A stretch of 64,000 nt of DNA from Mycobacterium sp. UM_WGJ (GTDB taxonomy: Bacteria; Actinomycetota; Actinomycetes; Mycobacteriales; Mycobacteriaceae): positions 1-64,000 of the forward strand of contig NZ_AUWR01000022.1 in assembly GCF_000455125.1 (NCBI RefSeq), read 5' to 3'. How positions within the stretch are numbered: the stretch's first letter is position 1; each line of letters starts with the position of its first letter. Below are positions 1 to 64,000 of the stretch, piece after piece. The notes beneath the pieces are model-generated. The model was not told the DNA's origin and ran no database searches. It saw nothing but the letters and a program-made list of their open reading frames with translations. The position numbers and the translations under genes were made by a program.

Positions 1-210
1 CCCCCGACGAAAGCCGGGGCGTCACCCCATACCGTCTAACGGCTGATCATCCCTGACAGACCCGCCAGCCCGCCGACTACGGATTCGGGCTGCGAGCGTG
101 GGAACTTTCCACGTACTCCGTCCGACCCATTAGGCGATGACTTGCCCCAGCGCTGGAGGACGCGTCGACCCCCGGGATCATGAACTAGGCCACCGATCTG
201 TGGTGCCCAC
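1..210. other. Intergenic leader upstream of the MmpL gene
   Basis: No convincing coding region is seen on either strand here. The first 19 bases can form a short GC hairpin (CCCCG paired with CGGGG around an 8-base loop), which may be the end of a terminator for a gene lying outside the window. No clear promoter element could be picked out. Confidence 0.3.
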
Positions 211-228
211 TTGAAGCTCCCGGCATCA

Positions 229-3147
229 ATGACAGCCTCGGCTGGTCCTAGCATCATGTGGCCGGCATCGACCCCGCCTTCCTCTGCCAAACGCTCCAGC
301 CTTGCCACATGTATTCGACGCCTAGCCGTCCCGATCATTCTCGGATGGATTGCCATCGTCGTTGTGCTGAGCACCGGGGTGCCGCCGCTGGAAGTCGTGG
401 GCCAGATGCGCTCGGTGCCGATGAGTCCGGATTTCGCGCCGTCGGTGACCGCGATGAAGCGGGTCGGTCACGTCTTCGACGAGTACACCTCCGACAGTTC
501 GGCGATGATTCTCCTCGAGAGCCGACAGCCACTCGGCGATGATGCGCACCGCTATTACGACGCTCTGATCAGCAGGCTCAGCGCCGACACCGCTCATGTC
601 GAGCATGTCCAGGACTTCTGGGGTGATCCACTGACCGCCGCCGGGGCGCAGAGCAACGACGGCAGGGCGGCCTACGTACAGGTCTACCTGGCCGGCAACC
701 AGGGCGAGACGCTGGCGAACGAATCGCTGGAGGCGGTCCGCAATCTCGTCGCCGAGGTGGACGCCCCACCGGAGGTGACCACGTATGTCACCGGCCCGGC
801 GGCGCTGGCGGCCGACGAGCAGGTGGCCGGTGACCACAGCGCGCAAGTCATCGTGGGTCTCACGTTCTTGGTCATCACCGCGATGATTCTTTTGGTGTAT
901 CGGTCAGTGAGCACCGGGCTGATTGTCTTGGCATTGGTGTTTCTGGCACTCGCCGCGGCGCGCGGCGTGGTGGCCTGGCTCGCGTACTTCCATCTCATCG
1001 GCCTGACGACTTTCGCAACGAACCTTCTGGTCACCTTGGCCATAGCTGCCGCGACCGACTACGCGATCGTTCTGGTCGGCCGCTACCAAGAGGCCCGCAC
1101 TGCAGGTGAAGACCGTGAGACGGCGTACCACACCATGTTCGACGGCACCGCGCACGTGATCCTGGCCTCGGGATCGACGATCGCCGGCGCCACATTCTGT
1201 CTGCACTTCACGCGGCTCCCCTATTTTCAGACGCTCGGTATCCCCCTGGCCGCCGGCATGGTCGTCGCCATGCTTGTGGCGCTGACCCTCGGTCCGGCAA
1301 TCATCACCGTCGCCAGTCGGCGCGGGCTGCTGGAACCCAAGCGGGCGATGCGGATCCGCGGCTGGCGCAAACTCGGTGCGGTCATCGTTCGTTGGCCGGC
1401 TCCGGTTCTCGTGGCGAGCATGGCGCTGACCCTTATCGGTCTGGTCGCCCTGGCGGGCTACCGCACCAGCTACAACGAACGCCGGTACCTACCTGCGGAC
1501 CTGCCTTCCACCGCCGGCTATGCGGCCGCCGAGCAGCACTTCTCCACCGCGCGGATGAATCCCGAAGTGTTGCTGGTGGAGACGGATCGGGATCTGCGTA
1601 ATCCGGCGGACTTCCTGGTGATCGACAAGATCGCCAAGGCGGTTGTGCGGCAACCGGGGATAAGCCGGGTACAGACGATTACCCGGCCGGCTGGCACACC
1701 GCTGAAGTTCAGCACGCTGCCTGCTCAGCTCAGCCTTCAGGGCACCCTGCAGGTCCTGAATCAGGGCTACCTGCGGGACCGAATGAGCGAGTTTGGCTCA
1801 AGCGCCGAAGACCTGCAGCGCAGCATCGACACCATGCAGCGGATGCAGCTGTTGATGACCGAGATGAGCGCCACCACCCACAGCATGGTCGGCAAGACAC
1901 ACCAATTGGCCGACGACACCGCGGAATTACGCGACCACCTCGCCGACTTCGACGATTTCATGCGGCCGCTGCGCAGCTACCTATACTGGGAACCACATTG
2001 CTTCGGCATCCCGGCATGCTGGTCTCTACGATCGATTTTCGATGCCCTCGACGGCCCCGACGTGTTGACCGGCGACATCGATCGATTGCTGCCCGAACTC
2101 GACCGGCTCGATGCGCTAGTGCCACAAATGATTGAGCAGTTGCCCGGACAGATTCAGGCATTGACGTCGACGAGGACAACCATGCTGACCATGCACTCCG
2201 CGCAGAACGGCCTGCTCGACCAAACCGCGGTCATGCTGGACAACCAGTCGGCTATGGGCACCGCTTTCAACGACTCCCAGAACGACGACACGTTCTATCT
2301 GCCACCGGAGGTGTTCGGCAACCAGGAGTTCCAGCGCGGCCTGAAGGTGTTTGTGTCACCTGACGGCCACGCCGTCCGGTTCATCGTCACCCATGACGGC
2401 GATCCCCTGACACCGGAAGGGATCAAACACGTCGACGGCATCAAGCAGGCCGCCAAGGAGGCGATGAAGGGCACGCCGCTGGAGGGGTCGAAGATCTACG
2501 TCGGCGGTACGGCATCGGTGTTCAAGGACATGCAGCAGGGCAACAACTACGACCTGCTGGCGGTCGGGATCGCCGCACTGTGTCTGATCTTCATCATCAT
2601 GCTGGTCATCACCAGAAGCGCGATCGCCGCCGCGGTTATCGTCGGAACCGTGCTGGCGTCACTGGGGGCGTCTTTTGGCCTGTCGATCCTGTTGTGGCAG
2701 CACATTATCGGCTTGGAGCTGCACTTCATGGTGATGGCGATGTCGCTGATCATCCTGCTGGCCGTGGGCTCGGACTACAACCTGCTGTTGGTGGCGAGGT
2801 TCAAAGAGGAGATCCACGCCGGGCTGAACACCGGAATCATCCGGGCGATGGGCGGCACTGGCTCGGTGGTGACCTCGGCCGGCGTGGTGTTCGCCCTGAC
2901 GATGCTGTCGATGGCCGTCAGTGATCTGACAGTCGTGGCACAGATCGGAACGACGATCGCCATCGGTCTGCTCTTCGACACCTTGGTGATTCGCTCGTTC
3001 GTGATGCCTTCTCTGGCTGCCCTGCTCGGCAGGTGGTTCTGGTGGCCGCAACGGGTTCGCCCGCGTCCATTCCCGGCCCTCTGGCCGAATCCGAATACGG
3101 TTGGGCAGCGCGAAGATGCACCACCAGCGCCACAAACCGTGGGCTGA
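229..3147 (+). CDS. mmpL: MmpL4/5-type RND lipid and metabolite transporter
   Basis: This is an inner-membrane RND-superfamily transporter of about 972 residues that would use the proton gradient to move a lipid or lipopeptide outward. The N-terminal helix (AVPIILGW..), the periplasmic block with [15 protein letters not shown], the [16 protein letters not shown] helix and the [15 protein letters not shown] helix match the MmpL4/MmpL5/MmpL2 subfamily as I recall it, and the central coiled periplasmic region ([16 protein letters not shown]..) is also typical. The start is uncertain: ATG at 229 or 256 or TTG at 211 are in frame and none has a good ribosome-binding site. No MmpS partner is present on either side, which is unusual for this subfamily. 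The gene ends at a hairpin terminator shared with the converging gene. Its position a few kb from the isonitrile-lipopeptide operon makes it a candidate exporter, which is inference only. Confidence 0.93.
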
Positions 3148-3194
3148 TCCAACCTTTGGCGGCGACGACGTTCCGCGGCCAGTCGTGATCGCCA

Positions 3195-3228
3195 AAAGCG
3201 GGCGCTTCCGGTATGGAGCGCCCGCTTT
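3195..3228. terminator. Bidirectional hairpin terminator
   Basis: A perfect 12-bp stem (3195-3206 paired with 3217-3228, AAAGCGGGCGCT and its complement) with a 10-base loop sits between two converging genes. The A-rich and T-rich stem ends would allow it to work for both the MmpL gene on the plus strand and the secreted-protein gene on the minus strand. Confidence 0.8.
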
Positions 3229-3258
3229 GGGTGACTACTGCCCGAAAATGACTTCTTG

Positions 3259-4173
3259 TCAGCCCATCCCGGCGGCGAACATCTCCACCAGATTGACCAA
3301 CGACGCGATGAGCCCGACACCCTCACCCGGGGCCAGGTAGGGCATTCCCATCCCTTGCATCTGCAGATCGAGACCAAGCGAGTTGTAGAGCGAACCGCCG
3401 ACGTTGCCGGCGTCTGTTTCTCCCGGCGTGAGCAGACCGCCAAAGGCGAAACTGGCGCCGAGGACCGCATTGCCTTCCGGAACCTGCAGAACGTCGTTCA
3501 ACAACGGCACCAACGCATCGAGGTCTAACGTTGCCCCGTTGAAGAACGCGCCCACGACGTTGGCCGGAGCGGCCAGCAGCCCTTGCAACGCCGCCTCGAG
3601 GTCTCCTGCGCCGACACTGTCGACGATCGATCCGATGCTGTTGATCAGTTCTACCCCGGGGCTGACAAGCGGGCCGATGAGCCCCATCAGGACACCGCTG
3701 AGCGGCGAGGACAACAGGGTCAGGAACGTTGCCGCGGGTTCCACCGGGTCGATCTGCGGGATCCCCATGCCGAAGTCCATCCCGGCCAGATACTGCAGGC
3801 CCCAAAGATGATTCCAGTCGAGGGTCTGAGCGGCCAACTCCGAACCCTCTGGCGTTGCCACGTCGACACCGAGGAACGTCGCCGCAGCGAACTGCCCTTC
3901 CAGCGTGTCGGCAAACCCGCCTAGAGCGTCCTTGATCGCGTCAAAGACCTGCGACCCGTTGGCCACCGTGGCGTTGAGGACATCCACCCACGGACCGAAC
4001 GGGTCGATCGAAGCGGCGAGTTGCACCGCGGGCGTTGCGGTGCCGCCAGACAGCGCGGGGGTCGCGGGGCTGACCGCGAGTATTCCGGTAACGGCTAACG
4101 CGGCGCCGGCGACCATCAATCCCCGATTGCTGAGTTCTGCTGTGCTGACCTGAGAGTGGCGAAACTGTGTCAT
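3259..4173 (-). CDS. Secreted mycobacterial protein, GjpA-like
   Basis: This encodes about 304 residues with a signal-type N-terminus (basic residues, then GLMVAGAALAVTGILA, then SPATPALS). The mature part begins VQLAASIDPFGPWVDVLNA, which resembles the start of the mycobacterial secreted family annotated as outer membrane porin GjpA. The rest is rich in Gly, Ala and Leu, with amphipathic helices and no Cys. The start chosen is ATG at 4173, because upstream alternatives would put a charged extension before the signal peptide. No enzymatic motif is visible. It lies downstream of the methyltransferase gene on the same strand, 101 bases away, and converges on mmpL. The family link is by resemblance from memory, and a porin role is not shown by the sequence. 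Confidence 0.7.
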   Translation of the reverse strand: MTQFRHSQVSTAELSNRGLMVAGAALAVTGILAVSPATPALSGGTATPAVQLAASIDPFGPWVDVLNATVANGSQVFDAIKDALGGFADTLEGQFAAATFLGVDVATPEGSELAAQTLDWNHLWGLQYLAGMDFGMGIPQIDPVEPAATFLTLLSSPLSGVLMGLIGPLVSPGVELINSIGSIVDSVGAGDLEAALQGLLAAPANVVGAFFNGATLDLDALVPLLNDVLQVPEGNAVLGASFAFGGLLTPGETDAGNVGGSLYNSLGLDLQMQGMGMPYLAPGEGVGLIASLVNLVEMFAAGMG

Positions 4174-4217
4174 GACCAATAAGTCGAGCCGATATGAAAA
4201 AAGTTCCAGGCTTCGAT

Positions 4218-4244
4218 AAGAATCACTCAAGTCCCCGGATTCTT
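4218..4244. other. Hairpin between methyltransferase and GjpA-like gene
   Basis: A 7-bp inverted repeat (AAGAATC paired with GATTCTT, 13-base loop) lies in the 101-base gap. Read on the minus strand it is followed by a run of six T about 16 bases further on. It may be a weak terminator for the methyltransferase gene or an operator for the downstream gene. Confidence 0.3.
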
Positions 4245-4274
4245 GTGGCTGACATCACACTCCGGGGGGGGCGA

Positions 4275-5087
4275 TCAGCCGAATTCGACCAGGTTGGTCG
4301 GGGCGCGGAACCGGCTCAGGAGCTTGGACCGATAGGCCAACGCAAGTGCCCTGCCGACCACCCTGCCTCGCCCGGGCGGTACACCCAGCTCAGAGACAGC
4401 GTGAACGCCAGGCACCGCACGCAGCTCGCAGTAGTCCTTCGCCGTGAACCAGAAGGGCATTGGAGGCGCCGTGTAGTTGTCGCTGAGCTTGATCCCGCGA
4501 CGCGAGCGTGAGTAGGAGCTCAGCAGTCTCGGGACACTGTCGAAGATCATCCGGCCGCCCGGAAACCTCTCGGCGCAGGCGGCGAGCAGAGCAAACACCG
4601 CTTCGCGATCCAGATACTGCAACAACCCCTCGGCCGTGATCAACACCCCGGCGGAGTCGTCGACCTGGTCCATCCACGAGTAGTCGAGTGCCGACCGGGC
4701 ACACGAGCGCAGCCGGTCTGATGCCGGCAGCAACAGTTCACGAAGTGCGATGATGGGTTCCAAATCCACCGAAAGCCAGTTCAACTGGCCGTTGTCGACA
4801 CGCCAGAAGCTTGTCTGCAGACCCTCCGCAAGGGCAACGACAGTCGCGCGGGGATGCACCGCCAGGTACTCGCGGGTGGCCTGGTCGAACACCAATGCCC
4901 GCATCGCGGTGGCCTGGTGAATCCTGCCGAAGTCGGCGTAATCGTAATCAAGACTGTTGAACAACTCGATCGCCATGGGATCGTCGATCACCCCGTCGGG
5001 CCGCTTAGCCTCGGCCGCCCGCTGATACAGCGTGAGCAATGCCGTCTCCGATATCCCCTCAAGATGACGGGCGTCAATGACTGGCAC
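4275..5087 (-). CDS. Leucine carboxyl methyltransferase family SAM-dependent methyltransferase
   Basis: The 270-residue protein has the layout of the LCMT/TcmP-like class I methyltransferases: an N-terminal segment (LYQRAAEAKRPDGVIDDPMA), a glycine-poor SAM motif region (VVALAEGLQTSFWRVDN), the VDLEPIIALR segment carrying the acidic residue expected to bind the SAM ribose, and LITAEGLLQYLDREAVFALL, the conserved EGLxxYL block. The substrate is unknown. The start is a GTG at 5087. It is divergent from the PPE gene that begins the isonitrile-lipopeptide operon. A role in tailoring that product is possible but nothing in the sequence proves it. Confidence 0.85.
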   Translation of the reverse strand: MPVIDARHLEGISETALLTLYQRAAEAKRPDGVIDDPMAIELFNSLDYDYADFGRIHQATAMRALVFDQATREYLAVHPRATVVALAEGLQTSFWRVDNGQLNWLSVDLEPIIALRELLLPASDRLRSCARSALDYSWMDQVDDSAGVLITAEGLLQYLDREAVFALLAACAERFPGGRMIFDSVPRLLSSYSRSRRGIKLSDNYTAPPMPFWFTAKDYCELRAVPGVHAVSELGVPPGRGRVVGRALALAYRSKLLSRFRAPTNLVEFG

Positions 5088-5247
5088 GCCTTCAGACCGT
5101 ACCCGCCGGACCCCCGTGAGTCGCTGCGAGAAACCTAACCGTGATCGACCGGAACTTTTTGATTCTCACATCCGACCACCTCGGTGGCGGGAACTGGCCC
5201 GCACCTTGCGTTCCGCGCAATCCACGACATCAGAGGAGGTGCCATCC

Positions 5248-6699
5248 TTGACCGCCCCGATCTGGATGGCAATGCCTCCCGAAACGCACTCCGCCATGCT
5301 TGCCGCCGGACCAGGGCCAGGACCTCTGTTGGCAGCCGCCGCGGAATGGCAGCGGCTCAGCGTCATCTACGACGACACCGCCGCCGGACTGACCCGGGTA
5401 CTGGCCGCGGTGCAAAGCAGCCACTGGCAGGGCCCGAGCGCCACGGCGTATCTGTCCGCGCACACCCCGTACCTGACCTGGTTGGAACAAGCGGCCGCCG
5501 ACAGTGCCACGACTGCTGCACAACACCAGACGGCTGCCTCCGCATACAGCGCCGCAGTGGCCTCGATGCCCAGCCTCGACGAGCTGGCCGCCAACCACGC
5601 GGTTCACACGGTGCTGCTCGCCACGAACTTCTTCGGAGTGAACACCGTCCCGATCGCCGCTAACGAGGCCGACTACACGCGGATGTGGGTGCAGGCCGCC
5701 GAGACCATGTCCGTATATCAGGGCACCGCCACTGCAGCCGTCGCAGCGAACCCGCAGATCCGGCCCGCTCCACCCATCGTCTCCAACCCCGCCGCGGCCA
5801 CCTCCCCAGCAGGCGCTGAAGACCCCAATTGGCTACAGGAGCTGACCCGCCTCATCACTGAACTTCTCGACAATGCCGGCAATGTCGAAGAATTGCTGCG
5901 CATCTTCGAGGACTTCTTCCAGAACCTGGGTTTCAACCCGGTGATCGCTACCTTCTTGGCGGCGGTCGCGTTGATCGCCTACGACGTGTTGTGGTATCCC
6001 TACTACGCGTCATACGGCTTGCTGCTGTTGCCGTTCTTCGCTCCCGCGCTCAGCGCGCTGAGCGCCTTGAAGTTGCTGCCGCTGCTGAACGGCCAACAGA
6101 TCCCGGCTGATAAAGGACCAGCCATCGTCGCTCCGTTGGCCGGTGAGGGAAGCGTGGACATCCCCGTTACGGCGATTGCGGCACCGCCCGCTGCGGCCGG
6201 CTCCTCCGCTGGCCTGGGCGGCACCGCCGGTGCACCAGGACCGAGCGCACCCGCCGTCATCCCGAGCCCCGACGGCGTTGCCGCGCTGATCCCCTATGTC
6301 GTCTCCGGCTGGGGACCACCCGGCGTCGAGACCGGCCCCAAAGACGATATGACTGCCTCCAACAGCGTCGCGGCTTCCAGCCGCACGACCGCTCCGCGGA
6401 CCGTCGCCGCTGATGTCCGCGGCCGGCGCAATCGACGCAGCACAGGGCGGGTTCGTATGCACGGCAACCGTTACGAGTTCCTCCAAGCTGGCGACGGCGC
6501 TGTCATGGCCACGGAGTCCGATGCCCGCCCCGCCGAACGCCCCGAGGCCATCGCAGCAGTGGTCGCCTCCACTCGCGCCGCTGGACTCACGGGACACGCT
6601 GACGAGATCCGGCGAGTACCGATGTTGCCCACCAGCTGGAGCGCCTCCGACCAGGTGGAGCAACTGACCCAACCGATGAAGGAGGGAAAAGAAGAATGA
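5248..6699 (+). CDS. PPE family protein, PPE1-like (first gene of INLP operon)
   Basis: This PPE protein of about 483 residues starts MTAPIWMAMPPETHSAML, with the PPE motif near residue 10 and the ESX-type WxG fold signature SSHWQGPSATAYLSAH at about residues 50-65. I chose the TTG at 5248 because AGAGGAGG at 5232-5239 is an ideal ribosome-binding site 8 bases away and the resulting N-terminus is the standard PPE one. The central block LWYPYYASYGLLLLPFF matches what I recall of M. tuberculosis PPE1 (Rv0096), which also precedes the isonitrile genes. The C-terminal third is Pro/Ala-rich. It is probably exported through an ESX system and may help move the product or its metal complex. Its stop codon overlaps an 8-codon ORF leading to the next gene. 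Confidence 0.92.
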   Translation: MTAPIWMAMPPETHSAMLAAGPGPGPLLAAAAEWQRLSVIYDDTAAGLTRVLAAVQSSHWQGPSATAYLSAHTPYLTWLEQAAADSATTAAQHQTAASAYSAAVASMPSLDELAANHAVHTVLLATNFFGVNTVPIAANEADYTRMWVQAAETMSVYQGTATAAVAANPQIRPAPPIVSNPAAATSPAGAEDPNWLQELTRLITELLDNAGNVEELLRIFEDFFQNLGFNPVIATFLAAVALIAYDVLWYPYYASYGLLLLPFFAPALSALSALKLLPLLNGQQIPADKGPAIVAPLAGEGSVDIPVTAIAAPPAAAGSSAGLGGTAGAPGPSAPAVIPSPDGVAALIPYVVSGWGPPGVETGPKDDMTASNSVAASSRTTAPRTVAADVRGRRNRRSTGRVRMHGNRYEFLQAGDGAVMATESDARPAERPEAIAAVVASTRAAGLTGHADEIRRVPMLPTSWSASDQVEQLTQPMKEGKEE

Positions 6700-6722
6700 G
6701 CAAGGAAAGCCACCTCGGATGA
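6696..6722 (+). other. 8-codon coupling ORF between PPE and isonitrile synthase
   Basis: ATG at 6696 overlaps the PPE stop codon (ATGA). The short frame encodes MSKESHLG and ends with a TGA that overlaps the ATG of the next gene at 6719 (again ATGA). GGAGGG at about 6680-6685 can serve as its ribosome-binding site. It looks like a stepping-stone for ribosomes terminating at the PPE stop. It may be fortuitous. Confidence 0.4.
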
Positions 6723-7588
6723 CACTGACCGTCACCGGCACCGGCCTTGGAGCGCAGATCACCGGGGTGGACCCCAATGATCTGAGCAACATCACCCGCG
6801 ACGAAATTCGCGAGATCGTATACGCCAACAAGCTCGTCATCATCAAAGGCGTTCACCCCTCGCCGGAGCAGTACCTCCAGCTCGGCAGAATCATCGGCGA
6901 CATCGTGCCCTATTACGAATCCATGTACCACCATTACGAGTTTCCGGAGATCTTCGTGTCCTCCACCGAGGAACACCAAGGCGTTCCGCGAACCGGCGCG
7001 TTCTGGCACATCGACTACATGTTCATGCCGGAGCCGTTCGCGTTCTCAATGGTGTTACCCCTGAACGTTCCCGGACCTGACCGCGGTACCTATTTCATCG
7101 ACCTCAATCAAGCCTGGGCGTCGGTACCAACCGCCCTACAGGACGCTGCCCGCGGAACATGGAGCACCCATGATCCACGGCGGCACATCAAAATCCGTCC
7201 CGACGATGTCTACCGACCGATCGGGGAAGTGTGGGACGAAATTACCCGGACCACGCCGCCCATCAAATGGCCGACCGTGATCCGGCACCCGAAGACGGGC
7301 GAAGAGATTCTCTACATCTGCGCGTCGGGGACCACCAAGATTGAGGACCAGGAATCCCGAGCGCTCGAACCGTCGGTGCTCCAGGAGCTGATGGCCGCCA
7401 CCGGGCAACTTGATCCCGAGTTCACACACCCCTTCATTCATACCCAACACTACGAGGTAGGAGACATCATCTTGTGGGACAACCGAGTTCTGATGCATCG
7501 AGCCAAACACGGCAGTTCCGCGGGTACCTTGACGACCTATCGGCTGACAATGCTCGACGGGCTCAAGACCCCGGGATACCCGGCATGA
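6719..7588 (+). CDS. Fe(II)/2-oxoglutarate isonitrile synthase (ScoE/MmaE/Rv0097 family)
   Basis: The 289-residue protein belongs to the TauD-like non-heme iron dioxygenases. FWHIDYMFMPEP at about residue 96 gives the HxD pair, and NRVLMHRAKHG near residue 258 gives the distal His; an Arg for 2-oxoglutarate (TTYRLTML) follows. It matches M. tuberculosis Rv0097 closely as I recall it (VSSTEE, GAFWHIDYMFMPEPFAFSMV, THDPRRHIKIRPSDVYRPIG). In the INLP pathway this enzyme oxidises a glycine-derived N-substituted beta-amino acyl group to an isonitrile (Harris et al. work on ScoE/MmaE). It is translationally coupled to the thioesterase gene by an ATGA overlap at 7585. Confidence 0.95.
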   Translation: MTLTVTGTGLGAQITGVDPNDLSNITRDEIREIVYANKLVIIKGVHPSPEQYLQLGRIIGDIVPYYESMYHHYEFPEIFVSSTEEHQGVPRTGAFWHIDYMFMPEPFAFSMVLPLNVPGPDRGTYFIDLNQAWASVPTALQDAARGTWSTHDPRRHIKIRPDDVYRPIGEVWDEITRTTPPIKWPTVIRHPKTGEEILYICASGTTKIEDQESRALEPSVLQELMAATGQLDPEFTHPFIHTQHYEVGDIILWDNRVLMHRAKHGSSAGTLTTYRLTMLDGLKTPGYPA

Positions 7589-8148
7589 GCGCCACCGGTT
7601 CGATGCCCCCAGCCTTGACCGACGCGACCCCGATCGCCGAGAACCTCTTGTCCAAGGTGCTGGAGCCTTACGCCTACAAGGGGTGCCGGTATCTGATCGA
7701 TGCCGAAGCCCAAGCTGACACCGATTCGGTGTTGGCTCAAGGAAGTTTCTCGATCGCCGAATCCGCCTATATCCGCAGCACCGGCCATTTCAATGCAGTC
7801 GAATTGGTGCTGTGCTTCAATCAGCTCGCCTACTCTGCTTTCGCGCCCGCCATCGCCGACGGCGTGATCCCCGCGTTCCATGGTTGGACATTCGACGACT
7901 ACTGCAAGCACCAGCTCTCCAGCATGTACATCAGAACGTCGTCGTCACGGTTCAGAAGACCGATTGATGCCACCAAGTTCCAGGCGCGGCTGCACTGCCA
8001 CAACCTGGAGATCGTCGAACGCACGGTGCGGTATCTGCGCGTGCCATGCGCCATTGAGTTCTGGGATGAGCACGGCGGCTCGGCGTATGGCGAGTTTGAG
8101 CTAGCTGCCCTGAACATCCCGGGATGCCAGCCAGAACGAGCCCGCTGA
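7585..8148 (+). CDS. fcoT: FcoT-type long-chain acyl thioesterase (ScoD/MmaD/Rv0098 family)
   Basis: This is a 187-residue hotdog-fold protein. ATG at 7585 overlaps the previous stop as ATGA. The upstream in-frame extension to 7474 lies inside the preceding gene and is rejected. NLLSKVLEPYAYKGCRYL and SFSIAESAYIRSTGHFNAVELVLCFNQLAYSA match the FcoT/Rv0098 family from memory. In INLP biosynthesis this enzyme is assigned to adding glycine to an alpha,beta-unsaturated acyl thioester on the carrier protein and then hydrolysing it, supplying the substrate for the isonitrile synthase. The next gene follows after a single base. Confidence 0.93.
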   Translation: MSATGSMPPALTDATPIAENLLSKVLEPYAYKGCRYLIDAEAQADTDSVLAQGSFSIAESAYIRSTGHFNAVELVLCFNQLAYSAFAPAIADGVIPAFHGWTFDDYCKHQLSSMYIRTSSSRFRRPIDATKFQARLHCHNLEIVERTVRYLRVPCAIEFWDEHGGSAYGEFELAALNIPGCQPERAR

Positions 8149-8149
8149 C

Positions 8150-9706
8150 ATGAGGACGCAAGCCCCCTCCAGCATGCTGGAGCGCATTCTCGAACACGTT
8201 CGCCAACGGCCCGACGCGATCGCGTTGCGCCGTTGCGATGGAACCGGTTTGGTGAGCTACCGCGATATGGCCGCGGAGTGGGACAGGCTGGCCGGCGCAC
8301 TGCACCAGCAAGGGGTGTCGCAGGGATCGCGAGTGCTGGTCATATCCGACAACGGGCCGCAGACCTACCTCGCGGTCCTGGCGTGCGCCCGGCTCGGCGC
8401 CATTGCCGTTCTGGTTGACGGCGACCTGCCGGTGGCCACCATCGATCGGTTCGCCCAGATGACCGATCCCTCCGCAATGCTGCGCACGGCCGGTACCAGG
8501 ATGCCCACCGCGGGCCTACCGGACCGCCTGGCAGCGATCCCGGCACTGTCGGTTGCCGACGGTCAACCTTTTCGCAACCCACCGGGGAGCCTGGGTCATC
8601 CGGGCGGAGCCGCCGATGATCCCGTAGCGATGATCTTCACCAGCGGAACCACGGGTGAACCCAAGGCTGTGTTGTTGGCCAACCGAACTTTCTACGCCGT
8701 TGCCGACATTCTGCGAGCGGAGGGTTTGACGTGGATCGACTGGGTGATCGGCGAGACGGCGTATTCGCCGTTGCCGGCAACGCATATCGGCGGGTTGTGG
8801 TGGATCCTGAACTGCCTGATGCAGGGCGTGTCATGTGTCACCGGCGGCGAGACCGGCGCGTCGTTGCTGGAGATCCTCTCGGTCAATGACGTCGCCACGG
8901 TTTGTCTGGTCCCCACGCTGCTGTCACGCCTGGTGGCCGAATTGAAGGCGACCGGAGCACCGGTGCCGGCCTCGCTGCGCTTCCTGGGCTACGGCGGATC
9001 CAGGGCTATCGCATCGGACGTACATTACGTCGAGGCTGCCGGGGTCCGAACCGCACAGGTCTATGGCCTGAGTGAAACCGGTTGCACCGCACTGTGCCTT
9101 CCCACCGGGCCGGGTTCGATCGACGCCATCGAGGCGGGTGCTGTCGGCAGGCCGTATCCGGGTGTAGAGGTTCATCTCGACGGCGACGGCAGTGGGCCAA
9201 CGGGGCCTTCGGCATCGTCGGGCACCCTGTGGATCAGATCGCCGGCAAACATGCTCGGATACTGGAACAACCCCGACCGCACCGCTGAAACGCTGCGCGA
9301 CCGGTGGGTCAACACGGGCGACCTGCTCGACGCAGGCAGCGACGGCCTGTTCTATATCCGCGGACGAGCGTCGGAGATGATCATCTGCGGCGGCGTTAAC
9401 GTGGCTCCCGATGAGGTCGACCGGGTCGCGGAGTCGGTCAGCGGTGTCCGCGACGCCGCTTGCTACGAGATTCCCGATCCGGAATTCGGTGCGCTGGTAG
9501 GGCTGGCGGTGGTCGCCGCGGAGAATCTGGACGAGGCAGGCGCCCGCGCCCTTAAGCAGTCGATCGCGGCCCGATACCGCAGCGAGGTGGAATCTGCTGC
9601 GCGCCCGTCGACGATCGTCTTGGTCACCAGCATTCCGAGAACCCAATCAGGCAAGGTCATGCGCACGTCGCTGGCCGCGGCGATCGATGCACGCGAACGT
9701 GAGTGA
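8150..9706 (+). CDS. fadD10: Fatty acyl-ACP ligase, FadD10-type (ScoC/MmaC)
   Basis: The 518-residue member of the ANL superfamily activates a fatty acid as acyl-AMP and loads it onto the small carrier protein encoded next door. The P-loop MIFTSGTTGEPKAVLL is at about residue 161, YGLSETGC (A5) near 304, the WVNTGDL motif near 385 and the hinge/C-terminal GRASEMIICGGVNVAPDEVD near 405. The catalytic Lys is in PRTQSGKVMRTSL near the C-terminus. FadD10 (Rv0099) is the M. tuberculosis equivalent. It overlaps the carrier-protein gene by 20 bases in another frame. Confidence 0.94.
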   Translation: MRTQAPSSMLERILEHVRQRPDAIALRRCDGTGLVSYRDMAAEWDRLAGALHQQGVSQGSRVLVISDNGPQTYLAVLACARLGAIAVLVDGDLPVATIDRFAQMTDPSAMLRTAGTRMPTAGLPDRLAAIPALSVADGQPFRNPPGSLGHPGGAADDPVAMIFTSGTTGEPKAVLLANRTFYAVADILRAEGLTWIDWVIGETAYSPLPATHIGGLWWILNCLMQGVSCVTGGETGASLLEILSVNDVATVCLVPTLLSRLVAELKATGAPVPASLRFLGYGGSRAIASDVHYVEAAGVRTAQVYGLSETGCTALCLPTGPGSIDAIEAGAVGRPYPGVEVHLDGDGSGPTGPSASSGTLWIRSPANMLGYWNNPDRTAETLRDRWVNTGDLLDAGSDGLFYIRGRASEMIICGGVNVAPDEVDRVAESVSGVRDAACYEIPDPEFGALVGLAVVAAENLDEAGARALKQSIAARYRSEVESAARPSTIVLVTSIPRTQSGKVMRTSLAAAIDARERE

Positions 9707-9944
9707 GCTTGTTCGGCAGAAGATTCTGGCCGCGGTCTGCGACGTGCTCTACATCGACGAGAGCGACTTCCTCGACGGTGACGCCACCGACCTACGCGAC
9801 CTCGGATTGGATTCGGTGCGCTTCGTTCTGCTGATGAAACGACTCGGGGTGGACCGCGAGTCCGAACTTCCGGCTCGCTTGGCGCGCGATCTTTCAATCG
9901 CAGCCTGGGTTACCGAATTGGGAGATTCCGGTGGGCAGGCCTGA
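9687..9944 (+). CDS. Acyl carrier protein of the INLP pathway (ScoB/MmaB/Rv0100 family)
   Basis: The 85-residue four-helix carrier protein has the phosphopantetheine attachment motif LGLDSVRF, with Ser at about residue 46, and an acidic helix II. It carries the fatty acyl chain through addition of glycine and isonitrile formation and then donates it to the NRPS condensation domain. Its start lies inside the ligase gene and its end overlaps the NRPS gene by 14 bases, so all three should be made in fixed proportion. Confidence 0.93.
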   Translation: MHANVSELVRQKILAAVCDVLYIDESDFLDGDATDLRDLGLDSVRFVLLMKRLGVDRESELPARLARDLSIAAWVTELGDSGGQA

Positions 9945-12900
9945 CTCGGCGCGCGCGCGGCGCATTCCACTGTCCGTATCCCAGCAGAACATCTACCGGG
10001 GGGTGCTGCAGGATGGGGATCCCACGCTGTATCTGATCGGTCGCAGCTACCGGTTGCGTCCAGTCCCGCTTCGAGAATTTCTTCTCGCGCTGCAGGCCTG
10101 CGTCCGCAACAACCCAGTGCAGTTATGCGTACTGGAGGAGACCGAGTCGGAGTACCCGGACCTGGTGCCGCGGCTCGCAGTGGACGAGCTGGTGCGGATT
10201 GCCGGTCCTGAAATGGATCCGTTGGTCCACGAATGGGATTCGGGCATCCTCGATCGGCCGCTGGTGCGCCACACCGTGCATACCGGCGCGAGCGGCGAAG
10301 TCATCGGGCTGGAGGTGCACGCCCATCACATTCTGCTCGACGGCGGCGCAACCGGACTGATCGAAGCCGATCTGGGCCGGTTCTTGTCGGATGGACCCGG
10401 TGAAATGCGCGACGTCGCAGCCGGACTGGACCGGCTCGCCGAGGCTCATCGCCGGGAGGCTGAGAAGGTGCGCGCAGCACACGATCGGCTGACCGAATCG
10501 GTCCAGCGTGAACTCACCGCTGAGGTCAACATCGGCGGCCAACCACAGTCACCGTCCGCCTCAGGAAGCGCGCGGCGAGGACTGCTGCGTGAATCGATAC
10601 AGATCTCCGGGGCCGGATACGACGCGATAGCAACGCTGGCCGAACAACAGCAGATCCCGCTGCACATACTGGTGACGGCAGCAGTTGCCGCGGTCGATGC
10701 GAGCCGTCGACACAGCGCCGACGCCATGGTGGTGCACGCAGTTGACAATCGATTCGGCGAACCGGCCCTTGATGTGGCTACCTGCCTGGTCAATTCGGTC
10801 GCCCAGTCGGTGCGATTTCCGGCGTTCGCCTCAGTGCGAGACCTCGTCAGCGCCTTGGACCGCGGCTATGTGAAGGGAGTGCGTCGCCGCTGGTTTCGCG
10901 AAGAGCTCTATCGCCGGATATATCTGACGACCAACCGGGCGCCCCAGATGGAGGCGGTAGCCCTCAACTACCTACAGCAGCCCTGTGCACCCGAACTGCG
11001 TCCGTTCCTGAACGGCCTGCCGTCGACAACGGACATCGGGCCGATCGAGTGCCCCACCGTAGCCGTCGTGCACGACGACCTGGGCCGAACACTGAGCCTG
11101 TCAATCTGGGATGGCGGCCCCCCGCAAACCCGTGGCGAATCCACGGGAACCGCAGAGCTGATCGCCGAGGCACTGCGACGGTTCCCGACAGGCTGGGATC
11201 GACCGGTCGCGATGAGCGTCGGCGCCTGGCTCGAGGTCTGTTCCGACGGCAGCTGCCTGCCTTCCGGGAGCGCAGCCGGGCCTAACGCCGAGACCCCATC
11301 GGCTTGGTTTCTGGACACAGCCGCCGACGTCGGCAGTTTGCGCCAACGCCGCCGTTACGTCGACGCATGGATCAGCTGGTTGGTCACCAACGGCGTCGAG
11401 CCGGGTGAGGTGCTGGTTCTCGCCGACGACCACACCGACAAGACCCTGGACCTCTTGTTCGCCTGTCACTTGGCCGGCTGTGGGTACAGCGTTTGCGACA
11501 TCGCAGACGATCTCACCGAGCGCGCCAACGCGATCGCAACGCAAGGCGAAGTCTCGTCGCGGGTCATCGACGTGGCCACGGCCGCGCCTGCGCCAGATCC
11601 GGCGATAGTCGACGACCGCCTCCGTCGGGTCCGCAACGACGCCATGTTGGCGAACAGGATCGCGTACGTCATGCCTACCTCGGGCTCCACTGGGGTTCCC
11701 AAGTTGGTCCCGATATCCCATGGGGCGCTTGCGCTCTTCTGCCAAGGACATCGCGGCGCCTACGGCTGGCAGTCGAGCGATACCGTCTTGCAGTGCGCGC
11801 CGTTGACGTCGGATATCAGTGTCGAGGAGATCTTCGGCGCCGCCCAGTGCGGCGCTGATCTGATTCGGTCATCAGCCGTACGAACCGGCAATCTGCTGCA
11901 GCTGGGCGACGACTTCGAGCGACACCGGCCCACCATCCTCGACCTGCCCACCGCGGTCTGGCATCTGTGCTGCGAGGAGCCGGAGATTCTCGAGATTCTG
12001 GCAGCATCCGGGTTGCGCCAGATTGTGATCGGCGGCGAAGCAGTTCGCCGGCGTTCACTCGAAAAGTGGCTTGCAGCCGTTGACGTTTCGCATACCGCGT
12101 TGATTTCCAGCTACGGCCCGACCGAGGCCACCGTGGTGGTGACCTACCTGCCGCTGAGTGGGCAGGGATCCGTCATCGGATCGGACATCCGGCCGCAGGT
12201 GGGTCGCCCGATAGTTTCGAAGACGGTTTTCGTCGCCTTCGGTGAGATCATCGTTGTCGGAGATATGGTTTCGACCGGCTATCTGGGCAGGTCCGGCGCC
12301 TTCGGCACCGTGGTCGACGCCGACGGCACCCGACGCCGCGCGTTCGCCACTGCCGACCGCGTCACCTGGGACCGTCAGGGATTTCTGGTGTTCGCTGGCC
12401 GCAGGGATGCCGTCGTGAAGCTCGCCGGACGGCGCGTCGACACCGCCGAGATCACCCGCCTTATCGCCGAGGACCCCGCGGTCTGCGATGTCGCCGTCGA
12501 GCCCGAGGAGACCCGGCTCGGAGTGTGGTTTCAGACTCTGCTCACCCGTGACGGAGCACAGGATATTGAGGCTCGGGAACGCATTCGAAGCATCCTGCTG
12601 GCCGCCCGAGTACCCGGATTCGTGGTGTCGGGGGTCGCCGAGATCCCACGCAAGCCCGGCGGCAAAGTCGACGTCGACCGACTGCCCAGGATCCGACTCG
12701 AAAGCACCGGAAACGCAGGAGGTCAAGCGGCCGGCCTGGCCGAACTTTGGAGTCGGTGCCTCGACCGCGAACTACAGCCTCATTCTTCGTTACTGGCTGA
12801 AGGCATCGGTTCCCTGGACTTGATCCGCATCCTGCCTGCCACCCGCCGCTACCTCGGGTGGCACCTGTCCCTGCTGGACGTGATCAGCGCCGACAACGCG

Positions 12901-14070
12901 AGCCGTCTGCTCGAGTACACCGACGGTATCGGGTTGGACGAGGCCACTGCCGCCGAGATCGACGACGATCTCACCCGCCTGACCGCGCCTCCGCCTGCTG
13001 TAATACCCGGCCCCCTGGCCAGCGAGACTGGTGCCGTTCTGGTGCTGGGCGCCTCCGGAATTCTCGGCACCGGATTCGCTAGCGCCATAGGCGAGCTGCG
13101 CGCCAATGGATTCGCCTCCGAGCTGATCCTGGCAACCACATCGAACCTGCCGGACGCCGACCCTTGGCGCTCACTGGCCGGCGTCGAGGGCGTTCGTATC
13201 AAACGCATCGCACCAGAAGGAATTTCCGATCTGATACGCACCACTTCAGCTGCGACCGTGGTGAATGCCATCGGTAACACCAACGTGGTGGTGCCATATC
13301 GCGAGTTGCGACCTGCCAATGTGGCGGCGGTAGCAGACATCGTTGCGGCCTGCGCGGCTCACGGCGCCGGGCTGGTGCATCTGTCGACCTCGGTGGTGAA
13401 CGCGCAAATCGCTGCACCGCAGGTCGTCGATCCGCGCGCCGCCCCCTATCCCTACGCGGCGTCCAAGGCGCTGGCTGAGCTGATCGTCGCGCGCAGTGCG
13501 CCGAATCTGGACTTCACCCTGGTGCGGCTGCCGCGGGTGCTGGGAGAACCGCATCAACTGCGTACGTCCGCCGACATTCTGGTCGCATTGGCGGATGCAT
13601 GTGCGGCGCTGGGTGCTCACCCGGCCGTGTCGTTGACCGAGGAAGTCACCGTTGGCCGCTCGGCAGCGGCTGCCCTCCTGGGCACGCTCTCGACTTCCCT
13701 GGGCCGCACCATCACCGTGCTGCGGGGCACGCCCGTCGAGTACTCGGAGTTTCTCGCCCGCTTCGGCGCCCGGGAGTGCGATGTCGACCAGTGGAAGCAG
13801 CTTCTCGACGACAGTGATTGGGCACGGTGCAATCCATGCCGGTGGGCGGTCATCGACGCCTGGCTCACCCTCGGGATGGGACTCGGCGAGCGTTCGTACG
13901 CGCAGTACCTGGCAGGCCACGCGACTGTCGACCTGACGGTAGACGGGGTCACCGAGTTGTTTGCCACGCCTGCGCCGCTGGCCGAACTTGTGGCTCACGG
14001 CCGTTCATCGGAACCGGACAGCGCCGCCCAGCGACTACTTACAGAGGGATTGAAGGAGGAGAGGCCTTGA
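9931..14070 (+). CDS. Single-module NRPS with reductase domain (C-A-PCP-R), INLP synthetase
   Basis: The 1379-residue enzyme starts at GTG 9931. Domains in order: condensation (about 10-430, HHILLDGG near 131), adenylation (about 450-920, MPTSGSTGVPKLV near 583, SSYGPTEATVV near 727, KLAGRRVDTAEI near 830), carrier (about 930-1010, GIGSLDL with the pantetheine Ser near 958) and a thioester reductase (about 1035-1379, nucleotide-binding GASGILG near 1040 and catalytic YPYAASK near 1174). It would N-acylate one amino acid with isonitrile acyl chains and release the product reductively as an aldehyde or alcohol. A hand reading of the specificity pocket gives D-I-E-D-V-G-S-V-V; the two acidic residues suggest a basic amino acid, probably Lys. 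M. tuberculosis Nrp (Rv0101, 2512 residues) has two modules, so this one lacks a whole C-A-PCP unit, as in Streptomyces ScoA. There is no in-frame scar suggesting a recent deletion. Confidence 0.95.
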   Translation: MGRPDSARARRIPLSVSQQNIYRGVLQDGDPTLYLIGRSYRLRPVPLREFLLALQACVRNNPVQLCVLEETESEYPDLVPRLAVDELVRIAGPEMDPLVHEWDSGILDRPLVRHTVHTGASGEVIGLEVHAHHILLDGGATGLIEADLGRFLSDGPGEMRDVAAGLDRLAEAHRREAEKVRAAHDRLTESVQRELTAEVNIGGQPQSPSASGSARRGLLRESIQISGAGYDAIATLAEQQQIPLHILVTAAVAAVDASRRHSADAMVVHAVDNRFGEPALDVATCLVNSVAQSVRFPAFASVRDLVSALDRGYVKGVRRRWFREELYRRIYLTTNRAPQMEAVALNYLQQPCAPELRPFLNGLPSTTDIGPIECPTVAVVHDDLGRTLSLSIWDGGPPQTRGESTGTAELIAEALRRFPTGWDRPVAMSVGAWLEVCSDGSCLPSGSAAGPNAETPSAWFLDTAADVGSLRQRRRYVDAWISWLVTNGVEPGEVLVLADDHTDKTLDLLFACHLAGCGYSVCDIADDLTERANAIATQGEVSSRVIDVATAAPAPDPAIVDDRLRRVRNDAMLANRIAYVMPTSGSTGVPKLVPISHGALALFCQGHRGAYGWQSSDTVLQCAPLTSDISVEEIFGAAQCGADLIRSSAVRTGNLLQLGDDFERHRPTILDLPTAVWHLCCEEPEILEILAASGLRQIVIGGEAVRRRSLEKWLAAVDVSHTALISSYGPTEATVVVTYLPLSGQGSVIGSDIRPQVGRPIVSKTVFVAFGEIIVVGDMVSTGYLGRSGAFGTVVDADGTRRRAFATADRVTWDRQGFLVFAGRRDAVVKLAGRRVDTAEITRLIAEDPAVCDVAVEPEETRLGVWFQTLLTRDGAQDIEARERIRSILLAARVPGFVVSGVAEIPRKPGGKVDVDRLPRIRLESTGNAGGQAAGLAELWSRCLDRELQPHSSLLAEGIGSLDLIRILPATRRYLGWHLSLLDVISADNASRLLEYTDGIGLDEATAAEIDDDLTRLTAPPPAVIPGPLASETGAVLVLGASGILGTGFASAIGELRANGFASELILATTSNLPDADPWRSLAGVEGVRIKRIAPEGISDLIRTTSAATVVNAIGNTNVVVPYRELRPANVAAVADIVAACAAHGAGLVHLSTSVVNAQIAAPQVVDPRAAPYPYAASKALAELIVARSAPNLDFTLVRLPRVLGEPHQLRTSADILVALADACAALGAHPAVSLTEEVTVGRSAAAALLGTLSTSLGRTITVLRGTPVEYSEFLARFGARECDVDQWKQLLDDSDWARCNPCRWAVIDAWLTLGMGLGERSYAQYLAGHATVDLTVDGVTELFATPAPLAELVAHGRSSEPDSAAQRLLTEGLKEERP

Positions 14071-14426
14071 CCGACATTCGACGGATCCAACTCGATGTGA
14101 CGGGCATGACCTGCCGGATGTGCTCGGCGCACATCGAGCTAAAGCTGAACACGATCAACGGCGTGCGGGCCTCGGTGGACTTCCCGACCGCGACCGCCAC
14201 GATCGACGCGGATTCCACCGTCGATGTCGCTGAACTGTGCGGGGCCATTGCAGACGCGGGTTACCAGGGTGAGCTGCGGTGGGAGCGGCCGCGCACCGCT
14301 GAGGACTTAGCGATCTCCGGCGGTCCCATCAAGCGAATCGCGCGCCTGACCCGGCTCTTCTCCAGGGGCCGGCGCATGCGAAACGCCGGTATTCGAACGC
14401 CGCACGCCGCAACACCGATTCGCTGA
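14067..14426 (+). CDS. Stand-alone heavy-metal-associated (HMA) domain protein
   Basis: TTG at 14067 overlaps the NRPS stop (TTGA) and is preceded by GGAGGAGAG at 14056-14064, giving 119 residues. The first 70 residues form an HMA/copper-chaperone fold with the metal-binding loop GMTCRMC. The sequence resembles the N-terminal domain of mycobacterial CtpA/CtpB copper ATPases from memory (RRIxLDVxGMxC, then TKLNxIxGVRASVxF and ATIDA). The remaining 45 residues are basic and low in structure (RLFSRGRRMRNAG), and no ATPase body follows. In M. tuberculosis a full CtpB gene lies just beyond the homologous NRPS gene. Here the domain is alone and coupled to a predicted metallophore synthetase, which suggests binding or delivery of Cu or Zn. 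It could also be the truncated remnant of an ATPase gene. Confidence 0.85.
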   Translation: MTDIRRIQLDVTGMTCRMCSAHIELKLNTINGVRASVDFPTATATIDADSTVDVAELCGAIADAGYQGELRWERPRTAEDLAISGGPIKRIARLTRLFSRGRRMRNAGIRTPHAATPIR

Positions 14427-14828
14427 TCAGCGGGGCCTCTGACAGAGCCGGCAGAAGGCGGCCGGCCAAGCGCAAGAACCGCGCCGCTCACATCGATCCG
14501 GTCCCGGTGGCCGACCAAGCCGGCGAGCTGAGACAACGACCAGCGTGAGGCGTACGGTTGATTCCAGCGGTGAAGCTCCACCTCATCCGATCGAAGCCAC
14601 ATTCTTTGCGGATCCGCAGGGCGGGCACTCCAGCCTCCCAATCGCAACGAGGTGCCACTGCACCACCGCGACCAGCGGGATCATCGCCGACCTGAAGGTG
14701 CGAGGCGAAGGCAACCCTCCGCGGTATCTGGGCCTGAATCAACGAGATTCGCCCAGCCGAACCGATGCTCTCGCCGAAAGCCATTGCTGCACCACTGATG
14801 GTGCTCACTTTCTGTCTGGAGCTGTGCC
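14427..14828. other. Intergenic region, no recognised gene
   Basis: These 402 bases hold only short frames with atypical composition. I looked for the continuation of a CtpA/CtpB-type ATPase after the HMA domain and did not see its motifs. No hairpin terminator of good quality was found. A minus-strand frame through 14261-14647 has no recognisable family. Confidence 0.4.
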
Positions 14829-14831
14829 TTG

Positions 14832-16244
14832 ATGTTGATCCCCATGTCCCCGACCGATTCGATGTTCTTGCTGGCCGAATCGGACAATCGCCAGATGCAG
14901 GTGGGTGGGCTTGCCATGTTCACCCCGCCCGAAGGTGCCTGTGCCTTGGATGTCCGTCAGATGTTCGCGGCAGCCGTCGCTCGCAACGAAGTCGCCGGCA
15001 TGTGGCGCAAACGGGCTCGCCGCTCAGTGCTGTCGCTGGGACAGTGGGGCTGGGACAGTGGCACCGACGTCGACCTCCACCATCATGTGCAGTATTCGGC
15101 GCTGCCGCGGCCCGCCGGACTGCGGGAGTTGTGGACGCTGGTGTCGTGGCTGCACGCGATCCCGCTGGACCGGGATCGGCCGCTGTGGGAGATGCACCTG
15201 ATCGAAGGCCTCGCCGACGGCCGCTATGCCGTGTACATCAAGGTCCACCATGCGCTCACCGACGGAGTTTCCGCGATGGGGATGCTGCGTGCGGCGTTGA
15301 GTCCTGACCCGTCTCGCCGCGGTCAGCCTGCGTTGTGGGAGCCGGCCGACACGCGCTCCGCGTCTGCACCGGACTCGACGTCGAGCGGTTCGCTGGCGGG
15401 GCGGGCGACGGCGGCGATCTGGGACGGAGCACGCGATGCCGCGGGGTTGCTGCCGGCACTCGCAGGCACGCTGGTGCAGGCCCTGCGCCAGCGCGGCGGC
15501 GCGCTGTCGCTGGTCGCACCGCACACCATGTTCAATGTGGCGATTGACAGTGCCCGGTCCTTCACCGGGGGCTCGTGGCAGCTGGAACGATTGCAGTTGG
15601 TCGCCAAACACAGCGATGCAACGGTCAACGATGTGGTGCTGGCCATGTGCGCCGGCGCCCTGCGCAACTACCTGACCACTAGGAAAGCGCTGCCGTTGGC
15701 GTCGCTGGTGGCGATGATCCCGGTCTCACTGCGGCTGCCCGGGCCTGCGGCCGGCCGGGACGACACCGGCAACAGAATCGGGTCTCTGATGTGCGGCCTG
15801 GCCACCGACCTGGCCGATTCCGGCGAGCGACTGCTGTCGGTGCGGAACAGCATGCACGAGGGCAAGACCGCGCTGGGTGCGCACAGTCAGCTGCAGGTCC
15901 TCGCGATGAGTGCGCTGGGTGCCACACCACTGGCGTTGGGCATGCTCTTCGGTCAGCACAGGCTGCTGCGGCCCCCGAACGTGATGATCTCGAACGTGAC
16001 CGGATCTAAGGTGCCCTTGTACTGGAACGGCGCCCGACTCGACGAGCTCTATCCCCTGTCGATCCCAGTCGACGGGCAGGCACTCAACATCACCTGCACG
16101 AGCACCGACGATACGATTGCGTTCGGGCTTACCGGCTGCCGCGAAGCCGTTCCCGGAATGAGTGAGCTGACCAGACTTCTCGGCGAAGAACTCCGCTTGC
16201 TCGAGCACGCCGCAGGGCTGAGCACGCCGATCGGGCGCCCCTAA
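14832..16244 (+). CDS. Wax ester synthase/diacylglycerol acyltransferase (WS/DGAT) family
   Basis: The 470-residue protein has the WS/DGAT family catalytic motif HHALTDG (near residue 139), which transfers an acyl group from acyl-CoA to an alcohol or diacylglycerol. Supporting blocks are LSPTDSMFLL-like N-terminus (MSPTDSMFLLAESDN), PLDRDRPLWEMHLIEGL and the C-terminal NVMISNVTGSKVPLYWNGARL. ATG at 14832 or 14844 are possible starts. It lies on the same strand as the INLP operon but 400 bases away, so it is probably a separate transcript. The substrate is unknown; storage lipid formation is the usual role. Confidence 0.92.
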   Translation: MLIPMSPTDSMFLLAESDNRQMQVGGLAMFTPPEGACALDVRQMFAAAVARNEVAGMWRKRARRSVLSLGQWGWDSGTDVDLHHHVQYSALPRPAGLRELWTLVSWLHAIPLDRDRPLWEMHLIEGLADGRYAVYIKVHHALTDGVSAMGMLRAALSPDPSRRGQPALWEPADTRSASAPDSTSSGSLAGRATAAIWDGARDAAGLLPALAGTLVQALRQRGGALSLVAPHTMFNVAIDSARSFTGGSWQLERLQLVAKHSDATVNDVVLAMCAGALRNYLTTRKALPLASLVAMIPVSLRLPGPAAGRDDTGNRIGSLMCGLATDLADSGERLLSVRNSMHEGKTALGAHSQLQVLAMSALGATPLALGMLFGQHRLLRPPNVMISNVTGSKVPLYWNGARLDELYPLSIPVDGQALNITCTSTDDTIAFGLTGCREAVPGMSELTRLLGEELRLLEHAAGLSTPIGRP

Positions 16245-16362
16245 GCCAAGGTGCGGGTAGGGTATGGCATATCGGCGGTATTCCGCATCTGACCGTTCTG
16301 GGTTGTATCGCCGCCGATCTGAAGGTAGCCGGCCGGTTCGCGGCCCAGTCAGGAGCGTCGTT

Positions 16363-16884
16363 ATGACGCAGCAATATTTCCACTCAGCAACGGGCCGACA
16401 CCCGACACCGCCGCAACGCAGGCCACGGTTGCGCCTGAAGCCAAAGGCGCCGCAGACCGGACAGGTCGACGGGGCATGGTGGCCATGGAGTGGCACTCTC
16501 ACCACCGAGCTCCCTGACCTGCTCTCGGTGTTATCGACTCGAATCGGGAGCATTCAACGAGTGCGATACAACCTCGACGAGTGGGCGCCGGCACCTGCCA
16601 AACTCCGCACCGACGGACGAACGGTGCAACTCCATGGCTACGAACGGCAGCCGGTCAACACGCTGGAGGTTCTCGGTGCCGACCGGAACCGGATCCTCTT
16701 GCTCGTGGTTCCCCCTCGGACCAAGCCCGACCAGGCGCACGAGACGATGATGAACGCGGCGGCACCCAACAACGACTCAAGCGTCGACGCACTTCTGGTG
16801 ATCAGTGACCGCGAAAGGGCAACGCGCACCACACGAGCCCACGCGGAAGACCAATGGGTTGCCGGACGCGGCGTCCCCGGTTAG
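16363..16884 (+). CDS. DUF5994 family protein
   Basis: About 173 residues starting at ATG 16363, with AGGAG 10 bases before it. The conserved block RLRLKPKAPQTGQVDGAWWP, the VRYNLDEWAPAP segment and the ILLLVVPPRTKP segment are those I associate with the actinobacterial DUF5994 family. The molecular function is unknown. It is probably cytoplasmic, as no signal peptide or membrane segment is visible. Confidence 0.8.
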   Translation: MTQQYFHSATGRHPTPPQRRPRLRLKPKAPQTGQVDGAWWPWSGTLTTELPDLLSVLSTRIGSIQRVRYNLDEWAPAPAKLRTDGRTVQLHGYERQPVNTLEVLGADRNRILLLVVPPRTKPDQAHETMMNAAAPNNDSSVDALLVISDRERATRTTRAHAEDQWVAGRGVPG

Positions 16885-17110
16885 CCGGCCCGTCCTCAGT
16901 TGATTCGCTTGGGCCGACGGCTGACCCGGAGCCGGTTCTGCCGTATCAGCGCACGGTTTACGCCATTGTTCCCGACGCCGACGGCGAAATCGACATGAGT
17001 TTGGCTCTCAGTGCCACCGTGGCGACGCCGGCAGTCTCGTCAGCTGCTGAATATCTTTCGAGACAAAGCACTTTCGTTCACAAGACAATCAACAAACAAG
17101 GAAAACAAAC

Positions 17111-17410
17111 GTGAAAACCCAAACAAGACCCGAAGAGGCGACGGCGTTGCCGGCCACGGCGATCAGAGACGATGGCAGCAATAACGGTGCTATCTGGCTG
17201 TGGCGCATTGTCGATGAGTTCACTGCCGAGCTCTCCGTCGCTGATTGCCACACCATCTACACCGCCATCTCCAGCGGCCTGGCTGACGGCTGGCTGCCCA
17301 CCAGCACCGAGATTGCCAACCTGGTGGACTTTGCCCGACAGCAGGCGGTCGCAGCGGAGCACGATTCCTTCGCCAGAAGGCCCCGCCCTTCTAGCGGGAC
17401 TCAGCCCTGA
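17111..17410 (+). CDS. Small hypothetical protein
   Basis: GTG at 17111 follows AAGGAAAAC, a plausible ribosome-binding site, and gives 99 residues. The core, [29 protein letters not shown]... to [21 protein letters not shown], has the composition and helix periodicity of a real protein, followed by a low-complexity tail. I do not recognise it. Its end overlaps the end of the converging hpt gene by 10 bases. The 226 bases before it are relatively A/T-rich and may hold its promoter. Confidence 0.5.
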
Positions 17411-18027
17411 TAGACCCGCGGGTCCAGGGTGCCGATGTAGGGCAGGTCGCGGTAGCGCTCGGCGTAGTCGAGGCCGTAACCGACCACGAAGTCGTTCGGG
17501 ATGTCGAAGCCCACGTAGGTGATGTCGACGCCGGCACCCAACGCATCGGGTTTGCGCAGCAGGGTGCACACCCGAAGGGACCGGGGCCGGCGGGTGGCCA
17601 GATTGCGCAGCAGCCACGACAGGGTCAGGCCGGAGTCCACGACGTCCTCGACGATCAACACGTCGCGGTCGCTGATGTCGCGGTCGAGGTCCTTGAGGAT
17701 GCGCACCACCCCCGACGACGACGTCGACGAACCATAGGAGCTGACCGCCATGAACTCGAACTGCGTGGGCAGCGGAATCGCCCGGGCAAGATCGGTGACG
17801 AACAGCACCGCGCCCTTGAGCACGGTGATCAGCAGCAGGTCGCCGCTCTCGGCGCTGCCCTCGGCGTAGTCGGCGGCGATCCGCGCAGCGAGTTCGGCAG
17901 TGCGGGTCCGGATCTGCTCCTCGGTCAGCAACACCGATTTGATGTCACCCGCGTACAACTCGGGTTTTCCCCCCGGCAAGATCGCAGCCACCAGCACAGC
18001 GTGCCATGGCAGGAGTTCGACAACCAA
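17401..18027 (-). CDS. hpt: Hypoxanthine-guanine phosphoribosyltransferase
   Basis: This purine-salvage enzyme converts hypoxanthine or guanine plus PRPP into IMP or GMP. The PRPP-binding motif [14 protein letters not shown] is near residue 125, the flexible loop [12 protein letters not shown] near 95 and [17 protein letters not shown] near 180; all are close to M. tuberculosis Hpt (Rv3624c). The N-terminal 25 residues of the longest frame are unlike the family, so the true start may be an internal GTG before [10 protein letters not shown]. It is the last gene of the minus-strand operon and follows tilS by 30 bases. Confidence 0.95.
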
Positions 18028-18057
18028 CTGCAGCGACGGAAACTCCCACCCCGTGGC

Positions 18058-19020
18058 TCAGACCGGCTCGCTGCGCAGCCGCAGCAGCCCGTCCCCGCGA
18101 ACCGCGAACAGCCGCTGTCCCCGCAGGTCCGATCCGATCGCCACTCCCCCCTGGCCGCGCCAGGCCGTCACCAGCCGGTCCACCGCGCGGATCTGCAGAT
18201 CGGTCAGGCCGCGTCCGCCTCCGTCGATCAGCCAGCGCCGGATCACCGCCAGCCGCACCGGACCCGCCAAGGTCGCCAGCGCGGCAGCGTCCAACGCGGC
18301 GCCCGTGGTGGCGCCGGACAGCGCCTGCTCGGCCAAGCCATCGATGAGCTCGGTGTTCTCGCGCAGCGCGATCGCGGTGCGGGCCAGCGCTTCGGCCACC
18401 CCGCCGCCCAGCACATCTTCCAACAGCGGCAGCACTTCGGCCCGCAGCCGCACCCGGGTGAAGCGACCGTCGCTGTTGTGCGGGTCGAGCCACGGCGTCA
18501 GCCCCAGTTCGGTGCAGGCTTGTGCGGTCTGGGCGCGCCGCACCCCCAGCAGCGGCCGGCACCACGGTGGGTCGTACGGCCGCATCCCGGCCATCGACCG
18601 GGCTCCCGAACCTCGGCCCAGCCCGAGCAGCACTGTCTCGGCCTGATCGTCGAGCGTGTGTCCCAGCAACACCGGGTTCCGACCGCGGCCCTCGGCCAGT
18701 GCGGCGTAACGGGCGGTGCGCGCCGCGGCTTCCGGACCGCCCTCGGTTCCGACGGTCACCGGAATAACTTGTGCATCAACGCATCCCAGTTCGAGTGCCT
18801 GACGGCGTGCGGTCTCGGCCACCTGAGACGAGCCGGCTTGCAGGCCATGGTCGACGATCAGCGCGGTGGTGGGTCGCATCCGGGCGGCGACGGCCGTCAG
18901 CGCCAGCGAATCCGGTCCGCCCGACAACGCGACCGCCCAGCCTCCCGCCTGCGGCAGATACTGCTCGGCGAACGCCCCCAGTGCGGCGCGCAGCGCGGCT
19001 ACAGCACCCGGTCGATCCAC
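18058..19020 (-). CDS. tilS: tRNA(Ile)-lysidine synthase
   Basis: The enzyme modifies the CAU anticodon of a minor tRNA-Ile with lysine, changing both its charging and codon reading. The PP-loop ATP-binding motif LSGGPDSLALTA is near residue 32, GHTLDDQAETVL near 110 and RPLLGVRR near 140. I chose the GTG at 19020 (start VDRPGAVAALRAALG), which overlaps the upstream gene by 22 bases and gives 320 residues, the usual mycobacterial length. Longer starts would extend deep into that gene. Confidence 0.93.
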   Translation of the reverse strand: MDRPGAVAALRAALGAFAEQYLPQAGGWAVALSGGPDSLALTAVAARMRPTTALIVDHGLQAGSSQVAETARRQALELGCVDAQVIPVTVGTEGGPEAAARTARYAALAEGRGRNPVLLGHTLDDQAETVLLGLGRGSGARSMAGMRPYDPPWCRPLLGVRRAQTAQACTELGLTPWLDPHNSDGRFTRVRLRAEVLPLLEDVLGGGVAEALARTAIALRENTELIDGLAEQALSGATTGAALDAAALATLAGPVRLAVIRRWLIDGGGRGLTDLQIRAVDRLVTAWRGQGGVAIGSDLRGQRLFAVRGDGLLRLRSEPV

Positions 19021-20048
19021 CGCTGCGGCTCTTCGATCTCGGCGGGCAACGGCAGGGTGTGCGGACTCGCCCACACCGCGTTGAACCGGTCCATGCCGAC
19101 GCGACCGACCACGGCGTCGACGAAGGCCTTGCCGCGGGTGTACTGGCTCATCTTGGCGTCGAGGCCCAGCAACGCCCGCAACAATCGTTGCAGCGGCGGC
19201 TGGCGGCGCCGCCGGCGTTCCTCGAAGCGACTCCGAATGGCCGCCACCGACGGCACCGCGAGCGGCCCGACCGCGTCCATCACGTGGTCGGCGTGACCCT
19301 CGAGCAGCGTGCCCAGCATCAGCAGCTGGTCCAGCGCGGTGCGTTGCTCCTCGGACTGCACCGCCCGCACCAGGCCCAGAATCCCTGACGGGCCCGGCGA
19401 TTCGGCGTCTCCCCGGTGGCCCCGCAGGTGGTCCGCCAGCCGGCCCACCACCTGGGTGAGGTCCGGACTGTTGTCACCGGTCAGTACCGCCAGGGCATCC
19501 GACATGTAGCCGGCCAGCCACGGGTTGGCGCTGAACTGCGCGCGATGGGTCACCTCGTGCAGGCACACCCACAACCGGAAGTCGGCCGGCGTCACCTGCA
19601 GCTGACGCTCGACGGCCACCACGTTGGGATAGACCAGCAACAGCGCCCCGCCGCCTGCACAGAACGGGTCATATTGGCCGAGGATGCCCGAGGACACGAA
19701 CGCCAACACCGCGCCGGTCTGCGCCCCGGTCAGCCGGCTGGTGAGGAAACCGGCGGGCCGCTCCGAGCCGCCCATCATCACCCGCATCGATTCGGCGGCG
19801 GCGGCGATCCACTGCCGCCGGTCGACCACGCGGGCGTCGGGGACGGGGCCGTCCAACTCTTCCCGGCCGAGACGGGTGACCTCTCGGACCAGGGGTTCGG
19901 CCGCGCGGGCACTGGCGTGCAGTTCCTCGACGACCTGGCAGCGTGTGTAGTCGGTCATCGGCGGCGCGGGGCGTGCCAGCCAGCCACCGACCGTCGCGGC
20001 GAAGTCGAAGTCCACCGCGCTCCCCACGTCGGACCCGCTCATCCACAC
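18999..20048 (-). CDS. Zinc-dependent metalloprotease-like protein (DUF2342, Rv3626c family)
   Basis: The 349-residue protein contains HEVTHRAQF near residue 163, the HExxH zinc site, with surrounding CLHEVTH and a C-terminal helical region that includes GHADHVMD near 258, a possible third zinc ligand. This is the actinobacterial family often labelled zinc-dependent metalloprotease or F420 biosynthesis associated. No signal peptide is visible, so it is likely cytoplasmic. The substrate is unknown. It overlaps the upstream carboxypeptidase gene by 10 bases and tilS by 22 bases. Confidence 0.88.
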   Translation of the reverse strand: MWMSGSDVGSAVDFDFAATVGGWLARPAPPMTDYTRCQVVEELHASARAAEPLVREVTRLGREELDGPVPDARVVDRRQWIAAAAESMRVMMGGSERPAGFLTSRLTGAQTGAVLAFVSSGILGQYDPFCAGGGALLLVYPNVVAVERQLQVTPADFRLWVCLHEVTHRAQFSANPWLAGYMSDALAVLTGDNSPDLTQVVGRLADHLRGHRGDAESPGPSGILGLVRAVQSEEQRTALDQLLMLGTLLEGHADHVMDAVGPLAVPSVAAIRSRFEERRRRRQPPLQRLLRALLGLDAKMSQYTRGKAFVDAVVGRVGMDRFNAVWASPHTLPLPAEIEEPQRWIDRVL

Positions 20049-21415
20049 CCGCAGGTTCGCAGCACCGCCGCCAGCGCGTCGATCGCCGTCCGTCCGGTGG
20101 GCCCGGCGTCGTTGGAGATGAACGCAAACGTCAGCACCCGCTGGTCGCGGTCGGTGACGATTCCGGCCAGCGCATTGGTGCGGGTCAGCGAGCCGGTCTT
20201 GGCCCGCAGCCAGCCAGCCGCACCGCGCCCCGTCTTGGGGTTGAGAAACCGCTCGGACAGGGTGCCGCTGCCGCCGGCGACCGGCAGCATGTCCAGCAGC
20301 GGACGCAACTCGGGCAGGTCCGGCCCGGCGGCCGCCTGCACCACCGCATCGAGGGTCCGCGCCGACAACCGGTCATCGACCGACAACCCGCTGGAGTCCT
20401 GCAGGTTGGCTCCACTGACGGCGATGTGGGCGGTGGCCAGCCGGTTGATCACCGCGTCAACCGCTCCGGCAAACGACCGCGGCCGGCCCATCGCCGCTGC
20501 CACCTCGCGGGCGATGGATTCGGCCATCACGTTGTCCGAGGCGTTCATCATCTCGCCGAGCCGGACCACCAGCGGTGCCGATCGGACCGCGCCCAGCTCG
20601 CGGCCGGTCACCGACGACGACGCGATGCTCACATTGTCGGGGTCGACACCCAACTGCGCGGCCAGCGCCTTTCCGGCGTCCAGCGCAGGTGTAGTCGATC
20701 GCCGGGACTCAACGGTGGTCGGCTGCACGCGGCCACCGTCGACCATCACCGCCTCGATCGGGGCGATGTCACCGCCCTCGATGTCGTCAGCGTCCCAGCC
20801 CTGGGCCATGGTCGGGCCGGTGAACGCCGACGTGTCGACCTGCACCTCGGTGACGCTCACCCCGCTGCGGCGCACCTGATCGGCCAGATCGCTGATGCGC
20901 GCGGCTTCGCGATACCAGGTGTCCTGCCCGACCTCGGCCGTCGACAACGTGGGATCGCCGCCTCCCACCAGCACCACCACTCCGGGCTGATCGCTCGCGG
21001 TCACCCGGGTGGTGACCCGGGCATCCCGATCCAGCGCCAGCAAGGCGGCCGCTGCGGTGAGCACCTTGTTGGTGGACGCCGGCTGCATCGGCAGGTCTTC
21101 CTGCTGGGTCCACAGCGCCTTGCCGGTCAACGCGTCGGTGATCCGGCCGGTGAGCCGGCCCAGATTCGGGTCGGCCAGCGCCTGGGCCATGGCTGCGGCC
21201 AGTGCACTACCGACCGGCATCGGGGCGTCGTCGGAGACCGGCACCACCCCGGGCTTGGCGGTCGCCACCGGTGCCGGCGACACCACACGCGCACCTGCGC
21301 CGGATTCGTCCGGGAGCACAACGATCGCCACGACCACCACGGCGGCGGCCAGCGCCAGCACCGCAGCCGCGATACCCAGATGGGCGCTGCTGTGTCGCCA
21401 CCGAGTGGGTTGCAT
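20039..21415 (-). CDS. dacB: D-alanyl-D-alanine carboxypeptidase/endopeptidase (PBP4 type)
   Basis: The 458-residue periplasmic peptidoglycan hydrolase has an N-terminal membrane anchor (LGIAAAVLALAAAVVVVAIV) and the three penicillin-binding motifs: SxxK as STNK near residue 112, SDN near 292 and KTG near 406. It corresponds to M. tuberculosis Rv3627c (461 residues). It would trim pentapeptides or cut cross-links in the cell wall. It is the first gene of the four-gene minus-strand operon and is divergent from ppa across an 80-base promoter gap. Confidence 0.94.
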   Translation of the reverse strand: MQPTRWRHSSAHLGIAAAVLALAAAVVVVAIVVLPDESGAGARVVSPAPVATAKPGVVPVSDDAPMPVGSALAAAMAQALADPNLGRLTGRITDALTGKALWTQQEDLPMQPASTNKVLTAAAALLALDRDARVTTRVTASDQPGVVVLVGGGDPTLSTAEVGQDTWYREAARISDLADQVRRSGVSVTEVQVDTSAFTGPTMAQGWDADDIEGGDIAPIEAVMVDGGRVQPTTVESRRSTTPALDAGKALAAQLGVDPDNVSIASSSVTGRELGAVRSAPLVVRLGEMMNASDNVMAESIAREVAAAMGRPRSFAGAVDAVINRLATAHIAVSGANLQDSSGLSVDDRLSARTLDAVVQAAAGPDLPELRPLLDMLPVAGGSGTLSERFLNPKTGRGAAGWLRAKTGSLTRTNALAGIVTDRDQRVLTFAFISNDAGPTGRTAIDALAAVLRTCGCG

Positions 21416-21495
21416 GTCTCTCCTCCCCTGTCAGGCGCAATTGTGCCGGACGGGCGGAGTCCGGGCGTGAATCCGGGCCGCTCTAGACTGACCCG

Positions 21496-21984
21496 GTGCA
21501 ATTCGACGTGACCATCGAAATCCCCAAGGGCCAGCGCAACAAGTACGAGGTCGACCACGCCACCGGGCGGGTTAAGCTCGACCGCTACCTGTACACGCCG
21601 ATGGGCTACCCCACCGACTACGGCTTCATCGAGGACACCCTCGGCGAGGACGGCGACCCGCTGGACGCGATGGTGCTGCTGCCCCAGTCGGTGTTCCCCG
21701 GTGTGCTGGTCGAGGCACGCCCGGTCGGGATGTTCCAGATGACCGACGAAGCCGGCGGCGACGCCAAGGTGCTGTGCGTGCCGGCCGGTGACCACCGGTG
21801 GGATCACATCCAGGACATCAGCGACGTACCGGCCTACGAGCTGGACGCGATCAAGCACTTCTTCGTGCACTACAAGGACCTGGAGCCGGGCAAGTTCGTC
21901 AAGGCCGCCGACTGGGTTGACCGTGCCGAAGCCGAGGCCGAGATCACCCGGTCGATCGAGCGGTTCAAGACCTCCGGTCACTGA
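21496..21984 (+). CDS. ppa: Inorganic pyrophosphatase
   Basis: The 162-residue soluble family I enzyme hydrolyses pyrophosphate to phosphate and pulls biosynthetic reactions forward. The active-site signature [10 protein letters not shown] holds the metal-binding Asp residues, and [30 protein letters not shown] and [16 protein letters not shown] are family blocks. The start is GTG 21496. It matches Rv3628 of M. tuberculosis. A 47-bp repeat begins 3 bases after its stop. Confidence 0.97.
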
Positions 21985-21987
21985 TCC

Positions 21988-22034
21988 GGCGGTTTAGCGA
22001 GGCTCGACGAAGGAGAGCCGAAGCTGGGACCGCC
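21988..22034. repeat. 47-bp palindromic intergenic repeat, copy 1
   Basis: The element begins GGCGGTTTAGC and ends GCTGGGACCGCC. Its ends pair (GGCGGT with ACCGCC, AGC with GCT) and an inner pair GGCTC/GAGCC can also form, giving a long interrupted hairpin. It fills the gap between the converging ends of ppa and the TetR gene. A second copy at 55771-55817 is identical at 44 of 47 positions by direct comparison. Confidence 0.8.
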
Positions 22035-22037
22035 GCG

Positions 22038-22721
22038 TCAATCCGGCGGCTGGGTCAGCATCCCCAGCAGCAGCGCGAGCTGGGCGTCGAACACCGCCCG
22101 CGGTGCCGACAGGGTGTCCGCGCCGTAGCCGCCGAACACCTCCAGGCTGACCGCGCCCACCAGGGCGGCCCACAGCAGGAAGCATTTGACGACGACGGCA
22201 TCGTCGCCGGGGAAGCCGAACTCCTGGCGGAGCCGCTCGAAGTCTGACGATAACGGTTGCGCTGCATCGTTTTTCCCGGACGTGATCTCGCCGGCCGCGA
22301 TGCCCGCAGCGATCGCTTCGAAGAACGCGCCGACAACCCGGGTGCCCGGCGCCACGGTCTGCTCAGCCGGCGCGTGATAGCCGGGCACCGGGCTGCCGTA
22401 CAGCAGCGCCCACCCGGCCGGATGAGCTAGCGCCCAGTCCCGCACCGCGTGGGCGATGGTGACGATGTCCTCGCGCCACGACGCCGATGCCCGGACCCGG
22501 CCCACGGAATCGGCCAGATCGTTGTAGGCGTCGACCAGCAGCAGGGTGATCAGCTCGTCACGGCTGCCCACATACCGGTAGATCGCCGAAGACACCATGC
22601 CCACCTCGCGGGCGACTGCTCGCAGCGACAGCCCCGCCGCCCCGTGGGTGCGCAGATGACGCCGTCCGACCTCGATGACCTGCGCCTCGATGCGTTCCCG
22701 CGACTCCTGCCGTTTTCCCAC
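22038..22721 (-). CDS. TetR/AcrR family transcriptional regulator
   Basis: The 227-residue regulator has a TetR helix-turn-helix in its first 65 residues (GLSLRAVAREVGMVSSAIYRYVGSRDELI). The C-terminal ligand-binding domain has a WALLYGSPVPGYHAP segment seen in the WHG/TetR_C_33 subgroup. The start is GTG 22721. It is divergent from a deazaflavin-dependent oxidoreductase gene, and two copies of one inverted repeat lie between them, so it very probably represses both itself and that gene. The inducer is unknown. Confidence 0.92.
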   Translation of the reverse strand: MGKRQESRERIEAQVIEVGRRHLRTHGAAGLSLRAVAREVGMVSSAIYRYVGSRDELITLLLVDAYNDLADSVGRVRASASWREDIVTIAHAVRDWALAHPAGWALLYGSPVPGYHAPAEQTVAPGTRVVGAFFEAIAAGIAAGEITSGKNDAAQPLSSDFERLRQEFGFPGDDAVVVKCFLLWAALVGAVSLEVFGGYGADTLSAPRAVFDAQLALLLGMLTQPPD

Positions 22722-22742
22722 GGCACTAGTGTGACAGATATG

Positions 22743-22755
22743 AGAGCAGTGCTCT
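22743..22755. promoter_or_regulatory. Probable TetR operator 1
   Basis: AGAGCAGTGCTCT is a perfect inverted repeat with arms AGAGC/GCTCT around three bases. It lies 21 bases upstream of the TetR start codon, well placed for autoregulation. The same arms and spacer length recur in operator 2, with centres 51 bases apart (about five helical turns). Confidence 0.7.
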
Positions 22756-22791
22756 TGATTTGCCCCCTACGATGTGCCACGATCAGAAAAA

Positions 22792-22808
22792 CGAGAGCGC
22801 CGCTCTCG
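22792..22808. promoter_or_regulatory. Probable TetR operator 2
   Basis: CGAGAGCGCCGCTCTCG is a perfect inverted repeat that contains the same AGAGC-3 bases-GCTCT core as operator 1. It ends 24 bases before the start codon of the divergent oxidoreductase gene, where a bound repressor would block transcription. Confidence 0.7.
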
Positions 22809-22832
22809 ATATCGCGAGCAAGGGGAACACCC

Positions 22833-23270
22833 ATGACCGCCGGATACGACCGACCCAATGCAGCCGCCCGCATCGCCAGTACGGTGATCCGCAAGCTGGC
22901 CGAAACAGGGATCAGCATCGCTGGCACCCGCGCCCTGTCCGTGCGCGGCCGCAAGAGCGGCAAGCGTCGTGGTGTCGTGGTCAATCTGCTGACCGTCGAC
23001 GGAGTGGACTACCTGGTGTCGCCGCGCGGCAACACCGAGTGGGTTCGCAATGTGCGAGCCGCCGGCGAAATCCAGATCGGGCCGCGGCGGCGTCCGACGC
23101 CGGCCCAGGTCACCGAAGTGGCCGACGACGACAAGCCGGAGGTGCTGCGCCGCTATCTGAAGCGATGGTATTGGCAGGTCAAAGGCTACGTGGCGGAGCT
23201 GACACCGGATTCCAGCGACGACGAACTGCGGATCGCGGCACCGTCGATTCCGGTCTTCTCACTCCACTGA
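22833..23270 (+). CDS. Deazaflavin (F420)-dependent nitroreductase/oxidoreductase (DDN family)
   Basis: The 145-residue protein has the flavin/deazaflavin-dependent oxidoreductase core typical of mycobacteria: RGRKSGKRRGVVVNLL, VDGVDYLVSPRGNTEWVRN and VKGYVAEL near the end. Such enzymes use reduced F420 to reduce quinones, nitro compounds or other lipophilic substrates; the substrate here is unknown. I chose ATG 22833, preceded by AAGGGGA; the longer frame would run back through the operator region. It shares a control region with the TetR gene and converges on the TerC gene with a 12-base overlap. Confidence 0.88.
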   Translation: MTAGYDRPNAAARIASTVIRKLAETGISIAGTRALSVRGRKSGKRRGVVVNLLTVDGVDYLVSPRGNTEWVRNVRAAGEIQIGPRRRPTPAQVTEVADDDKPEVLRRYLKRWYWQVKGYVAELTPDSSDDELRIAAPSIPVFSLH

Positions 23271-24248
23271 GGTAGCTCCGCGGGTCCGGTACAAACTGGC
23301 CCCCGTCGTCAGCAGCAACACCGCCACGACGACCCCCAGACTGACCGGGGTCGGGATCTCCGGGACATTGAGCGGACGGCCGGAATTGATGAACCACACC
23401 TCGTTGGCGCGCAGGGCGTGCAACACCATGCGCACCCCGATGAAGCCCAGGATCAGCGCCAGTCCCTGCGACAGGTACACCAGCCGGCTCAGCAGCTTGC
23501 CGAGCAGGAAGAACAGCTGCCGCAGTCCCATCAGGGCAAACACGTTGGCGGTGAACACCAGGTACGGCTGGCGAGTCAGCCCGTAAATGGCCGGAATGGA
23601 GTCCATCGCGAACACCAGATCGGTGGTACCCAGCGCGAGTGCGACCAGAAACATTGGGGTGATGGCCCACGCTCCGGCGTTGTCCCGGACGAAGAACCGC
23701 ACGCCGGCCCAGCGATCGGTGGCGTTGAAATGGGTTCGCGCAAACCGCACCACGGCGTTGTTGCCGCCCTCGCCCTCCCCGTCGCCGGTGGGGTCGGAAT
23801 GACGCAGCAGTTTGATGGCGGTGTAGGCCATGAATGCGCCGAAGACATAGAACGTCCACGACAACCGCTGCACGGCGACCCCGCCCAGCGCGATGAATAC
23901 CGCCCGGAACGACAGCGCCAGGATGATGCCGACGAACAGCGCCTCCTGGCGATACTTCTTGGGCACGTTGAAGCTGTTCATGATGATCACGAACACGAAC
24001 AGGTTGTCCACCGACAAGCTGTACTCGGTCAGCCAGCCCGCGTAGAACTGCATGCCGTACTTCGCGCCGTGAAAATGCCACACCCAGATGCCGAAAGCCA
24101 CCGCCAGCCCGATGTAGCACGACAGCCGGATCGCGACTTCGCGTATCGACGGCTCGTGTACGCGGCGGGCCACCAGGAACAGATCGAAACCGAGCACCGC
24201 TCCCACGCCCGCGAATGTCACCAGCCATTCCAACAGCGACGGGTCCAA
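23259..24248 (-). CDS. TerC family integral membrane protein
   Basis: The 329-residue polytopic membrane protein has the TerC signature GWLTEYSLSVDNLFVFVIIMNSF near residue 70 and a second acidic membrane motif, TDLVFAMDSIPAIYGLTRQ, near 200, with about nine hydrophobic segments. TerC proteins export or protect against metal ions such as manganese and are linked to tellurite resistance. It is divergent from the flippase gene by 74 bases. Confidence 0.93.
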   Translation of the reverse strand: MDPSLLEWLVTFAGVGAVLGFDLFLVARRVHEPSIREVAIRLSCYIGLAVAFGIWVWHFHGAKYGMQFYAGWLTEYSLSVDNLFVFVIIMNSFNVPKKYRQEALFVGIILALSFRAVFIALGGVAVQRLSWTFYVFGAFMAYTAIKLLRHSDPTGDGEGEGGNNAVVRFARTHFNATDRWAGVRFFVRDNAGAWAITPMFLVALALGTTDLVFAMDSIPAIYGLTRQPYLVFTANVFALMGLRQLFFLLGKLLSRLVYLSQGLALILGFIGVRMVLHALRANEVWFINSGRPLNVPEIPTPVSLGVVVAVLLLTTGASLYRTRGATSVE

Positions 24249-24322
24249 CGGGGTCCTCCGGTGGTCGAGTCAGTTCAGCGGGCTGACCGACCGTACCCCG
24301 CGACCCGCTTATTATTTGCGCC

Positions 24323-25600
24323 GTGGTGACCGATGTCGGTGGTACCGGATCCTCCGGGTTCCCCCGTGGGCTGGCGACCGGTCCCGTCGCCCGAGCCAGC
24401 ATGGCCCGGGTCGGCACCGCAACCCTGCTCAGCGCCCTGTGCGGCTACGCCGTGCTGTATCTGGCAGCGCGCGACCTCGACCCGGCGGGCTTCTCGGTGT
24501 TCGGCGTGTTCTGGGGCGCGTTCGGGCTGGTCAACGGCGCCGCCAACGGTCTGTTGCAGGAGACCACCCGGGAAGTCCGGTTCGCCCGGGACGCGGGGAC
24601 ACACCCCGCATCCACCCCGCACACCCGCCCCCTGCGGGTGGCCGGTCTGACTGGGCTGGCGGCGGCCGGGGTGGTGGCCGCCAGTTCCCCACTGTGGAGC
24701 GGCCACGTGTTCGTCGAGGCGCGCTGGCTGTCGGTGGTGTTGCTCTGCTTCGGGCTGGCCAACTTCGCGATCCACGCCACCCTGCTCGGCATGCTGGCCG
24801 GCGCCAACCGCTGGACACAGTACGGCGCGCTGATGGTGACCGATGCGAGCGTCCGGGTGGCGGTGGCCACCGCGACGTTCGTCGTCGGCTGGGGCCTGGT
24901 CGGGTTCCTGTGGGCCACCGTGGCCGGCGCGCTGGCCTGGCTGCTGCTGCTGGCCGCCTCACCCGCAACCCGCTCCGCAGCGCGACTGCTGACTCCGGTG
25001 AACACGGCGGGATTCCTGCGCGGTGCCGCGCATTCGATCACCGCAGCCGGGGCCAGCGCGGTCCTGGTGATGGGCTTTCCGGTGCTGCTGCAGGCCACCT
25101 ACGGCGAATTGGGTGCTGCGGGCGGTGTGGTGATCCTGGCGGTCACGGTGACCCGGGCTCCGCTGCTGGTGCCGCTGACCGCCATGCAGGGCAACCTGAT
25201 CGCGCACTTCGTCGACCAGCGGGGCCGCCGGCTGGCGGCACTGCGCACCCCGGCGGCGGCCGTTGCCGCACTGGGTGCGGTGGGCGCGGTGGCCGCGGGC
25301 CTGCTCGGTCCCTGGCTGCTGCGCACCGTGTTCGGCGCGGATTACCGTGCGGACGGGCTGCTGCTAGCGGGATTGACCACGGCAGCCACCGCGATCGCGC
25401 TGCTGACGCTGACCGGGGCGGCGACGGTGGCCGCGGCACTGCATCGCGCCTACGCGCTGGGCTGGGTGGGCGCCACAGTGGCCTCGACCTTGCTCCTGCT
25501 GCTGCCATTGGACCTGCCGACCAGAACCGTGGTGGCCCTGTTGTGCGGTCCCCTGGTGGGAATCACCGTGCATCTGGCCGCGTTGCGCACCGATTCGTAA
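24323..25600 (+). CDS. Polysaccharide-flippase-like membrane protein (Rv3630 family)
   Basis: The 425-residue protein has about 12 hydrophobic segments in the Wzx/MATE-like layout, with a short soluble loop carrying TREVRFARDAGTHP. The first segment begins ATLLSALCGYAVLYLA. It corresponds by position and length to M. tuberculosis Rv3630. Together with the GT2 glycosyltransferase and DUF2304 protein downstream it looks like part of a lipid-linked glycan synthesis and flipping unit. The start is GTG 24323. Confidence 0.85.
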   Translation: MVTDVGGTGSSGFPRGLATGPVARASMARVGTATLLSALCGYAVLYLAARDLDPAGFSVFGVFWGAFGLVNGAANGLLQETTREVRFARDAGTHPASTPHTRPLRVAGLTGLAAAGVVAASSPLWSGHVFVEARWLSVVLLCFGLANFAIHATLLGMLAGANRWTQYGALMVTDASVRVAVATATFVVGWGLVGFLWATVAGALAWLLLLAASPATRSAARLLTPVNTAGFLRGAAHSITAAGASAVLVMGFPVLLQATYGELGAAGGVVILAVTVTRAPLLVPLTAMQGNLIAHFVDQRGRRLAALRTPAAAVAALGAVGAVAAGLLGPWLLRTVFGADYRADGLLLAGLTTAATAIALLTLTGAATVAAALHRAYALGWVGATVASTLLLLLPLDLPTRTVVALLCGPLVGITVHLAALRTDS

Positions 25601-25627
25601 GTCGGGCAGGCGTGTATTTTCTAAACC

Positions 25628-26326
25628 ATCGATACCCGCTACCCCGATGTCTGGATCATCGTCCCGGCGTTCAACGAAGCGACCGTCATCGGTGACGTGA
25701 TCGCCGGCATCCGTGCGAATTTCGACTACGTGGTCTGCGTAGACGACGGAAGCGCTGACGACACCGCCGTCACGGCGCGTCGCGCGGGCGCCTACGTGGT
25801 GCGCCATCCGGTCAACCTCGGTCAGGGCGCGGCCATCCAGACCGGGGTCGAGTTCGCCCGCCGGCAACCCGGCGCCCGACTGTTCGCCACCTTCGACGCC
25901 GACGGTCAGCACCGGGTGGCCGACCTGGTACGCATGATCGACCACCTCGACACCGCCGACCTCGACATCGTGATCGGCACCCGGTTCGCCGCACCCGACG
26001 CAGCCGCGACGGTACCGCCGCTCAAACGAGCGGTACTGCGGGCCGCGGTGTTGCTCAACCCGCGGATTCGCCGACTGGGGCTCTCCGACGCCCACAACGG
26101 GCTGCGGGTGTTCAACCGGCGCGTGGCCGATGGTCTCGACCTCACCATGAACGGGATGAGCCACGCCGGTGAGTTCATCGCCCTGATTGCCGAGAACCGT
26201 TGGCGGGTGGGCGAAGTGCCGGTCGAGGTGCTCTACACCGACTACTCGAAGTCGAAGGGGCAGCCACTACTCAACGGCGTCAACATCCTGTTCGACGGGC
26301 TGCTGCGCAAGAGGATGTCGCGATGA
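25628..26326 (+). CDS. GT2 family glycosyltransferase (Rv3631, polyprenyl-phosphate sugar synthase-like)
   Basis: The protein has GT-A fold motifs VWIIVPAFNEATVIGDVI at its start, CVDDGSADDT, NLGQGAAIQTG and the FATFDADGQH metal site, as in dolichyl-phosphate mannose synthases. It would transfer a sugar from a nucleotide donor to polyprenyl phosphate at the cytoplasmic face. The start is a problem: the frame opens after a TAA at 25622, and no ATG, GTG or TTG precedes the essential VPAFNE strand. The first ordinary start, GTG 25697, would delete that strand. I give ATC 25628 as a placeholder start; a sequencing error upstream is also possible. It is followed by the DUF2304 gene after 13 bases. 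Confidence 0.85.
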   Translation: MDTRYPDVWIIVPAFNEATVIGDVIAGIRANFDYVVCVDDGSADDTAVTARRAGAYVVRHPVNLGQGAAIQTGVEFARRQPGARLFATFDADGQHRVADLVRMIDHLDTADLDIVIGTRFAAPDAAATVPPLKRAVLRAAVLLNPRIRRLGLSDAHNGLRVFNRRVADGLDLTMNGMSHAGEFIALIAENRWRVGEVPVEVLYTDYSKSKGQPLLNGVNILFDGLLRKRMSR

Positions 26327-26339
26327 ACAGGATCTTGCG

Positions 26340-26699
26340 ATGAATTGGATCAAGGTCCTGCTGATCGCGGCGGTGCTGATGCTGCTGGTTTACCTGCTGC
26401 TGTCGCGCCGGTCCGCTCAGTCGCGAGCCTGGGTGAAAGTCGGCTACCTGGTGTTCGTGGTGGCCGGCATCTATGCGGTGCTGCGTCCCGACGACACCAC
26501 CGTGTTAGCCAACTGGCTCGGGGTGCGCCGCGGCACCGATCTGATGCTCTACGTGCTGATCATGGTGTTCGCGTTCACCACGCTGAGCACTTATATGCGA
26601 TTCCGCGATCTGGAGCTGCGCTATGCCCGGCTGGCCAGGGTCATAGCGCTTACCCAAGCCCAGCCGCCCGGGCTGCCCGAACCGCCTGAAACACAGTAA
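26340..26699 (+). CDS. DUF2304 membrane protein (Rv3632 family)
   Basis: The 119-residue protein has three hydrophobic segments (VLLIAAVLMLLVYLLL, VGYLVFVVAGIYAVL and LMLYVLIMVFAFTTL) and the conserved RFRDLELRYARLARVIAL tail. DUF2304 proteins regularly sit next to polyprenyl-phosphate glycosyltransferases and probably anchor or activate them. It is 13 bases after the GT2 gene. Confidence 0.9.
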   Translation: MNWIKVLLIAAVLMLLVYLLLSRRSAQSRAWVKVGYLVFVVAGIYAVLRPDDTTVLANWLGVRRGTDLMLYVLIMVFAFTTLSTYMRFRDLELRYARLARVIALTQAQPPGLPEPPETQ

Positions 26700-26771
26700 T
26701 TCGGCAACAATTGTCTCAGCGGTAACAGCGGGTTTGCCGCACGGCCGATTCCAGCCCGCACCGTTGCAGGT

Positions 26772-26942
26772 ATGAGGACGACCGAAGTCCTGGCAGAACC
26801 CCTGGCCGACGCGACAGCGGCACTCCTGACCGTGCCGGCGGTCGAGCTCTACGCAGTGCTCTGGCGCGCCGGTCTGCTGCAGGTGCGACCTCCCGCGGCC
26901 AAGCGACCACAGCCGCAGGTGAGAGTGCGACAGCCGGCGTAA
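26772..26942 (+). CDS. Small hypothetical protein, 56 residues
   Basis: ATG 26772 follows TTGCAGGT and opens a 56-residue frame (start MRTTEVLAEPLADATA, end RVRQPA). It has a helical, hydrophobic middle (VPAVELYAVLWRAGLLQV) and a Pro/Arg-rich tail. I do not recognise it. It ends 10 bases before the converging ATPase gene. It could be noncoding. Confidence 0.4.
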   Translation: MRTTEVLAEPLADATAALLTVPAVELYAVLWRAGLLQVRPPAAKRPQPQVRVRQPA

Positions 26943-26952
26943 CGGGACAGGC

Positions 26953-29900
26953 TCAGCGCACCAGTTCCAGCTTCGCGGACGACTTCTTCGCGGCGGACTT
27001 TCTGGCCGGCTTTCTGGCCGGGGCCTTCTCCACCGGCGTTTCCTTGGCCACCGGTGCTTTCTTCGCCGGGGCCTTCTTGGCCGGAGCCTTTTTCACCGGG
27101 GCTTTCTTGGCCGGAGCCTTTTTCGCCGGGGCCTTCTTCGCTGGAGCCTTCTTCGCCGGAACCGCCGACACCGCCTTGATGGGGGCCTCGGTCTCCCTGG
27201 CGGGAGCGGCGATCTCCTTGGCGGGAGTCGAGAACCGGCTCGCCACGGCAACCGCGGCGGTGGCCGCCGCGGCCGTGCCGAGGCCCTGGGCCCAGCCGAT
27301 CGGGCCGACCGGCGTGCAACCCAACAGCTGGCTGACCCCGGGCGTGGAGACGATCGCCGCGAACAGCGCGAACGATCCGGCCGCGGTGGCCAGCACCATC
27401 GGCGCCCGCGAGTCGACCACGGTCTGACCGAGCTCGGTGGTCACCAGCGAGATCAGCGCCACCGTCGAGGCGCGCTGCGGTGTACCGGTCACGGATGCCA
27501 TCGCCCAGGCGGCGGTGCCTGCCGCGCCGGTCACCCCGCCCCGGAACGCCACTGCGCGCCATAGCTTCCGCTCTTCGAGTCCGGGCACCGCGTCACCGAT
27601 TGGGCCGGCCGGCGTACTCACCGCCACAGCGGTGGCCGGCAGCGCGTCGGTCAGGGTGTTCATCAACAGCAGCTGGCGAGTGTTCAGCGGCGAATTGCCG
27701 GTGACCGCGGTACCGATCACCGAGAACATCACCTCCCCGGCATTGCCACCCAGCAGCCCGGAGATGGCAAGTTGCACACCCCGCCACAGGCGCCGGCCCT
27801 CGTCGATAGCGTCGACCAGCGCACCGATCTTCCCGTCGGTCAGCACCACGTCGGCGGTGGCGTGTGCCGAGTCGCTGCCGTGTGCGACGACACCCAGCCC
27901 CACCGTGGCGGCGCGGATCGCGGCGGCGTCGTTGGCGCCGTCGCCCACCATCGCCGACACTCGGCCGGCGCGCTCCAGGGTCTGCACGATCTGCACCTTG
28001 TTCTCCGGCGACATCCGGGCGAAGATCACCCGTTCGCAGACCACCTGCTCTTGTTCCTTGCGGTTCAAGGCATTCCACTCCGAGCCGGTGATGACCTCCT
28101 CGGGGCGGACCGTCACGCCCATCTCGGCGGCGATCGCGGTGGCCGTGATCGGGTGATCACCGGTGATCATCCGGATGTCGACGCCGCGGGCGGCCAGATC
28201 GGCCAGCAGTTGCGGAGCGTCGGCCCGGGGTGTGTCGGCCAAGCCGAGGAACCCGATCAGCGTCAGGCCGGAGGCGCTGACCTCCAGGAGCCGGTCGGAA
28301 TCGTCCTGCACGGCCCGCACCTGCGCGGCGGTCAGTTTGCCGTGCGCGACCGCGATCACCCGCAGCCCCTGGGCCGCCATCGCGGCCACCTGCTGCTCGG
28401 CCTTGGCGCCGGCGTTCTTGCAGGCCTCCAACACGACTTCCGGTGCCCCCTTGACCAGCAGCTCCGATCCCAGCACCGACGCCGAGAAGGCCCGGCCGGA
28501 GCGGAACGGCAGGTGCGCGTCCGGTTCGATCCACGGCCGGGCACCGGCTGCGGATGCCGCGCCCTCGACGATGGCCTGGTCGGTGGCGTGCGCATGCGCC
28601 GCACCGTCGGGAGCCGGAGCCGCCTGCGCGGCCGTGCCGAGGACGTCGTCGTCGGAATATCCCGCAAGCGGGCGCACCGTGGTGACCCGCAGCCGGTTCT
28701 CAGACAGCGTTCCGGTCTTATCGAAGCAGACCACGTCGACCCGGCCGAGCGCCTCCACCGACCGCGGAATCCGCACCAGCGCACCGGTTTTCGTCAACCG
28801 CTGCGACGACGCGTGCTGGGCCAAGGTAGCCATCAGCGGCATGCCCTCCGGGACGGCTGCGATCGCGACCGCGATCGCGTTGCCGAGCGCAACCCGCAGC
28901 CCGCCCTGACGCAGCAGACCGAGCGCACCGACCGCCACACCGCCGGCGGCACTGTACGGGAAAGTCCGGTACATCAACTGAGACAGATGGTGCTGCAACC
29001 CGACCTCGGGCAGCTCGCCAGAGGCCAGTTCGGAGGCCCGACGGGCCTGAGTGTCGGCGCCCACGGCGGTCACCATCGCCAGCGCCTTACCGGCGATCAC
29101 CGTAGTGCCCGCGTAGAGCATGGAGCTGCGCTCGGCCAGTTCAGCGCCGGGCGTCGGGTCCAGCTGTTTGCCGACCGACAGCGATTCGCCGGTCAGCGAG
29201 GACTCGTCGACCTCGACGTCATACACCTCGATCGTCCGGGCGTCGGCGGGCACCACCTCGTTGCTGCGCACCTCGATCAGGTCACCGGGCAGCAGTTGTT
29301 CGGCGGGGATCTCGTGGTAGGCCGGCGTGCCATCGCCCCCCATCAACACGACCCGGGCCGGCGGAGCCTGCTGTGCCAGCAGGGTGTTCAGCCGGCTCTC
29401 TGCCCGCAACCGCTGGTAAGCGGCCAACATGGCGTTACCGGTGAGCACCGTGCCCACCATCACGGCGTCGATCGGCGAACCCAGCATGGCCGTCGCCGCC
29501 GAGCACAGCGCCAAGATCGGCGTCATCGGGTCGGACAACTCCTCACGCACGGCGTGGAAGTACGGCCAGAACATGCCCTGGGATTCCGCGTCGACCGGCG
29601 CGCGTTCGGCCAACGGCAGCATGGCCTCCGGCGTCAACAGCTCGCGCGCCTGCTCGACCGTCATGGCGTGCCATTCGTAGGCCGGTGCCGGCTTCGGTGC
29701 CTGCGCACGCAACACCCGGCGGGCCAGCAGATACCCCGACAGCATTCCGGCGCCCGCACCGACGGTCACCGGCCCCGGACCGCGGCTCTGCCCCGCCCCG
29801 ACACCGGGGATCGTCGCCCGAACCCCGCGAACCAAAAGCAGCCCGGCGATCGACGACGCCCCGATCGAGATCGCAACCCCACGCTCGGTGGCCGTCCGGG

Positions 29901-31506
29901 CAGCCGGCAGCGCGCGCAGCACCTGCCATGCGCCGGCAAGGTCGGCCAGCAGCAGATCGGCATAAAAAGGTGGTGGGGTGTCGGCATGCTCGCTCGTCGG
30001 CATCACACCCAGCGCCAGATCCGCCGACGCCAGCGCCTGCGCTGCCGAGGTGGACAACACCGCGACGGTACGGCCGGCCTGCTGCAGGTCGGCCACCGCC
30101 GCGGCCAGCGCGGCGTCGATATCCTCACCCGAGACCGGCCGGATGTCGTCGAAACCGGGGCGCAGCTCGCTGAGGATCTCGGTGTCCACCGTGACCAGCT
30201 CAGCGCCGGAGGCACGTGCTTCGAGGACCACCGCCGAGGCCAGCGCGTGATGCGCGGGCAGGATCAGCGCGTCCACCGGCTGCGTGCGGGTCGAGCCGCG
30301 GACTGTCATGCCCGGAACCCGGTGCCAGCCCGGACGCAATCCGGGCTTGTCGAGCAGGCTCTGCGCGCTGTTCCAGGCCTTCGGCAGCTCGTGCTCGCTG
30401 GCACCGCGGATCTGTACCACCCTGCGTTGTTCACCGGTCAGCGTCCGCGGGTCGATGACCACGGTGTCGATCTTGTCGAGGCGGCGCAGGCTGTCTGGCT
30501 GCAGCGGCAGCACTCCGTGCGCGTCGGCCAGGCCCTGTCCCAGAGTCGCGGCGAACGATTCGCAACTGGTGCGCACCGCTTTCGGCGAGGTCGCCAGGAT
30601 CGCGCTCGACGTCACGTCCAGGTTGCGGGTCAGTGCGCCCACCGCCCCGGCCGCGACTACCTGCGCCACCGCGGTGCGCTTCAGGTAGCGCTCAGCCAGA
30701 CCGTCCGGCCGCGGGACAGGCCGCGCAGTGGTGTGCACGTCCGGGTGGTCGGCGTACCGGGCCAGCTCCGGCTCGTAGCGATTCCAGGCCAGCGCCCCGG
30801 CGCGCGTCTCGGAGGCTTTGAGGCCCTCCACCATCAGATCCACCGCCAGGATCGCCGGGGACAGGGTGATGACGTGCGACCCGAGCGAGACCAGGGAAAG
30901 CACCCGGTCGGTCTTGGCCGGACCGATCCGGCTCGCCAGCGCGTTGCGGACCAGCGGCTGGTAGCGGGCCACCGACGCCGCGGCGTCGAAGATCTTGGGC
31001 GCGGCCGGCCAGCGCATCGCGCTGCCCACGGTCGCGATCGCCAGCCCTACCGCGTTGGCCCCCACCATCGCGCCCTTGGTGGCCAGCAGCAGTCCATCGC
31101 CCGGCAATGCCGCGGTGTCGGTCGGGGAAAGTTCGATGCTTTTCTCGGCCGCTTCCACCGCGGCGCACAGGTCCGCCAGCGCAACGTGGTCACCGATCTC
31201 GACGACTACCCGGGACAGCGGGCGGTTCAGCCGCACCGAGGTGACGCCGGGCTCGGCCCGCAGGGCTGCCAGAACCTCGGCACCGATGTCCACGCCGTCG
31301 GAGTCGTCGAGCCCGTGCACTTCGATCCAGGCCCGCCCGGCGCCGCGCCAGCTTCGTCGGCTGGTCAGATCGGAACGCTCACCGGCCAGGATCTTGGCGC
31401 CTTCGCGCAGTGGGATGGCGGCGAGGTCAACGCTGGCCCCCAAAACGGAGGATGCGGCGGCGCCGATGGCGTCCAGACCAAAACGGCCGATTGCGAAAAC
31501 ATCCAT
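26953..31506 (-). CDS. Very large P-type cation ATPase, CtpH/CtpI-like, with Lys-Ala-Pro tail
   Basis: The 1517-residue pump has its catalytic core in the second half: actuator motif SSLTGES near residue 773, phosphorylation site CFDKTGTLSENRL near 928, and hinge MVGDGANDAAAIR near 1192. The first 600 residues include an HMA-like fold lacking CxxC (WIEVHGL..GVTSVRLNRPLSRVVVEIG) and a degenerate second haloacid-dehalogenase-like region, as in mycobacterial CtpH and CtpI (1539 and 1632 residues, from memory). The transported ion is not evident. Residues from about 1443 on are unusual: a run of KKAPAK-type repeats ending RKSAAKKSSAKLELVR, like histone H1 or mycobacterial Lsr2/HupB tails. The ribosome-binding site GGAGG lies inside a perfect 9-bp hairpin. 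In M. tuberculosis no ATPase gene occupies this position between Rv3632 and galE. Confidence 0.93.
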   Translation of the reverse strand: MDVFAIGRFGLDAIGAAASSVLGASVDLAAIPLREGAKILAGERSDLTSRRSWRGAGRAWIEVHGLDDSDGVDIGAEVLAALRAEPGVTSVRLNRPLSRVVVEIGDHVALADLCAAVEAAEKSIELSPTDTAALPGDGLLLATKGAMVGANAVGLAIATVGSAMRWPAAPKIFDAAASVARYQPLVRNALASRIGPAKTDRVLSLVSLGSHVITLSPAILAVDLMVEGLKASETRAGALAWNRYEPELARYADHPDVHTTARPVPRPDGLAERYLKRTAVAQVVAAGAVGALTRNLDVTSSAILATSPKAVRTSCESFAATLGQGLADAHGVLPLQPDSLRRLDKIDTVVIDPRTLTGEQRRVVQIRGASEHELPKAWNSAQSLLDKPGLRPGWHRVPGMTVRGSTRTQPVDALILPAHHALASAVVLEARASGAELVTVDTEILSELRPGFDDIRPVSGEDIDAALAAAVADLQQAGRTVAVLSTSAAQALASADLALGVMPTSEHADTPPPFYADLLLADLAGAWQVLRALPAARTATERGVAISIGASSIAGLLLVRGVRATIPGVGAGQSRGPGPVTVGAGAGMLSGYLLARRVLRAQAPKPAPAYEWHAMTVEQARELLTPEAMLPLAERAPVDAESQGMFWPYFHAVREELSDPMTPILALCSAATAMLGSPIDAVMVGTVLTGNAMLAAYQRLRAESRLNTLLAQQAPPARVVLMGGDGTPAYHEIPAEQLLPGDLIEVRSNEVVPADARTIEVYDVEVDESSLTGESLSVGKQLDPTPGAELAERSSMLYAGTTVIAGKALAMVTAVGADTQARRASELASGELPEVGLQHHLSQLMYRTFPYSAAGGVAVGALGLLRQGGLRVALGNAIAVAIAAVPEGMPLMATLAQHASSQRLTKTGALVRIPRSVEALGRVDVVCFDKTGTLSENRLRVTTVRPLAGYSDDDVLGTAAQAAPAPDGAAHAHATDQAIVEGAASAAGARPWIEPDAHLPFRSGRAFSASVLGSELLVKGAPEVVLEACKNAGAKAEQQVAAMAAQGLRVIAVAHGKLTAAQVRAVQDDSDRLLEVSASGLTLIGFLGLADTPRADAPQLLADLAARGVDIRMITGDHPITATAIAAEMGVTVRPEEVITGSEWNALNRKEQEQVVCERVIFARMSPENKVQIVQTLERAGRVSAMVGDGANDAAAIRAATVGLGVVAHGSDSAHATADVVLTDGKIGALVDAIDEGRRLWRGVQLAISGLLGGNAGEVMFSVIGTAVTGNSPLNTRQLLLMNTLTDALPATAVAVSTPAGPIGDAVPGLEERKLWRAVAFRGGVTGAAGTAAWAMASVTGTPQRASTVALISLVTTELGQTVVDSRAPMVLATAAGSFALFAAIVSTPGVSQLLGCTPVGPIGWAQGLGTAAAATAAVAVASRFSTPAKEIAAPARETEAPIKAVSAVPAKKAPAKKAPAKKAPAKKAPVKKAPAKKAPAKKAPVAKETPVEKAPARKPARKSAAKKSSAKLELVR

Positions 31507-31512
31507 GGCTGG

Positions 31513-31539
31513 CCTCCAGCGTCATAGCAGCGCTGGAGG
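31513..31539 (-). promoter_or_regulatory. Hairpin sequestering the ATPase ribosome-binding site
   Basis: On the minus strand CCTCCAGCG (31539-31531) pairs perfectly with CGCTGGAGG (31521-31513) around a 9-base loop. The GGAGG at the 3' end of the stem is the Shine-Dalgarno sequence of the ATPase gene, 6 bases before its ATG. Folding would hide it from the ribosome, so opening of this hairpin could control translation. Confidence 0.65.
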
Positions 31540-31654
31540 TCTCTTCCGCCGGTTGTCCGGCCCACAGCCCCGGTCACCCGATGACAGGCGACGTGATGAC
31601 GACACTGCGAATTGGGGAATACTCCCCTCCGACCGGCCAGTATGCCACAAAGGT

Positions 31655-34425
<2,771 letters not shown>

Positions 34426-34470
34426 CGTCGCTGCAACCACCTGCGAGTAATCGCTGGTCACGAGGACAGG

Positions 34471-35208
34471 GTGGGCGCTACGGTGTCGCGCATGCGCATG
34501 CGTTCACCGCACTCGGCCGAGCCCCATAACGGCTCGCTGGCGTCGAAACTCAATTGGTTGCGCGCCGGGGTGTTGGGGGCCAACGACGGCATCGTCTCGA
34601 TCGCGGGGATCGTGGTCGGCGTCGCCGCCGCCACCGCGCAACGGGGTCCGATCTTCACCGCCGGTATCGCCGGCGTGGCCGCCGGCGCCGTGTCGATGGC
34701 CCTCGGTGAGTACGTGTCGGTGAGTACGCAACGTGACACCGAACAGGCTGTGCTGCATAAGGAGCGCCGCGAACTGCAACAAGACCCGGCGGCCGAACTC
34801 GAGGAACTTGCCGACTTATATGCGGCCAAGGGATTGTCGGCGGCGACGGCCAGGTTGGTGGCCGAAGAGCTGACCCACCACAATGCGTTCGCTGCGCACG
34901 CCGAGGCTGAATTGGGCATCGACCCGGACGATTTGACCAACCCGTGGCTGGCCGCGGCGGCGTCAGCCCTCGCGTTCACGGCGGGAGCGCTGTTGCCGAT
35001 GGTCGCGATCCTGCTGCCGCCGACCACATGGCGAGTCCCGTTGACCGTCCTGGTCGTGCTGCTGGCACTGATGCTCACCGGTGTGGTCTCGGCACGCTTG
35101 GGGGGCGCAAACGTCCGAAACGCCTTGGTCCGCAATACCACCGGCGGGGCGCTCGCGCTGGGCACCACGTACCTGATCGGCCAGCTGGTCGGCCACACGA
35201 TCAGCTAG
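34471..35208 (+). CDS. VIT1/CCC1 family iron/manganese transporter
   Basis: The 245-residue protein has the VIT family signature: LNWLRAGVLGANDGIVSIAGIVVGVA, then AGAVSMALGEYVSVSTQRDTEQA with its acidic metal-binding helix, a cytosolic loop, and three C-terminal membrane helices. It would move Fe(II) or Mn(II) across the membrane. In-frame starts at GTG 34471, ATG 34492 or ATG 34498 are possible; GAGG at 34463 favours the first. The permease gene follows after 11 bases. Confidence 0.92.
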   Translation: MGATVSRMRMRSPHSAEPHNGSLASKLNWLRAGVLGANDGIVSIAGIVVGVAAATAQRGPIFTAGIAGVAAGAVSMALGEYVSVSTQRDTEQAVLHKERRELQQDPAAELEELADLYAAKGLSAATARLVAEELTHHNAFAAHAEAELGIDPDDLTNPWLAAAASALAFTAGALLPMVAILLPPTTWRVPLTVLVVLLALMLTGVVSARLGGANVRNALVRNTTGGALALGTTYLIGQLVGHTIS

Positions 35209-35219
35209 ACCTTGAGCTG

Positions 35220-36500
35220 ATGGACGGTCACACGACCCCTGATCCGCAGCCGACGTCCGGTGCGCTGCGCCGGCAGCTGGGCATGTTCGACGCGGTGACG
35301 ATCGGGCTGGGCTCGATGCTTGGTGCCGGCATTTTCGTGGCATTGGCGCCGGCGGCCGCAGCGGCCGGTGCGGCGATGCTGATCGGGTTGATCGTGGCGG
35401 CGGTCATCGCCTACTGCAACGCGGTTTCCTCGGCGCGGCTCGCGGCACAGTATCCCGCCTCCGGCGGTACCTACGTATACGGGCGCGAACGGCTCGGACC
35501 GTTCTTCGGCTATCTGGCCGGGTGGGGCTTCATCGTCGGCAAGACCGCATCGTGCGCGGCGATGGCACTGACCGTGGGTTTCTACGCATGGCCCGCGCAC
35601 GCGCACGCGATCGCGGTGGCGGTGGTGCTGGGGCTGACCGCAATCAACGTGCTGGGGGTGCAGAAATCGGCGTGGCTGACCCGGCTGATCGTGGTAGTGG
35701 TGCTGGCGGTATTGGCAGCGGTTGTGGTGACCGCCCTGGGCTCCCAGGGCGTTGAAACCGCTCGGTTCGGCCACTCGTCAGTGTCGGTGCCAGGGGTGTT
35801 GCAGGCGGCGGGTCTGCTGTTCTTCGCGTTCGCCGGCTACGCCCGGATCGCCACGCTGGGTGAGGAGGTACGCGACCCCGCCCGCACCATTCCGCGGGCG
35901 ATCCCGGCCGCGTTGGCCATCACCCTGGTGGTGTACGCCCTGGTGGCGGTAGCGGCACTGAATGTGCTTGGCGCAGAAGGTCTTGCCGGAGCATCGGCGC
36001 CCTTGGTGCAGGTGGTGAGGGTCGCCGGGGCGGCCAAACTGACCGTGATGGTCCAGATCGGAGCGATTCTCGCGGCGACCGGGTCCCTGCTGGCCCTGAT
36101 CCTGGGGGTGTCGCGTACCACCCTGGCGATGGCCCGCGACCGGTATCTGCCCGGGTATCTGACCGCGGTGCATCCCCGGTTCGGGGTGCCGCATCGCGCC
36201 GAGATCGCGGTCGGCCTGGTGGTTGCCGTGCTGGCCGCCACCACCGATATCCGCGGTGCCATCGGGTTTTCCTCGTTCGCGGTCCTGGTCTACTACGCCG
36301 TGGCCAACGCCGCGGCCTGGACCCTGTCCCCCGCCGAGGGCCGTCCCCCGCGCCTGATCCCGATCATCGGCTCGGTGGGCTGCATCGTTGTCGCGTTCGC
36401 CTTGCCCGTCAGCTCGGTCCTGGCCGGACTCGCGGTGCTCGGCGCGGGTATTGCCACTTACGGCGTGCACCGTCGATCGGGCCGGCTCGGGCGCCGGTAG
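35220..36500 (+). CDS. APC family amino acid/polyamine permease
   Basis: The 426-residue permease starts MDGHTTPDPQPTSGALRRQL and has about 12 membrane segments, with the APC signature TIGLGSMLGAGIFVALAPAA in helix 1 and FFAFAGYARIATLGEEVRDP in helix 6. It would import or exchange an amino acid or polyamine. I chose ATG 35220; the longer frame runs back through the VIT gene. It sits directly before an NRPS whose predicted substrate is a basic amino acid, so supply or export of that substrate is a reasonable idea. Confidence 0.92.
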   Translation: MDGHTTPDPQPTSGALRRQLGMFDAVTIGLGSMLGAGIFVALAPAAAAAGAAMLIGLIVAAVIAYCNAVSSARLAAQYPASGGTYVYGRERLGPFFGYLAGWGFIVGKTASCAAMALTVGFYAWPAHAHAIAVAVVLGLTAINVLGVQKSAWLTRLIVVVVLAVLAAVVVTALGSQGVETARFGHSSVSVPGVLQAAGLLFFAFAGYARIATLGEEVRDPARTIPRAIPAALAITLVVYALVAVAALNVLGAEGLAGASAPLVQVVRVAGAAKLTVMVQIGAILAATGSLLALILGVSRTTLAMARDRYLPGYLTAVHPRFGVPHRAEIAVGLVVAVLAATTDIRGAIGFSSFAVLVYYAVANAAAWTLSPAEGRPPRLIPIIGSVGCIVVAFALPVSSVLAGLAVLGAGIATYGVHRRSGRLGRR

Positions 36501-36583
36501 TCCGCTACCGCGGCGAACAACGCGCCGAGCTGACAATGACGCGCTGCACTCCCCGACCGTGCTGGGTACGTTCTACAGTCGTG

Positions 36584-39500
36584 CCCTCACTGCAAGTCCC
36601 CGCGCAATATCTGCGCGGCTCCTCGGCGCCGCAGCCCCGCACCCTGATCGACATTCTGCAAGAGACCGCCGCCCGCTACCCCGACGCTCCCGCCATCGAC
36701 GACGGCAATGTGGTGTTGACCTACGGGGAGCTGATCGAGGACATCACCGACAGTGTCGCCTGGCTGGCCGCCCGCGGTCTGGGCCGCGGCGATCGCATCG
36801 GCATTCGGATGCCGTCCGGCAATTACGCGCTGTACGTGGCGATCCTGTCCACGCTGGCCACCGGCGCGGCCTACGTGCCGGTGGATGCCGACGATCCGCC
36901 CGAGCGCGCCGAGCTGGTGTTCAACGAAGCTCAGGTGGCGGCGGTGATCACCGAACAGGGTTTGACCCGCGGCCCCGGCGCGTCACGCGGCTGGCGGGCC
37001 ACGGCGCCGCAGACCAGCGACGACGCCTGGATCATCTTCACCTCGGGGTCCACCGGAACCCCGAAGGGCGTGGCGATCACGCACCGCAACGCGGCGGCCT
37101 TCGTCGACGCCGAAGCCCAGCTGTTCTTGCAGGACAACCCGATCGGGCCCGGCGACCGGGTGCTGGCGGGACTGTCGGTCGCGTTCGACGCGTCCTGCGA
37201 GGAGATGTGGCTGGCGTGGCGCTACGGCGCCTGTCTGGTGCCGGCGCCGCGGTCGCTGGTACGCAGCGGCATGGACCTGGGTCCGTGGCTGGTGTCGCGC
37301 GACGTGACCGTGGTGTCCACCGTGCCCACCCTGGCGGCACTGTGGCCGGCCGAGGCGCTGGAGGCGGTGCGGCTGCTGATCTTCGGCGGTGAGGCCTGCC
37401 CACCGGAGCTGGTAGCCCGGCTGGCGGTGGAGGGCCGCGAGGTATGGAACACCTACGGCCCCACCGAGACCACGGTGGTGGCGTGCGCGGCGCAGCTCGA
37501 CGGCACCGGCCCGGTCCAGATCGGGTTGCCGCTGTTGGGCTGGGACCTGGCCGTGCTCGGGCCCGACGGGGCCCCGGTGGCCGCCGGCGAAGTCGGCGAG
37601 CTGGTGATCGGCGGTGTCGGCTTGGGCCGCTACCTGGACCCCGGCCGTGACGCCGAGAAGTACGCAGCACTGCCCGAGCTGGACTGGCCGCGGGCCTACC
37701 GCAGCGGTGATCTGGTGCGGCTGGATGCCGACGGGCTGGTGTTCTGCGGCCGGGCCGATGACCAGGTCAAGGTCGGCGGCCGGCGCATCGAGCTGGGTGA
37801 GGTGGACAGCGCCCTGGTGACGCTGCCCGGCGTCAGCGGCGGTGCGGCCGCGGTGCGGACCAGCGCCGCCGGGACCCCGCTGCTGGTCGGCTACCTGGCC
37901 AGCACCGATCCGGACTTCGACCTGGGTGCTGCACGCGCCGCACTGGGCCGGCGACTGCCCGCCGCGCTGGTTCCCCGGCTGGTGCTGGTCGACGAACTGC
38001 CCACTCGCACGTCGGGCAAGGTGGACCGCGATGCGCTGCCGTGGCCGGTGGGGCCGGAGCCGGGTGCCCTGCCCGGCGGAGGTCTCGGCGACGACCCGGA
38101 CAGCACTCTGGGTTGGCTGGCCGGACTGTGGCGCGACGTGCTGGGCGCCCCGGTCGACGACGAACAGGCCGATTTCTTCGCGCTCGGCGGTGGATCGCTG
38201 CAAGCCGCTCAGCTGGTGGCCGCGGTGCGGCAGCGGTACCCGCAGACCACCGTCGCCCAGCTCTACGACCGCCCACGACTCGGCTCCCTGGCCGGGTTTC
38301 TCGACGACATGGGCCGCAGTGAGCCCGGGGCCGAGGCAGCCTCCCGCGCGGTCGAACCCACGCCCCGGCGGGCCCAGGCCGCGCAGGTGCTGCTGTCGGT
38401 GCCGCTGGCCACGCTGACCGGGCTGCAATGGGTGACGTGGCTGGCGCTGATCAACAACGTGATGGCGGTGATGCATCCGCTGCCCTGGCTGGCGCGACTC
38501 GACTGGTGGTGGGTGATCTCCGCTTTCGTACTGTTCGTGACACCGCTGGGCCGGATGGGTATCGCCGCGCTGGGGGCGCGTGCGCTGCTGTCCAATCTGG
38601 CGCCGGGAACGTACCGGCGCGGCGGCCCCGAGCACCTGCGGGTCTGGATCGCCGAACGGCTTGCCGCCGCCAGCGGCGCCGAGAATCTTTCCGGCGCACC
38701 GTGGCTGGTGTATTACGCGCGAGCGCTGGGTAACAAGATCGGCGAGGGCGTGGATCTGCACTCCGCCCCGCCGGTGACCGGGATGCTGACCCTGGGCCAC
38801 CGGTGTTCCATCGAGCCGGAGGTGGACCTGACCGGGCATTGGATCGACGGCGATACGTTCCACGTCGGCCCTGTCACGGTTGGCAACGACGCCACGATCG
38901 GTGCCCGCACTACGCTGCTGCCCGGCGCCGTAATCGGCAAGGACGCCGATGTCGCGCCTGGGTCCGGGGTAGTCGGCGAGGTGAAGAAGGGCCAGTACTG
39001 GACCGGCTCGCCGGCGGTGAAATCCGGTAAGGCACACCACCCCTGGCCGGATCACCGGCCACCGCCGCGCCCGGTGTGGGCGGCGGTGTACGGGGTGACA
39101 TCGATCCTGCTGGGCGGCTTGCCATTGGTGGCATTGGGTGTCGGGCTGTCGGTGGTGGGCTGGGCGGTGCGGGACTGCACCACGCTGATCGAAGCGATTC
39201 GGCCTGCGGCGCTGGCCACTGCGCCGGCCGCGCTGGTCGCGATGCTCAGCTACGCCGCTTTGACCATGGCCGGGGTGCGGCTGTTGTCGATCGGGCTGCG
39301 CGACGGCTACCACCCGGTGCGCAGCCGGGTGGGTTGGCAGCTGTGGGCCACCGAACGTCTGATGGACGCCGCGCGCGACTATCTCTTCCCGGTGTACGCC
39401 AGCCTGATCACGCCGTGGTGGCTGCGCTTACTGGGGGCCAAGGTAGGCCACGGCACCGAGATCTCCACCGCGCTGGTGATCCCGAAGTTCACCACGATCG

Positions 39501-40507
39501 CCGACGGCGCCTTTCTCGCCGACGACACCATGGTGGCCTCCTACGAATTGGGCGGCGGCTGGATCCACGTCGCACCGGCCACCATCGGCAAGCGCGCATT
39601 TCTGGGCAATTCCGGGATCACTCAGCCGGGCAGGCGGGTCCCCGACAACTCCTTGGTGGCAGTGCTGTCGACGGCACCGCATAAGGCCAAGACCGGCTCG
39701 TCGTGGCTGGGCAGCCCGCCGGTACGCCTGCGGCGTAAAGCCGCCGACCTCGATGCCGAGCGCACTTTCGAACCCCCGCTGCGGCTGAAGCTGATGCGCG
39801 CCGTCATGGAGACATTCCGGCTGATCCCGGTCATCGTCACATTTGCCATCGGAACCGCGGTTTTGGGCGCGTTGCAGTGGGGGGTGACAAGGTTCGGCTA
39901 CGGCTGGACCGCGCTGGGGAGCGGCGTCACGCTGCTGGCCGCCGGTGCGGTGGCCGGCAGCAGCGCGGTGGTGGCGAAATGGCTTATCGTGGGCCGGATC
40001 CGGGCGTCACAGCGCCCGCTGTGGTCGTCGTTCGTGTGGCGCAACGAGGTCTCCGACGCGTTCGTCGAAACGGTGGCTGCCCCGTGGTTCGCCCGCGCCG
40101 CAACCGGTACCCCGGTGATGAACCTGTGGTTGCGGGCGCTCGGCGCCACCATCGGCCGCGGCGTGTGGTGCGAGACGTACTGGTTGCCCGAAGCCGACCT
40201 GGTGACGCTGGACACCGGCGCGACGGTGAACCGCGGCTGCGTGGTGCAGACCCACCTGTTCCACGACCGGATCATGCAGATGGACACGGTGACATTGGAT
40301 GCAGGGGCCACGCTGGGCCCCAACTGCGTGGCGCTGCCCGCGGCCCGGCTGGGCGCCGGTGCCACCGTCGGGCCGGCCTCGCTGGTGATGCGCGGCGACG
40401 AGGTCCCGGCCGCGACGCGCTGGCAGGGCAATCCGATTGCGCCGTGGCCGGTGTCGGGCAAGAAGCGCGGGGCTTCGGCTGCCGCGCGTCAGGAGCCCGC
40501 GGCATGA
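36584..40507 (+). CDS. Pls/PosA-type membrane NRPS (A-PCP-membrane/beta-helix repeats)
   Basis: The enzyme has about 1307 residues from GTG 36584. Domains: adenylation (about 15-495, FTSGSTGTPKGVA near 154, NTYGPTETTVVA near 290, GRADDQVKVGGRRIELGEVD near 390), carrier (about 505-580, FFALGGGSLQAAQL with the pantetheine Ser near 535), then paired membrane helices alternating with three left-handed beta-helix (hexapeptide) segments, such as VTVGNDATIGARTTLLPGAV, near 760, 970 and 1210. There is no condensation, thioesterase or reductase domain. This is the layout of Pls, the epsilon-poly-lysine synthetase of Streptomyces (about 1319 residues). A hand-read specificity pocket is D-A-E-S-I-G-T-V-V, close to the published Lys code. 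It would link basic amino acids into a short polymer at the membrane. It overlaps the M1 peptidase gene by ATGA. Confidence 0.9.
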   Translation, partial: PSLQVPAQYLRGSSAPQPRTLIDILQETAARYPDAPAIDDGNVVLTYGELIEDITDSVAWLAARGLGRGDRIGIRMPSGNYALYVAILSTLATGAAYVPVDADDPPERAELVFNEAQVAAVITEQGLTRGPGASRGWRATAPQTSDDAWIIFTSGSTGTPKGVAITHRNAAAFVDAEAQLFLQDNPIGPGDRVLAGLSVAFDASCEEMWLAWRYGACLVPAPRSLVRSGMDLGPWLVSRDVTVVSTVPTLAALWPAEALEAVRLLIFGGEACPPELVARLAVEGREVWNTYGPTETTVVACAAQLDGTGPVQIGLPLLGWDLAVLGPDGAPVAAGEVGELVIGGVGLGRYLDPGRDAEKYAALPELDWPRAYRSGDLVRLDADGLVFCGRADDQVKVGGRRIELGEVDSALVTLPGVSGGAAAVRTSAAGTPLLVGYLASTDPDFDLGAARAALGRRLPAALVPRLVLVDELPTRTSGKVDRDALPWPVGPEPGALPGGGLGDDPDSTLGWLAGLWRDVLGAPVDDEQADFFALGGGSLQAAQLVAAVRQRYPQTTVAQLYDRPRLGSLAGFLDDMGRSEPGAEAASRAVEPTPRRAQAAQVLLSVPLATLTGLQWVTWLALINNVMAVMHPLPWLARLDWWWVISAFVLFVTPLGRMGIAALGARALLSNLAPGTYRRGGPEHLRVWIAERLAAASGAENLSGAPWLVYYARALGNKIGEGVDLHSAPPVTGMLTLGHRCSIEPEVDLTGHWIDGDTFHVGPVTVGNDATIGARTTLLPGAVIGKDADVAPGSGVVGEVKKGQYWTGSPAVKSGKAHHPWPDHRPPPRPVWAAVYGVTSILLGGLPLVALGVGLSVVGWAVRDCTTLIEAIRPAALATAPAALVAMLSYAALTMAGVRLLSIGLRDGYHPVRSRVGWQLWATERLMDAARDYLFPVYASLITPWWLRLLGAKVGHGTEISTALVIPKFTTIADGAFLADDTMVASYELGGGWIHVAPATIGKRAFLGNSGITQPGRRVPDNSLVAVLSTAPHKAKTGSSWLGSPPVRLRRKAADLDAERTFEPPLRLKLMRAVMETFRLIPVIVTFAIGTAVLGALQWGVTRFGYGWTALGSGVTLLAAGAVAGSSAVVAKWLIVGRIRASQRPLWSSFVWRNEVSDAFVETVAAPWFARAATGTPVMNLWLRALGATIGRGVWCETYWLPEADLVTLDTGATVNRGCVVQTHLFHDRIMQMDTVTLDAGATLGPNCVALPAARLGAGATVGPASLVMRGDEVPAATRWQGNPIAPWPVSGKKRGASAAARQEPAA

Positions 40508-41853
40508 GCAAACCCACGAAGATTTCGGCAAAGCCAGCCAAGGCCCCGGCGCCTGTTCTTGACCCCTATCTGCCCGACAGCGGCAACAGCGGTTACCGGG
40601 TCTCGCGCTACGAACTCGACCTGGAGTACAAGGTCAGCAGTAACCGGCTCTCGGGCACCGCGACCATCACCGCGGTCGCGCTGGACGCACTGCGCGAGGT
40701 CACCCTCGACCTTGCCGACACGCTGTCGGTGGCCAAGGTCTGGGTCAACGGTCGCCCACCCAGCCGGTTCGCGACCTCGGCAGCCAAGCTGCGGATCACC
40801 CTGGCCGCCACGGTACCGCCCGGCGCCGCACTGGTGATCGTCGTCCGGTATGCGGGATCACCGCGCCCCAGCGAAACGCTCTGGGGTGAAGTGGGTTTCG
40901 AGGAGTTATCCGACGGAGCGCTGGTTTCCGGCCAGCCCAACGGCGCACCGTCATGGTTCCCCTGCGACGACCACCCCTACTCAAAAGCCAGCTACCGGAT
41001 CCAGATCAGCACCGACAGCCCGTACTACGCGGTGGCTAACGGCGAACTGATATCGCGGCGTGCCCGGGCCACCCGCACCACCTGGACCTACGAGCAGCCC
41101 GAGCCGACCCCGACCTATCTGGTCACCCTGCAGATCGGCCGGTACGTGACCCGCCGGTTGCCGGGCTCGACGGTGGCGATCCGCGCGGTGCTGCCGGCCC
41201 GGCTGCAGGCCGAGTTCGAACAGGACTTCGCCGCGCAGGCACAGATGATGGAGCTGTTCGTGCGCCTGTTCGGGCCCTACCCGCTGGCAGCCGGCTACAC
41301 CGTGCTGGTGACCGACGACAACCTAGAGATCCCCCTTGAAGCACAGGGGCTTTCGATCTTCGGCGCCAACCACTGCGACGGTACCGGGGGGTCCAACCGA
41401 CTGATCGCCCACGAACTGGCCCACCAGTGGTTCGGCAACAGCGTCACCCTGCGACGCTGGAGCGATATCTGGCTGCATGAGGGGTTCGCGTGCTACGCCG
41501 AATGGCTGTGGTCGGAGCATTCCGGTGGGCCGAGCGCCGACCAGCTGGCGCGGCGTTATCACCGCCAGCTAGCGGGCCTGCCGCAGGATCTGCTGTTGGC
41601 CGATCCCGGGCCGGCCGACATGTTCGACGACCGGGTGTACAAGCGCGGCGCGATCACCCTGCATCAGTTGCGCGGCCGGCTCGGTGACGACGCCTTCTTC
41701 GCCCTGCTGCGGGACTGGACGTCGCGCTACCGCCACGGCAACGCCGGCACCGAAGACTTCACCGCGCTGGCCGCCGGATACGCGGGCGAACCGCTGCAGT
41801 CCTTGTGGCAGGCCTGGCTGTATTCCACTGCGGTGCCCCCGCTGACCAGCTGA
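40504..41853 (+). CDS. M1 family zinc aminopeptidase
   Basis: The 449-residue enzyme starts at ATG 40504, overlapping the NRPS stop. It has the gluzincin motif HELAHQWFGN near residue 303 and the third zinc ligand in WLHEGFACYAEW 18 residues on, giving HExxH-18-E. The usual GAMEN substrate loop reads LEAQG. The N-terminal beta domain begins GYRVSRYELDLEYKV. It is short for M1 because it lacks the C-terminal helical domain. Aminopeptidases of this type degrade epsilon-poly-lysine in Streptomyces, so its coupling to a Pls-like NRPS may mean trimming or self-protection. No signal peptide or membrane helix is visible. Its 3' end overlaps the converging gene by 95 bases. Confidence 0.92.
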   Translation: MSKPTKISAKPAKAPAPVLDPYLPDSGNSGYRVSRYELDLEYKVSSNRLSGTATITAVALDALREVTLDLADTLSVAKVWVNGRPPSRFATSAAKLRITLAATVPPGAALVIVVRYAGSPRPSETLWGEVGFEELSDGALVSGQPNGAPSWFPCDDHPYSKASYRIQISTDSPYYAVANGELISRRARATRTTWTYEQPEPTPTYLVTLQIGRYVTRRLPGSTVAIRAVLPARLQAEFEQDFAAQAQMMELFVRLFGPYPLAAGYTVLVTDDNLEIPLEAQGLSIFGANHCDGTGGSNRLIAHELAHQWFGNSVTLRRWSDIWLHEGFACYAEWLWSEHSGGPSADQLARRYHRQLAGLPQDLLLADPGPADMFDDRVYKRGAITLHQLRGRLGDDAFFALLRDWTSRYRHGNAGTEDFTALAAGYAGEPLQSLWQAWLYSTAVPPLTS

Positions 41854-43081
41854 GGTCGAAGTCGACGACCAGCGCGGCCGGCACCGCCAGCGCTACCGGG
41901 GTGAACATCTGCGAGTCCTGTTCTCCGGCAATGCCGGTGAGGACCCGGCCGCCGTAGCCGTCGTCGGTACCGGGAACCGTGACGCGTACCCGCGCCGACG
42001 CCGCACCCGGGCGCGGGCGCAGGTAGAAAACGCTGCCCGGCTCCACCGGACCGGTCAACTCGTTGCCGTCGTCGTCCAGCAACACCGCACCCTCGGCGCT
42101 CAGGGCGGCAGAGTCGGCGACGGACAGGCGCAGCGGGCCCACCAGACCGTCGGCCACGGTGGCCGACGAGACGTTCAATCCGGGTGCGGTGGAGCGCGCC
42201 CGTGCCGCACCGGCCAGCAGATACCGGTAGAGGGCCACGATGCGGTCGGCATTGCGATAGGTGCTGGTGCCGTTGAGCCAGAAGTCGACGTCGCCGAGCG
42301 TGGCCGATGGCCCCGGCCCGGCCACCGACAGGCGGTAGAACCGGTGGCCCCCGACGGTGGCACCCACGCCGAGCGCCTTGCGATGAGCGCCGGCGGCCGG
42401 GGCGGCCAGCCGCGACGAGGGCACCTCCCGCCAGCTACGGCCGTCGTCGGACTTGTGCAGGGTCAGCGTCACCGGCTCCGAGGCGACCAGTTCCAGGGTG
42501 TAGCCGCCCAACTCGAGGGCCTCTTCGAACTCGACGGTCACCCCGTCGGCGTCGCGCAACACCCGGACCGGCTCGGTGCGGGCGCGGGTGTCCAGCTCCA
42601 GACCGTTGGTGAGCCGCCAGATCGCGGCCTGGGTGGCGGCTATCGCCTCGTGCTCGGTGATGTTGCCGCGGCCCAGCTGGTGGCCGGCCGCACGCAGTCG
42701 ACGGCTCAATTCGACGGTGGTCAACCGTGGAACCGAGTTGCGCAGGATCCAGTCGACTTGAACTTCGCGGGGGTCACGGGCACCGGAGCGCAGGTTCGGA
42801 ACCGCCGACCAGGTGTCGATCCGGTAGGCCGACGGCCGGGTGGGGGCGATGCCGTGGAAGTCCAGCGAATAGGCCGCGATACCGGGATTCAGGCGAATCA
42901 GATCGGTGCGCGCGCTGGTGCCGTCGGTGAACACGATCCGGTCGACGGTGTGCGAATAGGTACCGCCGTGATAGCGGGTCATTCGGTCGATGTCGACGGC
43001 CGGGCGCGGTTGCACCCTGCGCCGGACGGTCACCGTGGGCTCGGTGTCGAGAAGAGGAAAAACGGAGGTTGAAACGGTCAT
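41759..43081 (-). CDS. Thioester-domain (TQXA)-like protein lacking the bond-forming Cys
   Basis: The 440-residue protein has the family core at residues 35-180: RYHGGTYSHTVDRIVF, GTSARTDLIRLNPGIAAYSL, VDWILRNSVP and EAIAATQAAIWRLTNGLELD. In TQXA domains the TQ glutamine forms an internal thioester with a Cys in a YCxD-like strand. Here the Gln is kept but that strand reads AAYSLDFHG, with Ser. The middle part (about 190-300) looks like a carbohydrate-binding/discoidin-type beta sandwich (VTLTLHKSDDGRSWREV). There is no signal peptide and no LPxTG anchor, unlike surface adhesins. It is divergent from the encapsulin operon across 294 bases. The last 30 residues overlap the peptidase gene antisense and may not be conserved. 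Confidence 0.75.
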   Translation of the reverse strand: MTVSTSVFPLLDTEPTVTVRRRVQPRPAVDIDRMTRYHGGTYSHTVDRIVFTDGTSARTDLIRLNPGIAAYSLDFHGIAPTRPSAYRIDTWSAVPNLRSGARDPREVQVDWILRNSVPRLTTVELSRRLRAAGHQLGRGNITEHEAIAATQAAIWRLTNGLELDTRARTEPVRVLRDADGVTVEFEEALELGGYTLELVASEPVTLTLHKSDDGRSWREVPSSRLAAPAAGAHRKALGVGATVGGHRFYRLSVAGPGPSATLGDVDFWLNGTSTYRNADRIVALYRYLLAGAARARSTAPGLNVSSATVADGLVGPLRLSVADSAALSAEGAVLLDDDGNELTGPVEPGSVFYLRPRPGAASARVRVTVPGTDDGYGGRVLTGIAGEQDSQMFTPVALAVPAALVVDFDLSWSAGAPQWNTARPATRTAAVRPRIRRPAR

Positions 43082-43176
43082 GCCGAGTCGACTTTCTGGT
43101 CTGAAGCGCGCACGGCAGCATCTCGCCGAAGAAAGGGAGCGGGCTGCGACGCGGAGGAATCAGGGCGTCAGAGAAT

Positions 43177-43194
43177 CAACAACAACAACAACAA
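43177..43194. repeat. Trinucleotide repeat (CAA)6
   Basis: Six uninterrupted CAA units lie in the divergent control region between the thioester-like gene and the encapsulin gene, about 96 bases upstream of the former. On the minus-strand transcript it would read UUG repeats in the leader. Such runs are rare in a genome this rich in G and C and can change length by slippage. Confidence 0.75.
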
Positions 43195-43329
43195 CACGCG
43201 GCGAGGCGGCACAAAGCGTGCGGCTGTGGCAGCGTGATGTTCGACATACACATACCCTACGACATGTACCGCAGCGGCGCGAACTGCGAGGGATTCAATT
43301 CGCCCTGAGCGCAACTGGTGGGCAAACCC

Positions 43330-43341
43330 GGACCATGGTCC
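43330..43341. promoter_or_regulatory. Perfect 12-bp palindrome upstream of encapsulin
   Basis: GGACCATGGTCC is self-complementary and ends 34 bases before the encapsulin start codon. It may be an operator, but a palindrome of this size can also occur by chance. Confidence 0.3.
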
Positions 43342-43375
43342 ATGATTGGCGCCGTCACTCATCAGGAGGAAAGCA

Positions 43376-44299
43376 ATGACGTCCGCTCAGAACGAATCTC
43401 AGGCGCTCGGGGACCTCGCCGCACGGCAACTCGCGAATGCGACCAAGACCGTCCCGCAACTGGCCACCATCACCCCGCGCTGGCTGCTGCACCTGTTGAA
43501 CTGGGTCCCCGTCGAAGCCGGTATCTACCGGGTCAACCGGGTGGTCAACCCCGGCCAGGTCGCCATTGCAGCCGAGCAGGGCGCCGGTTCGCAGGAGCCG
43601 CTGCCGCAGACGTTCGTGGACTACGAGACCAGCCCGCGGGAGTACACCCTGCGGTCGATCTCGACCCTGCTGGATGTGCACACCCGGGTCTCTGACCTGT
43701 ACTCCAGCCCGCACGACCAGGTCGCACAACAGCTGCGACTCACCATCGAGACCATCAAGGAACGCCAGGAGTACGAGCTGGTCAACAACCCGGAGTACGG
43801 CCTGTTGGCGCAGGTCACACCGGAGCAGACCATCTCCACGCTGACCGGCCCGCCCACCCCCGACGACCTGGACTCGCTGATCACCAAGGTGTGGAAGACC
43901 CCCGGGTTCTTCCTGACCCACCCGCTGGGGGTGGCCGCGTTCGGCCGCGAAGCCACCCGCCGCGGGGTCCCGCCGGTAGTGGTGAACCTGTTCGGCGCCC
44001 AGTTCATCACCTGGCGCGGCATCCCGATCGTGCCGAGCGACAAGGTGCCGGTAGAGGATTCCAAGACCAAGATCCTGCTGGTGCGCACCGGGGAGGAACG
44101 CCAGGGTGTCGTCGGGCTGTTCCAGCCCGGCCTGGTCGGTGAGCAGGCGCCGGGCCTGTCAGTCCGGTTCACCGGCATCAACCGGTCGGCGATCGCGTCT
44201 TACCTGGTCACGCTGTACAACTCGCTGGCCGTGCTCACCGATGATGCGCTCGCCGTGCTCGACGACGTCTCGGTGGACCGTTTCCATGAGTACAAGTGA
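43376..44299 (+). CDS. Family 2A encapsulin shell protein (SrpI / major membrane protein I)
   Basis: The 307-residue HK97-fold protein assembles into a hollow nanocompartment. Recognisable blocks are VNRVVNPGQVAIAAEQ, FVDYETSPREYTLRSISTLLDVHTRVSDLYSSPHDQ, the LVNNPEYGLLAQV segment and the C-terminal FTGINRSAIASYLVTLYNSLAVL. It lacks the inserted cyclic-nucleotide domain of family 2B. The homologue is the MMP-I antigen of M. leprae and M. avium. AGGAGGA at 43364-43370 is a strong ribosome-binding site. The cargo gene overlaps its end by 14 bases. In related systems the particle stores or uses sulfur and is induced by sulfur limitation. Confidence 0.95.
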   Translation: MTSAQNESQALGDLAARQLANATKTVPQLATITPRWLLHLLNWVPVEAGIYRVNRVVNPGQVAIAAEQGAGSQEPLPQTFVDYETSPREYTLRSISTLLDVHTRVSDLYSSPHDQVAQQLRLTIETIKERQEYELVNNPEYGLLAQVTPEQTISTLTGPPTPDDLDSLITKVWKTPGFFLTHPLGVAAFGREATRRGVPPVVVNLFGAQFITWRGIPIVPSDKVPVEDSKTKILLVRTGEERQGVVGLFQPGLVGEQAPGLSVRFTGINRSAIASYLVTLYNSLAVLTDDALAVLDDVSVDRFHEYK

Positions 44300-45938
44300 T
44301 CCCGGGCCGGTAACCCCACCGGTCAGCGCCGCTGAGCTGGAGGTACTGGCCAACCAGCTGTATGCCGCCCGGCCCGGTCCGGACTCGCCGCCGCAGACCA
44401 CCGCGGTGGCACCGCGCGGCGGCGTGCCCGACCCGTCGGGGCTGCTGCCGCCGGGGCTGGCCGACCTGTCGGCGTTCGCGGTGCCGAGCGGCATCGTGCC
44501 GACCGTGCCGGGGGTGCTGGCCGGCTCGCCGGCCGGGGCTGTCCCGGTTGCGCCACGTGGGTCGGCTCCCGGCTGGCCCGGGGGCGTGCCGGTGGTTCCG
44601 CAGCTGGATTGGCATGACACCGCCGCGCCGGCCGCGGGTGGCGACGAGGCGAACTACGCCTTCTTGTCGCATCGGGTGCCGGCAGCCCAACCGGCTCCGA
44701 CGGTGCCGGACTCGCACGAAGTCTTCGACGTCAACGCGGTGCGCGCTGACTTCCCGATCCTGCGTGAGACGGTCAACGGCAAACCGTTGATCTGGTTCGA
44801 CAACGCCGCCACCACGCAGAAGCCGCAGGCCGTGATCGACCGGCTGTCGTACTTCTACGCCCACGAGAACTCCAACATCCACCGGGCGGCTCACGAACTG
44901 GCCGCCCGCGCCACCGACGCCTACGAGGACGCCCGCGACACCGTGCGGCGATTTCTGGGTGCGCCGCGCAGCGAGGACATCATCTTCGTGCGCGGCACCA
45001 CCGAGGCGATCAATCTGGTGGCTTACGCCTGGGGCGGCAAGAACCTGCGCCCCGGCGATGAGATCGTCATCACTCACCTGGAGCACCACGCCAATATCGT
45101 TCCGTGGCAAATGATCTCGAAGAAGACCGGGGCGATTCTGAAGGTGGCCCCGGTGGACGAGGCGGGCAACCTGCTGCTGGGCGAATTCGAGGATCTGCTG
45201 GGCCCGCGGACCAAACTGGTTGCCGCCACCCATGTCTCCAACGCGCTGGGCACCGTCACGCCGGTGCACGACATCGTCGAGCTCGGGCACCGCTACGGCG
45301 CTCGGGTGCTGATCGACGGGGCACAGTCGGTCCCGCATATCCCGATCGACGTGCAATCGCTGGGCGCGGACTTCTTCGTGTTCTCCGGGCACAAGATCTT
45401 CGGTCCCACCGGTATCGGAGTGCTCTACGGCACCGCCGAGGCGCTGGCCGAGACGCCGCCGTGGCAGGGTGGAGGCAACATGATCGCCGACGTCACCCTG
45501 GAACGCTCCATTTACCAAGATCCGCCGAACAAGTTTGAGGCGGGCACTGGCAACATCGCCGACGCGGTCGGTCTGGGTGAGGCCCTGCGCTATGTGGAAC
45601 GGGTGGGCATCGAGCGCATCGCCGCCTACGAGCACGCCCTGCTGGAGTACGCCACGCCACGCCTGGCCGATATTCCCGGGGTGCGGCTCGTCGGCACAGC
45701 CGACGAGAAGGCCAGTGTGTTGTCGTTCGTGCTGGCCGGCCACGAGCCGTTGGAAGTGGGCAAGGCGCTCAATGCCGAGGGCATCGCGGTGCGTGCCGGG
45801 CATCACTGTGCGCAGCCGATCCTGCGCCGCTACGGCCTGGAAGCCACCGTGCGACCGTCGTTCGCGTTCTACAACACTTTCGAAGAGATCGACGTCTTCA
45901 CCCAGGCCGTACGGCGCATTGCTGAAGGGAGCGCATAG
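44286..45938 (+). CDS. Encapsulated cysteine desulfurase cargo (SufS-like)
   Basis: The 550-residue protein has a 150-residue disordered N-terminus rich in Pro, Ala and Gly (repeats like [15 protein letters not shown]) that serves to load it into the encapsulin shell, then a class V PLP aminotransferase fold. The PLP Lys is in [11 protein letters not shown] near residue 368 and the catalytic persulfide Cys in [15 protein letters not shown] near 507; [14 protein letters not shown] begins the enzyme core. It removes sulfur from cysteine to give alanine and persulfide or elemental sulfur. It is followed by cysK and cysE, which make the cysteine. Confidence 0.96.
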
Positions 45939-45972
45939 CACCTATGGCGGCCTTGGTAGGAAAGGGCATTTG

Positions 45973-46908
45973 ATGGGCAGGATCTACGACAACGTCACCG
46001 AGCTGATCGGCCACACACCGCTGGTGCGGCTCAACCGGCTGACCGAGGGACTGGGCGCTCAAGTGGCGGCCAAACTCGAGTTCTACAACCCGGCCAACAG
46101 CGTCAAGGACCGCATCGGCGTTGCGATCATCGATGCCGCGGAGAAGTCCGGCCAGCTGCGCCCCGGGGGCACCATCGTCGAGGCCACCAGCGGCAACACC
46201 GGCATCGCCCTGGCGATGGTCGGTGCCGCTCGTGGCTACAAGGTGATCCTGACCATGCCGGACACCATGTCCACCGAGCGCCGGGTGATGCTGCGCGCCT
46301 ACGGCGCGGAGATCGTGCTGACGCCCGGCTCCGAGGGCATGGCCGGCGCGGTGGCCAGGGCCAAGCAGATCGTTGCCGACACCCACAACGCCCTGTCCGC
46401 AGACCAGTTCGCCAACCCGGCCAACCCGGCCATCCACGAACGGACGACCGGCGAAGAGATCTGGAAGGACACCGACGGCGCGGTCGACATCTTCGTCGCC
46501 GGCATCGGTACCGGTGGCACGCTGACCGGCGTCTCGCACACCCTGCGGGCCCACAAGCCCGAGGTCCAGATCGTCGGCGTGGAACCCAAGGACTCCGCGA
46601 TCCTGCACGGCGCCGACCCCGGTCCGCACAAGATCCAGGGCCTGGGCGCCAACTTCGTCCCCGAGGTACTCGACCGCGACTGTTACGACGAGATCATCGA
46701 CGCGCAATTCGACGACGCCATCCGGGTTGCTCGCGCGCTGGGCACCGAGGAAGGGATCCTCGGCGGAATCTCGGCCGGCGCCAACGTGTGGGCCGCCCTC
46801 GAGCTGGCCAAGCGCCCCGAGAACGCCGGGAAGCTGATCGTGGTGGTGGTCCCCGACTTCGGCGAGCGCTACATCTCCACGCCGCTGTTCGAGCACATTC
46901 GGGAATGA
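45973..46908 (+). CDS. cysK: Cysteine synthase A (O-acetylserine sulfhydrylase)
   Basis: The 311-residue PLP enzyme makes cysteine from O-acetylserine and sulfide. The PLP Lys is in [12 protein letters not shown] near residue 43, the substrate loop [11 protein letters not shown] near 72, and [12 protein letters not shown] near 178 binds the cofactor phosphate. ATG 45973 follows AGGAAAGG. It lies 34 bases after the encapsulated desulfurase gene. In M. tuberculosis cysK1 and cysE lie elsewhere without an encapsulin. Confidence 0.96.
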
Positions 46909-46916
46909 TCACACCT

Positions 46917-47504
46917 ATGAGTGGTGTGTTGGCGCGGCTGCGCGAGGACCTGCGCAACGCGCGCGAGCATGACCCGGCCGCGCGCGGGGACTTCGAGAAC
47001 GCGCTGGTCTATTCGGGTCTGCATGCGATCTGGTCGTATCGAATCGCGCATCGGCTGTGGGCCAGGCCGGCACTGCGCGGGGTGGCCCGCCTGCTGGCTC
47101 AGGCCACCCGATTCGCCACCGGCATCGAGATTCACCCGGGCGCGACCATCGGGCGGCGGTTCTTCATCGACCACGGCATGGGCGTGGTGATCGGCGAGAC
47201 CACCGAGATCGGCGATGACGTCATGGTCTATCACGGCGTCACCCTCGGCGGACGTTCGCTGAGTCACGGCAAGCGCCACCCGACCATCGGTAACGGTGTC
47301 ACGGTGGGCGCCGGCGCGAAGGTCCTCGGTCCTATCACCGTCGGAGACGGCAGTGCGATCGGCGCCAATGCCGTTGTCACCCAGGATGTTCCGGCGGATT
47401 GCATCGCCACCGGAATCCCGGCTGCGGTGCGCCATCGCACCGAGAAACAGCGGGAGCCGCTGGTGGACCCGACCAGTTACATCGACCCGGCGATGTACAT
47501 CTAA
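46917..47504 (+). CDS. cysE: Serine O-acetyltransferase
   Basis: The 195-residue enzyme makes O-acetylserine from serine and acetyl-CoA for CysK. The C-terminal half is a left-handed beta-helix with hexapeptide repeats and the active-site segment [29 protein letters not shown]. It is shorter than the Escherichia coli type at the N-terminus, as is common in actinobacteria. The start is ATG 46917, 8 bases after cysK, and the C-terminal tail that can dock into CysK ends in Ile (PAMYI). Confidence 0.95.
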
Positions 47505-47512
47505 AGCCACGT

Positions 47513-48298
47513 TCAGGGCAGCGGTTCCGCGGCGATCACGTAGTCGTGACCGTGCCGCAGGCCACCTTCGCGCGCGAGGACGATCAGCGCTCGAAGCCGT
47601 AGCTCTTCGACATACTGGAGCATCGAGCTGCCGACTGCAGAGGAATTGAAGCGTTCAAGTCGCCTGCGGCACATATCAAGCTGGCCGTTGACATGACGGG
47701 ACCCGTATCGGATCGGAAAACGTCGACTCTCCACGACCCGGAACTCGGCCCGTTCGAGCTGCCGCAGCATCCATTCGAGGGGGTACTCACGGTAGGGCCG
47801 CTCGCCGGCCAGCAACAGGCACGCGTCGCGGACCCGGCCGATTTCCCAAATGATGCGGCCGCTTTCGGTCTTGGGCTTGTACTGAACGTAGGGTTCCAGC
47901 CCGATGACATAGAGCCGGCCATTGTCGGCGACCAGGGGACGCAATCGTTCGAACGCCCGATCCTGCCAGTACGGGGCAAAGCCCTCGATCGCGCCGACGA
48001 GATAGTCGACCAGCACGGTGTCGAAGGTTTCACCGGCCAGCAGGCTGTCATCGATCCAGTTGCCGACCAGTAGCCGGTCTTGTGGCCGCATTCCGTGGCC
48101 CAGCGCGGCACGTGCCGCCTCGGCCATGCCAGGCGCCGCGGTGATCGCCGTCCACCGGTCGGTCGGCAGCGCCTGGATCCATTGCAGGGACTTCACTCCG
48201 GCGCCGGAATCCAGCATGGCGCCCCACTCTCGGTCGGCGTGCAGGGTCTCCACGTAGCGAAAGAGTGACGAGACTTCGGGTTTGGGATTGGCGTACAA
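47513..48298 (-). CDS. Class I SAM-dependent methyltransferase-like protein
   Basis: The 261-residue protein has a Rossmann methyltransferase outline: AMLDSGAGVKSLQWIQAL as a modified motif I, WTAITAAPGMAEAARAALG as the acidic-loop region, FDTVLVDYLVGAIEGFAPYW as motif II and RPLVADNGRLYVIGLEPY as the post-motif strand. The substrate is unknown. The start appears to be TTG 48298. It converges on cysE (8-base gap) and is a single-gene transcript. A 29-bp Zur/Fur-like palindrome lies about 93 bases upstream, so metal control is likely. Confidence 0.75.
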   Translation of the reverse strand: MYANPKPEVSSLFRYVETLHADREWGAMLDSGAGVKSLQWIQALPTDRWTAITAAPGMAEAARAALGHGMRPQDRLLVGNWIDDSLLAGETFDTVLVDYLVGAIEGFAPYWQDRAFERLRPLVADNGRLYVIGLEPYVQYKPKTESGRIIWEIGRVRDACLLLAGERPYREYPLEWMLRQLERAEFRVVESRRFPIRYGSRHVNGQLDMCRRRLERFNSSAVGSSMLQYVEELRLRALIVLAREGGLRHGHDYVIAAEPLP

Positions 48299-48390
48299 GG
48301 AAATCGCTCACTTCGCGTCGTGGTGTCGCCGCGCCTACAGCCGTGTGGACCAAGGCCGCGCTGCGCAGATCTCAGGGTAGCGCGATCTGA

Positions 48391-48419
48391 CGCTTATTGA
48401 CAATCATTATCAATAAGCG
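48391..48419. promoter_or_regulatory. Zur/Fur-type 29-bp palindrome
   Basis: The site runs CGCTTATTGACAATC to ATTATCAATAAGCG and is palindromic about position 48405 with a single mismatched pair (48401/48409). The core TTGACAATCATTATCAA is A/T-rich in a G/C-rich genome and resembles the mycobacterial Zur box (TGAAAATCATTTTCA, from memory), and its right half also equals a Fur half-site. It lies in the 255-base gap upstream of the methyltransferase gene. Confidence 0.7.
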
Positions 48420-48553
48420 CGTGAATGACCTGACGTGGCGATCAGCGAGACCACCGAGATCGGCGCCGCAATCCCCCGAGGTGTCGCGGGTTTCAGCAGC
48501 GCCAAGGAGCAACCGAAACAGGCGTTAGGCGAACCTGAGAAACGTCAAACTTG

Positions 48554-48629
48554 TGGAGCCACCTAGGAGAATCGAACTCCTGACCTATTCATTACGAGTG
48601 AATTGCTCTACCGACTGAGCTAAGGTGGC
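48554..48629 (-). tRNA. tRNA-Thr (anticodon CGU)
   Basis: The minus strand folds into a full cloverleaf: acceptor GCCACCT/AGGTGGC, D arm TAGCTCAGTCGGTAGAGCA, anticodon arm ATTCA-CTCGTAA-TGAAT with anticodon CGT, T arm with GTTCGATTC, and an encoded 3' CCA. It reads ACG codons. It lies 30 bases downstream of holB on the same strand and may be cut from its transcript or have its own promoter. Confidence 0.97.
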
Positions 48630-48658
48630 GCGCCCCGCCTAAACCGGGCCGGGTCAGT

Positions 48659-49888
48659 CTACAGGTCGTCTCGCAGCGCCTGCCCGACGGTGGCCACCAT
48701 GGCTCCGACGGCGAAGCGGGGCTTGACGTTGGCCGCGAGGGCGTCGCGGCACTCGAGCACCGCCTCGATGCAGCGCAACAGCCGATCCGGCGACGCGTGA
48801 GCGGCGATCGCCGCCACCGCATCGGTCATGTCCGGATGGTTCGGCCGGGCGATGCCGGCCGAGCCCGTGGCCGCCAGCAGGGCGTCGCGGAAGTAGGTGG
48901 CCAGGTCGATCAGGGCCCGGTCCAGCGCATCGCGGGCGGCCCGCTTCTGGCGCGAGTTCTGCCGGCGCTCCAGGTCTTTGATCACCCCGGCGGTGCCGCG
49001 CAGCGTACCGGCGGTGCCCTTGCCGGTGCCGCCGGCGCCCAGCGCGGTGCGCAGTTCCTCGGTCTCGGCTTCGTCGCGGTCGGCGGTCAGGTCCCGGGCC
49101 TCGGACTCCGCCGCGGCCACCAACTCGTCGACCGCGGTGAACGCCCGCGACGGGGTCGCCGCGTCGCGGGCCAGCGACAGGGCCCGCTGGCGACGCTGCC
49201 GGGCCTCAGAATCGGTGGCCAGCCGCCGGGCCCGCCCCACGTGCCCGCCGCTGACCGCGGCCGCCCAGTCCGCGGTCTCCCGGTCAAGCCCGTCGGCGTC
49301 GATGAGTACCTGGGCGATAGCCGCCGGCGGCGGGGTCACCAGGGCCACGTGGCGGCACCGGGACCGCAGTGTGATGGCGATGTCCTCGGGGTCGACCGAG
49401 GGAGCGCACAACAGGAACACCGTCGAAGGCGGCGGCTCCTCGACGACCTTGAGCAGGGCGTTGCCCGCGCCCTCGGTGAGCCGGTCGGCGTCCTCGACCA
49501 CCACGATCTGCCAACGGCCGGTGCCGGGACGCCGGGAGGCGGCCTGCACGATGGCCCGCATCTCGTCGACGCCGATGGACAGCCCCTCCGGCACCACCCG
49601 CCGCACGTCGGCGTGGGTGCCGGCCATCGTCGTGGTGCAGGCACGGCACTGGCCGCAGCCGGGCCCGCCCTCGGACTCATCGGCCGTGCACTGCAGCGCC
49701 GCGGCAAAACACACCGCTGCGATCGACCGGCCCGATCCGGGCGGGCCGGTGATCAGCCACGCGTGTGACATACCGCCGGCGGTCATGCCGCTGTGTGCTG
49801 AATCACGTCGAGATGCCCGCGCGGCAGCCAGCAGCTCGGCTTCGACCGACTGCTGGCCCACCAAACGCGCGAAAACCCCGGACATCAT
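48659..49888 (-). CDS. holB: DNA polymerase III subunit delta prime
   Basis: The 409-residue clamp-loader subunit has the AAA+ core: GPPGSGRSIAAVCFA as the P-loop near residue 50, the zinc-binding CGQCRACTTTMAGTHAD near 78-93, VVVEDADRLTEGAGNALLKVVEEPP as the Walker B/sensor region near 132 and LRSRC with the SRC motif near 175. It helps load the sliding clamp onto DNA. It corresponds to Rv3644c. It is divergent from the cyclase gene. Confidence 0.95.
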   Translation of the reverse strand: MMSGVFARLVGQQSVEAELLAAARASRRDSAHSGMTAGGMSHAWLITGPPGSGRSIAAVCFAAALQCTADESEGGPGCGQCRACTTTMAGTHADVRRVVPEGLSIGVDEMRAIVQAASRRPGTGRWQIVVVEDADRLTEGAGNALLKVVEEPPPSTVFLLCAPSVDPEDIAITLRSRCRHVALVTPPPAAIAQVLIDADGLDRETADWAAAVSGGHVGRARRLATDSEARQRRQRALSLARDAATPSRAFTAVDELVAAAESEARDLTADRDEAETEELRTALGAGGTGKGTAGTLRGTAGVIKDLERRQNSRQKRAARDALDRALIDLATYFRDALLAATGSAGIARPNHPDMTDAVAAIAAHASPDRLLRCIEAVLECRDALAANVKPRFAVGAMVATVGQALRDDL

Positions 49889-49972
49889 CGGTCACAGTAG
49901 TGGCTTGACCGGACATGCCCCGGACATGACAAGCCATCAGCCTCGGTCATTCCCCCTCTCGCCCGATACGGT

Positions 49973-51601
49973 GTGCTGGTGAGCACCACGACCCTGGTCG
50001 GGCGGATCAACCGATTCGTCCGCTGGGTCGTGCGCACTCCCTGGCCGGTCTTCACGCTGAGCATGCTGCAGGCCGACATCATCGGATCGCTGTTCGTCTT
50101 CGGTTTTCTGCGGTTCGGCCTGCCGGACGAAGACCGGATCAATCTGCAGGACCTGCCGCGCCTGAACCTGGCGTTGTTCGCCGTGGTGCTGCTGTGCCTG
50201 TTCGCCTTCGGCTTTTCGGTCAGCACCGCCCTACTGATGCCGGTGTTCCGCTGGCAACGCCGCGAGGCCTTGCTCGCCGATCTGGAGACCAACGGCGATT
50301 CCGATCCGGCAGATACCGAGCTGGCGAGGTCGCGGGCGCTGCGGATGCCGTTCTACCGCTCGCTGATCAGCATCTGTTACTGGGCGGTGGGCGGCGTGGT
50401 GTTCGTCGTGATCAGCTGGCAGGTGGTCTACGACGTCGTACCGATCGTGGTGACCGCGACCGCCCTGGGCGCCGCCGCCACCGCGATCATCGGCTACCTG
50501 CAGTCCGAGCGGGTGCTGCGCCCCGTGGCCGTCGCGGCGCTGCGTGACGGCACGCCGGAGAATCTGCGGGCACCCGGAGTCATCCTGCGCCAGCTGCTGA
50601 CCTGGCTGCTGTCGACTGGGGTACCGGTACTGGCGATTGTGCTTTCGGTGCTGGCCGACAAGGCGTCGTTGCTCAACGCCTCACCGGACAAACTGTTCAC
50701 CCCGATCCTGCTGATGGCATTGGCCGCCCTGGTCATCGGTCTGGCCGGCACCGTGCTGGTGTCCATGTCGATCGCCGACCCGCTGCGGCAGTTGCGCTGG
50801 GCGCTGGGCGAGGTGCAGCGCGGCAACTACAACGCGCACATGCAGATCTACGACGCCAGCGAGCTCGGGCTGCTGCAGGCCGGGTTCAACGACATGGTGC
50901 GTGACCTGGCCGAGCGGCAGCGGCTACGCGACCTGTTCGGCCGGTACGTCGGCGAGGATGTCGCGCGGCGCGCCTTGGAGCGTGGCACCGAGTTGGGCGG
51001 CCAGGAACGCGACGTGGCGGTGCTCTTCATCGACTTGGTGGGTTCCACCCAGCTGGCCGCGACTCGGCCGCCCAGCGAGGTCGTCAACCTGCTCAACGAG
51101 TTCTTCCGGGTCGTGGTCGAGGCCGTTGGACGGCACGGCGGTTTCGTCAACAAGTTCCAGGGCGACGCGGCGCTGGCCATCTTCGGAGCGCCCATCGAGC
51201 ATCCGGACGCCTCGAGCGCGGCCTTGGCAGCGGCCCGCGAACTGCACGACGGCCTGCTGCCGGTGCTTGAGTCCGAAGAGTTCGGCATCGGGGTGTCGGC
51301 CGGACGGGCCATCGCCGGGCACATCGGCGCCCGCGCCCGTTTCGAGTACACCGTGATCGGCGACCCGGTCAACGAGGCCGCCCGGCTGACCGAGCTGGCC
51401 AAGCTGGAGCCGGGCCACGTGCTGGCTTCGGCGGTGGCGGTCAGCGGCGCGGTCGACGCCGAGGCGCTGTGCTGGGAAGTGGGCGAGATCGTCGAACTGC
51501 GCGGACGTGCCGCTCCCACTCAGCTGGCGCGACCGTTGAATCTCGCTGCGCTGGAACCGATTCCGGCCGAGGACGCCGAGCCCGCGGCCGCAGCCGACTG
51601 A
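49973..51601 (+). CDS. Membrane class III adenylate cyclase with HAMP domain (Rv3645)
   Basis: The 542-residue enzyme has six N-terminal membrane segments in two blocks of the first 270 residues, a HAMP linker (MSIADPLRQLRWALGEVQRGNY) and a C-terminal cyclase domain. Metal-binding Asp residues are in FIDLVGSTQ near 352 and FVNKFQGDAALAIFG near 396, whose Lys fits the ATP-selecting position; EYTVIGDPVNEAARL near 460 holds the substrate and transition-state residues. It makes cyclic AMP in response to a membrane signal; fatty-acid sensing has been proposed for Rv3645. GTG 49973 or 49979 may be the start. Confidence 0.95.
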   Translation: MLVSTTTLVGRINRFVRWVVRTPWPVFTLSMLQADIIGSLFVFGFLRFGLPDEDRINLQDLPRLNLALFAVVLLCLFAFGFSVSTALLMPVFRWQRREALLADLETNGDSDPADTELARSRALRMPFYRSLISICYWAVGGVVFVVISWQVVYDVVPIVVTATALGAAATAIIGYLQSERVLRPVAVAALRDGTPENLRAPGVILRQLLTWLLSTGVPVLAIVLSVLADKASLLNASPDKLFTPILLMALAALVIGLAGTVLVSMSIADPLRQLRWALGEVQRGNYNAHMQIYDASELGLLQAGFNDMVRDLAERQRLRDLFGRYVGEDVARRALERGTELGGQERDVAVLFIDLVGSTQLAATRPPSEVVNLLNEFFRVVVEAVGRHGGFVNKFQGDAALAIFGAPIEHPDASSAALAAARELHDGLLPVLESEEFGIGVSAGRAIAGHIGARARFEYTVIGDPVNEAARLTELAKLEPGHVLASAVAVSGAVDAEALCWEVGEIVELRGRAAPTQLARPLNLAALEPIPAEDAEPAAAAD

Positions 51602-51602
51602 C

Positions 51603-54419
51603 TCAGCTCTTGGCGGCCTTCTTCGCGGCAGCCTTCTTCGCCGGTGACTTTTTCGCCGGCGCCTTGCGGGCGGTCTTCTTGGCGGCCTTCTTAGCCGGCC
51701 CGCGCGCCCGCCGGTCGGCGAGCAGTTCGGCGGCACGCTCATCGGTGATCGTGGCCACTTCATCGCCCTTGCGCAGACTGGCGTTGGTCTCGCCGTCGGT
51801 CACGTACGGACCGAATCGGCCGTCCTTGATCACCATCGGCTTGCCGCTCGCCGGGTCGGCACCCAACTCCCGCAGCGCCGCGGTCGCCGCTGCTTGGCGG
51901 CCACGGCGTTTCGGCTCGGCGTAGATCTTCAGCGCCTCTTCGAGGGAGATCTCGAAGATCTGCTCCTCGGTGGCCAGCGACCGAGAATCGGTGCCGCGCT
52001 TCAGGTATGGACCGTAGCGGCCGTTCTGCGCGGTGATCTCATCGCCGGACTCTGGGTCGACACCGACCACCCGCGGCAACGACAGCAGCTTCAGGGCGTC
52101 GTCGAGTGTGACGGTTTCCAGGGTCATGCTGCGCAGCAGCGAACCGGTGCGCGGCTTCGGGCCGGTCGGCTTCTTACCCTTCTTGGCGGTGCTGCCGGAC
52201 TCGTCGTCCGGGGGCGGCGGCAGAACCTCGGTGACATACGGTCCGTAGCGGCCGTCCTTGGCGACGACCTCGTGCCCGCTGACCGGGTCGATGCCGAGCG
52301 ACCGGCCCTCCTGCGGGGTGGCGAAGCGTTCCTCGGCCAGCGCCAGGGTCAGCTCGTCCGGCGGCAGCGAGTCATCCAGGTTGGCCCGCTGCGGAGTCGG
52401 CTCGCCGTCGTCACCGGTGACCATCCGTTCCAGGTAGGGCCCATTCTTTCCCACCCGCACATAAACCGGCCTGCCCTCGGCGTCATCGAACAGCCGGATC
52501 GAGTTGATCTCTCGGGCGTCGATGCCCTCCAGGTTGACCCCGACCAGCTTCTTCAGGCCGCCGGCCCGGGCGATCGAGTCCTCGACCCCGTAGTCGCCAC
52601 CGAAGTAGAAGTTGTGCAGCCAGTCGACCCGGCGCTGGCGCCCGGCGGCGATCCCGTCGAGCTCGTCCTCCATGGCGGCGGTGAAGTCGTAGTCGACCAA
52701 CCGGCCGAAGTGCTGCTCGAGCAGGCCGATCACCGCGAAGGCCACCCAGGTGGGCACCAGGGCGCTGCCCTTCTTGTAGACGTAGCCGCGGTCCTGGATG
52801 GTCTTGATGATCGAGGAGTACGTCGACGGCCGGCCGATGCCCAGCTCTTCGAGCGCCTTGACCAGTGAGGCCTCGGTGTAGCGCGCGGGCGGGTTGGTGG
52901 CGTGCCCGTCGGGGGTCAGCTCGGTGGCGTCCACCCGCTGGCCCTGGGTCAGCTGGGGCAGTCGCCGCTCGGCGTCGTCGGCTTCACCGCCGGCCAGCTC
53001 ATCGACGGTCTCCACGTAGGCCTTGAGGAAGCCGGCGAAGGTGATGGTGCGGCCGCTGGCGGCAAACGTCACCTGCTGAGACCCGGAGTTCCCGCCGATC
53101 CGCAGGCTCAGGGTGGTGCCGCGGGCGTCGGCCATCTGCGAGGCGACGGTGCGCTGCCAGATCAGCTCATAGAGCCGGAACTCGTCGCTGCCCAGCTCGT
53201 TGCGCACCGCGTCGGGGGTGGCGAACGTCTCGCCGGCCGGCCGGATCGCCTCGTGGGCTTCCTGGGCGTTCTTGACCTTGCGGGTGTACTGCCGCGGCGA
53301 GGGCGACACGTACTCCTCGCCGTAGAGCTGGCGGGCCTGCGTGCGGGCGGCATCAATAGCGCTGGCCGACAACGTCGTCGAGTCGGTACGCATATAGGTG
53401 ATGTAGCCGTTTTCGTAGAGCCGCTGGGCGATGCTCATCGTCCGCTCGGCGGAGAACCGCAGCTTGCGGCCGGCTTCCTGCTGCAACGTCGAGGTCATGA
53501 ACGGCGCGTAGGGCCGCCGGGTGTAGGGCTTCTCCTCCACCGAGGTGACCGACAGCGACGCGCCTTGCAGGCCGGTGGCCAGTGCGGTGGCCGCGGCCTC
53601 GTCGAGGACGGTGACTTCGGAAGGCTTCTTCAGCGCGCCCAGCGAGTCGAAGTCGCGGCCGCTGGCCACCCGCAGCTCGTCGACGGCGACCAGGCGGGCG
53701 CTGAAGTTGGGCGGGGAGGCCGACGGGTCGGAGACGCTGGCGTCCAGTTGGGCGACCACGTCCCAGTAGGAGGCACTGCGGAACGCCATCCGCTCGCGTT
53801 CGCGCTGCACGATGATGCGGGTGGCCACCGACTGGACGCGGCCCGCCGACAGCTTCGGCGCGACCTTCTTCCACAGCACGGGGCTGACCTCGTAGCCGTA
53901 CAGCCGGTCCAGGACGCGTCGGGTCTCCTGCGCATCTACCAGGTCGATGTCCAGGTCGCGGGGGTTCTCCGCGGCGTTGCGGATCGCCGGCTCGGTGATC
54001 TCGTGGAACACCATCCGTTTGACCGGGATGCGCGGTTTCAGGGTCTCCAGCAGGTGCCAGGCGATCGCCTCACCCTCCCGGTCACCATCGGTGGCCAGAT
54101 AGAGCTCGTCGACGTCTTTGAGCAGGCCCTTGAGCTCGGCAACGGTGCTCCTTTTGTCGGGGCTGACGATGTAGAGCGGTTCGAAGTCGGCGTCGACGTT
54201 GACGCCCAACCGCGCCCACGCCTCGGTCTTGTACTTCGCCGGTACGTCGGCGGCGTTGCGCGGCAGGTCCCGGATATGTCCTCGGGAGGACTCCACGACG
54301 TAATTGCGTCCCAGGTAGCTCGCAATTTTCCGTGCCTTGGTCGGCGACTCGACAATGACGAGCCGCCGCACGGGTGTTTGATCGCCATTGCGGGCGCTCA
54401 CCGTCTTAGAGTCAGCCAC
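51603..54419 (-). CDS. topA: DNA topoisomerase I
   Basis: The type IA topoisomerase of about 938 residues relaxes negative supercoils. The Toprim domain begins RRLVIVESPTKARKIASYLG, with ATDGDREGEAI as the metal site near 110, and the nucleophilic Tyr lies in GYITYMRTDST near 340. The C-terminus holds several repeats of the type DPxSGxEVVxKDGRYGPYV, then a basic AKKAAKK-type tail that binds DNA and contacts RNA polymerase in mycobacteria. The start is GTG 54419 (VADSKTVSARNG); the longer frame adds an uncharacteristic leader. It converges on the cyclase gene with a 1-base gap. Confidence 0.96.
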   Translation of the reverse strand: MADSKTVSARNGDQTPVRRLVIVESPTKARKIASYLGRNYVVESSRGHIRDLPRNAADVPAKYKTEAWARLGVNVDADFEPLYIVSPDKRSTVAELKGLLKDVDELYLATDGDREGEAIAWHLLETLKPRIPVKRMVFHEITEPAIRNAAENPRDLDIDLVDAQETRRVLDRLYGYEVSPVLWKKVAPKLSAGRVQSVATRIIVQRERERMAFRSASYWDVVAQLDASVSDPSASPPNFSARLVAVDELRVASGRDFDSLGALKKPSEVTVLDEAAATALATGLQGASLSVTSVEEKPYTRRPYAPFMTSTLQQEAGRKLRFSAERTMSIAQRLYENGYITYMRTDSTTLSASAIDAARTQARQLYGEEYVSPSPRQYTRKVKNAQEAHEAIRPAGETFATPDAVRNELGSDEFRLYELIWQRTVASQMADARGTTLSLRIGGNSGSQQVTFAASGRTITFAGFLKAYVETVDELAGGEADDAERRLPQLTQGQRVDATELTPDGHATNPPARYTEASLVKALEELGIGRPSTYSSIIKTIQDRGYVYKKGSALVPTWVAFAVIGLLEQHFGRLVDYDFTAAMEDELDGIAAGRQRRVDWLHNFYFGGDYGVEDSIARAGGLKKLVGVNLEGIDAREINSIRLFDDAEGRPVYVRVGKNGPYLERMVTGDDGEPTPQRANLDDSLPPDELTLALAEERFATPQEGRSLGIDPVSGHEVVAKDGRYGPYVTEVLPPPPDDESGSTAKKGKKPTGPKPRTGSLLRSMTLETVTLDDALKLLSLPRVVGVDPESGDEITAQNGRYGPYLKRGTDSRSLATEEQIFEISLEEALKIYAEPKRRGRQAAATAALRELGADPASGKPMVIKDGRFGPYVTDGETNASLRKGDEVATITDERAAELLADRRARGPAKKAAKKTARKAPAKKSPAKKAAAKKAAKS

Positions 54420-54535
54420 CTTGCGCTTACCACTCCACTTCTGTCCGCACCGCCGCGTCACGCCGCCGGTGGACAACTGACAATCTCGCACTCACGCCCG
54501 TGCCGACGCAAACCGGCGCTCAGCAGTGCATTGTC

Positions 54536-55147
54536 TCAAAGACCGCCCGCATGGCCCGGAATCGTGGCTCCGACACGCGGCCATTGACCCAACGCCTCGG
54601 GGTCCGCGGGCGGTTCCCCGACGTTTTCGACCAGCCGCGACAACCTGCGGCGGCCGGTGATCCGCAGCGCCGGATGGCCGCCACGAGTCCCGATCAGGGT
54701 GGGCGCGATCCCCACCCGCATCATCGCCGAGGCCAGCGGCTCATGGGTGTCCGGCGCGTGCGGGTCGAGGCCGAGTAGGTATCGGTCGTCCTCGGCGGTT
54801 CCGGCCGCCAGTGTCCATGCTCGTAGTTCACGTGGTCCCGGCAGCCATTGCGGCGGCACCGTTTTGACCGCCCCGCGGGTCCAGGCCTGCGCCAGCGCGC
54901 GCAGGCGCGTGTCAACCGCAGTCCGCACCAGCGGGGTGTCTTCCTCGGTGCGCGTGACCTCGGACGGCAGACCGGCTTCGCCGATCAACTCGGCCAGTGC
55001 CACAGCTCGCCAGGGGGCGTCGACCACGACCGACAGTCGCGCGCCATCGCCTACCACGACGATCTGTCCCGGGCCAGCCAGCACCCCGGTGAGGTCGGCA
55101 ACGCTGGGCGGCACCGACTCTGCCGAAAAGAAGGAAAGCTGGCTCAC
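54536..55147 (-). CDS. Conserved hypothetical protein (Rv3647c family)
   Basis: The protein of about 203 residues has no recognised enzyme motif. It begins VSQLSFFSAESVPPSVADL and includes IVVVGDGARLSVVVDAPWRA, ALAQAWTRGAVKTVPPQWLPGPRELRAW and MRVGIAPTLIGTRGGHPALRITGRRRLSRL, which reads like a compact alpha/beta nucleic-acid-binding type fold. It keeps the same place as M. tuberculosis Rv3647c between topA and cspA. Starts at 55147 (GTG) and 55174 (ATG) are both possible. Confidence 0.8.
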   Translation of the reverse strand: MSQLSFFSAESVPPSVADLTGVLAGPGQIVVVGDGARLSVVVDAPWRAVALAELIGEAGLPSEVTRTEEDTPLVRTAVDTRLRALAQAWTRGAVKTVPPQWLPGPRELRAWTLAAGTAEDDRYLLGLDPHAPDTHEPLASAMMRVGIAPTLIGTRGGHPALRITGRRRLSRLVENVGEPPADPEALGQWPRVGATIPGHAGGL

Positions 55148-55213
55148 GTCACCGACAGTAAGCCGGTCCACCATCCGGCGGCAGCCGGGGCGGTCCTACC
55201 TGCCCGAAACGAA

Positions 55214-55255
55214 ACCCCCCGGCTTAGCTCCGTTGGCGGGAGCTGCCCGGGGGGT
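55214..55255 (-). terminator. Hairpin terminator of cspA
   Basis: A strong interrupted stem pairs ACCCCCCGG with CCGGGGGGT and AGCTCC with GGAGCT around a short loop. It lies 18 bases past the cspA stop codon on the minus strand, where transcription of that heavily expressed small gene should end. Confidence 0.8.
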
Positions 55256-55273
55256 GACGTCAAATTCCGTGGC

Positions 55274-55477
55274 TCAGACGGCGCGGACGCCCGTGGCCTG
55301 AGGACCCTTGGGGCTCTGGCCGACCTCGAACTCCACCCGCTGGTTCTCCTCGAGGGTGCGAAAGCCGGACCCTTGGATTTCCGTGTAGTGGACAAACACG
55401 TCCGCCGACCCGTCTTCAGGCGCAATGAAGCCGAAGCCCTTTTCTGCGTTGAACCACTTCACAGTTCCCTGTGGCAT
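55274..55477 (-). CDS. cspA: Cold shock protein
   Basis: The 67-residue single OB-fold protein starts [20 protein letters not shown] and contains RNP1 (KGFGFI) and RNP2 (VFVHY), which bind single-stranded RNA and DNA and melt RNA structure. It matches Rv3648c. Longer in-frame starts are rejected because they fall in the leader. A long leader of unknown structure precedes it. Confidence 0.97.
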
Positions 55478-55838
55478 TTGTCGATCTTTCCTTACTCTTC
55501 TTGCCCGGTGCAGTGCGCACCGTTGTTCGGGGCACCGATTTTCGCTGCCCCGGGCCTGTTCCGGCCGCCGTACCCTGGCGGTCGGTCGATGCTGCCACCG
55601 ACACACCCCCGCGGGTACTGCGGCCGCAACCACAGATCCTGCGAAGGCTTAACACGAACACAGAAGCTACGACCGTCCATCAGTCAACCATGTTCGTCGC
55701 GCCGAGGACAGACTGCGGTGCCGAAATCTCGGCCGAAGGGTGAACAATACGGCGGCGGACATTCGAGGCCGGCGGTTCAGCGAGGCTCGACGTAGGAGAG
55801 GCGAAGCTGGGACCGCCGCATAAACCGGGCAATTTAAG
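55478..55838. other. Intergenic region: cspA leader, repeat copy 2, helicase promoter
   Basis: These 361 bases between divergent genes have no convincing coding frame. On the cspA side AAGGAAAG lies close to its start codon, and a long 5' leader is typical for cold shock genes. The part near 55771-55817 is occupied by the 47-bp repeat. The last 20 bases hold the control region of the helicase gene. Confidence 0.5.
55771..55817. repeat. 47-bp palindromic intergenic repeat, copy 2
   Basis: The element starts GGCGGTTCAGC and ends GCTGGGACCGCC. It differs from copy 1 (21988-22034) at only 3 of 47 positions, and the similarity continues for some 15 bases beyond the right end. The ends and an inner pair can form an interrupted hairpin. 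It lies 22 bases upstream of the helicase start. Confidence 0.8.
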
Positions 55839-58211
55839 ATGGGACCAACGATGGCGAGTTTCGGCGGTGAATTGCTGGCCGCCGCGCTCGCCGGGGTGGA
55901 AACGGGCGAGGATCCACTGCGTCACGTCGCCGACCTGCCGGCGTCGGCGGGCCGTACCGCAGCCTGGCCGAAGTGGGCCGATCCCGACGTGATCAGCGCC
56001 TTTACCGGGCGCGGGATCGAGGCGCCGTGGTCGCATCAGCTGGCCGCCGCCGACCTGGCGCACGCCGGGAGTCACGTGGTGATCAGCACCGGTACGGCGT
56101 CGGGGAAATCGCTGGCCTATCAACTCCCGGTGCTGCAGGCACTGGCGACCGATCCGCGCGCCCGGGTGCTCTACCTGTCACCGACCAAGGCGCTGGGGCA
56201 CGATCAGCTGCGCGCGGCGCACAGCCTGACCGCGGCGGTGCCACGCCTCAGTGGCGCTGCCGGAGCCGTGGCGCCCACCGCCTACGACGGCGACAGCGCC
56301 GCCGAGATCCGCCGGTTCGCCCGGGAGCGGTCTCGCTGGGTGTTCTCCAACCCGGACATGATCCACCTGTCGCTGCTGCGCAACCACGTCCGCTGGGCGG
56401 CCTACCTGCGCGGGCTGCGCTTCGTGATCGTCGACGAGTGCCACTACTACCGGGGAATCTTCGGCTCACACGTGGCGATGGTGCTGCGACGGCTGCTGCG
56501 GTTGTGCGAGCGCTATGCGGCGCCGGGTGCGGCGGCCGGGCCCACCCTGATCTTCGCCAGCGCGACCACCGCGGCACCGGGCGCCAGCGCGTCGGCGCTG
56601 ATCGGCCGGCCCGTCGCCGAGGTCACCGAGGACGGCTCGCCGCACGGGGCCCGGACGGTGGCGCTGTGGGAGCCGGCGCTGCGCACCGATATGACGGGTG
56701 AGAACGGTGCGCCGGTGCGCCGCGCCGCCGGTACCGAGGCGGCCCGGGTGATGGCCGATCTGATCGCCGAGGGGGCCCGCACCCTGACCTTCGTGCGCTC
56801 GCGTCGCGGGGCGGAACTCACCGCGCTGGCGGCCCGCACCCGGCTGGAATCGGTCGCCCCGGCGCTGGTCGACAAGGTCGCCTCCTACCGGGCCGGCTAC
56901 CTGGCCGAGGATCGCCGTGCCTTGGAGCGCGCGCTGGCCGACGGTGAGCTCTATGGCCTGGCGACTACCAACGCCCTGGAACTCGGTGTGGACATCGCCG
57001 GGTTGGATGCGGTGGTGATGGCCGGCTTCCCCGGCACGGTGACCTCGTTCTGGCAGCAGGCCGGCCGGTCGGGTAGGCGGGGCCAGACGGCACTGATCGT
57101 CTTGGTCGCTCGCGACGACCCGCTGGACACCTATTTGGTGCATCACCCCGCGGCGCTGCTGGACAAGCCGATCGAACAGGTGGTGATCGACCCGGGAAAC
57201 CCCTATGTGCTGGGGCCGCAGCTGCTGTGTGCGGCCGCCGAACTGCCGTTGACCGTCGCCGAAGTGGCGCAGTTGGGCGCCGAGCAGGTGGCCGACGGTC
57301 TGGTCGACGACGGACTGTTGCGACGGCGGTCGCAGAAGTACTTCCCAGCGCCCGGGCTCGACCCGCACGCGACGGTGGAGATCCGCGGGTCGGCGGGCGG
57401 GCAGGTGGTGATCGTGGAAGCCGACACCGGCCGCCTGCTGGGCAGCGTCGACGCCGGGCGAGCGCCGGCCACGGTGCACACCGGCGCGGTGTATTTGCAT
57501 CAGGGTGAAAGTTATGTGGTCGATTCGCTGGATACCGAGCGGCAGATCGCGTTCGTGCACGCCGAGGACCCCGGCTACGCCACATTCGCACGCGAGATCA
57601 CCGCCATCGACGTGACGGGGGAAGGCGAACGCGCCTGGTTCGGTCCGGTCAGTCTCGGCCTGGTCCCGGTGACGGTGACGCGCCAGATCGTCGGCTATCT
57701 GCGGCGGCTGCCGACCGGGGAGGTACTGGATTTCATCGACCTGGACGTTCCGGCGGCGACGTTGCCCACCATGGCGGTGGTCTACACCATCACTGCCGAG
57801 GCGCTGGCGGACCGCGGGGTCGCCGAACCTGCGATCCCCGGGGCGTTGCACGCCGCCGAGCACGCGGCGATCGGGCTGCTCCCGCTGGTGGCCAGCTGCG
57901 ATCGCGGCGACATCGGAGGCCTGTCCACCGCGGTGGGCCCGGACGCGCTGGGCGGCCTTCCCAGTGTCTTTGTCTACGACGGCCACCCCGGTGGCGCCGG
58001 CTTCGCCGAGCGCGGGTTCCGCGCGGCAGCCACCTGGCTTACCGCCACCGCGGAGGCGATCGAATCCTGCGAGTGCCCGCACGGCTGCCCGTCGTGCGTG
58101 CAATCGCCCAAGTGCGGTAACGGCAATGACCCGTTGGACAAGGAAGGCGCGGTGCGAGTGCTGCGATTGGTGCTCGGCAACCTCGACGGCTCGCCCGCGG
58201 GCCCGGAATGA
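55839..58211 (+). CDS. DEAD/DEAH-box helicase with DUF1998 (Rv3649, MrfA-like)
   Basis: The 790-residue superfamily 2 helicase has Walker A in STGTASGKSLAYQLP near residue 85, the DExH box as DECHYYRG near 198, helicase C motifs TNALELGVDIAG and QQAGRSGRRGQ near 380-410, and a C-terminal DUF1998 domain. The four-Cys zinc cluster CECPHGCPSCVQSPKC is near 745. This is the layout of YprA/MrfA, a DNA repair helicase in Bacillus subtilis. It corresponds to Rv3649. In M. tuberculosis PE33 follows; here a terminator does. Confidence 0.93.
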   Translation: MGPTMASFGGELLAAALAGVETGEDPLRHVADLPASAGRTAAWPKWADPDVISAFTGRGIEAPWSHQLAAADLAHAGSHVVISTGTASGKSLAYQLPVLQALATDPRARVLYLSPTKALGHDQLRAAHSLTAAVPRLSGAAGAVAPTAYDGDSAAEIRRFARERSRWVFSNPDMIHLSLLRNHVRWAAYLRGLRFVIVDECHYYRGIFGSHVAMVLRRLLRLCERYAAPGAAAGPTLIFASATTAAPGASASALIGRPVAEVTEDGSPHGARTVALWEPALRTDMTGENGAPVRRAAGTEAARVMADLIAEGARTLTFVRSRRGAELTALAARTRLESVAPALVDKVASYRAGYLAEDRRALERALADGELYGLATTNALELGVDIAGLDAVVMAGFPGTVTSFWQQAGRSGRRGQTALIVLVARDDPLDTYLVHHPAALLDKPIEQVVIDPGNPYVLGPQLLCAAAELPLTVAEVAQLGAEQVADGLVDDGLLRRRSQKYFPAPGLDPHATVEIRGSAGGQVVIVEADTGRLLGSVDAGRAPATVHTGAVYLHQGESYVVDSLDTERQIAFVHAEDPGYATFAREITAIDVTGEGERAWFGPVSLGLVPVTVTRQIVGYLRRLPTGEVLDFIDLDVPAATLPTMAVVYTITAEALADRGVAEPAIPGALHAAEHAAIGLLPLVASCDRGDIGGLSTAVGPDALGGLPSVFVYDGHPGGAGFAERGFRAAATWLTATAEAIESCECPHGCPSCVQSPKCGNGNDPLDKEGAVRVLRLVLGNLDGSPAGPE

Positions 58212-58215
58212 CTGC

Positions 58216-58249
58216 GGGAGTCGGCCGACCCCCCGAACGGCCGACTCCC
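58216..58249 (+). terminator. Hairpin terminator of the helicase gene
   Basis: GGGAGTCGGCC at 58216-58226 pairs perfectly with GGCCGACTCCC at 58239-58249 around a 12-base loop, beginning 5 bases after the helicase stop codon. No T-run follows, as is usual in mycobacteria. Confidence 0.8.
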
Positions 58250-58507
58250 CCGAGCCCTTACCCCGTCAACTGCGTCGCAGTGACGAGCGTCACCGCGCGA
58301 AAGGACACGCGGGACAGTAAGACGAACGGTCGAGAGATGCGATCCGTTCCCAAACCGGCACATGACCGGATGCGGCCGTAAGTTACCGGCTGCAACGGAC
58401 CCCCCGCAACTCGGGGGCGCGGCGCACGGCGGCAAGCGAGCGTCGAATCCGGGAAATTACTCACTGTTGACGCTGGTAGAAGGGCAGTAGTCGTAATATC
58501 CCGACTT

Positions 58508-59542
58508 ATGGCGCACGACTGGTTGCTGGTAGAAACCCTCGGGAGTGAACCGGTAGTCGTCGCGCAGGGCCGCCAGCTGAAGAACCTCGTGTCGCTGGCC
58601 CAGTTCCTGAGACGCAGCCCACACCTCGCGGCTATTCACACCGCGATCGCCGAATCGGTTCGGACCGGGCAGGCCCTGGCCAGCATCACGCCCCGCCGCG
58701 ATCGGGTGATCCGCACCGAACCGGTGGTGATGTCCGATGGCCGGGTGCACGGGGTGCACGTCTGGACGGGACCGGCCGACATGGAGCCGCCCGAGCGCCC
58801 CATCCCCGGCCCGTTGAAGTGGGACCTGACGCTGGGGGTGGCCACCGACACCAGGGAGTCGCTGATCAATAGCGGCAAGGACCCGGAGGTGGAGGCCACT
58901 CACGGCCGCGCGTTCGTCGAAGAGTTGCCCGCCCGTGAGTTCAGCCCGAACGAGAACAAGGTGCTGGCCCTGGCGATCCGCGCCGAGCCCGGACAGACCA
59001 TCTGCAGCAGTTGGGATGTCACCGATTTCACCGGTGAGACCATTCGGGTGGGCTTCGTGGTCCGCACGGCGCGCGAGACCGTCCCCGGCGGGCGGGTGCA
59101 TCTGGTGACACGCGGGATGAACTGGCGCTGCCAGTTCGATGGCGTAGTGCAACGCCCCGACTACTTGGCACAGCAGATCCTGCGCGCACTGGCCCAGCCG
59201 GGCGTGTACCGGGCCATGGGCGATCTGTCCAACCGGCGACTGCTGAAGTGGCTGGATGAGCCGTGCCCGCTCTACGACTGGCGCAGTCCGGCGGCATCGC
59301 GGGTTCACCCAGACGACCAGGAGCAGGCCACCCGGATGGAGAACGAGATGGCCCGCTCGCAAGGGCCGGTCAGCGGGGTGCTGCGACTGCGCCAGCACGA
59401 CGGCGGCTGGGCGCCGGTCCACGTGACCATCACCCAGGTGGAACTCGACGAGGGGACCGTGGCCGGCATGGTCGCGCTGCGACTGCCTGACGACGCCGAA
59501 CTCGCCGAGGCCGGCTTGAGCGCCGCGGGGGAGGCTCCCTAG
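58508..59542 (+). CDS. PAS-domain-like regulatory protein (Rv3651 family)
   Basis: The 344-residue protein starts MAHDWLLVETLGSEPVVVAQ and matches what I recall of Rv3651, in which PAS-type folds are present (the C-terminal YDWRSPAASRVHPDDQEQ ... GVLRLRQHDGGWAPVHVTIT ... GTVAGMVALRL block is a PAS/PAC unit near 255-335). There is no catalytic output domain. It probably acts as a cytoplasmic sensor or adaptor. Its stop overlaps the converging tad-like gene by 4 bases. Confidence 0.88.
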   Translation: MAHDWLLVETLGSEPVVVAQGRQLKNLVSLAQFLRRSPHLAAIHTAIAESVRTGQALASITPRRDRVIRTEPVVMSDGRVHGVHVWTGPADMEPPERPIPGPLKWDLTLGVATDTRESLINSGKDPEVEATHGRAFVEELPAREFSPNENKVLALAIRAEPGQTICSSWDVTDFTGETIRVGFVVRTARETVPGGRVHLVTRGMNWRCQFDGVVQRPDYLAQQILRALAQPGVYRAMGDLSNRRLLKWLDEPCPLYDWRSPAASRVHPDDQEQATRMENEMARSQGPVSGVLRLRQHDGGWAPVHVTITQVELDEGTVAGMVALRLPDDAELAEAGLSAAGEAP

Positions 59543-59850
59543 CCGACCGGCCCGGCCCGCGCCGTCGCCGAGGCGGGACCGAGGCGCCAGCCGGGCACCG
59601 GCATTGCGACGGTGACCACTACATCGAGACCATCTGCTGTGCAGGTGATTTCACCGGCATGCATCCGCGCGCCCAGCATCTTGACCCGTGTGCAGGCCTC
59701 GGCGGGCCCGGCGGGAAGCCGGCCCGCACCGGCCAGCGCCGCCAAGTCGGCGATGGCCTGGGCACGGTGTCGGGCGATGACCGCCCCACCGAGCACGAAG
59801 CCGCCGCCGGTGACGCTGAGCAGCACCGCGACCATCGCGGCCGCGGCCAC
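59539..59850 (-). CDS. TadE-like helicase/secretion neighbourhood protein (Rv3654c family)
   Basis: The frame encodes a small pilin-like protein with a hydrophobic helix (AAAAMVAVLLSVTGGGFVLGGAVIA) then RHRAQAIADLAALAGAG, the hallmark of the Rv3654c family, and a C-terminal strand DGLDVVVTVAMPVPGW. The start is unclear. GTG 59850 begins inside the conserved GGATVAAAAM block. Further upstream this frame has no ATG, GTG or TTG before it enters the TadE gene. A GTG overlapping the TadE stop at 59870 is in the wrong frame. It is the last gene of the tad-like operon. Confidence 0.75.
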   Translation of the reverse strand: MAAAAMVAVLLSVTGGGFVLGGAVIARHRAQAIADLAALAGAGRLPAGPAEACTRVKMLGARMHAGEITCTADGLDVVVTVAMPVPGWRLGPASATARAGPVG

Positions 59851-59866
59851 GGTGGCCCCGCCGGCC

Positions 59867-60214
59867 TCACCGCGACTGCTCGACCGCGGAGACCGCTTCG
59901 GCGCTGATCGCCAAGCCGGGCAACAGAGCCGGCCGGGCGGTGACGCGGGCAACCACCACGTCACCTTCGGAGCGCAGCCGGACCGTCGCACCGTCGGGCG
60001 CGATTCGTCGTACCACCACGGCGACCGCTGAGGCGTCGCCGCGCGCCGCGAGCCGGGCGGCTTCCCGCGCGGCGTCGACGCAGCGGATTTGGGCGGACAC
60101 CGCGGTGATCCCGGCCAGGCAGAACACCAGCACGCAGACCAGGGTCGCCAGCGCGAACGCCGCCTCGACCGTGCTGGCGCCGGTGTCCCCGACGAATCGC
60201 GCACGGCCGCGCAC
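59867..60214 (-). CDS. TadE family pseudopilin (Rv3655c)
   Basis: The 115-residue protein has a basic N-terminus, then GASTVEAAFALATLVCVLVFCLAGITAV, the TadE-type prepilin motif in which processing occurs before a Glu-containing hydrophobic helix, then RCVDAAREAARLAARGD. It is predicted to be a minor pseudopilin of the tight-adherence type secretion system. It sits 6 bases after the DUF4244 gene. Confidence 0.88.
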   Translation of the reverse strand: MRGRARFVGDTGASTVEAAFALATLVCVLVFCLAGITAVSAQIRCVDAAREAARLAARGDASAVAVVVRRIAPDGATVRLRSEGDVVVARVTARPALLPGLAISAEAVSAVEQSR

Positions 60215-60220
60215 GACCCG

Positions 60221-60442
60221 TCAGACCTTGGTGTTCAGCGCGCGCCCGATCACCCGGTTCAGTGCCGACACGATCGAATCACCGGTGACCACCGTGTAGA
60301 GGATCGCGCCGAACGCCGCAGCAGCGATCGTCCCGATTGCATATTCCACCGTGGACATCCCGGAGTCATCGGATGCCAGCAGCACCATCTTCAGTGATAG
60401 AACGCGAAACATGTTGCGCGTCTGAGTTATACGTGTGCTCAC
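60221..60442 (-). CDS. Flp/DUF4244 pilin-like protein (Rv3656c)
   Basis: The 73-residue protein starts at GTG 60442, preceded by GGAGG. The C-terminal half, DDSGMSTVEYAIGTIAAAAFGAILYTVVTG, is a Flp-type pilin helix with the conserved Glu-Tyr pair after a Gly cleavage site. It is probably the major pilin subunit of the tad-like system. The coordinates exclude the long open frame upstream, which is another reading of the tadC gene. Confidence 0.88.
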   Translation of the reverse strand: MSTRITQTRNMFRVLSLKMVLLASDDSGMSTVEYAIGTIAAAAFGAILYTVVTGDSIVSALNRVIGRALNTKV

Positions 60443-60504
60443 ACAACCTCCTTCATCGGTAACCTTTTCCGGCTGGTGGGGCCTGTCGGCGATGCATCGC
60501 CCGA

Positions 60505-61095
60505 TCACAGCAGGCCCGACCGCAGCACATCGCCGGCCAGGCCGGCCACGACGGGCACGATGCCCAGGCACACGAATGCGGGCAGAAAGCACAGTCCGAG
60601 CGGCCCGGCGATCAACACCCCGGCCCGCTCTGCGGCGGCCGTCGCCGAATGCGCCGCCTCGTCGCGACACTGCGTGGCAAGTTCGCCGAGCCCACCGGCC
60701 AGCGCGGTACCCGATGATCCCGAACGTCGGGCCATGCGTAGCACCGCGGTGGTCGTCGGGTCGAGTGCGCCGGCAGCCTGACCGTTCGGCGCGGACCAGG
60801 CCACGCCCGGTTCGGCACCCAGCGCCAGCAGGTCCGCGCCGCGGTGCAATGCCGCCGCGAGCGCCGGCGACGCGTGCCGGGCGGTGGCCGTAGCCGCCCC
60901 GGACACGGACATCCCCGCGGTCAGACAGAGCGCGAACACCTCGAGGTCGGCCGCCAGGGCCAACGCATCGGAGCCTGGGACTGGCTGCCGTGGGGACGGC
61001 CGCTCTGGCCGGGGTGGCCGGGCCCGTCCCCGCGCCGTCGCCGGTCCGGCGGCAGCGAGCACCGCCACCGCCAGCAAGATCGCAGCGGCGCTCAT
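60505..61095 (-). CDS. TadC-like type II secretion F-domain protein (Rv3657c)
   Basis: The 196-residue membrane protein begins MSAAAILLAVAVLAAAGPA and has a type II secretion F domain (LAADLEVFALCLTAGMSVSGA ... RRSGSSGTALAGGLGELATQCR) and C-terminal hydrophobic helices (AGVLIAGPLGLCFLPAFVCLG). It is half of the inner-membrane platform of the pilus assembly machine. Its ATG overlaps the end of the TadB-like gene as ATGA. Confidence 0.88.
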   Translation of the reverse strand: MSAAAILLAVAVLAAAGPATARGRARPPRPERPSPRQPVPGSDALALAADLEVFALCLTAGMSVSGAATATARHASPALAAALHRGADLLALGAEPGVAWSAPNGQAAGALDPTTTAVLRMARRSGSSGTALAGGLGELATQCRDEAAHSATAAAERAGVLIAGPLGLCFLPAFVCLGIVPVVAGLAGDVLRSGLL

Positions 61096-61904
61096 AGGAC
61101 ACCGCCCGCCTGAGCGGTGATCCGGTCTGACCACAGCAGCCCGGCACAGACCAGACCTATCCCGATCAGCGACAGCACCCCGCCCGTTCCGCCGAGCAGA
61201 AAGACCACCGGGCGAGCTCCGATGAGCTGGCCCAGCAGCACGCCGAGCAGCGGCAGACAGGCCAAGAGCGTCGCCGAGGCCCGGGCGCCGGCCATGCCGG
61301 CTTCGGCACGCGCCGAGAACCTTTGCCGGGCAGCGATATCGCGTTGCGCGGCTTGCATCAACGTGGCGATCGCCAAGCCGTGGTGCCCGCCGAGTTCCCA
61401 ATAGGCCGCCAGCCGCTCCCACTGCGACGGCAGCGCCGAGGACACGGAGGCCTCACGCAGGCCGGTCGCGACATCGGCCCCGAGCCGCGCCCGAGCGGCG
61501 ACACCGCCCAGGCCGGCGGCCACCGCGGGATGCTCGGATTCGGCGGCCGCCAGAGCGAACGCCCGCACCGGGTGCGCTCCGACGCGCAGCTCACCGGTCA
61601 GCGCATCCAGCGCGGTCTCCAGGGCGCGCGCCTCCGCGACGGCCCGACCCCGGCGCAGACCACGGCGGCGACGCAGGACGGCAGTGGTTCCCAACACGAC
61701 GGCAGCCAGACAGGTGCTGCGCGGCAGGACCAGTGCGGCCAGCACAGCGACGCCGGCCACCCCGCCGATAAGGCTCCCACGACTGACCCACCCGGCGACC
61801 GCACCGCGGCCCGGGCGGCCGGCCGGTGCGATGCGGCGGCGTGGCGAAGCACCGAGCAGGATCGCCGCTGCCAGCGCCAGTGCCGCAGTCGCGGGCCCGC
61901 TCAC
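61092..61904 (-). CDS. TadB-like type II secretion F-domain protein (Rv3658c)
   Basis: The 270-residue membrane protein starts at GTG 61904, overlapping the TadA stop as GTGA. It has N-terminal hydrophobic helices, then the F domain (ALETALDALTGELRVGAHPVRAF ... LAAYWELGGHHGLAIATLMQAAQRDIAARQRFSARAEAG), then two C-terminal helices. With TadC it forms the inner-membrane platform. Confidence 0.9.
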   Translation of the reverse strand: MSGPATAALALAAAILLGASPRRRIAPAGRPGRGAVAGWVSRGSLIGGVAGVAVLAALVLPRSTCLAAVVLGTTAVLRRRRGLRRGRAVAEARALETALDALTGELRVGAHPVRAFALAAAESEHPAVAAGLGGVAARARLGADVATGLREASVSSALPSQWERLAAYWELGGHHGLAIATLMQAAQRDIAARQRFSARAEAGMAGARASATLLACLPLLGVLLGQLIGARPVVFLLGGTGGVLSLIGIGLVCAGLLWSDRITAQAGGVL

Positions 61905-63082
61905 GCCGGCATCCGCTCGCGCAGCAGGGCGCGGAATTCGGCGGCGTGGTCGGTCAGTCCGCGTCCGATTTGCCACACCGCCGCGACCTGCACCTGCCCG
62001 GCGGCAGTGCGGCACAGCATCGAGATGTCCCTGAGTCGCCGCAGGCCGGCGCGGTCCCGCGCGACGTGCATCAGCACCTGGACCGCTGACGCCAGCTGAC
62101 TGTGCAGGCCGGCGCGGTCCAGACCACCCAGTGCGGCAAGCGCTTCCAGGCGGGCCGGAACCTCGGCCGAACTGTTGGCGTGTACGGTTCCGGCACCCCC
62201 GTCGTGGCCGGTGTTCAATGCGGCCAGCAGGTCGACCACTTCGGCGCCCCGCACCTCGCCGACCACCAACCGATCCGGCCGCATCCGCAGCGCTTGCCGG
62301 ACCAGATCGCGCAAGCTCACCTCGCCGGCACCTTCGACGTTGGCCGCACGGGCCACCAGTCGGACCAGGTGGGGGTGGCGCGGTTGCAGCTCGGCCGCGT
62401 CCTCCACGCACACCACCCGCTCGCCTGCGCTGACTGCGCCGAGCAGAGCGGCCAGCAGGGTTGTCTTTCCGGCTCCCGTACCGCCGGAGACCAGAAATGC
62501 CAGCCGGGCGGCGATGATCTCGGACAGCAGGGCGGCGGCCTGCGGCGCAATGGCGCCGGCGGCGGTCAGTGCGACCAGGTCCTGGGTGGCCGGACGCAGC
62601 ACCCGCAACGACAAGCACGTCCCGTCGGCCGCAACCGGCGGCAGAATCGCGTGCAGGCGCACGCTGAACTCGCCGGTGCCGCCGACGTTGAAGCCGTGCA
62701 GCTGCCCGTCTACCCACGGCTGGGCGTCGTCGAGCCGACGTCCCGCAGCGACCGCCAGCCGCTGCGCCAGCCGTCGCACAGCGGCTTCATCGGCAAACCG
62801 GATATCGCTGCGCCGCAATCCCGCTCCGTCGTCGACCCACACCGCGTCGGGGGCGGTGACGAGAACGTCGGTGGTGCCCGGGGCACACAGCAGTGGTTCC
62901 AGCACGCCGGCGCCGGTCAGTTCGGTCTGCAGAACGCGAAGGCTGGAGAGCATTTCGGTATCGCCGAGCACACCGCCGGATTCAGCCCGGATCGCTGCGG
63001 CCACGGCCCGGGGGTGCAGCTCCGAGGTCCCCGACTCTGCGGCCAGGCGTTCCCGGACCCGGTCGATCAGCGAATCCCTCAT
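61901..63082 (-). CDS. TadA/CpaF-like secretion ATPase (Rv3659c)
   Basis: The 393-residue hexameric ATPase drives pilus assembly. The Walker A motif SGGTGAGKTTLLAALLG is near residue 190, the His/Asp boxes include VVCVEDAAELQPRHPH and MRPDRLVVGEVRGAEVVDLLAALNTGHDGGAGTVHANS, the Walker B and CpaF signatures. ATG 63082 overlaps the upstream gene's stop (ATGA). The frame continues upstream of this start but that part is inside the next gene. Confidence 0.95.
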   Translation of the reverse strand: MRDSLIDRVRERLAAESGTSELHPRAVAAAIRAESGGVLGDTEMLSSLRVLQTELTGAGVLEPLLCAPGTTDVLVTAPDAVWVDDGAGLRRSDIRFADEAAVRRLAQRLAVAAGRRLDDAQPWVDGQLHGFNVGGTGEFSVRLHAILPPVAADGTCLSLRVLRPATQDLVALTAAGAIAPQAAALLSEIIAARLAFLVSGGTGAGKTTLLAALLGAVSAGERVVCVEDAAELQPRHPHLVRLVARAANVEGAGEVSLRDLVRQALRMRPDRLVVGEVRGAEVVDLLAALNTGHDGGAGTVHANSSAEVPARLEALAALGGLDRAGLHSQLASAVQVLMHVARDRAGLRRLRDISMLCRTAAGQVQVAAVWQIGRGLTDHAAEFRALLRERMPA

Positions 63083-64000
63083 GACGCCAGGTCTTTGCGC
63101 TGTGGCAACAGTTGAAGGACCCGGCCGGCCGCCGCCGTCAGTGCGGAGCGGCGATGCAAGCGCAGACCCGCGTGTTCGAGGCGCTCCGCCAGTCGGGGTT
63201 CGGCGCGCAACGCGGCCAGCAGCGGCAACCCGACGATCTCTGCCACCTCCGCAGCCCGAAGTCCGCCGGGAGACGGTCCGCGCACGACCAGGCCGACGTG
63301 GGGATTCACCGCGCGCAACCGCGGTGCGACCGCGGCGCCGGCCACGCACGACCGTACGTCGCAGGAGCTGACCACCACCACGAGATCGGCGGCGCTCAGT
63401 GCGGTTTCGGCGGGATCGACCAACGACCGGGGAAGGTCGCAGACCACGGTGACCCCGCCACGACGGCCCGCATCCACGACAGCGTCGACGGTGCCGGCGT
63501 CGACGTCAGTGGCCTGATAGGCCGAGTCGCCCCGGCTGGCACTGGAGAGGACACTGACCCCGCGCTGGCGGGGCAGCGCTCCGCGCAGCGCCGGCCAGGT
63601 CAGTCGCCCGCTGTGCTGGGCCAAGTCGCGCCAGCGCAGGCCGGCAGCGTTCTCGGTGCCTACCAGCAGATCGATGCCTCCGCCCCACGCGTCGAGGTCG
63701 ACCAGCAGCGCATCACCGGCATGCTGGGCCAGTGCCGTTGCCAGCAGCGATGCGCCCGCTCCCCCGCGGGCGCCGATCACCGCGATGACGTCGCCGCGGC
63801 GCGCCCCGTCGCGCACCGACTCACCGGCTTCGGCCAGCGCGGCCACCAGCTCATTGCCTTCGGCGGGCAGGGCAAGCACCCGGTGCGCCCCGACGGCGAC
63901 GCCGGCTTGCCAGGTGAGGGTGCTGGGTGGGCCGCCGGCGAGCACGACGACGTGGGGGCGGCGCGGCAACCGGGCCGGACCGCACCGGGCGGCAGCCTCC
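63079..64000 (-). CDS. ssd: CpaE/MinD-like septum site protein Ssd (Rv3660c), 5' end cut by window
   Basis: At least 306 residues lie in the window; the frame stays open to its edge, and by comparison with Rv3660c (about 350 residues) roughly 45-50 N-terminal residues are missing. It is a MinD/ParA-type P-loop protein: VIAVIGARGGAGASLLATALAQ is the deviant Walker A, lacking the usual signature Lys pair, then LLVDLDAWGGGIDLLVG and VTVVCDLPRS. CpaE proteins position Tad pili; Rv3660c has also been linked to control of septum formation. It begins the tad-like operon. Confidence 0.92.
   Translation of the reverse strand, partial: EAAARCGPARLPRRPHVVVLAGGPPSTLTWQAGVAVGAHRVLALPAEGNELVAALAEAGESVRDGARRGDVIAVIGARGGAGASLLATALAQHAGDALLVDLDAWGGGIDLLVGTENAAGLRWRDLAQHSGRLTWPALRGALPRQRGVSVLSSASRGDSAYQATDVDAGTVDAVVDAGRRGGVTVVCDLPRSLVDPAETALSAADLVVVVSSCDVRSCVAGAAVAPRLRAVNPHVGLVVRGPSPGGLRAAEVAEIVGLPLLAALRAEPRLAERLEHAGLRLHRRSALTAAAGRVLQLLPQRKDLAS

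Follow-up and report, generated by a model that had tools for sequence, protein, structure and literature searches.

The operon described here lies near the start of the window, by which we mean the whole stretch of DNA that was analysed (64,000 nucleotides of contig NZ_AUWR01000022.1 of Mycobacterium sp. UM_WGJ). Its genes, the domains of its non-ribosomal peptide synthetase (NRPS) and the flanking genes are as follows.

211-3147: MmpL transporter gene, upstream of the porin gene
3259-4230 (-): GjpA-type porin gene, upstream of the methyltransferase gene
4275-5087 (-): SAM-dependent methyltransferase, divergent from the operon (LCM 38 bits)
5266-6699 (+; ORF from 5077): PPE protein, Rv0096/PPE1-like (Pfam PPE 204 bits, cut-off 26)
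6719-7588 (+): ScoE-type isonitrile-forming oxidase/decarboxylase, Rv0097-like (NCBIfam NF049937 475 bits, cut-off 400)
7585-8148 (+): FcoT/ScoD-like enzyme, Rv0098-like (Pfam FcoT 194 bits, cut-off 27)
8150-9706 (+): FadD10 acyl ligase, Rv0099-like (NCBIfam NF004515 859 bits, cut-off 726)
9687-9944 (+): stand-alone carrier protein, Rv0100-like (PP-binding 34.7 bits, cut-off 20.8)
9931-14070 (+): single-module NRPS, C-A-PCP-R, 1379 aa (Pfam, motif, profile)
9931-11220 (+): C domain of the NRPS, divergent, HHILLDG (motif and profile-profile match)
11296-12720 (+): A domain of the NRPS, pocket DIEDVGSVV (PF00501 AMP-binding 113 bits)
13006-14067 (+): terminal reductase (R) domain of the NRPS (NAD_binding_4 40 bits; also profile and fold)
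14067-14426 (+): CopZ-like HMA-domain protein (Pfam HMA 36.6 bits, cut-off 24.8)
14829-16244: WS/DGAT gene, downstream of the operon, followed by a short ORF and then hpt
17401-18027 (-): hpt (TIGR01203 215 bits, cut-off 150)
20039-21415 (-): dacB, beyond hpt and a gene that by its position is presumably TilS

Gene identities, domain order, pocket residues and distribution are direct observations. Bases 5001-14500 of the window contain no N. The PPE domain begins near ATG 5266, with TTG 5248 as the other possible start, and a PPE gene is found immediately 5' of the ScoE gene in 74 of the 87 loci compared below. A methyltransferase homologue on the opposite strand occurs within the stretch examined in 72/87 loci, upstream or, in some loci, downstream. 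The top solved-structure match of the ScoE-type protein is a (3R)-3-[(carboxymethyl)amino]fatty acid oxygenase/decarboxylase chain (E 2e-164), and H97, D99 and H260, which we take to be the iron ligands, are unchanged across 12 aligned sequences. The FcoT/ScoD-like gene, whose ATG at 7585 overlaps the end of the ScoE gene, encodes a protein scoring 134 on the NCBIfam ScoD equivalog, under the cut-off of 250, and the carrier protein gene overlaps the genes on both sides (FadD10 and NRPS). The gene content, order and coordinates first proposed (PPE-ScoE-FcoT-FadD10-carrier-NRPS) are thus borne out by family matches above cut-off (ScoE, FadD10, FcoT by Pfam, carrier and PPE), and the ScoE, FadD10, FcoT (Pfam) and carrier matches likewise support the identification as an isonitrile-lipopeptide operon. 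Very probably, the window carries the diisonitrile chalkophore (isonitrile lipopeptide) operon in the form usual for mycobacteria.

The NRPS contains a C, an A and a PCP domain and a terminal reductase, the C domain being assigned by motif and profile-profile comparison only, and the single set of domains in 1379 residues agrees with the original prediction. The Pfam domain search of the window proteins did not recognise the C domain, which matches the N-terminal part of seven NRPSs from Nocardia, Gordonia and Streptomyces (hhalign 96.1% over 393 columns) and whose motif HHxxxDG is present in 87/87 loci. The PCP retains its serine and reaches 20.7 bits on PP-binding, just short of the cut-off of 20.8. 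The R domain misses the NCBIfam thioester-reductase cut-off; a pattern search detected a YxxSK-type reductase motif in 76/86 R domains, that of the window among them, and missed it in the other 10. In the aligned pocket columns of the A domain, the string DIEDVGSVV is exact in 44/87 loci and the form D[IV]ED[VI]G[ST]V[VAI] is present in all 87, with DIEDVGTVV in module 1 of M. spongiae, while in the seven rows from Nocardia, Gordonia and Streptomyces the pocket is D[TA]EDVG[ST][VI][VA].

Module number across mycobacteria

A ScoE search of 396 genomes of the genus returned 89 genomes at E 1e-50 or better and an orthologue in 88, one genome (G268) being excluded as it holds only a 47% paralogue. 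The census covers 87 of the 88 orthologous loci, the window included; the remaining one (G393), cut by a contig end, was left out. In 86/87 loci the C, A and R domains each occur once; two modules are present in a single locus, that of M. spongiae (L045, genome G026), whose NRPS frame has 2563 residues. In 84 of the 86 single-module loci the enzyme is encoded by one open frame of 1367-1492 residues, counted from stop to stop. A second C-A-PCP before the reductase, the mark of the two-module (Rv0101-type) nrp, is absent from the window NRPS. Single-module loci were also found under the names of M. leprae, M. lepromatosis, M. simiae, M. szulgai, M. gordonae, M. asiaticum, M. attenuatum, M. heraklionensis, M. 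icosiumassiliensis and Mycobacteroides chelonae, but these are not added to the 87-locus census because many of them are census assemblies. The other two single-module loci have an NRPS split across two frames (L059, and L118 of M. montefiorense with its matching locus L170), through either a pseudogene or a sequencing error. In M. intermedium, one locus (L136) has PPE-ScoE-FcoT-FadD10-ACP with no recognised NRPS behind, and another of the same strain (L161) has a full NRPS.

The single-module mycobacterial form is mostly known already from print. According to excerpts of the papers concerned, a survey of 72 genomes found that nrp has one module in mycobacteria outside the M. tuberculosis complex (MTBC), M. 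leprae among them, and the longer form in M. tuberculosis (PMC6211224), the nrp ortholog of M. marinum, termed truncated, measures 4250 bp where that of M. tuberculosis has 7539 bp (PMC7924339), and the extra module is described as found only in Rv0101 (PMC9600254). The original prediction had assigned two modules to the M. marinum enzyme, which the length of 4250 bp shows to be wrong, and had taken two modules as the mycobacterial norm, an impression drawn from M. tuberculosis that the 86/87 one-module loci correct. With M. spongiae, the two-module form is now seen outside the M. tuberculosis complex.

The locus of M. leprae TN (L178) resembles that of the window in its order PPE-ScoE-FcoT-FadD10-ACP-NRPS and in the similar size of its single C-A-PCP-R enzyme (53% identity over 1400 columns), but M. 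leprae is without an HMA gene directly after the NRPS (L070) and without hpt in the stretch examined. The M. marinum ortholog, known here from an excerpt in print (PMC7924339), belongs to the same size class and comes with the same enzymes. Streptomyces sco / SF2768-type clusters also combine a single-module-size NRPS with ScoE, FcoT-like and ligase genes (L191), and the A pocket of Streptomyces sp. SID486 reads DAEDVGTVV against DIEDVGSVV in the window; they differ in that ScoE is 47% identical and that C and R are similar at the profile level only. The C-A-PCP of M. spongiae module 1 is 54% identical to that of the window over 1028 columns, but the position of the original R domain is occupied by a second, canonical C-A-PCP-R module. 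Rv0101 of M. tuberculosis, known here from print alone, differs as a two-module nrp. A complete operon with a single-module NRPS is also found outside the Mycobacteriaceae, in Segniliparus rugosus (L172; ScoE 73%), the A domain of which nests among the mycobacterial ones.

Origin of the two-module enzyme and history of the locus

The two modules of the M. spongiae enzyme have different affinities. In an A-domain tree of 96 rows, made by a quick method with SH-aLRT support only and with a long-branch warning raised, A1 groups with the single-module mycobacterial enzymes (43-row group, SH-aLRT 93) and A2 lies apart from them, on a long branch beside the outgroups. A profile built from mycobacterial single-module R domains gives 21-59 bits with the reductases of the seven NRPSs from Nocardia, Gordonia and Streptomyces and -3.1 bits with the two-module enzyme. 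When module 2 was compared with seven stretches of other mycobacterial NRPSs, picked for their R match, R was 70-72% and A 65-67% identical in 7/7; the C domain was 62-68% identical in 4/7 and about 29-31% in the remaining three, and in 2/7 (L218, L219) all four domains, from C to R, jointly matched one terminal module. Based on the R profile score and the resemblance of module 2 to other NRPS modules, the old reductase was most likely lost in M. spongiae and a whole C-A-PCP-R terminal module took its place. This gives a specific route by which the longer form may have originated, with a resident terminal module replacing the old reductase. The two-module (Rv0101-type) enzyme is a derived exception, which the census shows in M. 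spongiae and print reports for M. tuberculosis.

The existence of the longer form in M. tuberculosis (excerpt of PMC6211224) and M. spongiae, and the term truncated applied to the M. marinum gene (excerpt of PMC7924339), would suit an opposite history, in which the ancestral NRPS had two modules and the window enzyme is what was left after its lineage lost one of them. Such a loss is extremely unlikely, considering that NRPSs of single-module size occur in 86/87 mycobacterial loci, in Segniliparus and in the seven Nocardia, Gordonia and Streptomyces loci inspected, that M. spongiae module 1 nests among the single-module enzymes and module 2 does not, and that the single-module R profile finds the reductases of those seven outgroup enzymes but not that of the two-module one. 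An assembly that collapsed one module, or another NRPS gene that provides it, had been named at the outset as a possible objection to a single-module enzyme, and the genome is indeed a draft of 116 contigs. However, a colinear NRPS of about equal size is present in three close relatives (L039, L040, L129), and the enzymes of two of the nearest relatives are 90-92% identical along their full length (92% for M. icosiumassiliensis and 90% for M. heraklionensis, across all 1379 residues). As for a second gene, the best match to the extra module in the same genome, a 1214-aa ORF on contig C20 that we take to be a carboxylic acid reductase, covers only the PCP-R part of that module (58%); C-A-PCP matches on contigs C8 and C61 stop short of the R part, and the search of the genome gave no second C-A-PCP-R gene similar to the extra module. 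Both explanations are so improbable as to be nearly negligible. One might also suppose that the operon is broken or silent, but this is very unlikely with seven ORFs all open, gaps or overlaps between genes of about 20 bases at most, and the HHxxxDG motif, PCP serine, pocket and reductase motif all retained.

The operon had further been described as sitting next to hpt, which was thought to suggest transfer or relocation. hpt is nearby but not directly adjacent, as it lies about 3 kb past the operon with the WS/DGAT gene between. A recent horizontal transfer landing the operon beside hpt would be in keeping with the finding of hpt in the stretch examined in just 5 of the 86 other census loci, with the lower G+C of the ScoE and FcoT genes (59-60% versus 68.6% for the remainder of the window) and with the A-domain tree, where both Segniliparus and the Mycobacteroides group nest within the slow growers, so that transfer does happen in this family. 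However, all five loci belong to close relatives (L039, L040, L041, L042 and L075), in which identity to the window declines in parallel for ScoE (99, 98, 91, 87 and 88%) and hpt (100, 99, 95, 93 and 92%), and the A-domain tree clusters the window with six relatives (SH-aLRT 100). hpt is also present in two named loci, those of M. heraklionensis (same assembly as L040) and M. icosiumassiliensis, while the next relative (L076) keeps the MmpL and porin genes upstream and has no hpt in the stretch examined. A recent transfer is highly unlikely, and an old relocation fits better because operon and hpt junction are common to close relatives with parallel falls in identity. To judge from these comparisons, the hpt junction seems to reflect a rearrangement that happened long ago within the group to which the window belongs, which going by the names of the relatives is Mycolicibacter.

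The WS/DGAT gene is intact in the window, M. arupensis (L042/L130, same assembly) has an 82-aa ORF remnant at the same place, and no match was found in the other locus stretches examined. In Mycobacteroides-type loci (L067-L069, L175, L181, L189), the PPE and methyltransferase genes are downstream of the NRPS, not upstream. With their A domains nested among those of slow growers, these rearranged loci perhaps reflect both transfer and rearrangement.

Predicted product and the HMA-domain gene

Going by family names and print, FadD10 would put a fatty acid on the carrier protein, the FcoT/ScoD-like enzyme would add glycine to the enoyl-ACP, and ScoE would oxidise and decarboxylate the glycine adduct to give a beta-isonitrile. 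The single NRPS module would activate a diamino acid, most likely lysine and possibly ornithine, which the pocket cannot tell apart; the C domain would acylate both amines and the R domain would release the product as an alcohol. The predicted product is a one-residue lipid with two isonitriles that would scavenge copper, and the CopZ-like protein encoded by the last gene could plausibly take the delivered Cu(I). A one-residue peptide core, as originally predicted, is supported by inference; it would be a diamino alcohol. A metal-binding geometry differing from that of the M. tuberculosis kupyaphores was also predicted, and for this we find no support, since the printed structures, as we understand them from excerpts, have both isonitriles attached to the first residue, for which the pocket is nearly the same in the window and in module 1 of the two-module enzyme. 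Given this near-identity, the same kind of diamino-acid core as the first residue of the two-module enzyme should carry both isonitriles. In excerpts of the literature, lysine forms the core of diisonitriles 1-5, which come from clusters of Streptomyces and M. marinum, nrp is induced upon copper starvation and nrp mutants fail at low copper (PMC9600254). Print argues for zinc as well as for copper: a M. marinum nrp-region mutant with less zinc is cited by PMC7924339, and zinc is favoured by Mehdiratta et al., as reported in PMC9600254.

The original prediction ended the operon at 14426 without naming the gene that ends there. This HMA gene starts at a TTG (14067) that overlaps the NRPS stop, with AGGAGG just 5' of the start, and its product has an HMA domain with a CxxC motif (MTCRMC in the window). 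The protein reaches 43 bits on the NCBIfam CopZ equivalog NF047957, under the cut-off of 85, and is therefore called CopZ-like rather than CopZ. A small HMA gene is present 3' of the NRPS and on the same strand in 44/87 loci, with M[TS]CxxC in 44/44 of the proteins. No such gene lies immediately 3' of the NRPS in 43/87 loci, including those of M. spongiae (L045) and the leprosy bacilli (L070, L072), so that it is not essential to the system. HMA-bearing ORFs of more than 500 aa, which are P-type ATPases by size and, in many loci, by similarity, occur within the stretch examined in 38/87 loci; the first 24 kb of the window has none. CtpB, near nrp in M. tuberculosis, supports low-copper growth, according to an excerpt of PMC9147137. 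In the excerpts returned by a literature search, no mention of a small HMA gene in the operon was found, which is not proof of its absence from print.

The HMA protein is a plausible copper acceptor, and its frequent coupling to the NRPS gene makes it an easily testable candidate for the step following chalkophore uptake. More tentatively, and with rather less than even confidence in the whole, we propose that in about half of mycobacterial chalkophore operons (44/87, the window too) the last coupled gene may encode a dedicated cytosolic CopZ-like acceptor taking Cu(I) from the imported diisonitrile and passing it on, and that in the M. spongiae line (and in M. tuberculosis, by print on size) the NRPS reductase may have been replaced wholesale by a resident NRPS terminal module. 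If this is true, the HMA acceptor would be the missing intracellular step of chalkophore uptake.

Elsewhere in the window, positions 26953-31506 (-) encode a 1517-aa P-type cation ATPase (E1-E2 ATPase 128 bits), which we take to be CtpI-like; in M. tuberculosis, CtpI neighbours nrp. In L048/L073, L082, L086, L109, L114 and L115, an additional, divergent pair of ScoE and FcoT genes (ScoE 46-49%) lies inverted near the main operon, with a FadD10-like gene in all of these loci except L109, where the stretch ends; this set possibly makes a second isonitrile product. Finally, the gene at 36536-40507 (+) of the window adjoins an amino acid permease gene (34944-36500); its 1323-aa product has matches to AMP-binding, PCP and hexapeptide families and by its look is presumably a poly-amino-acid (Pls-type) synthetase.
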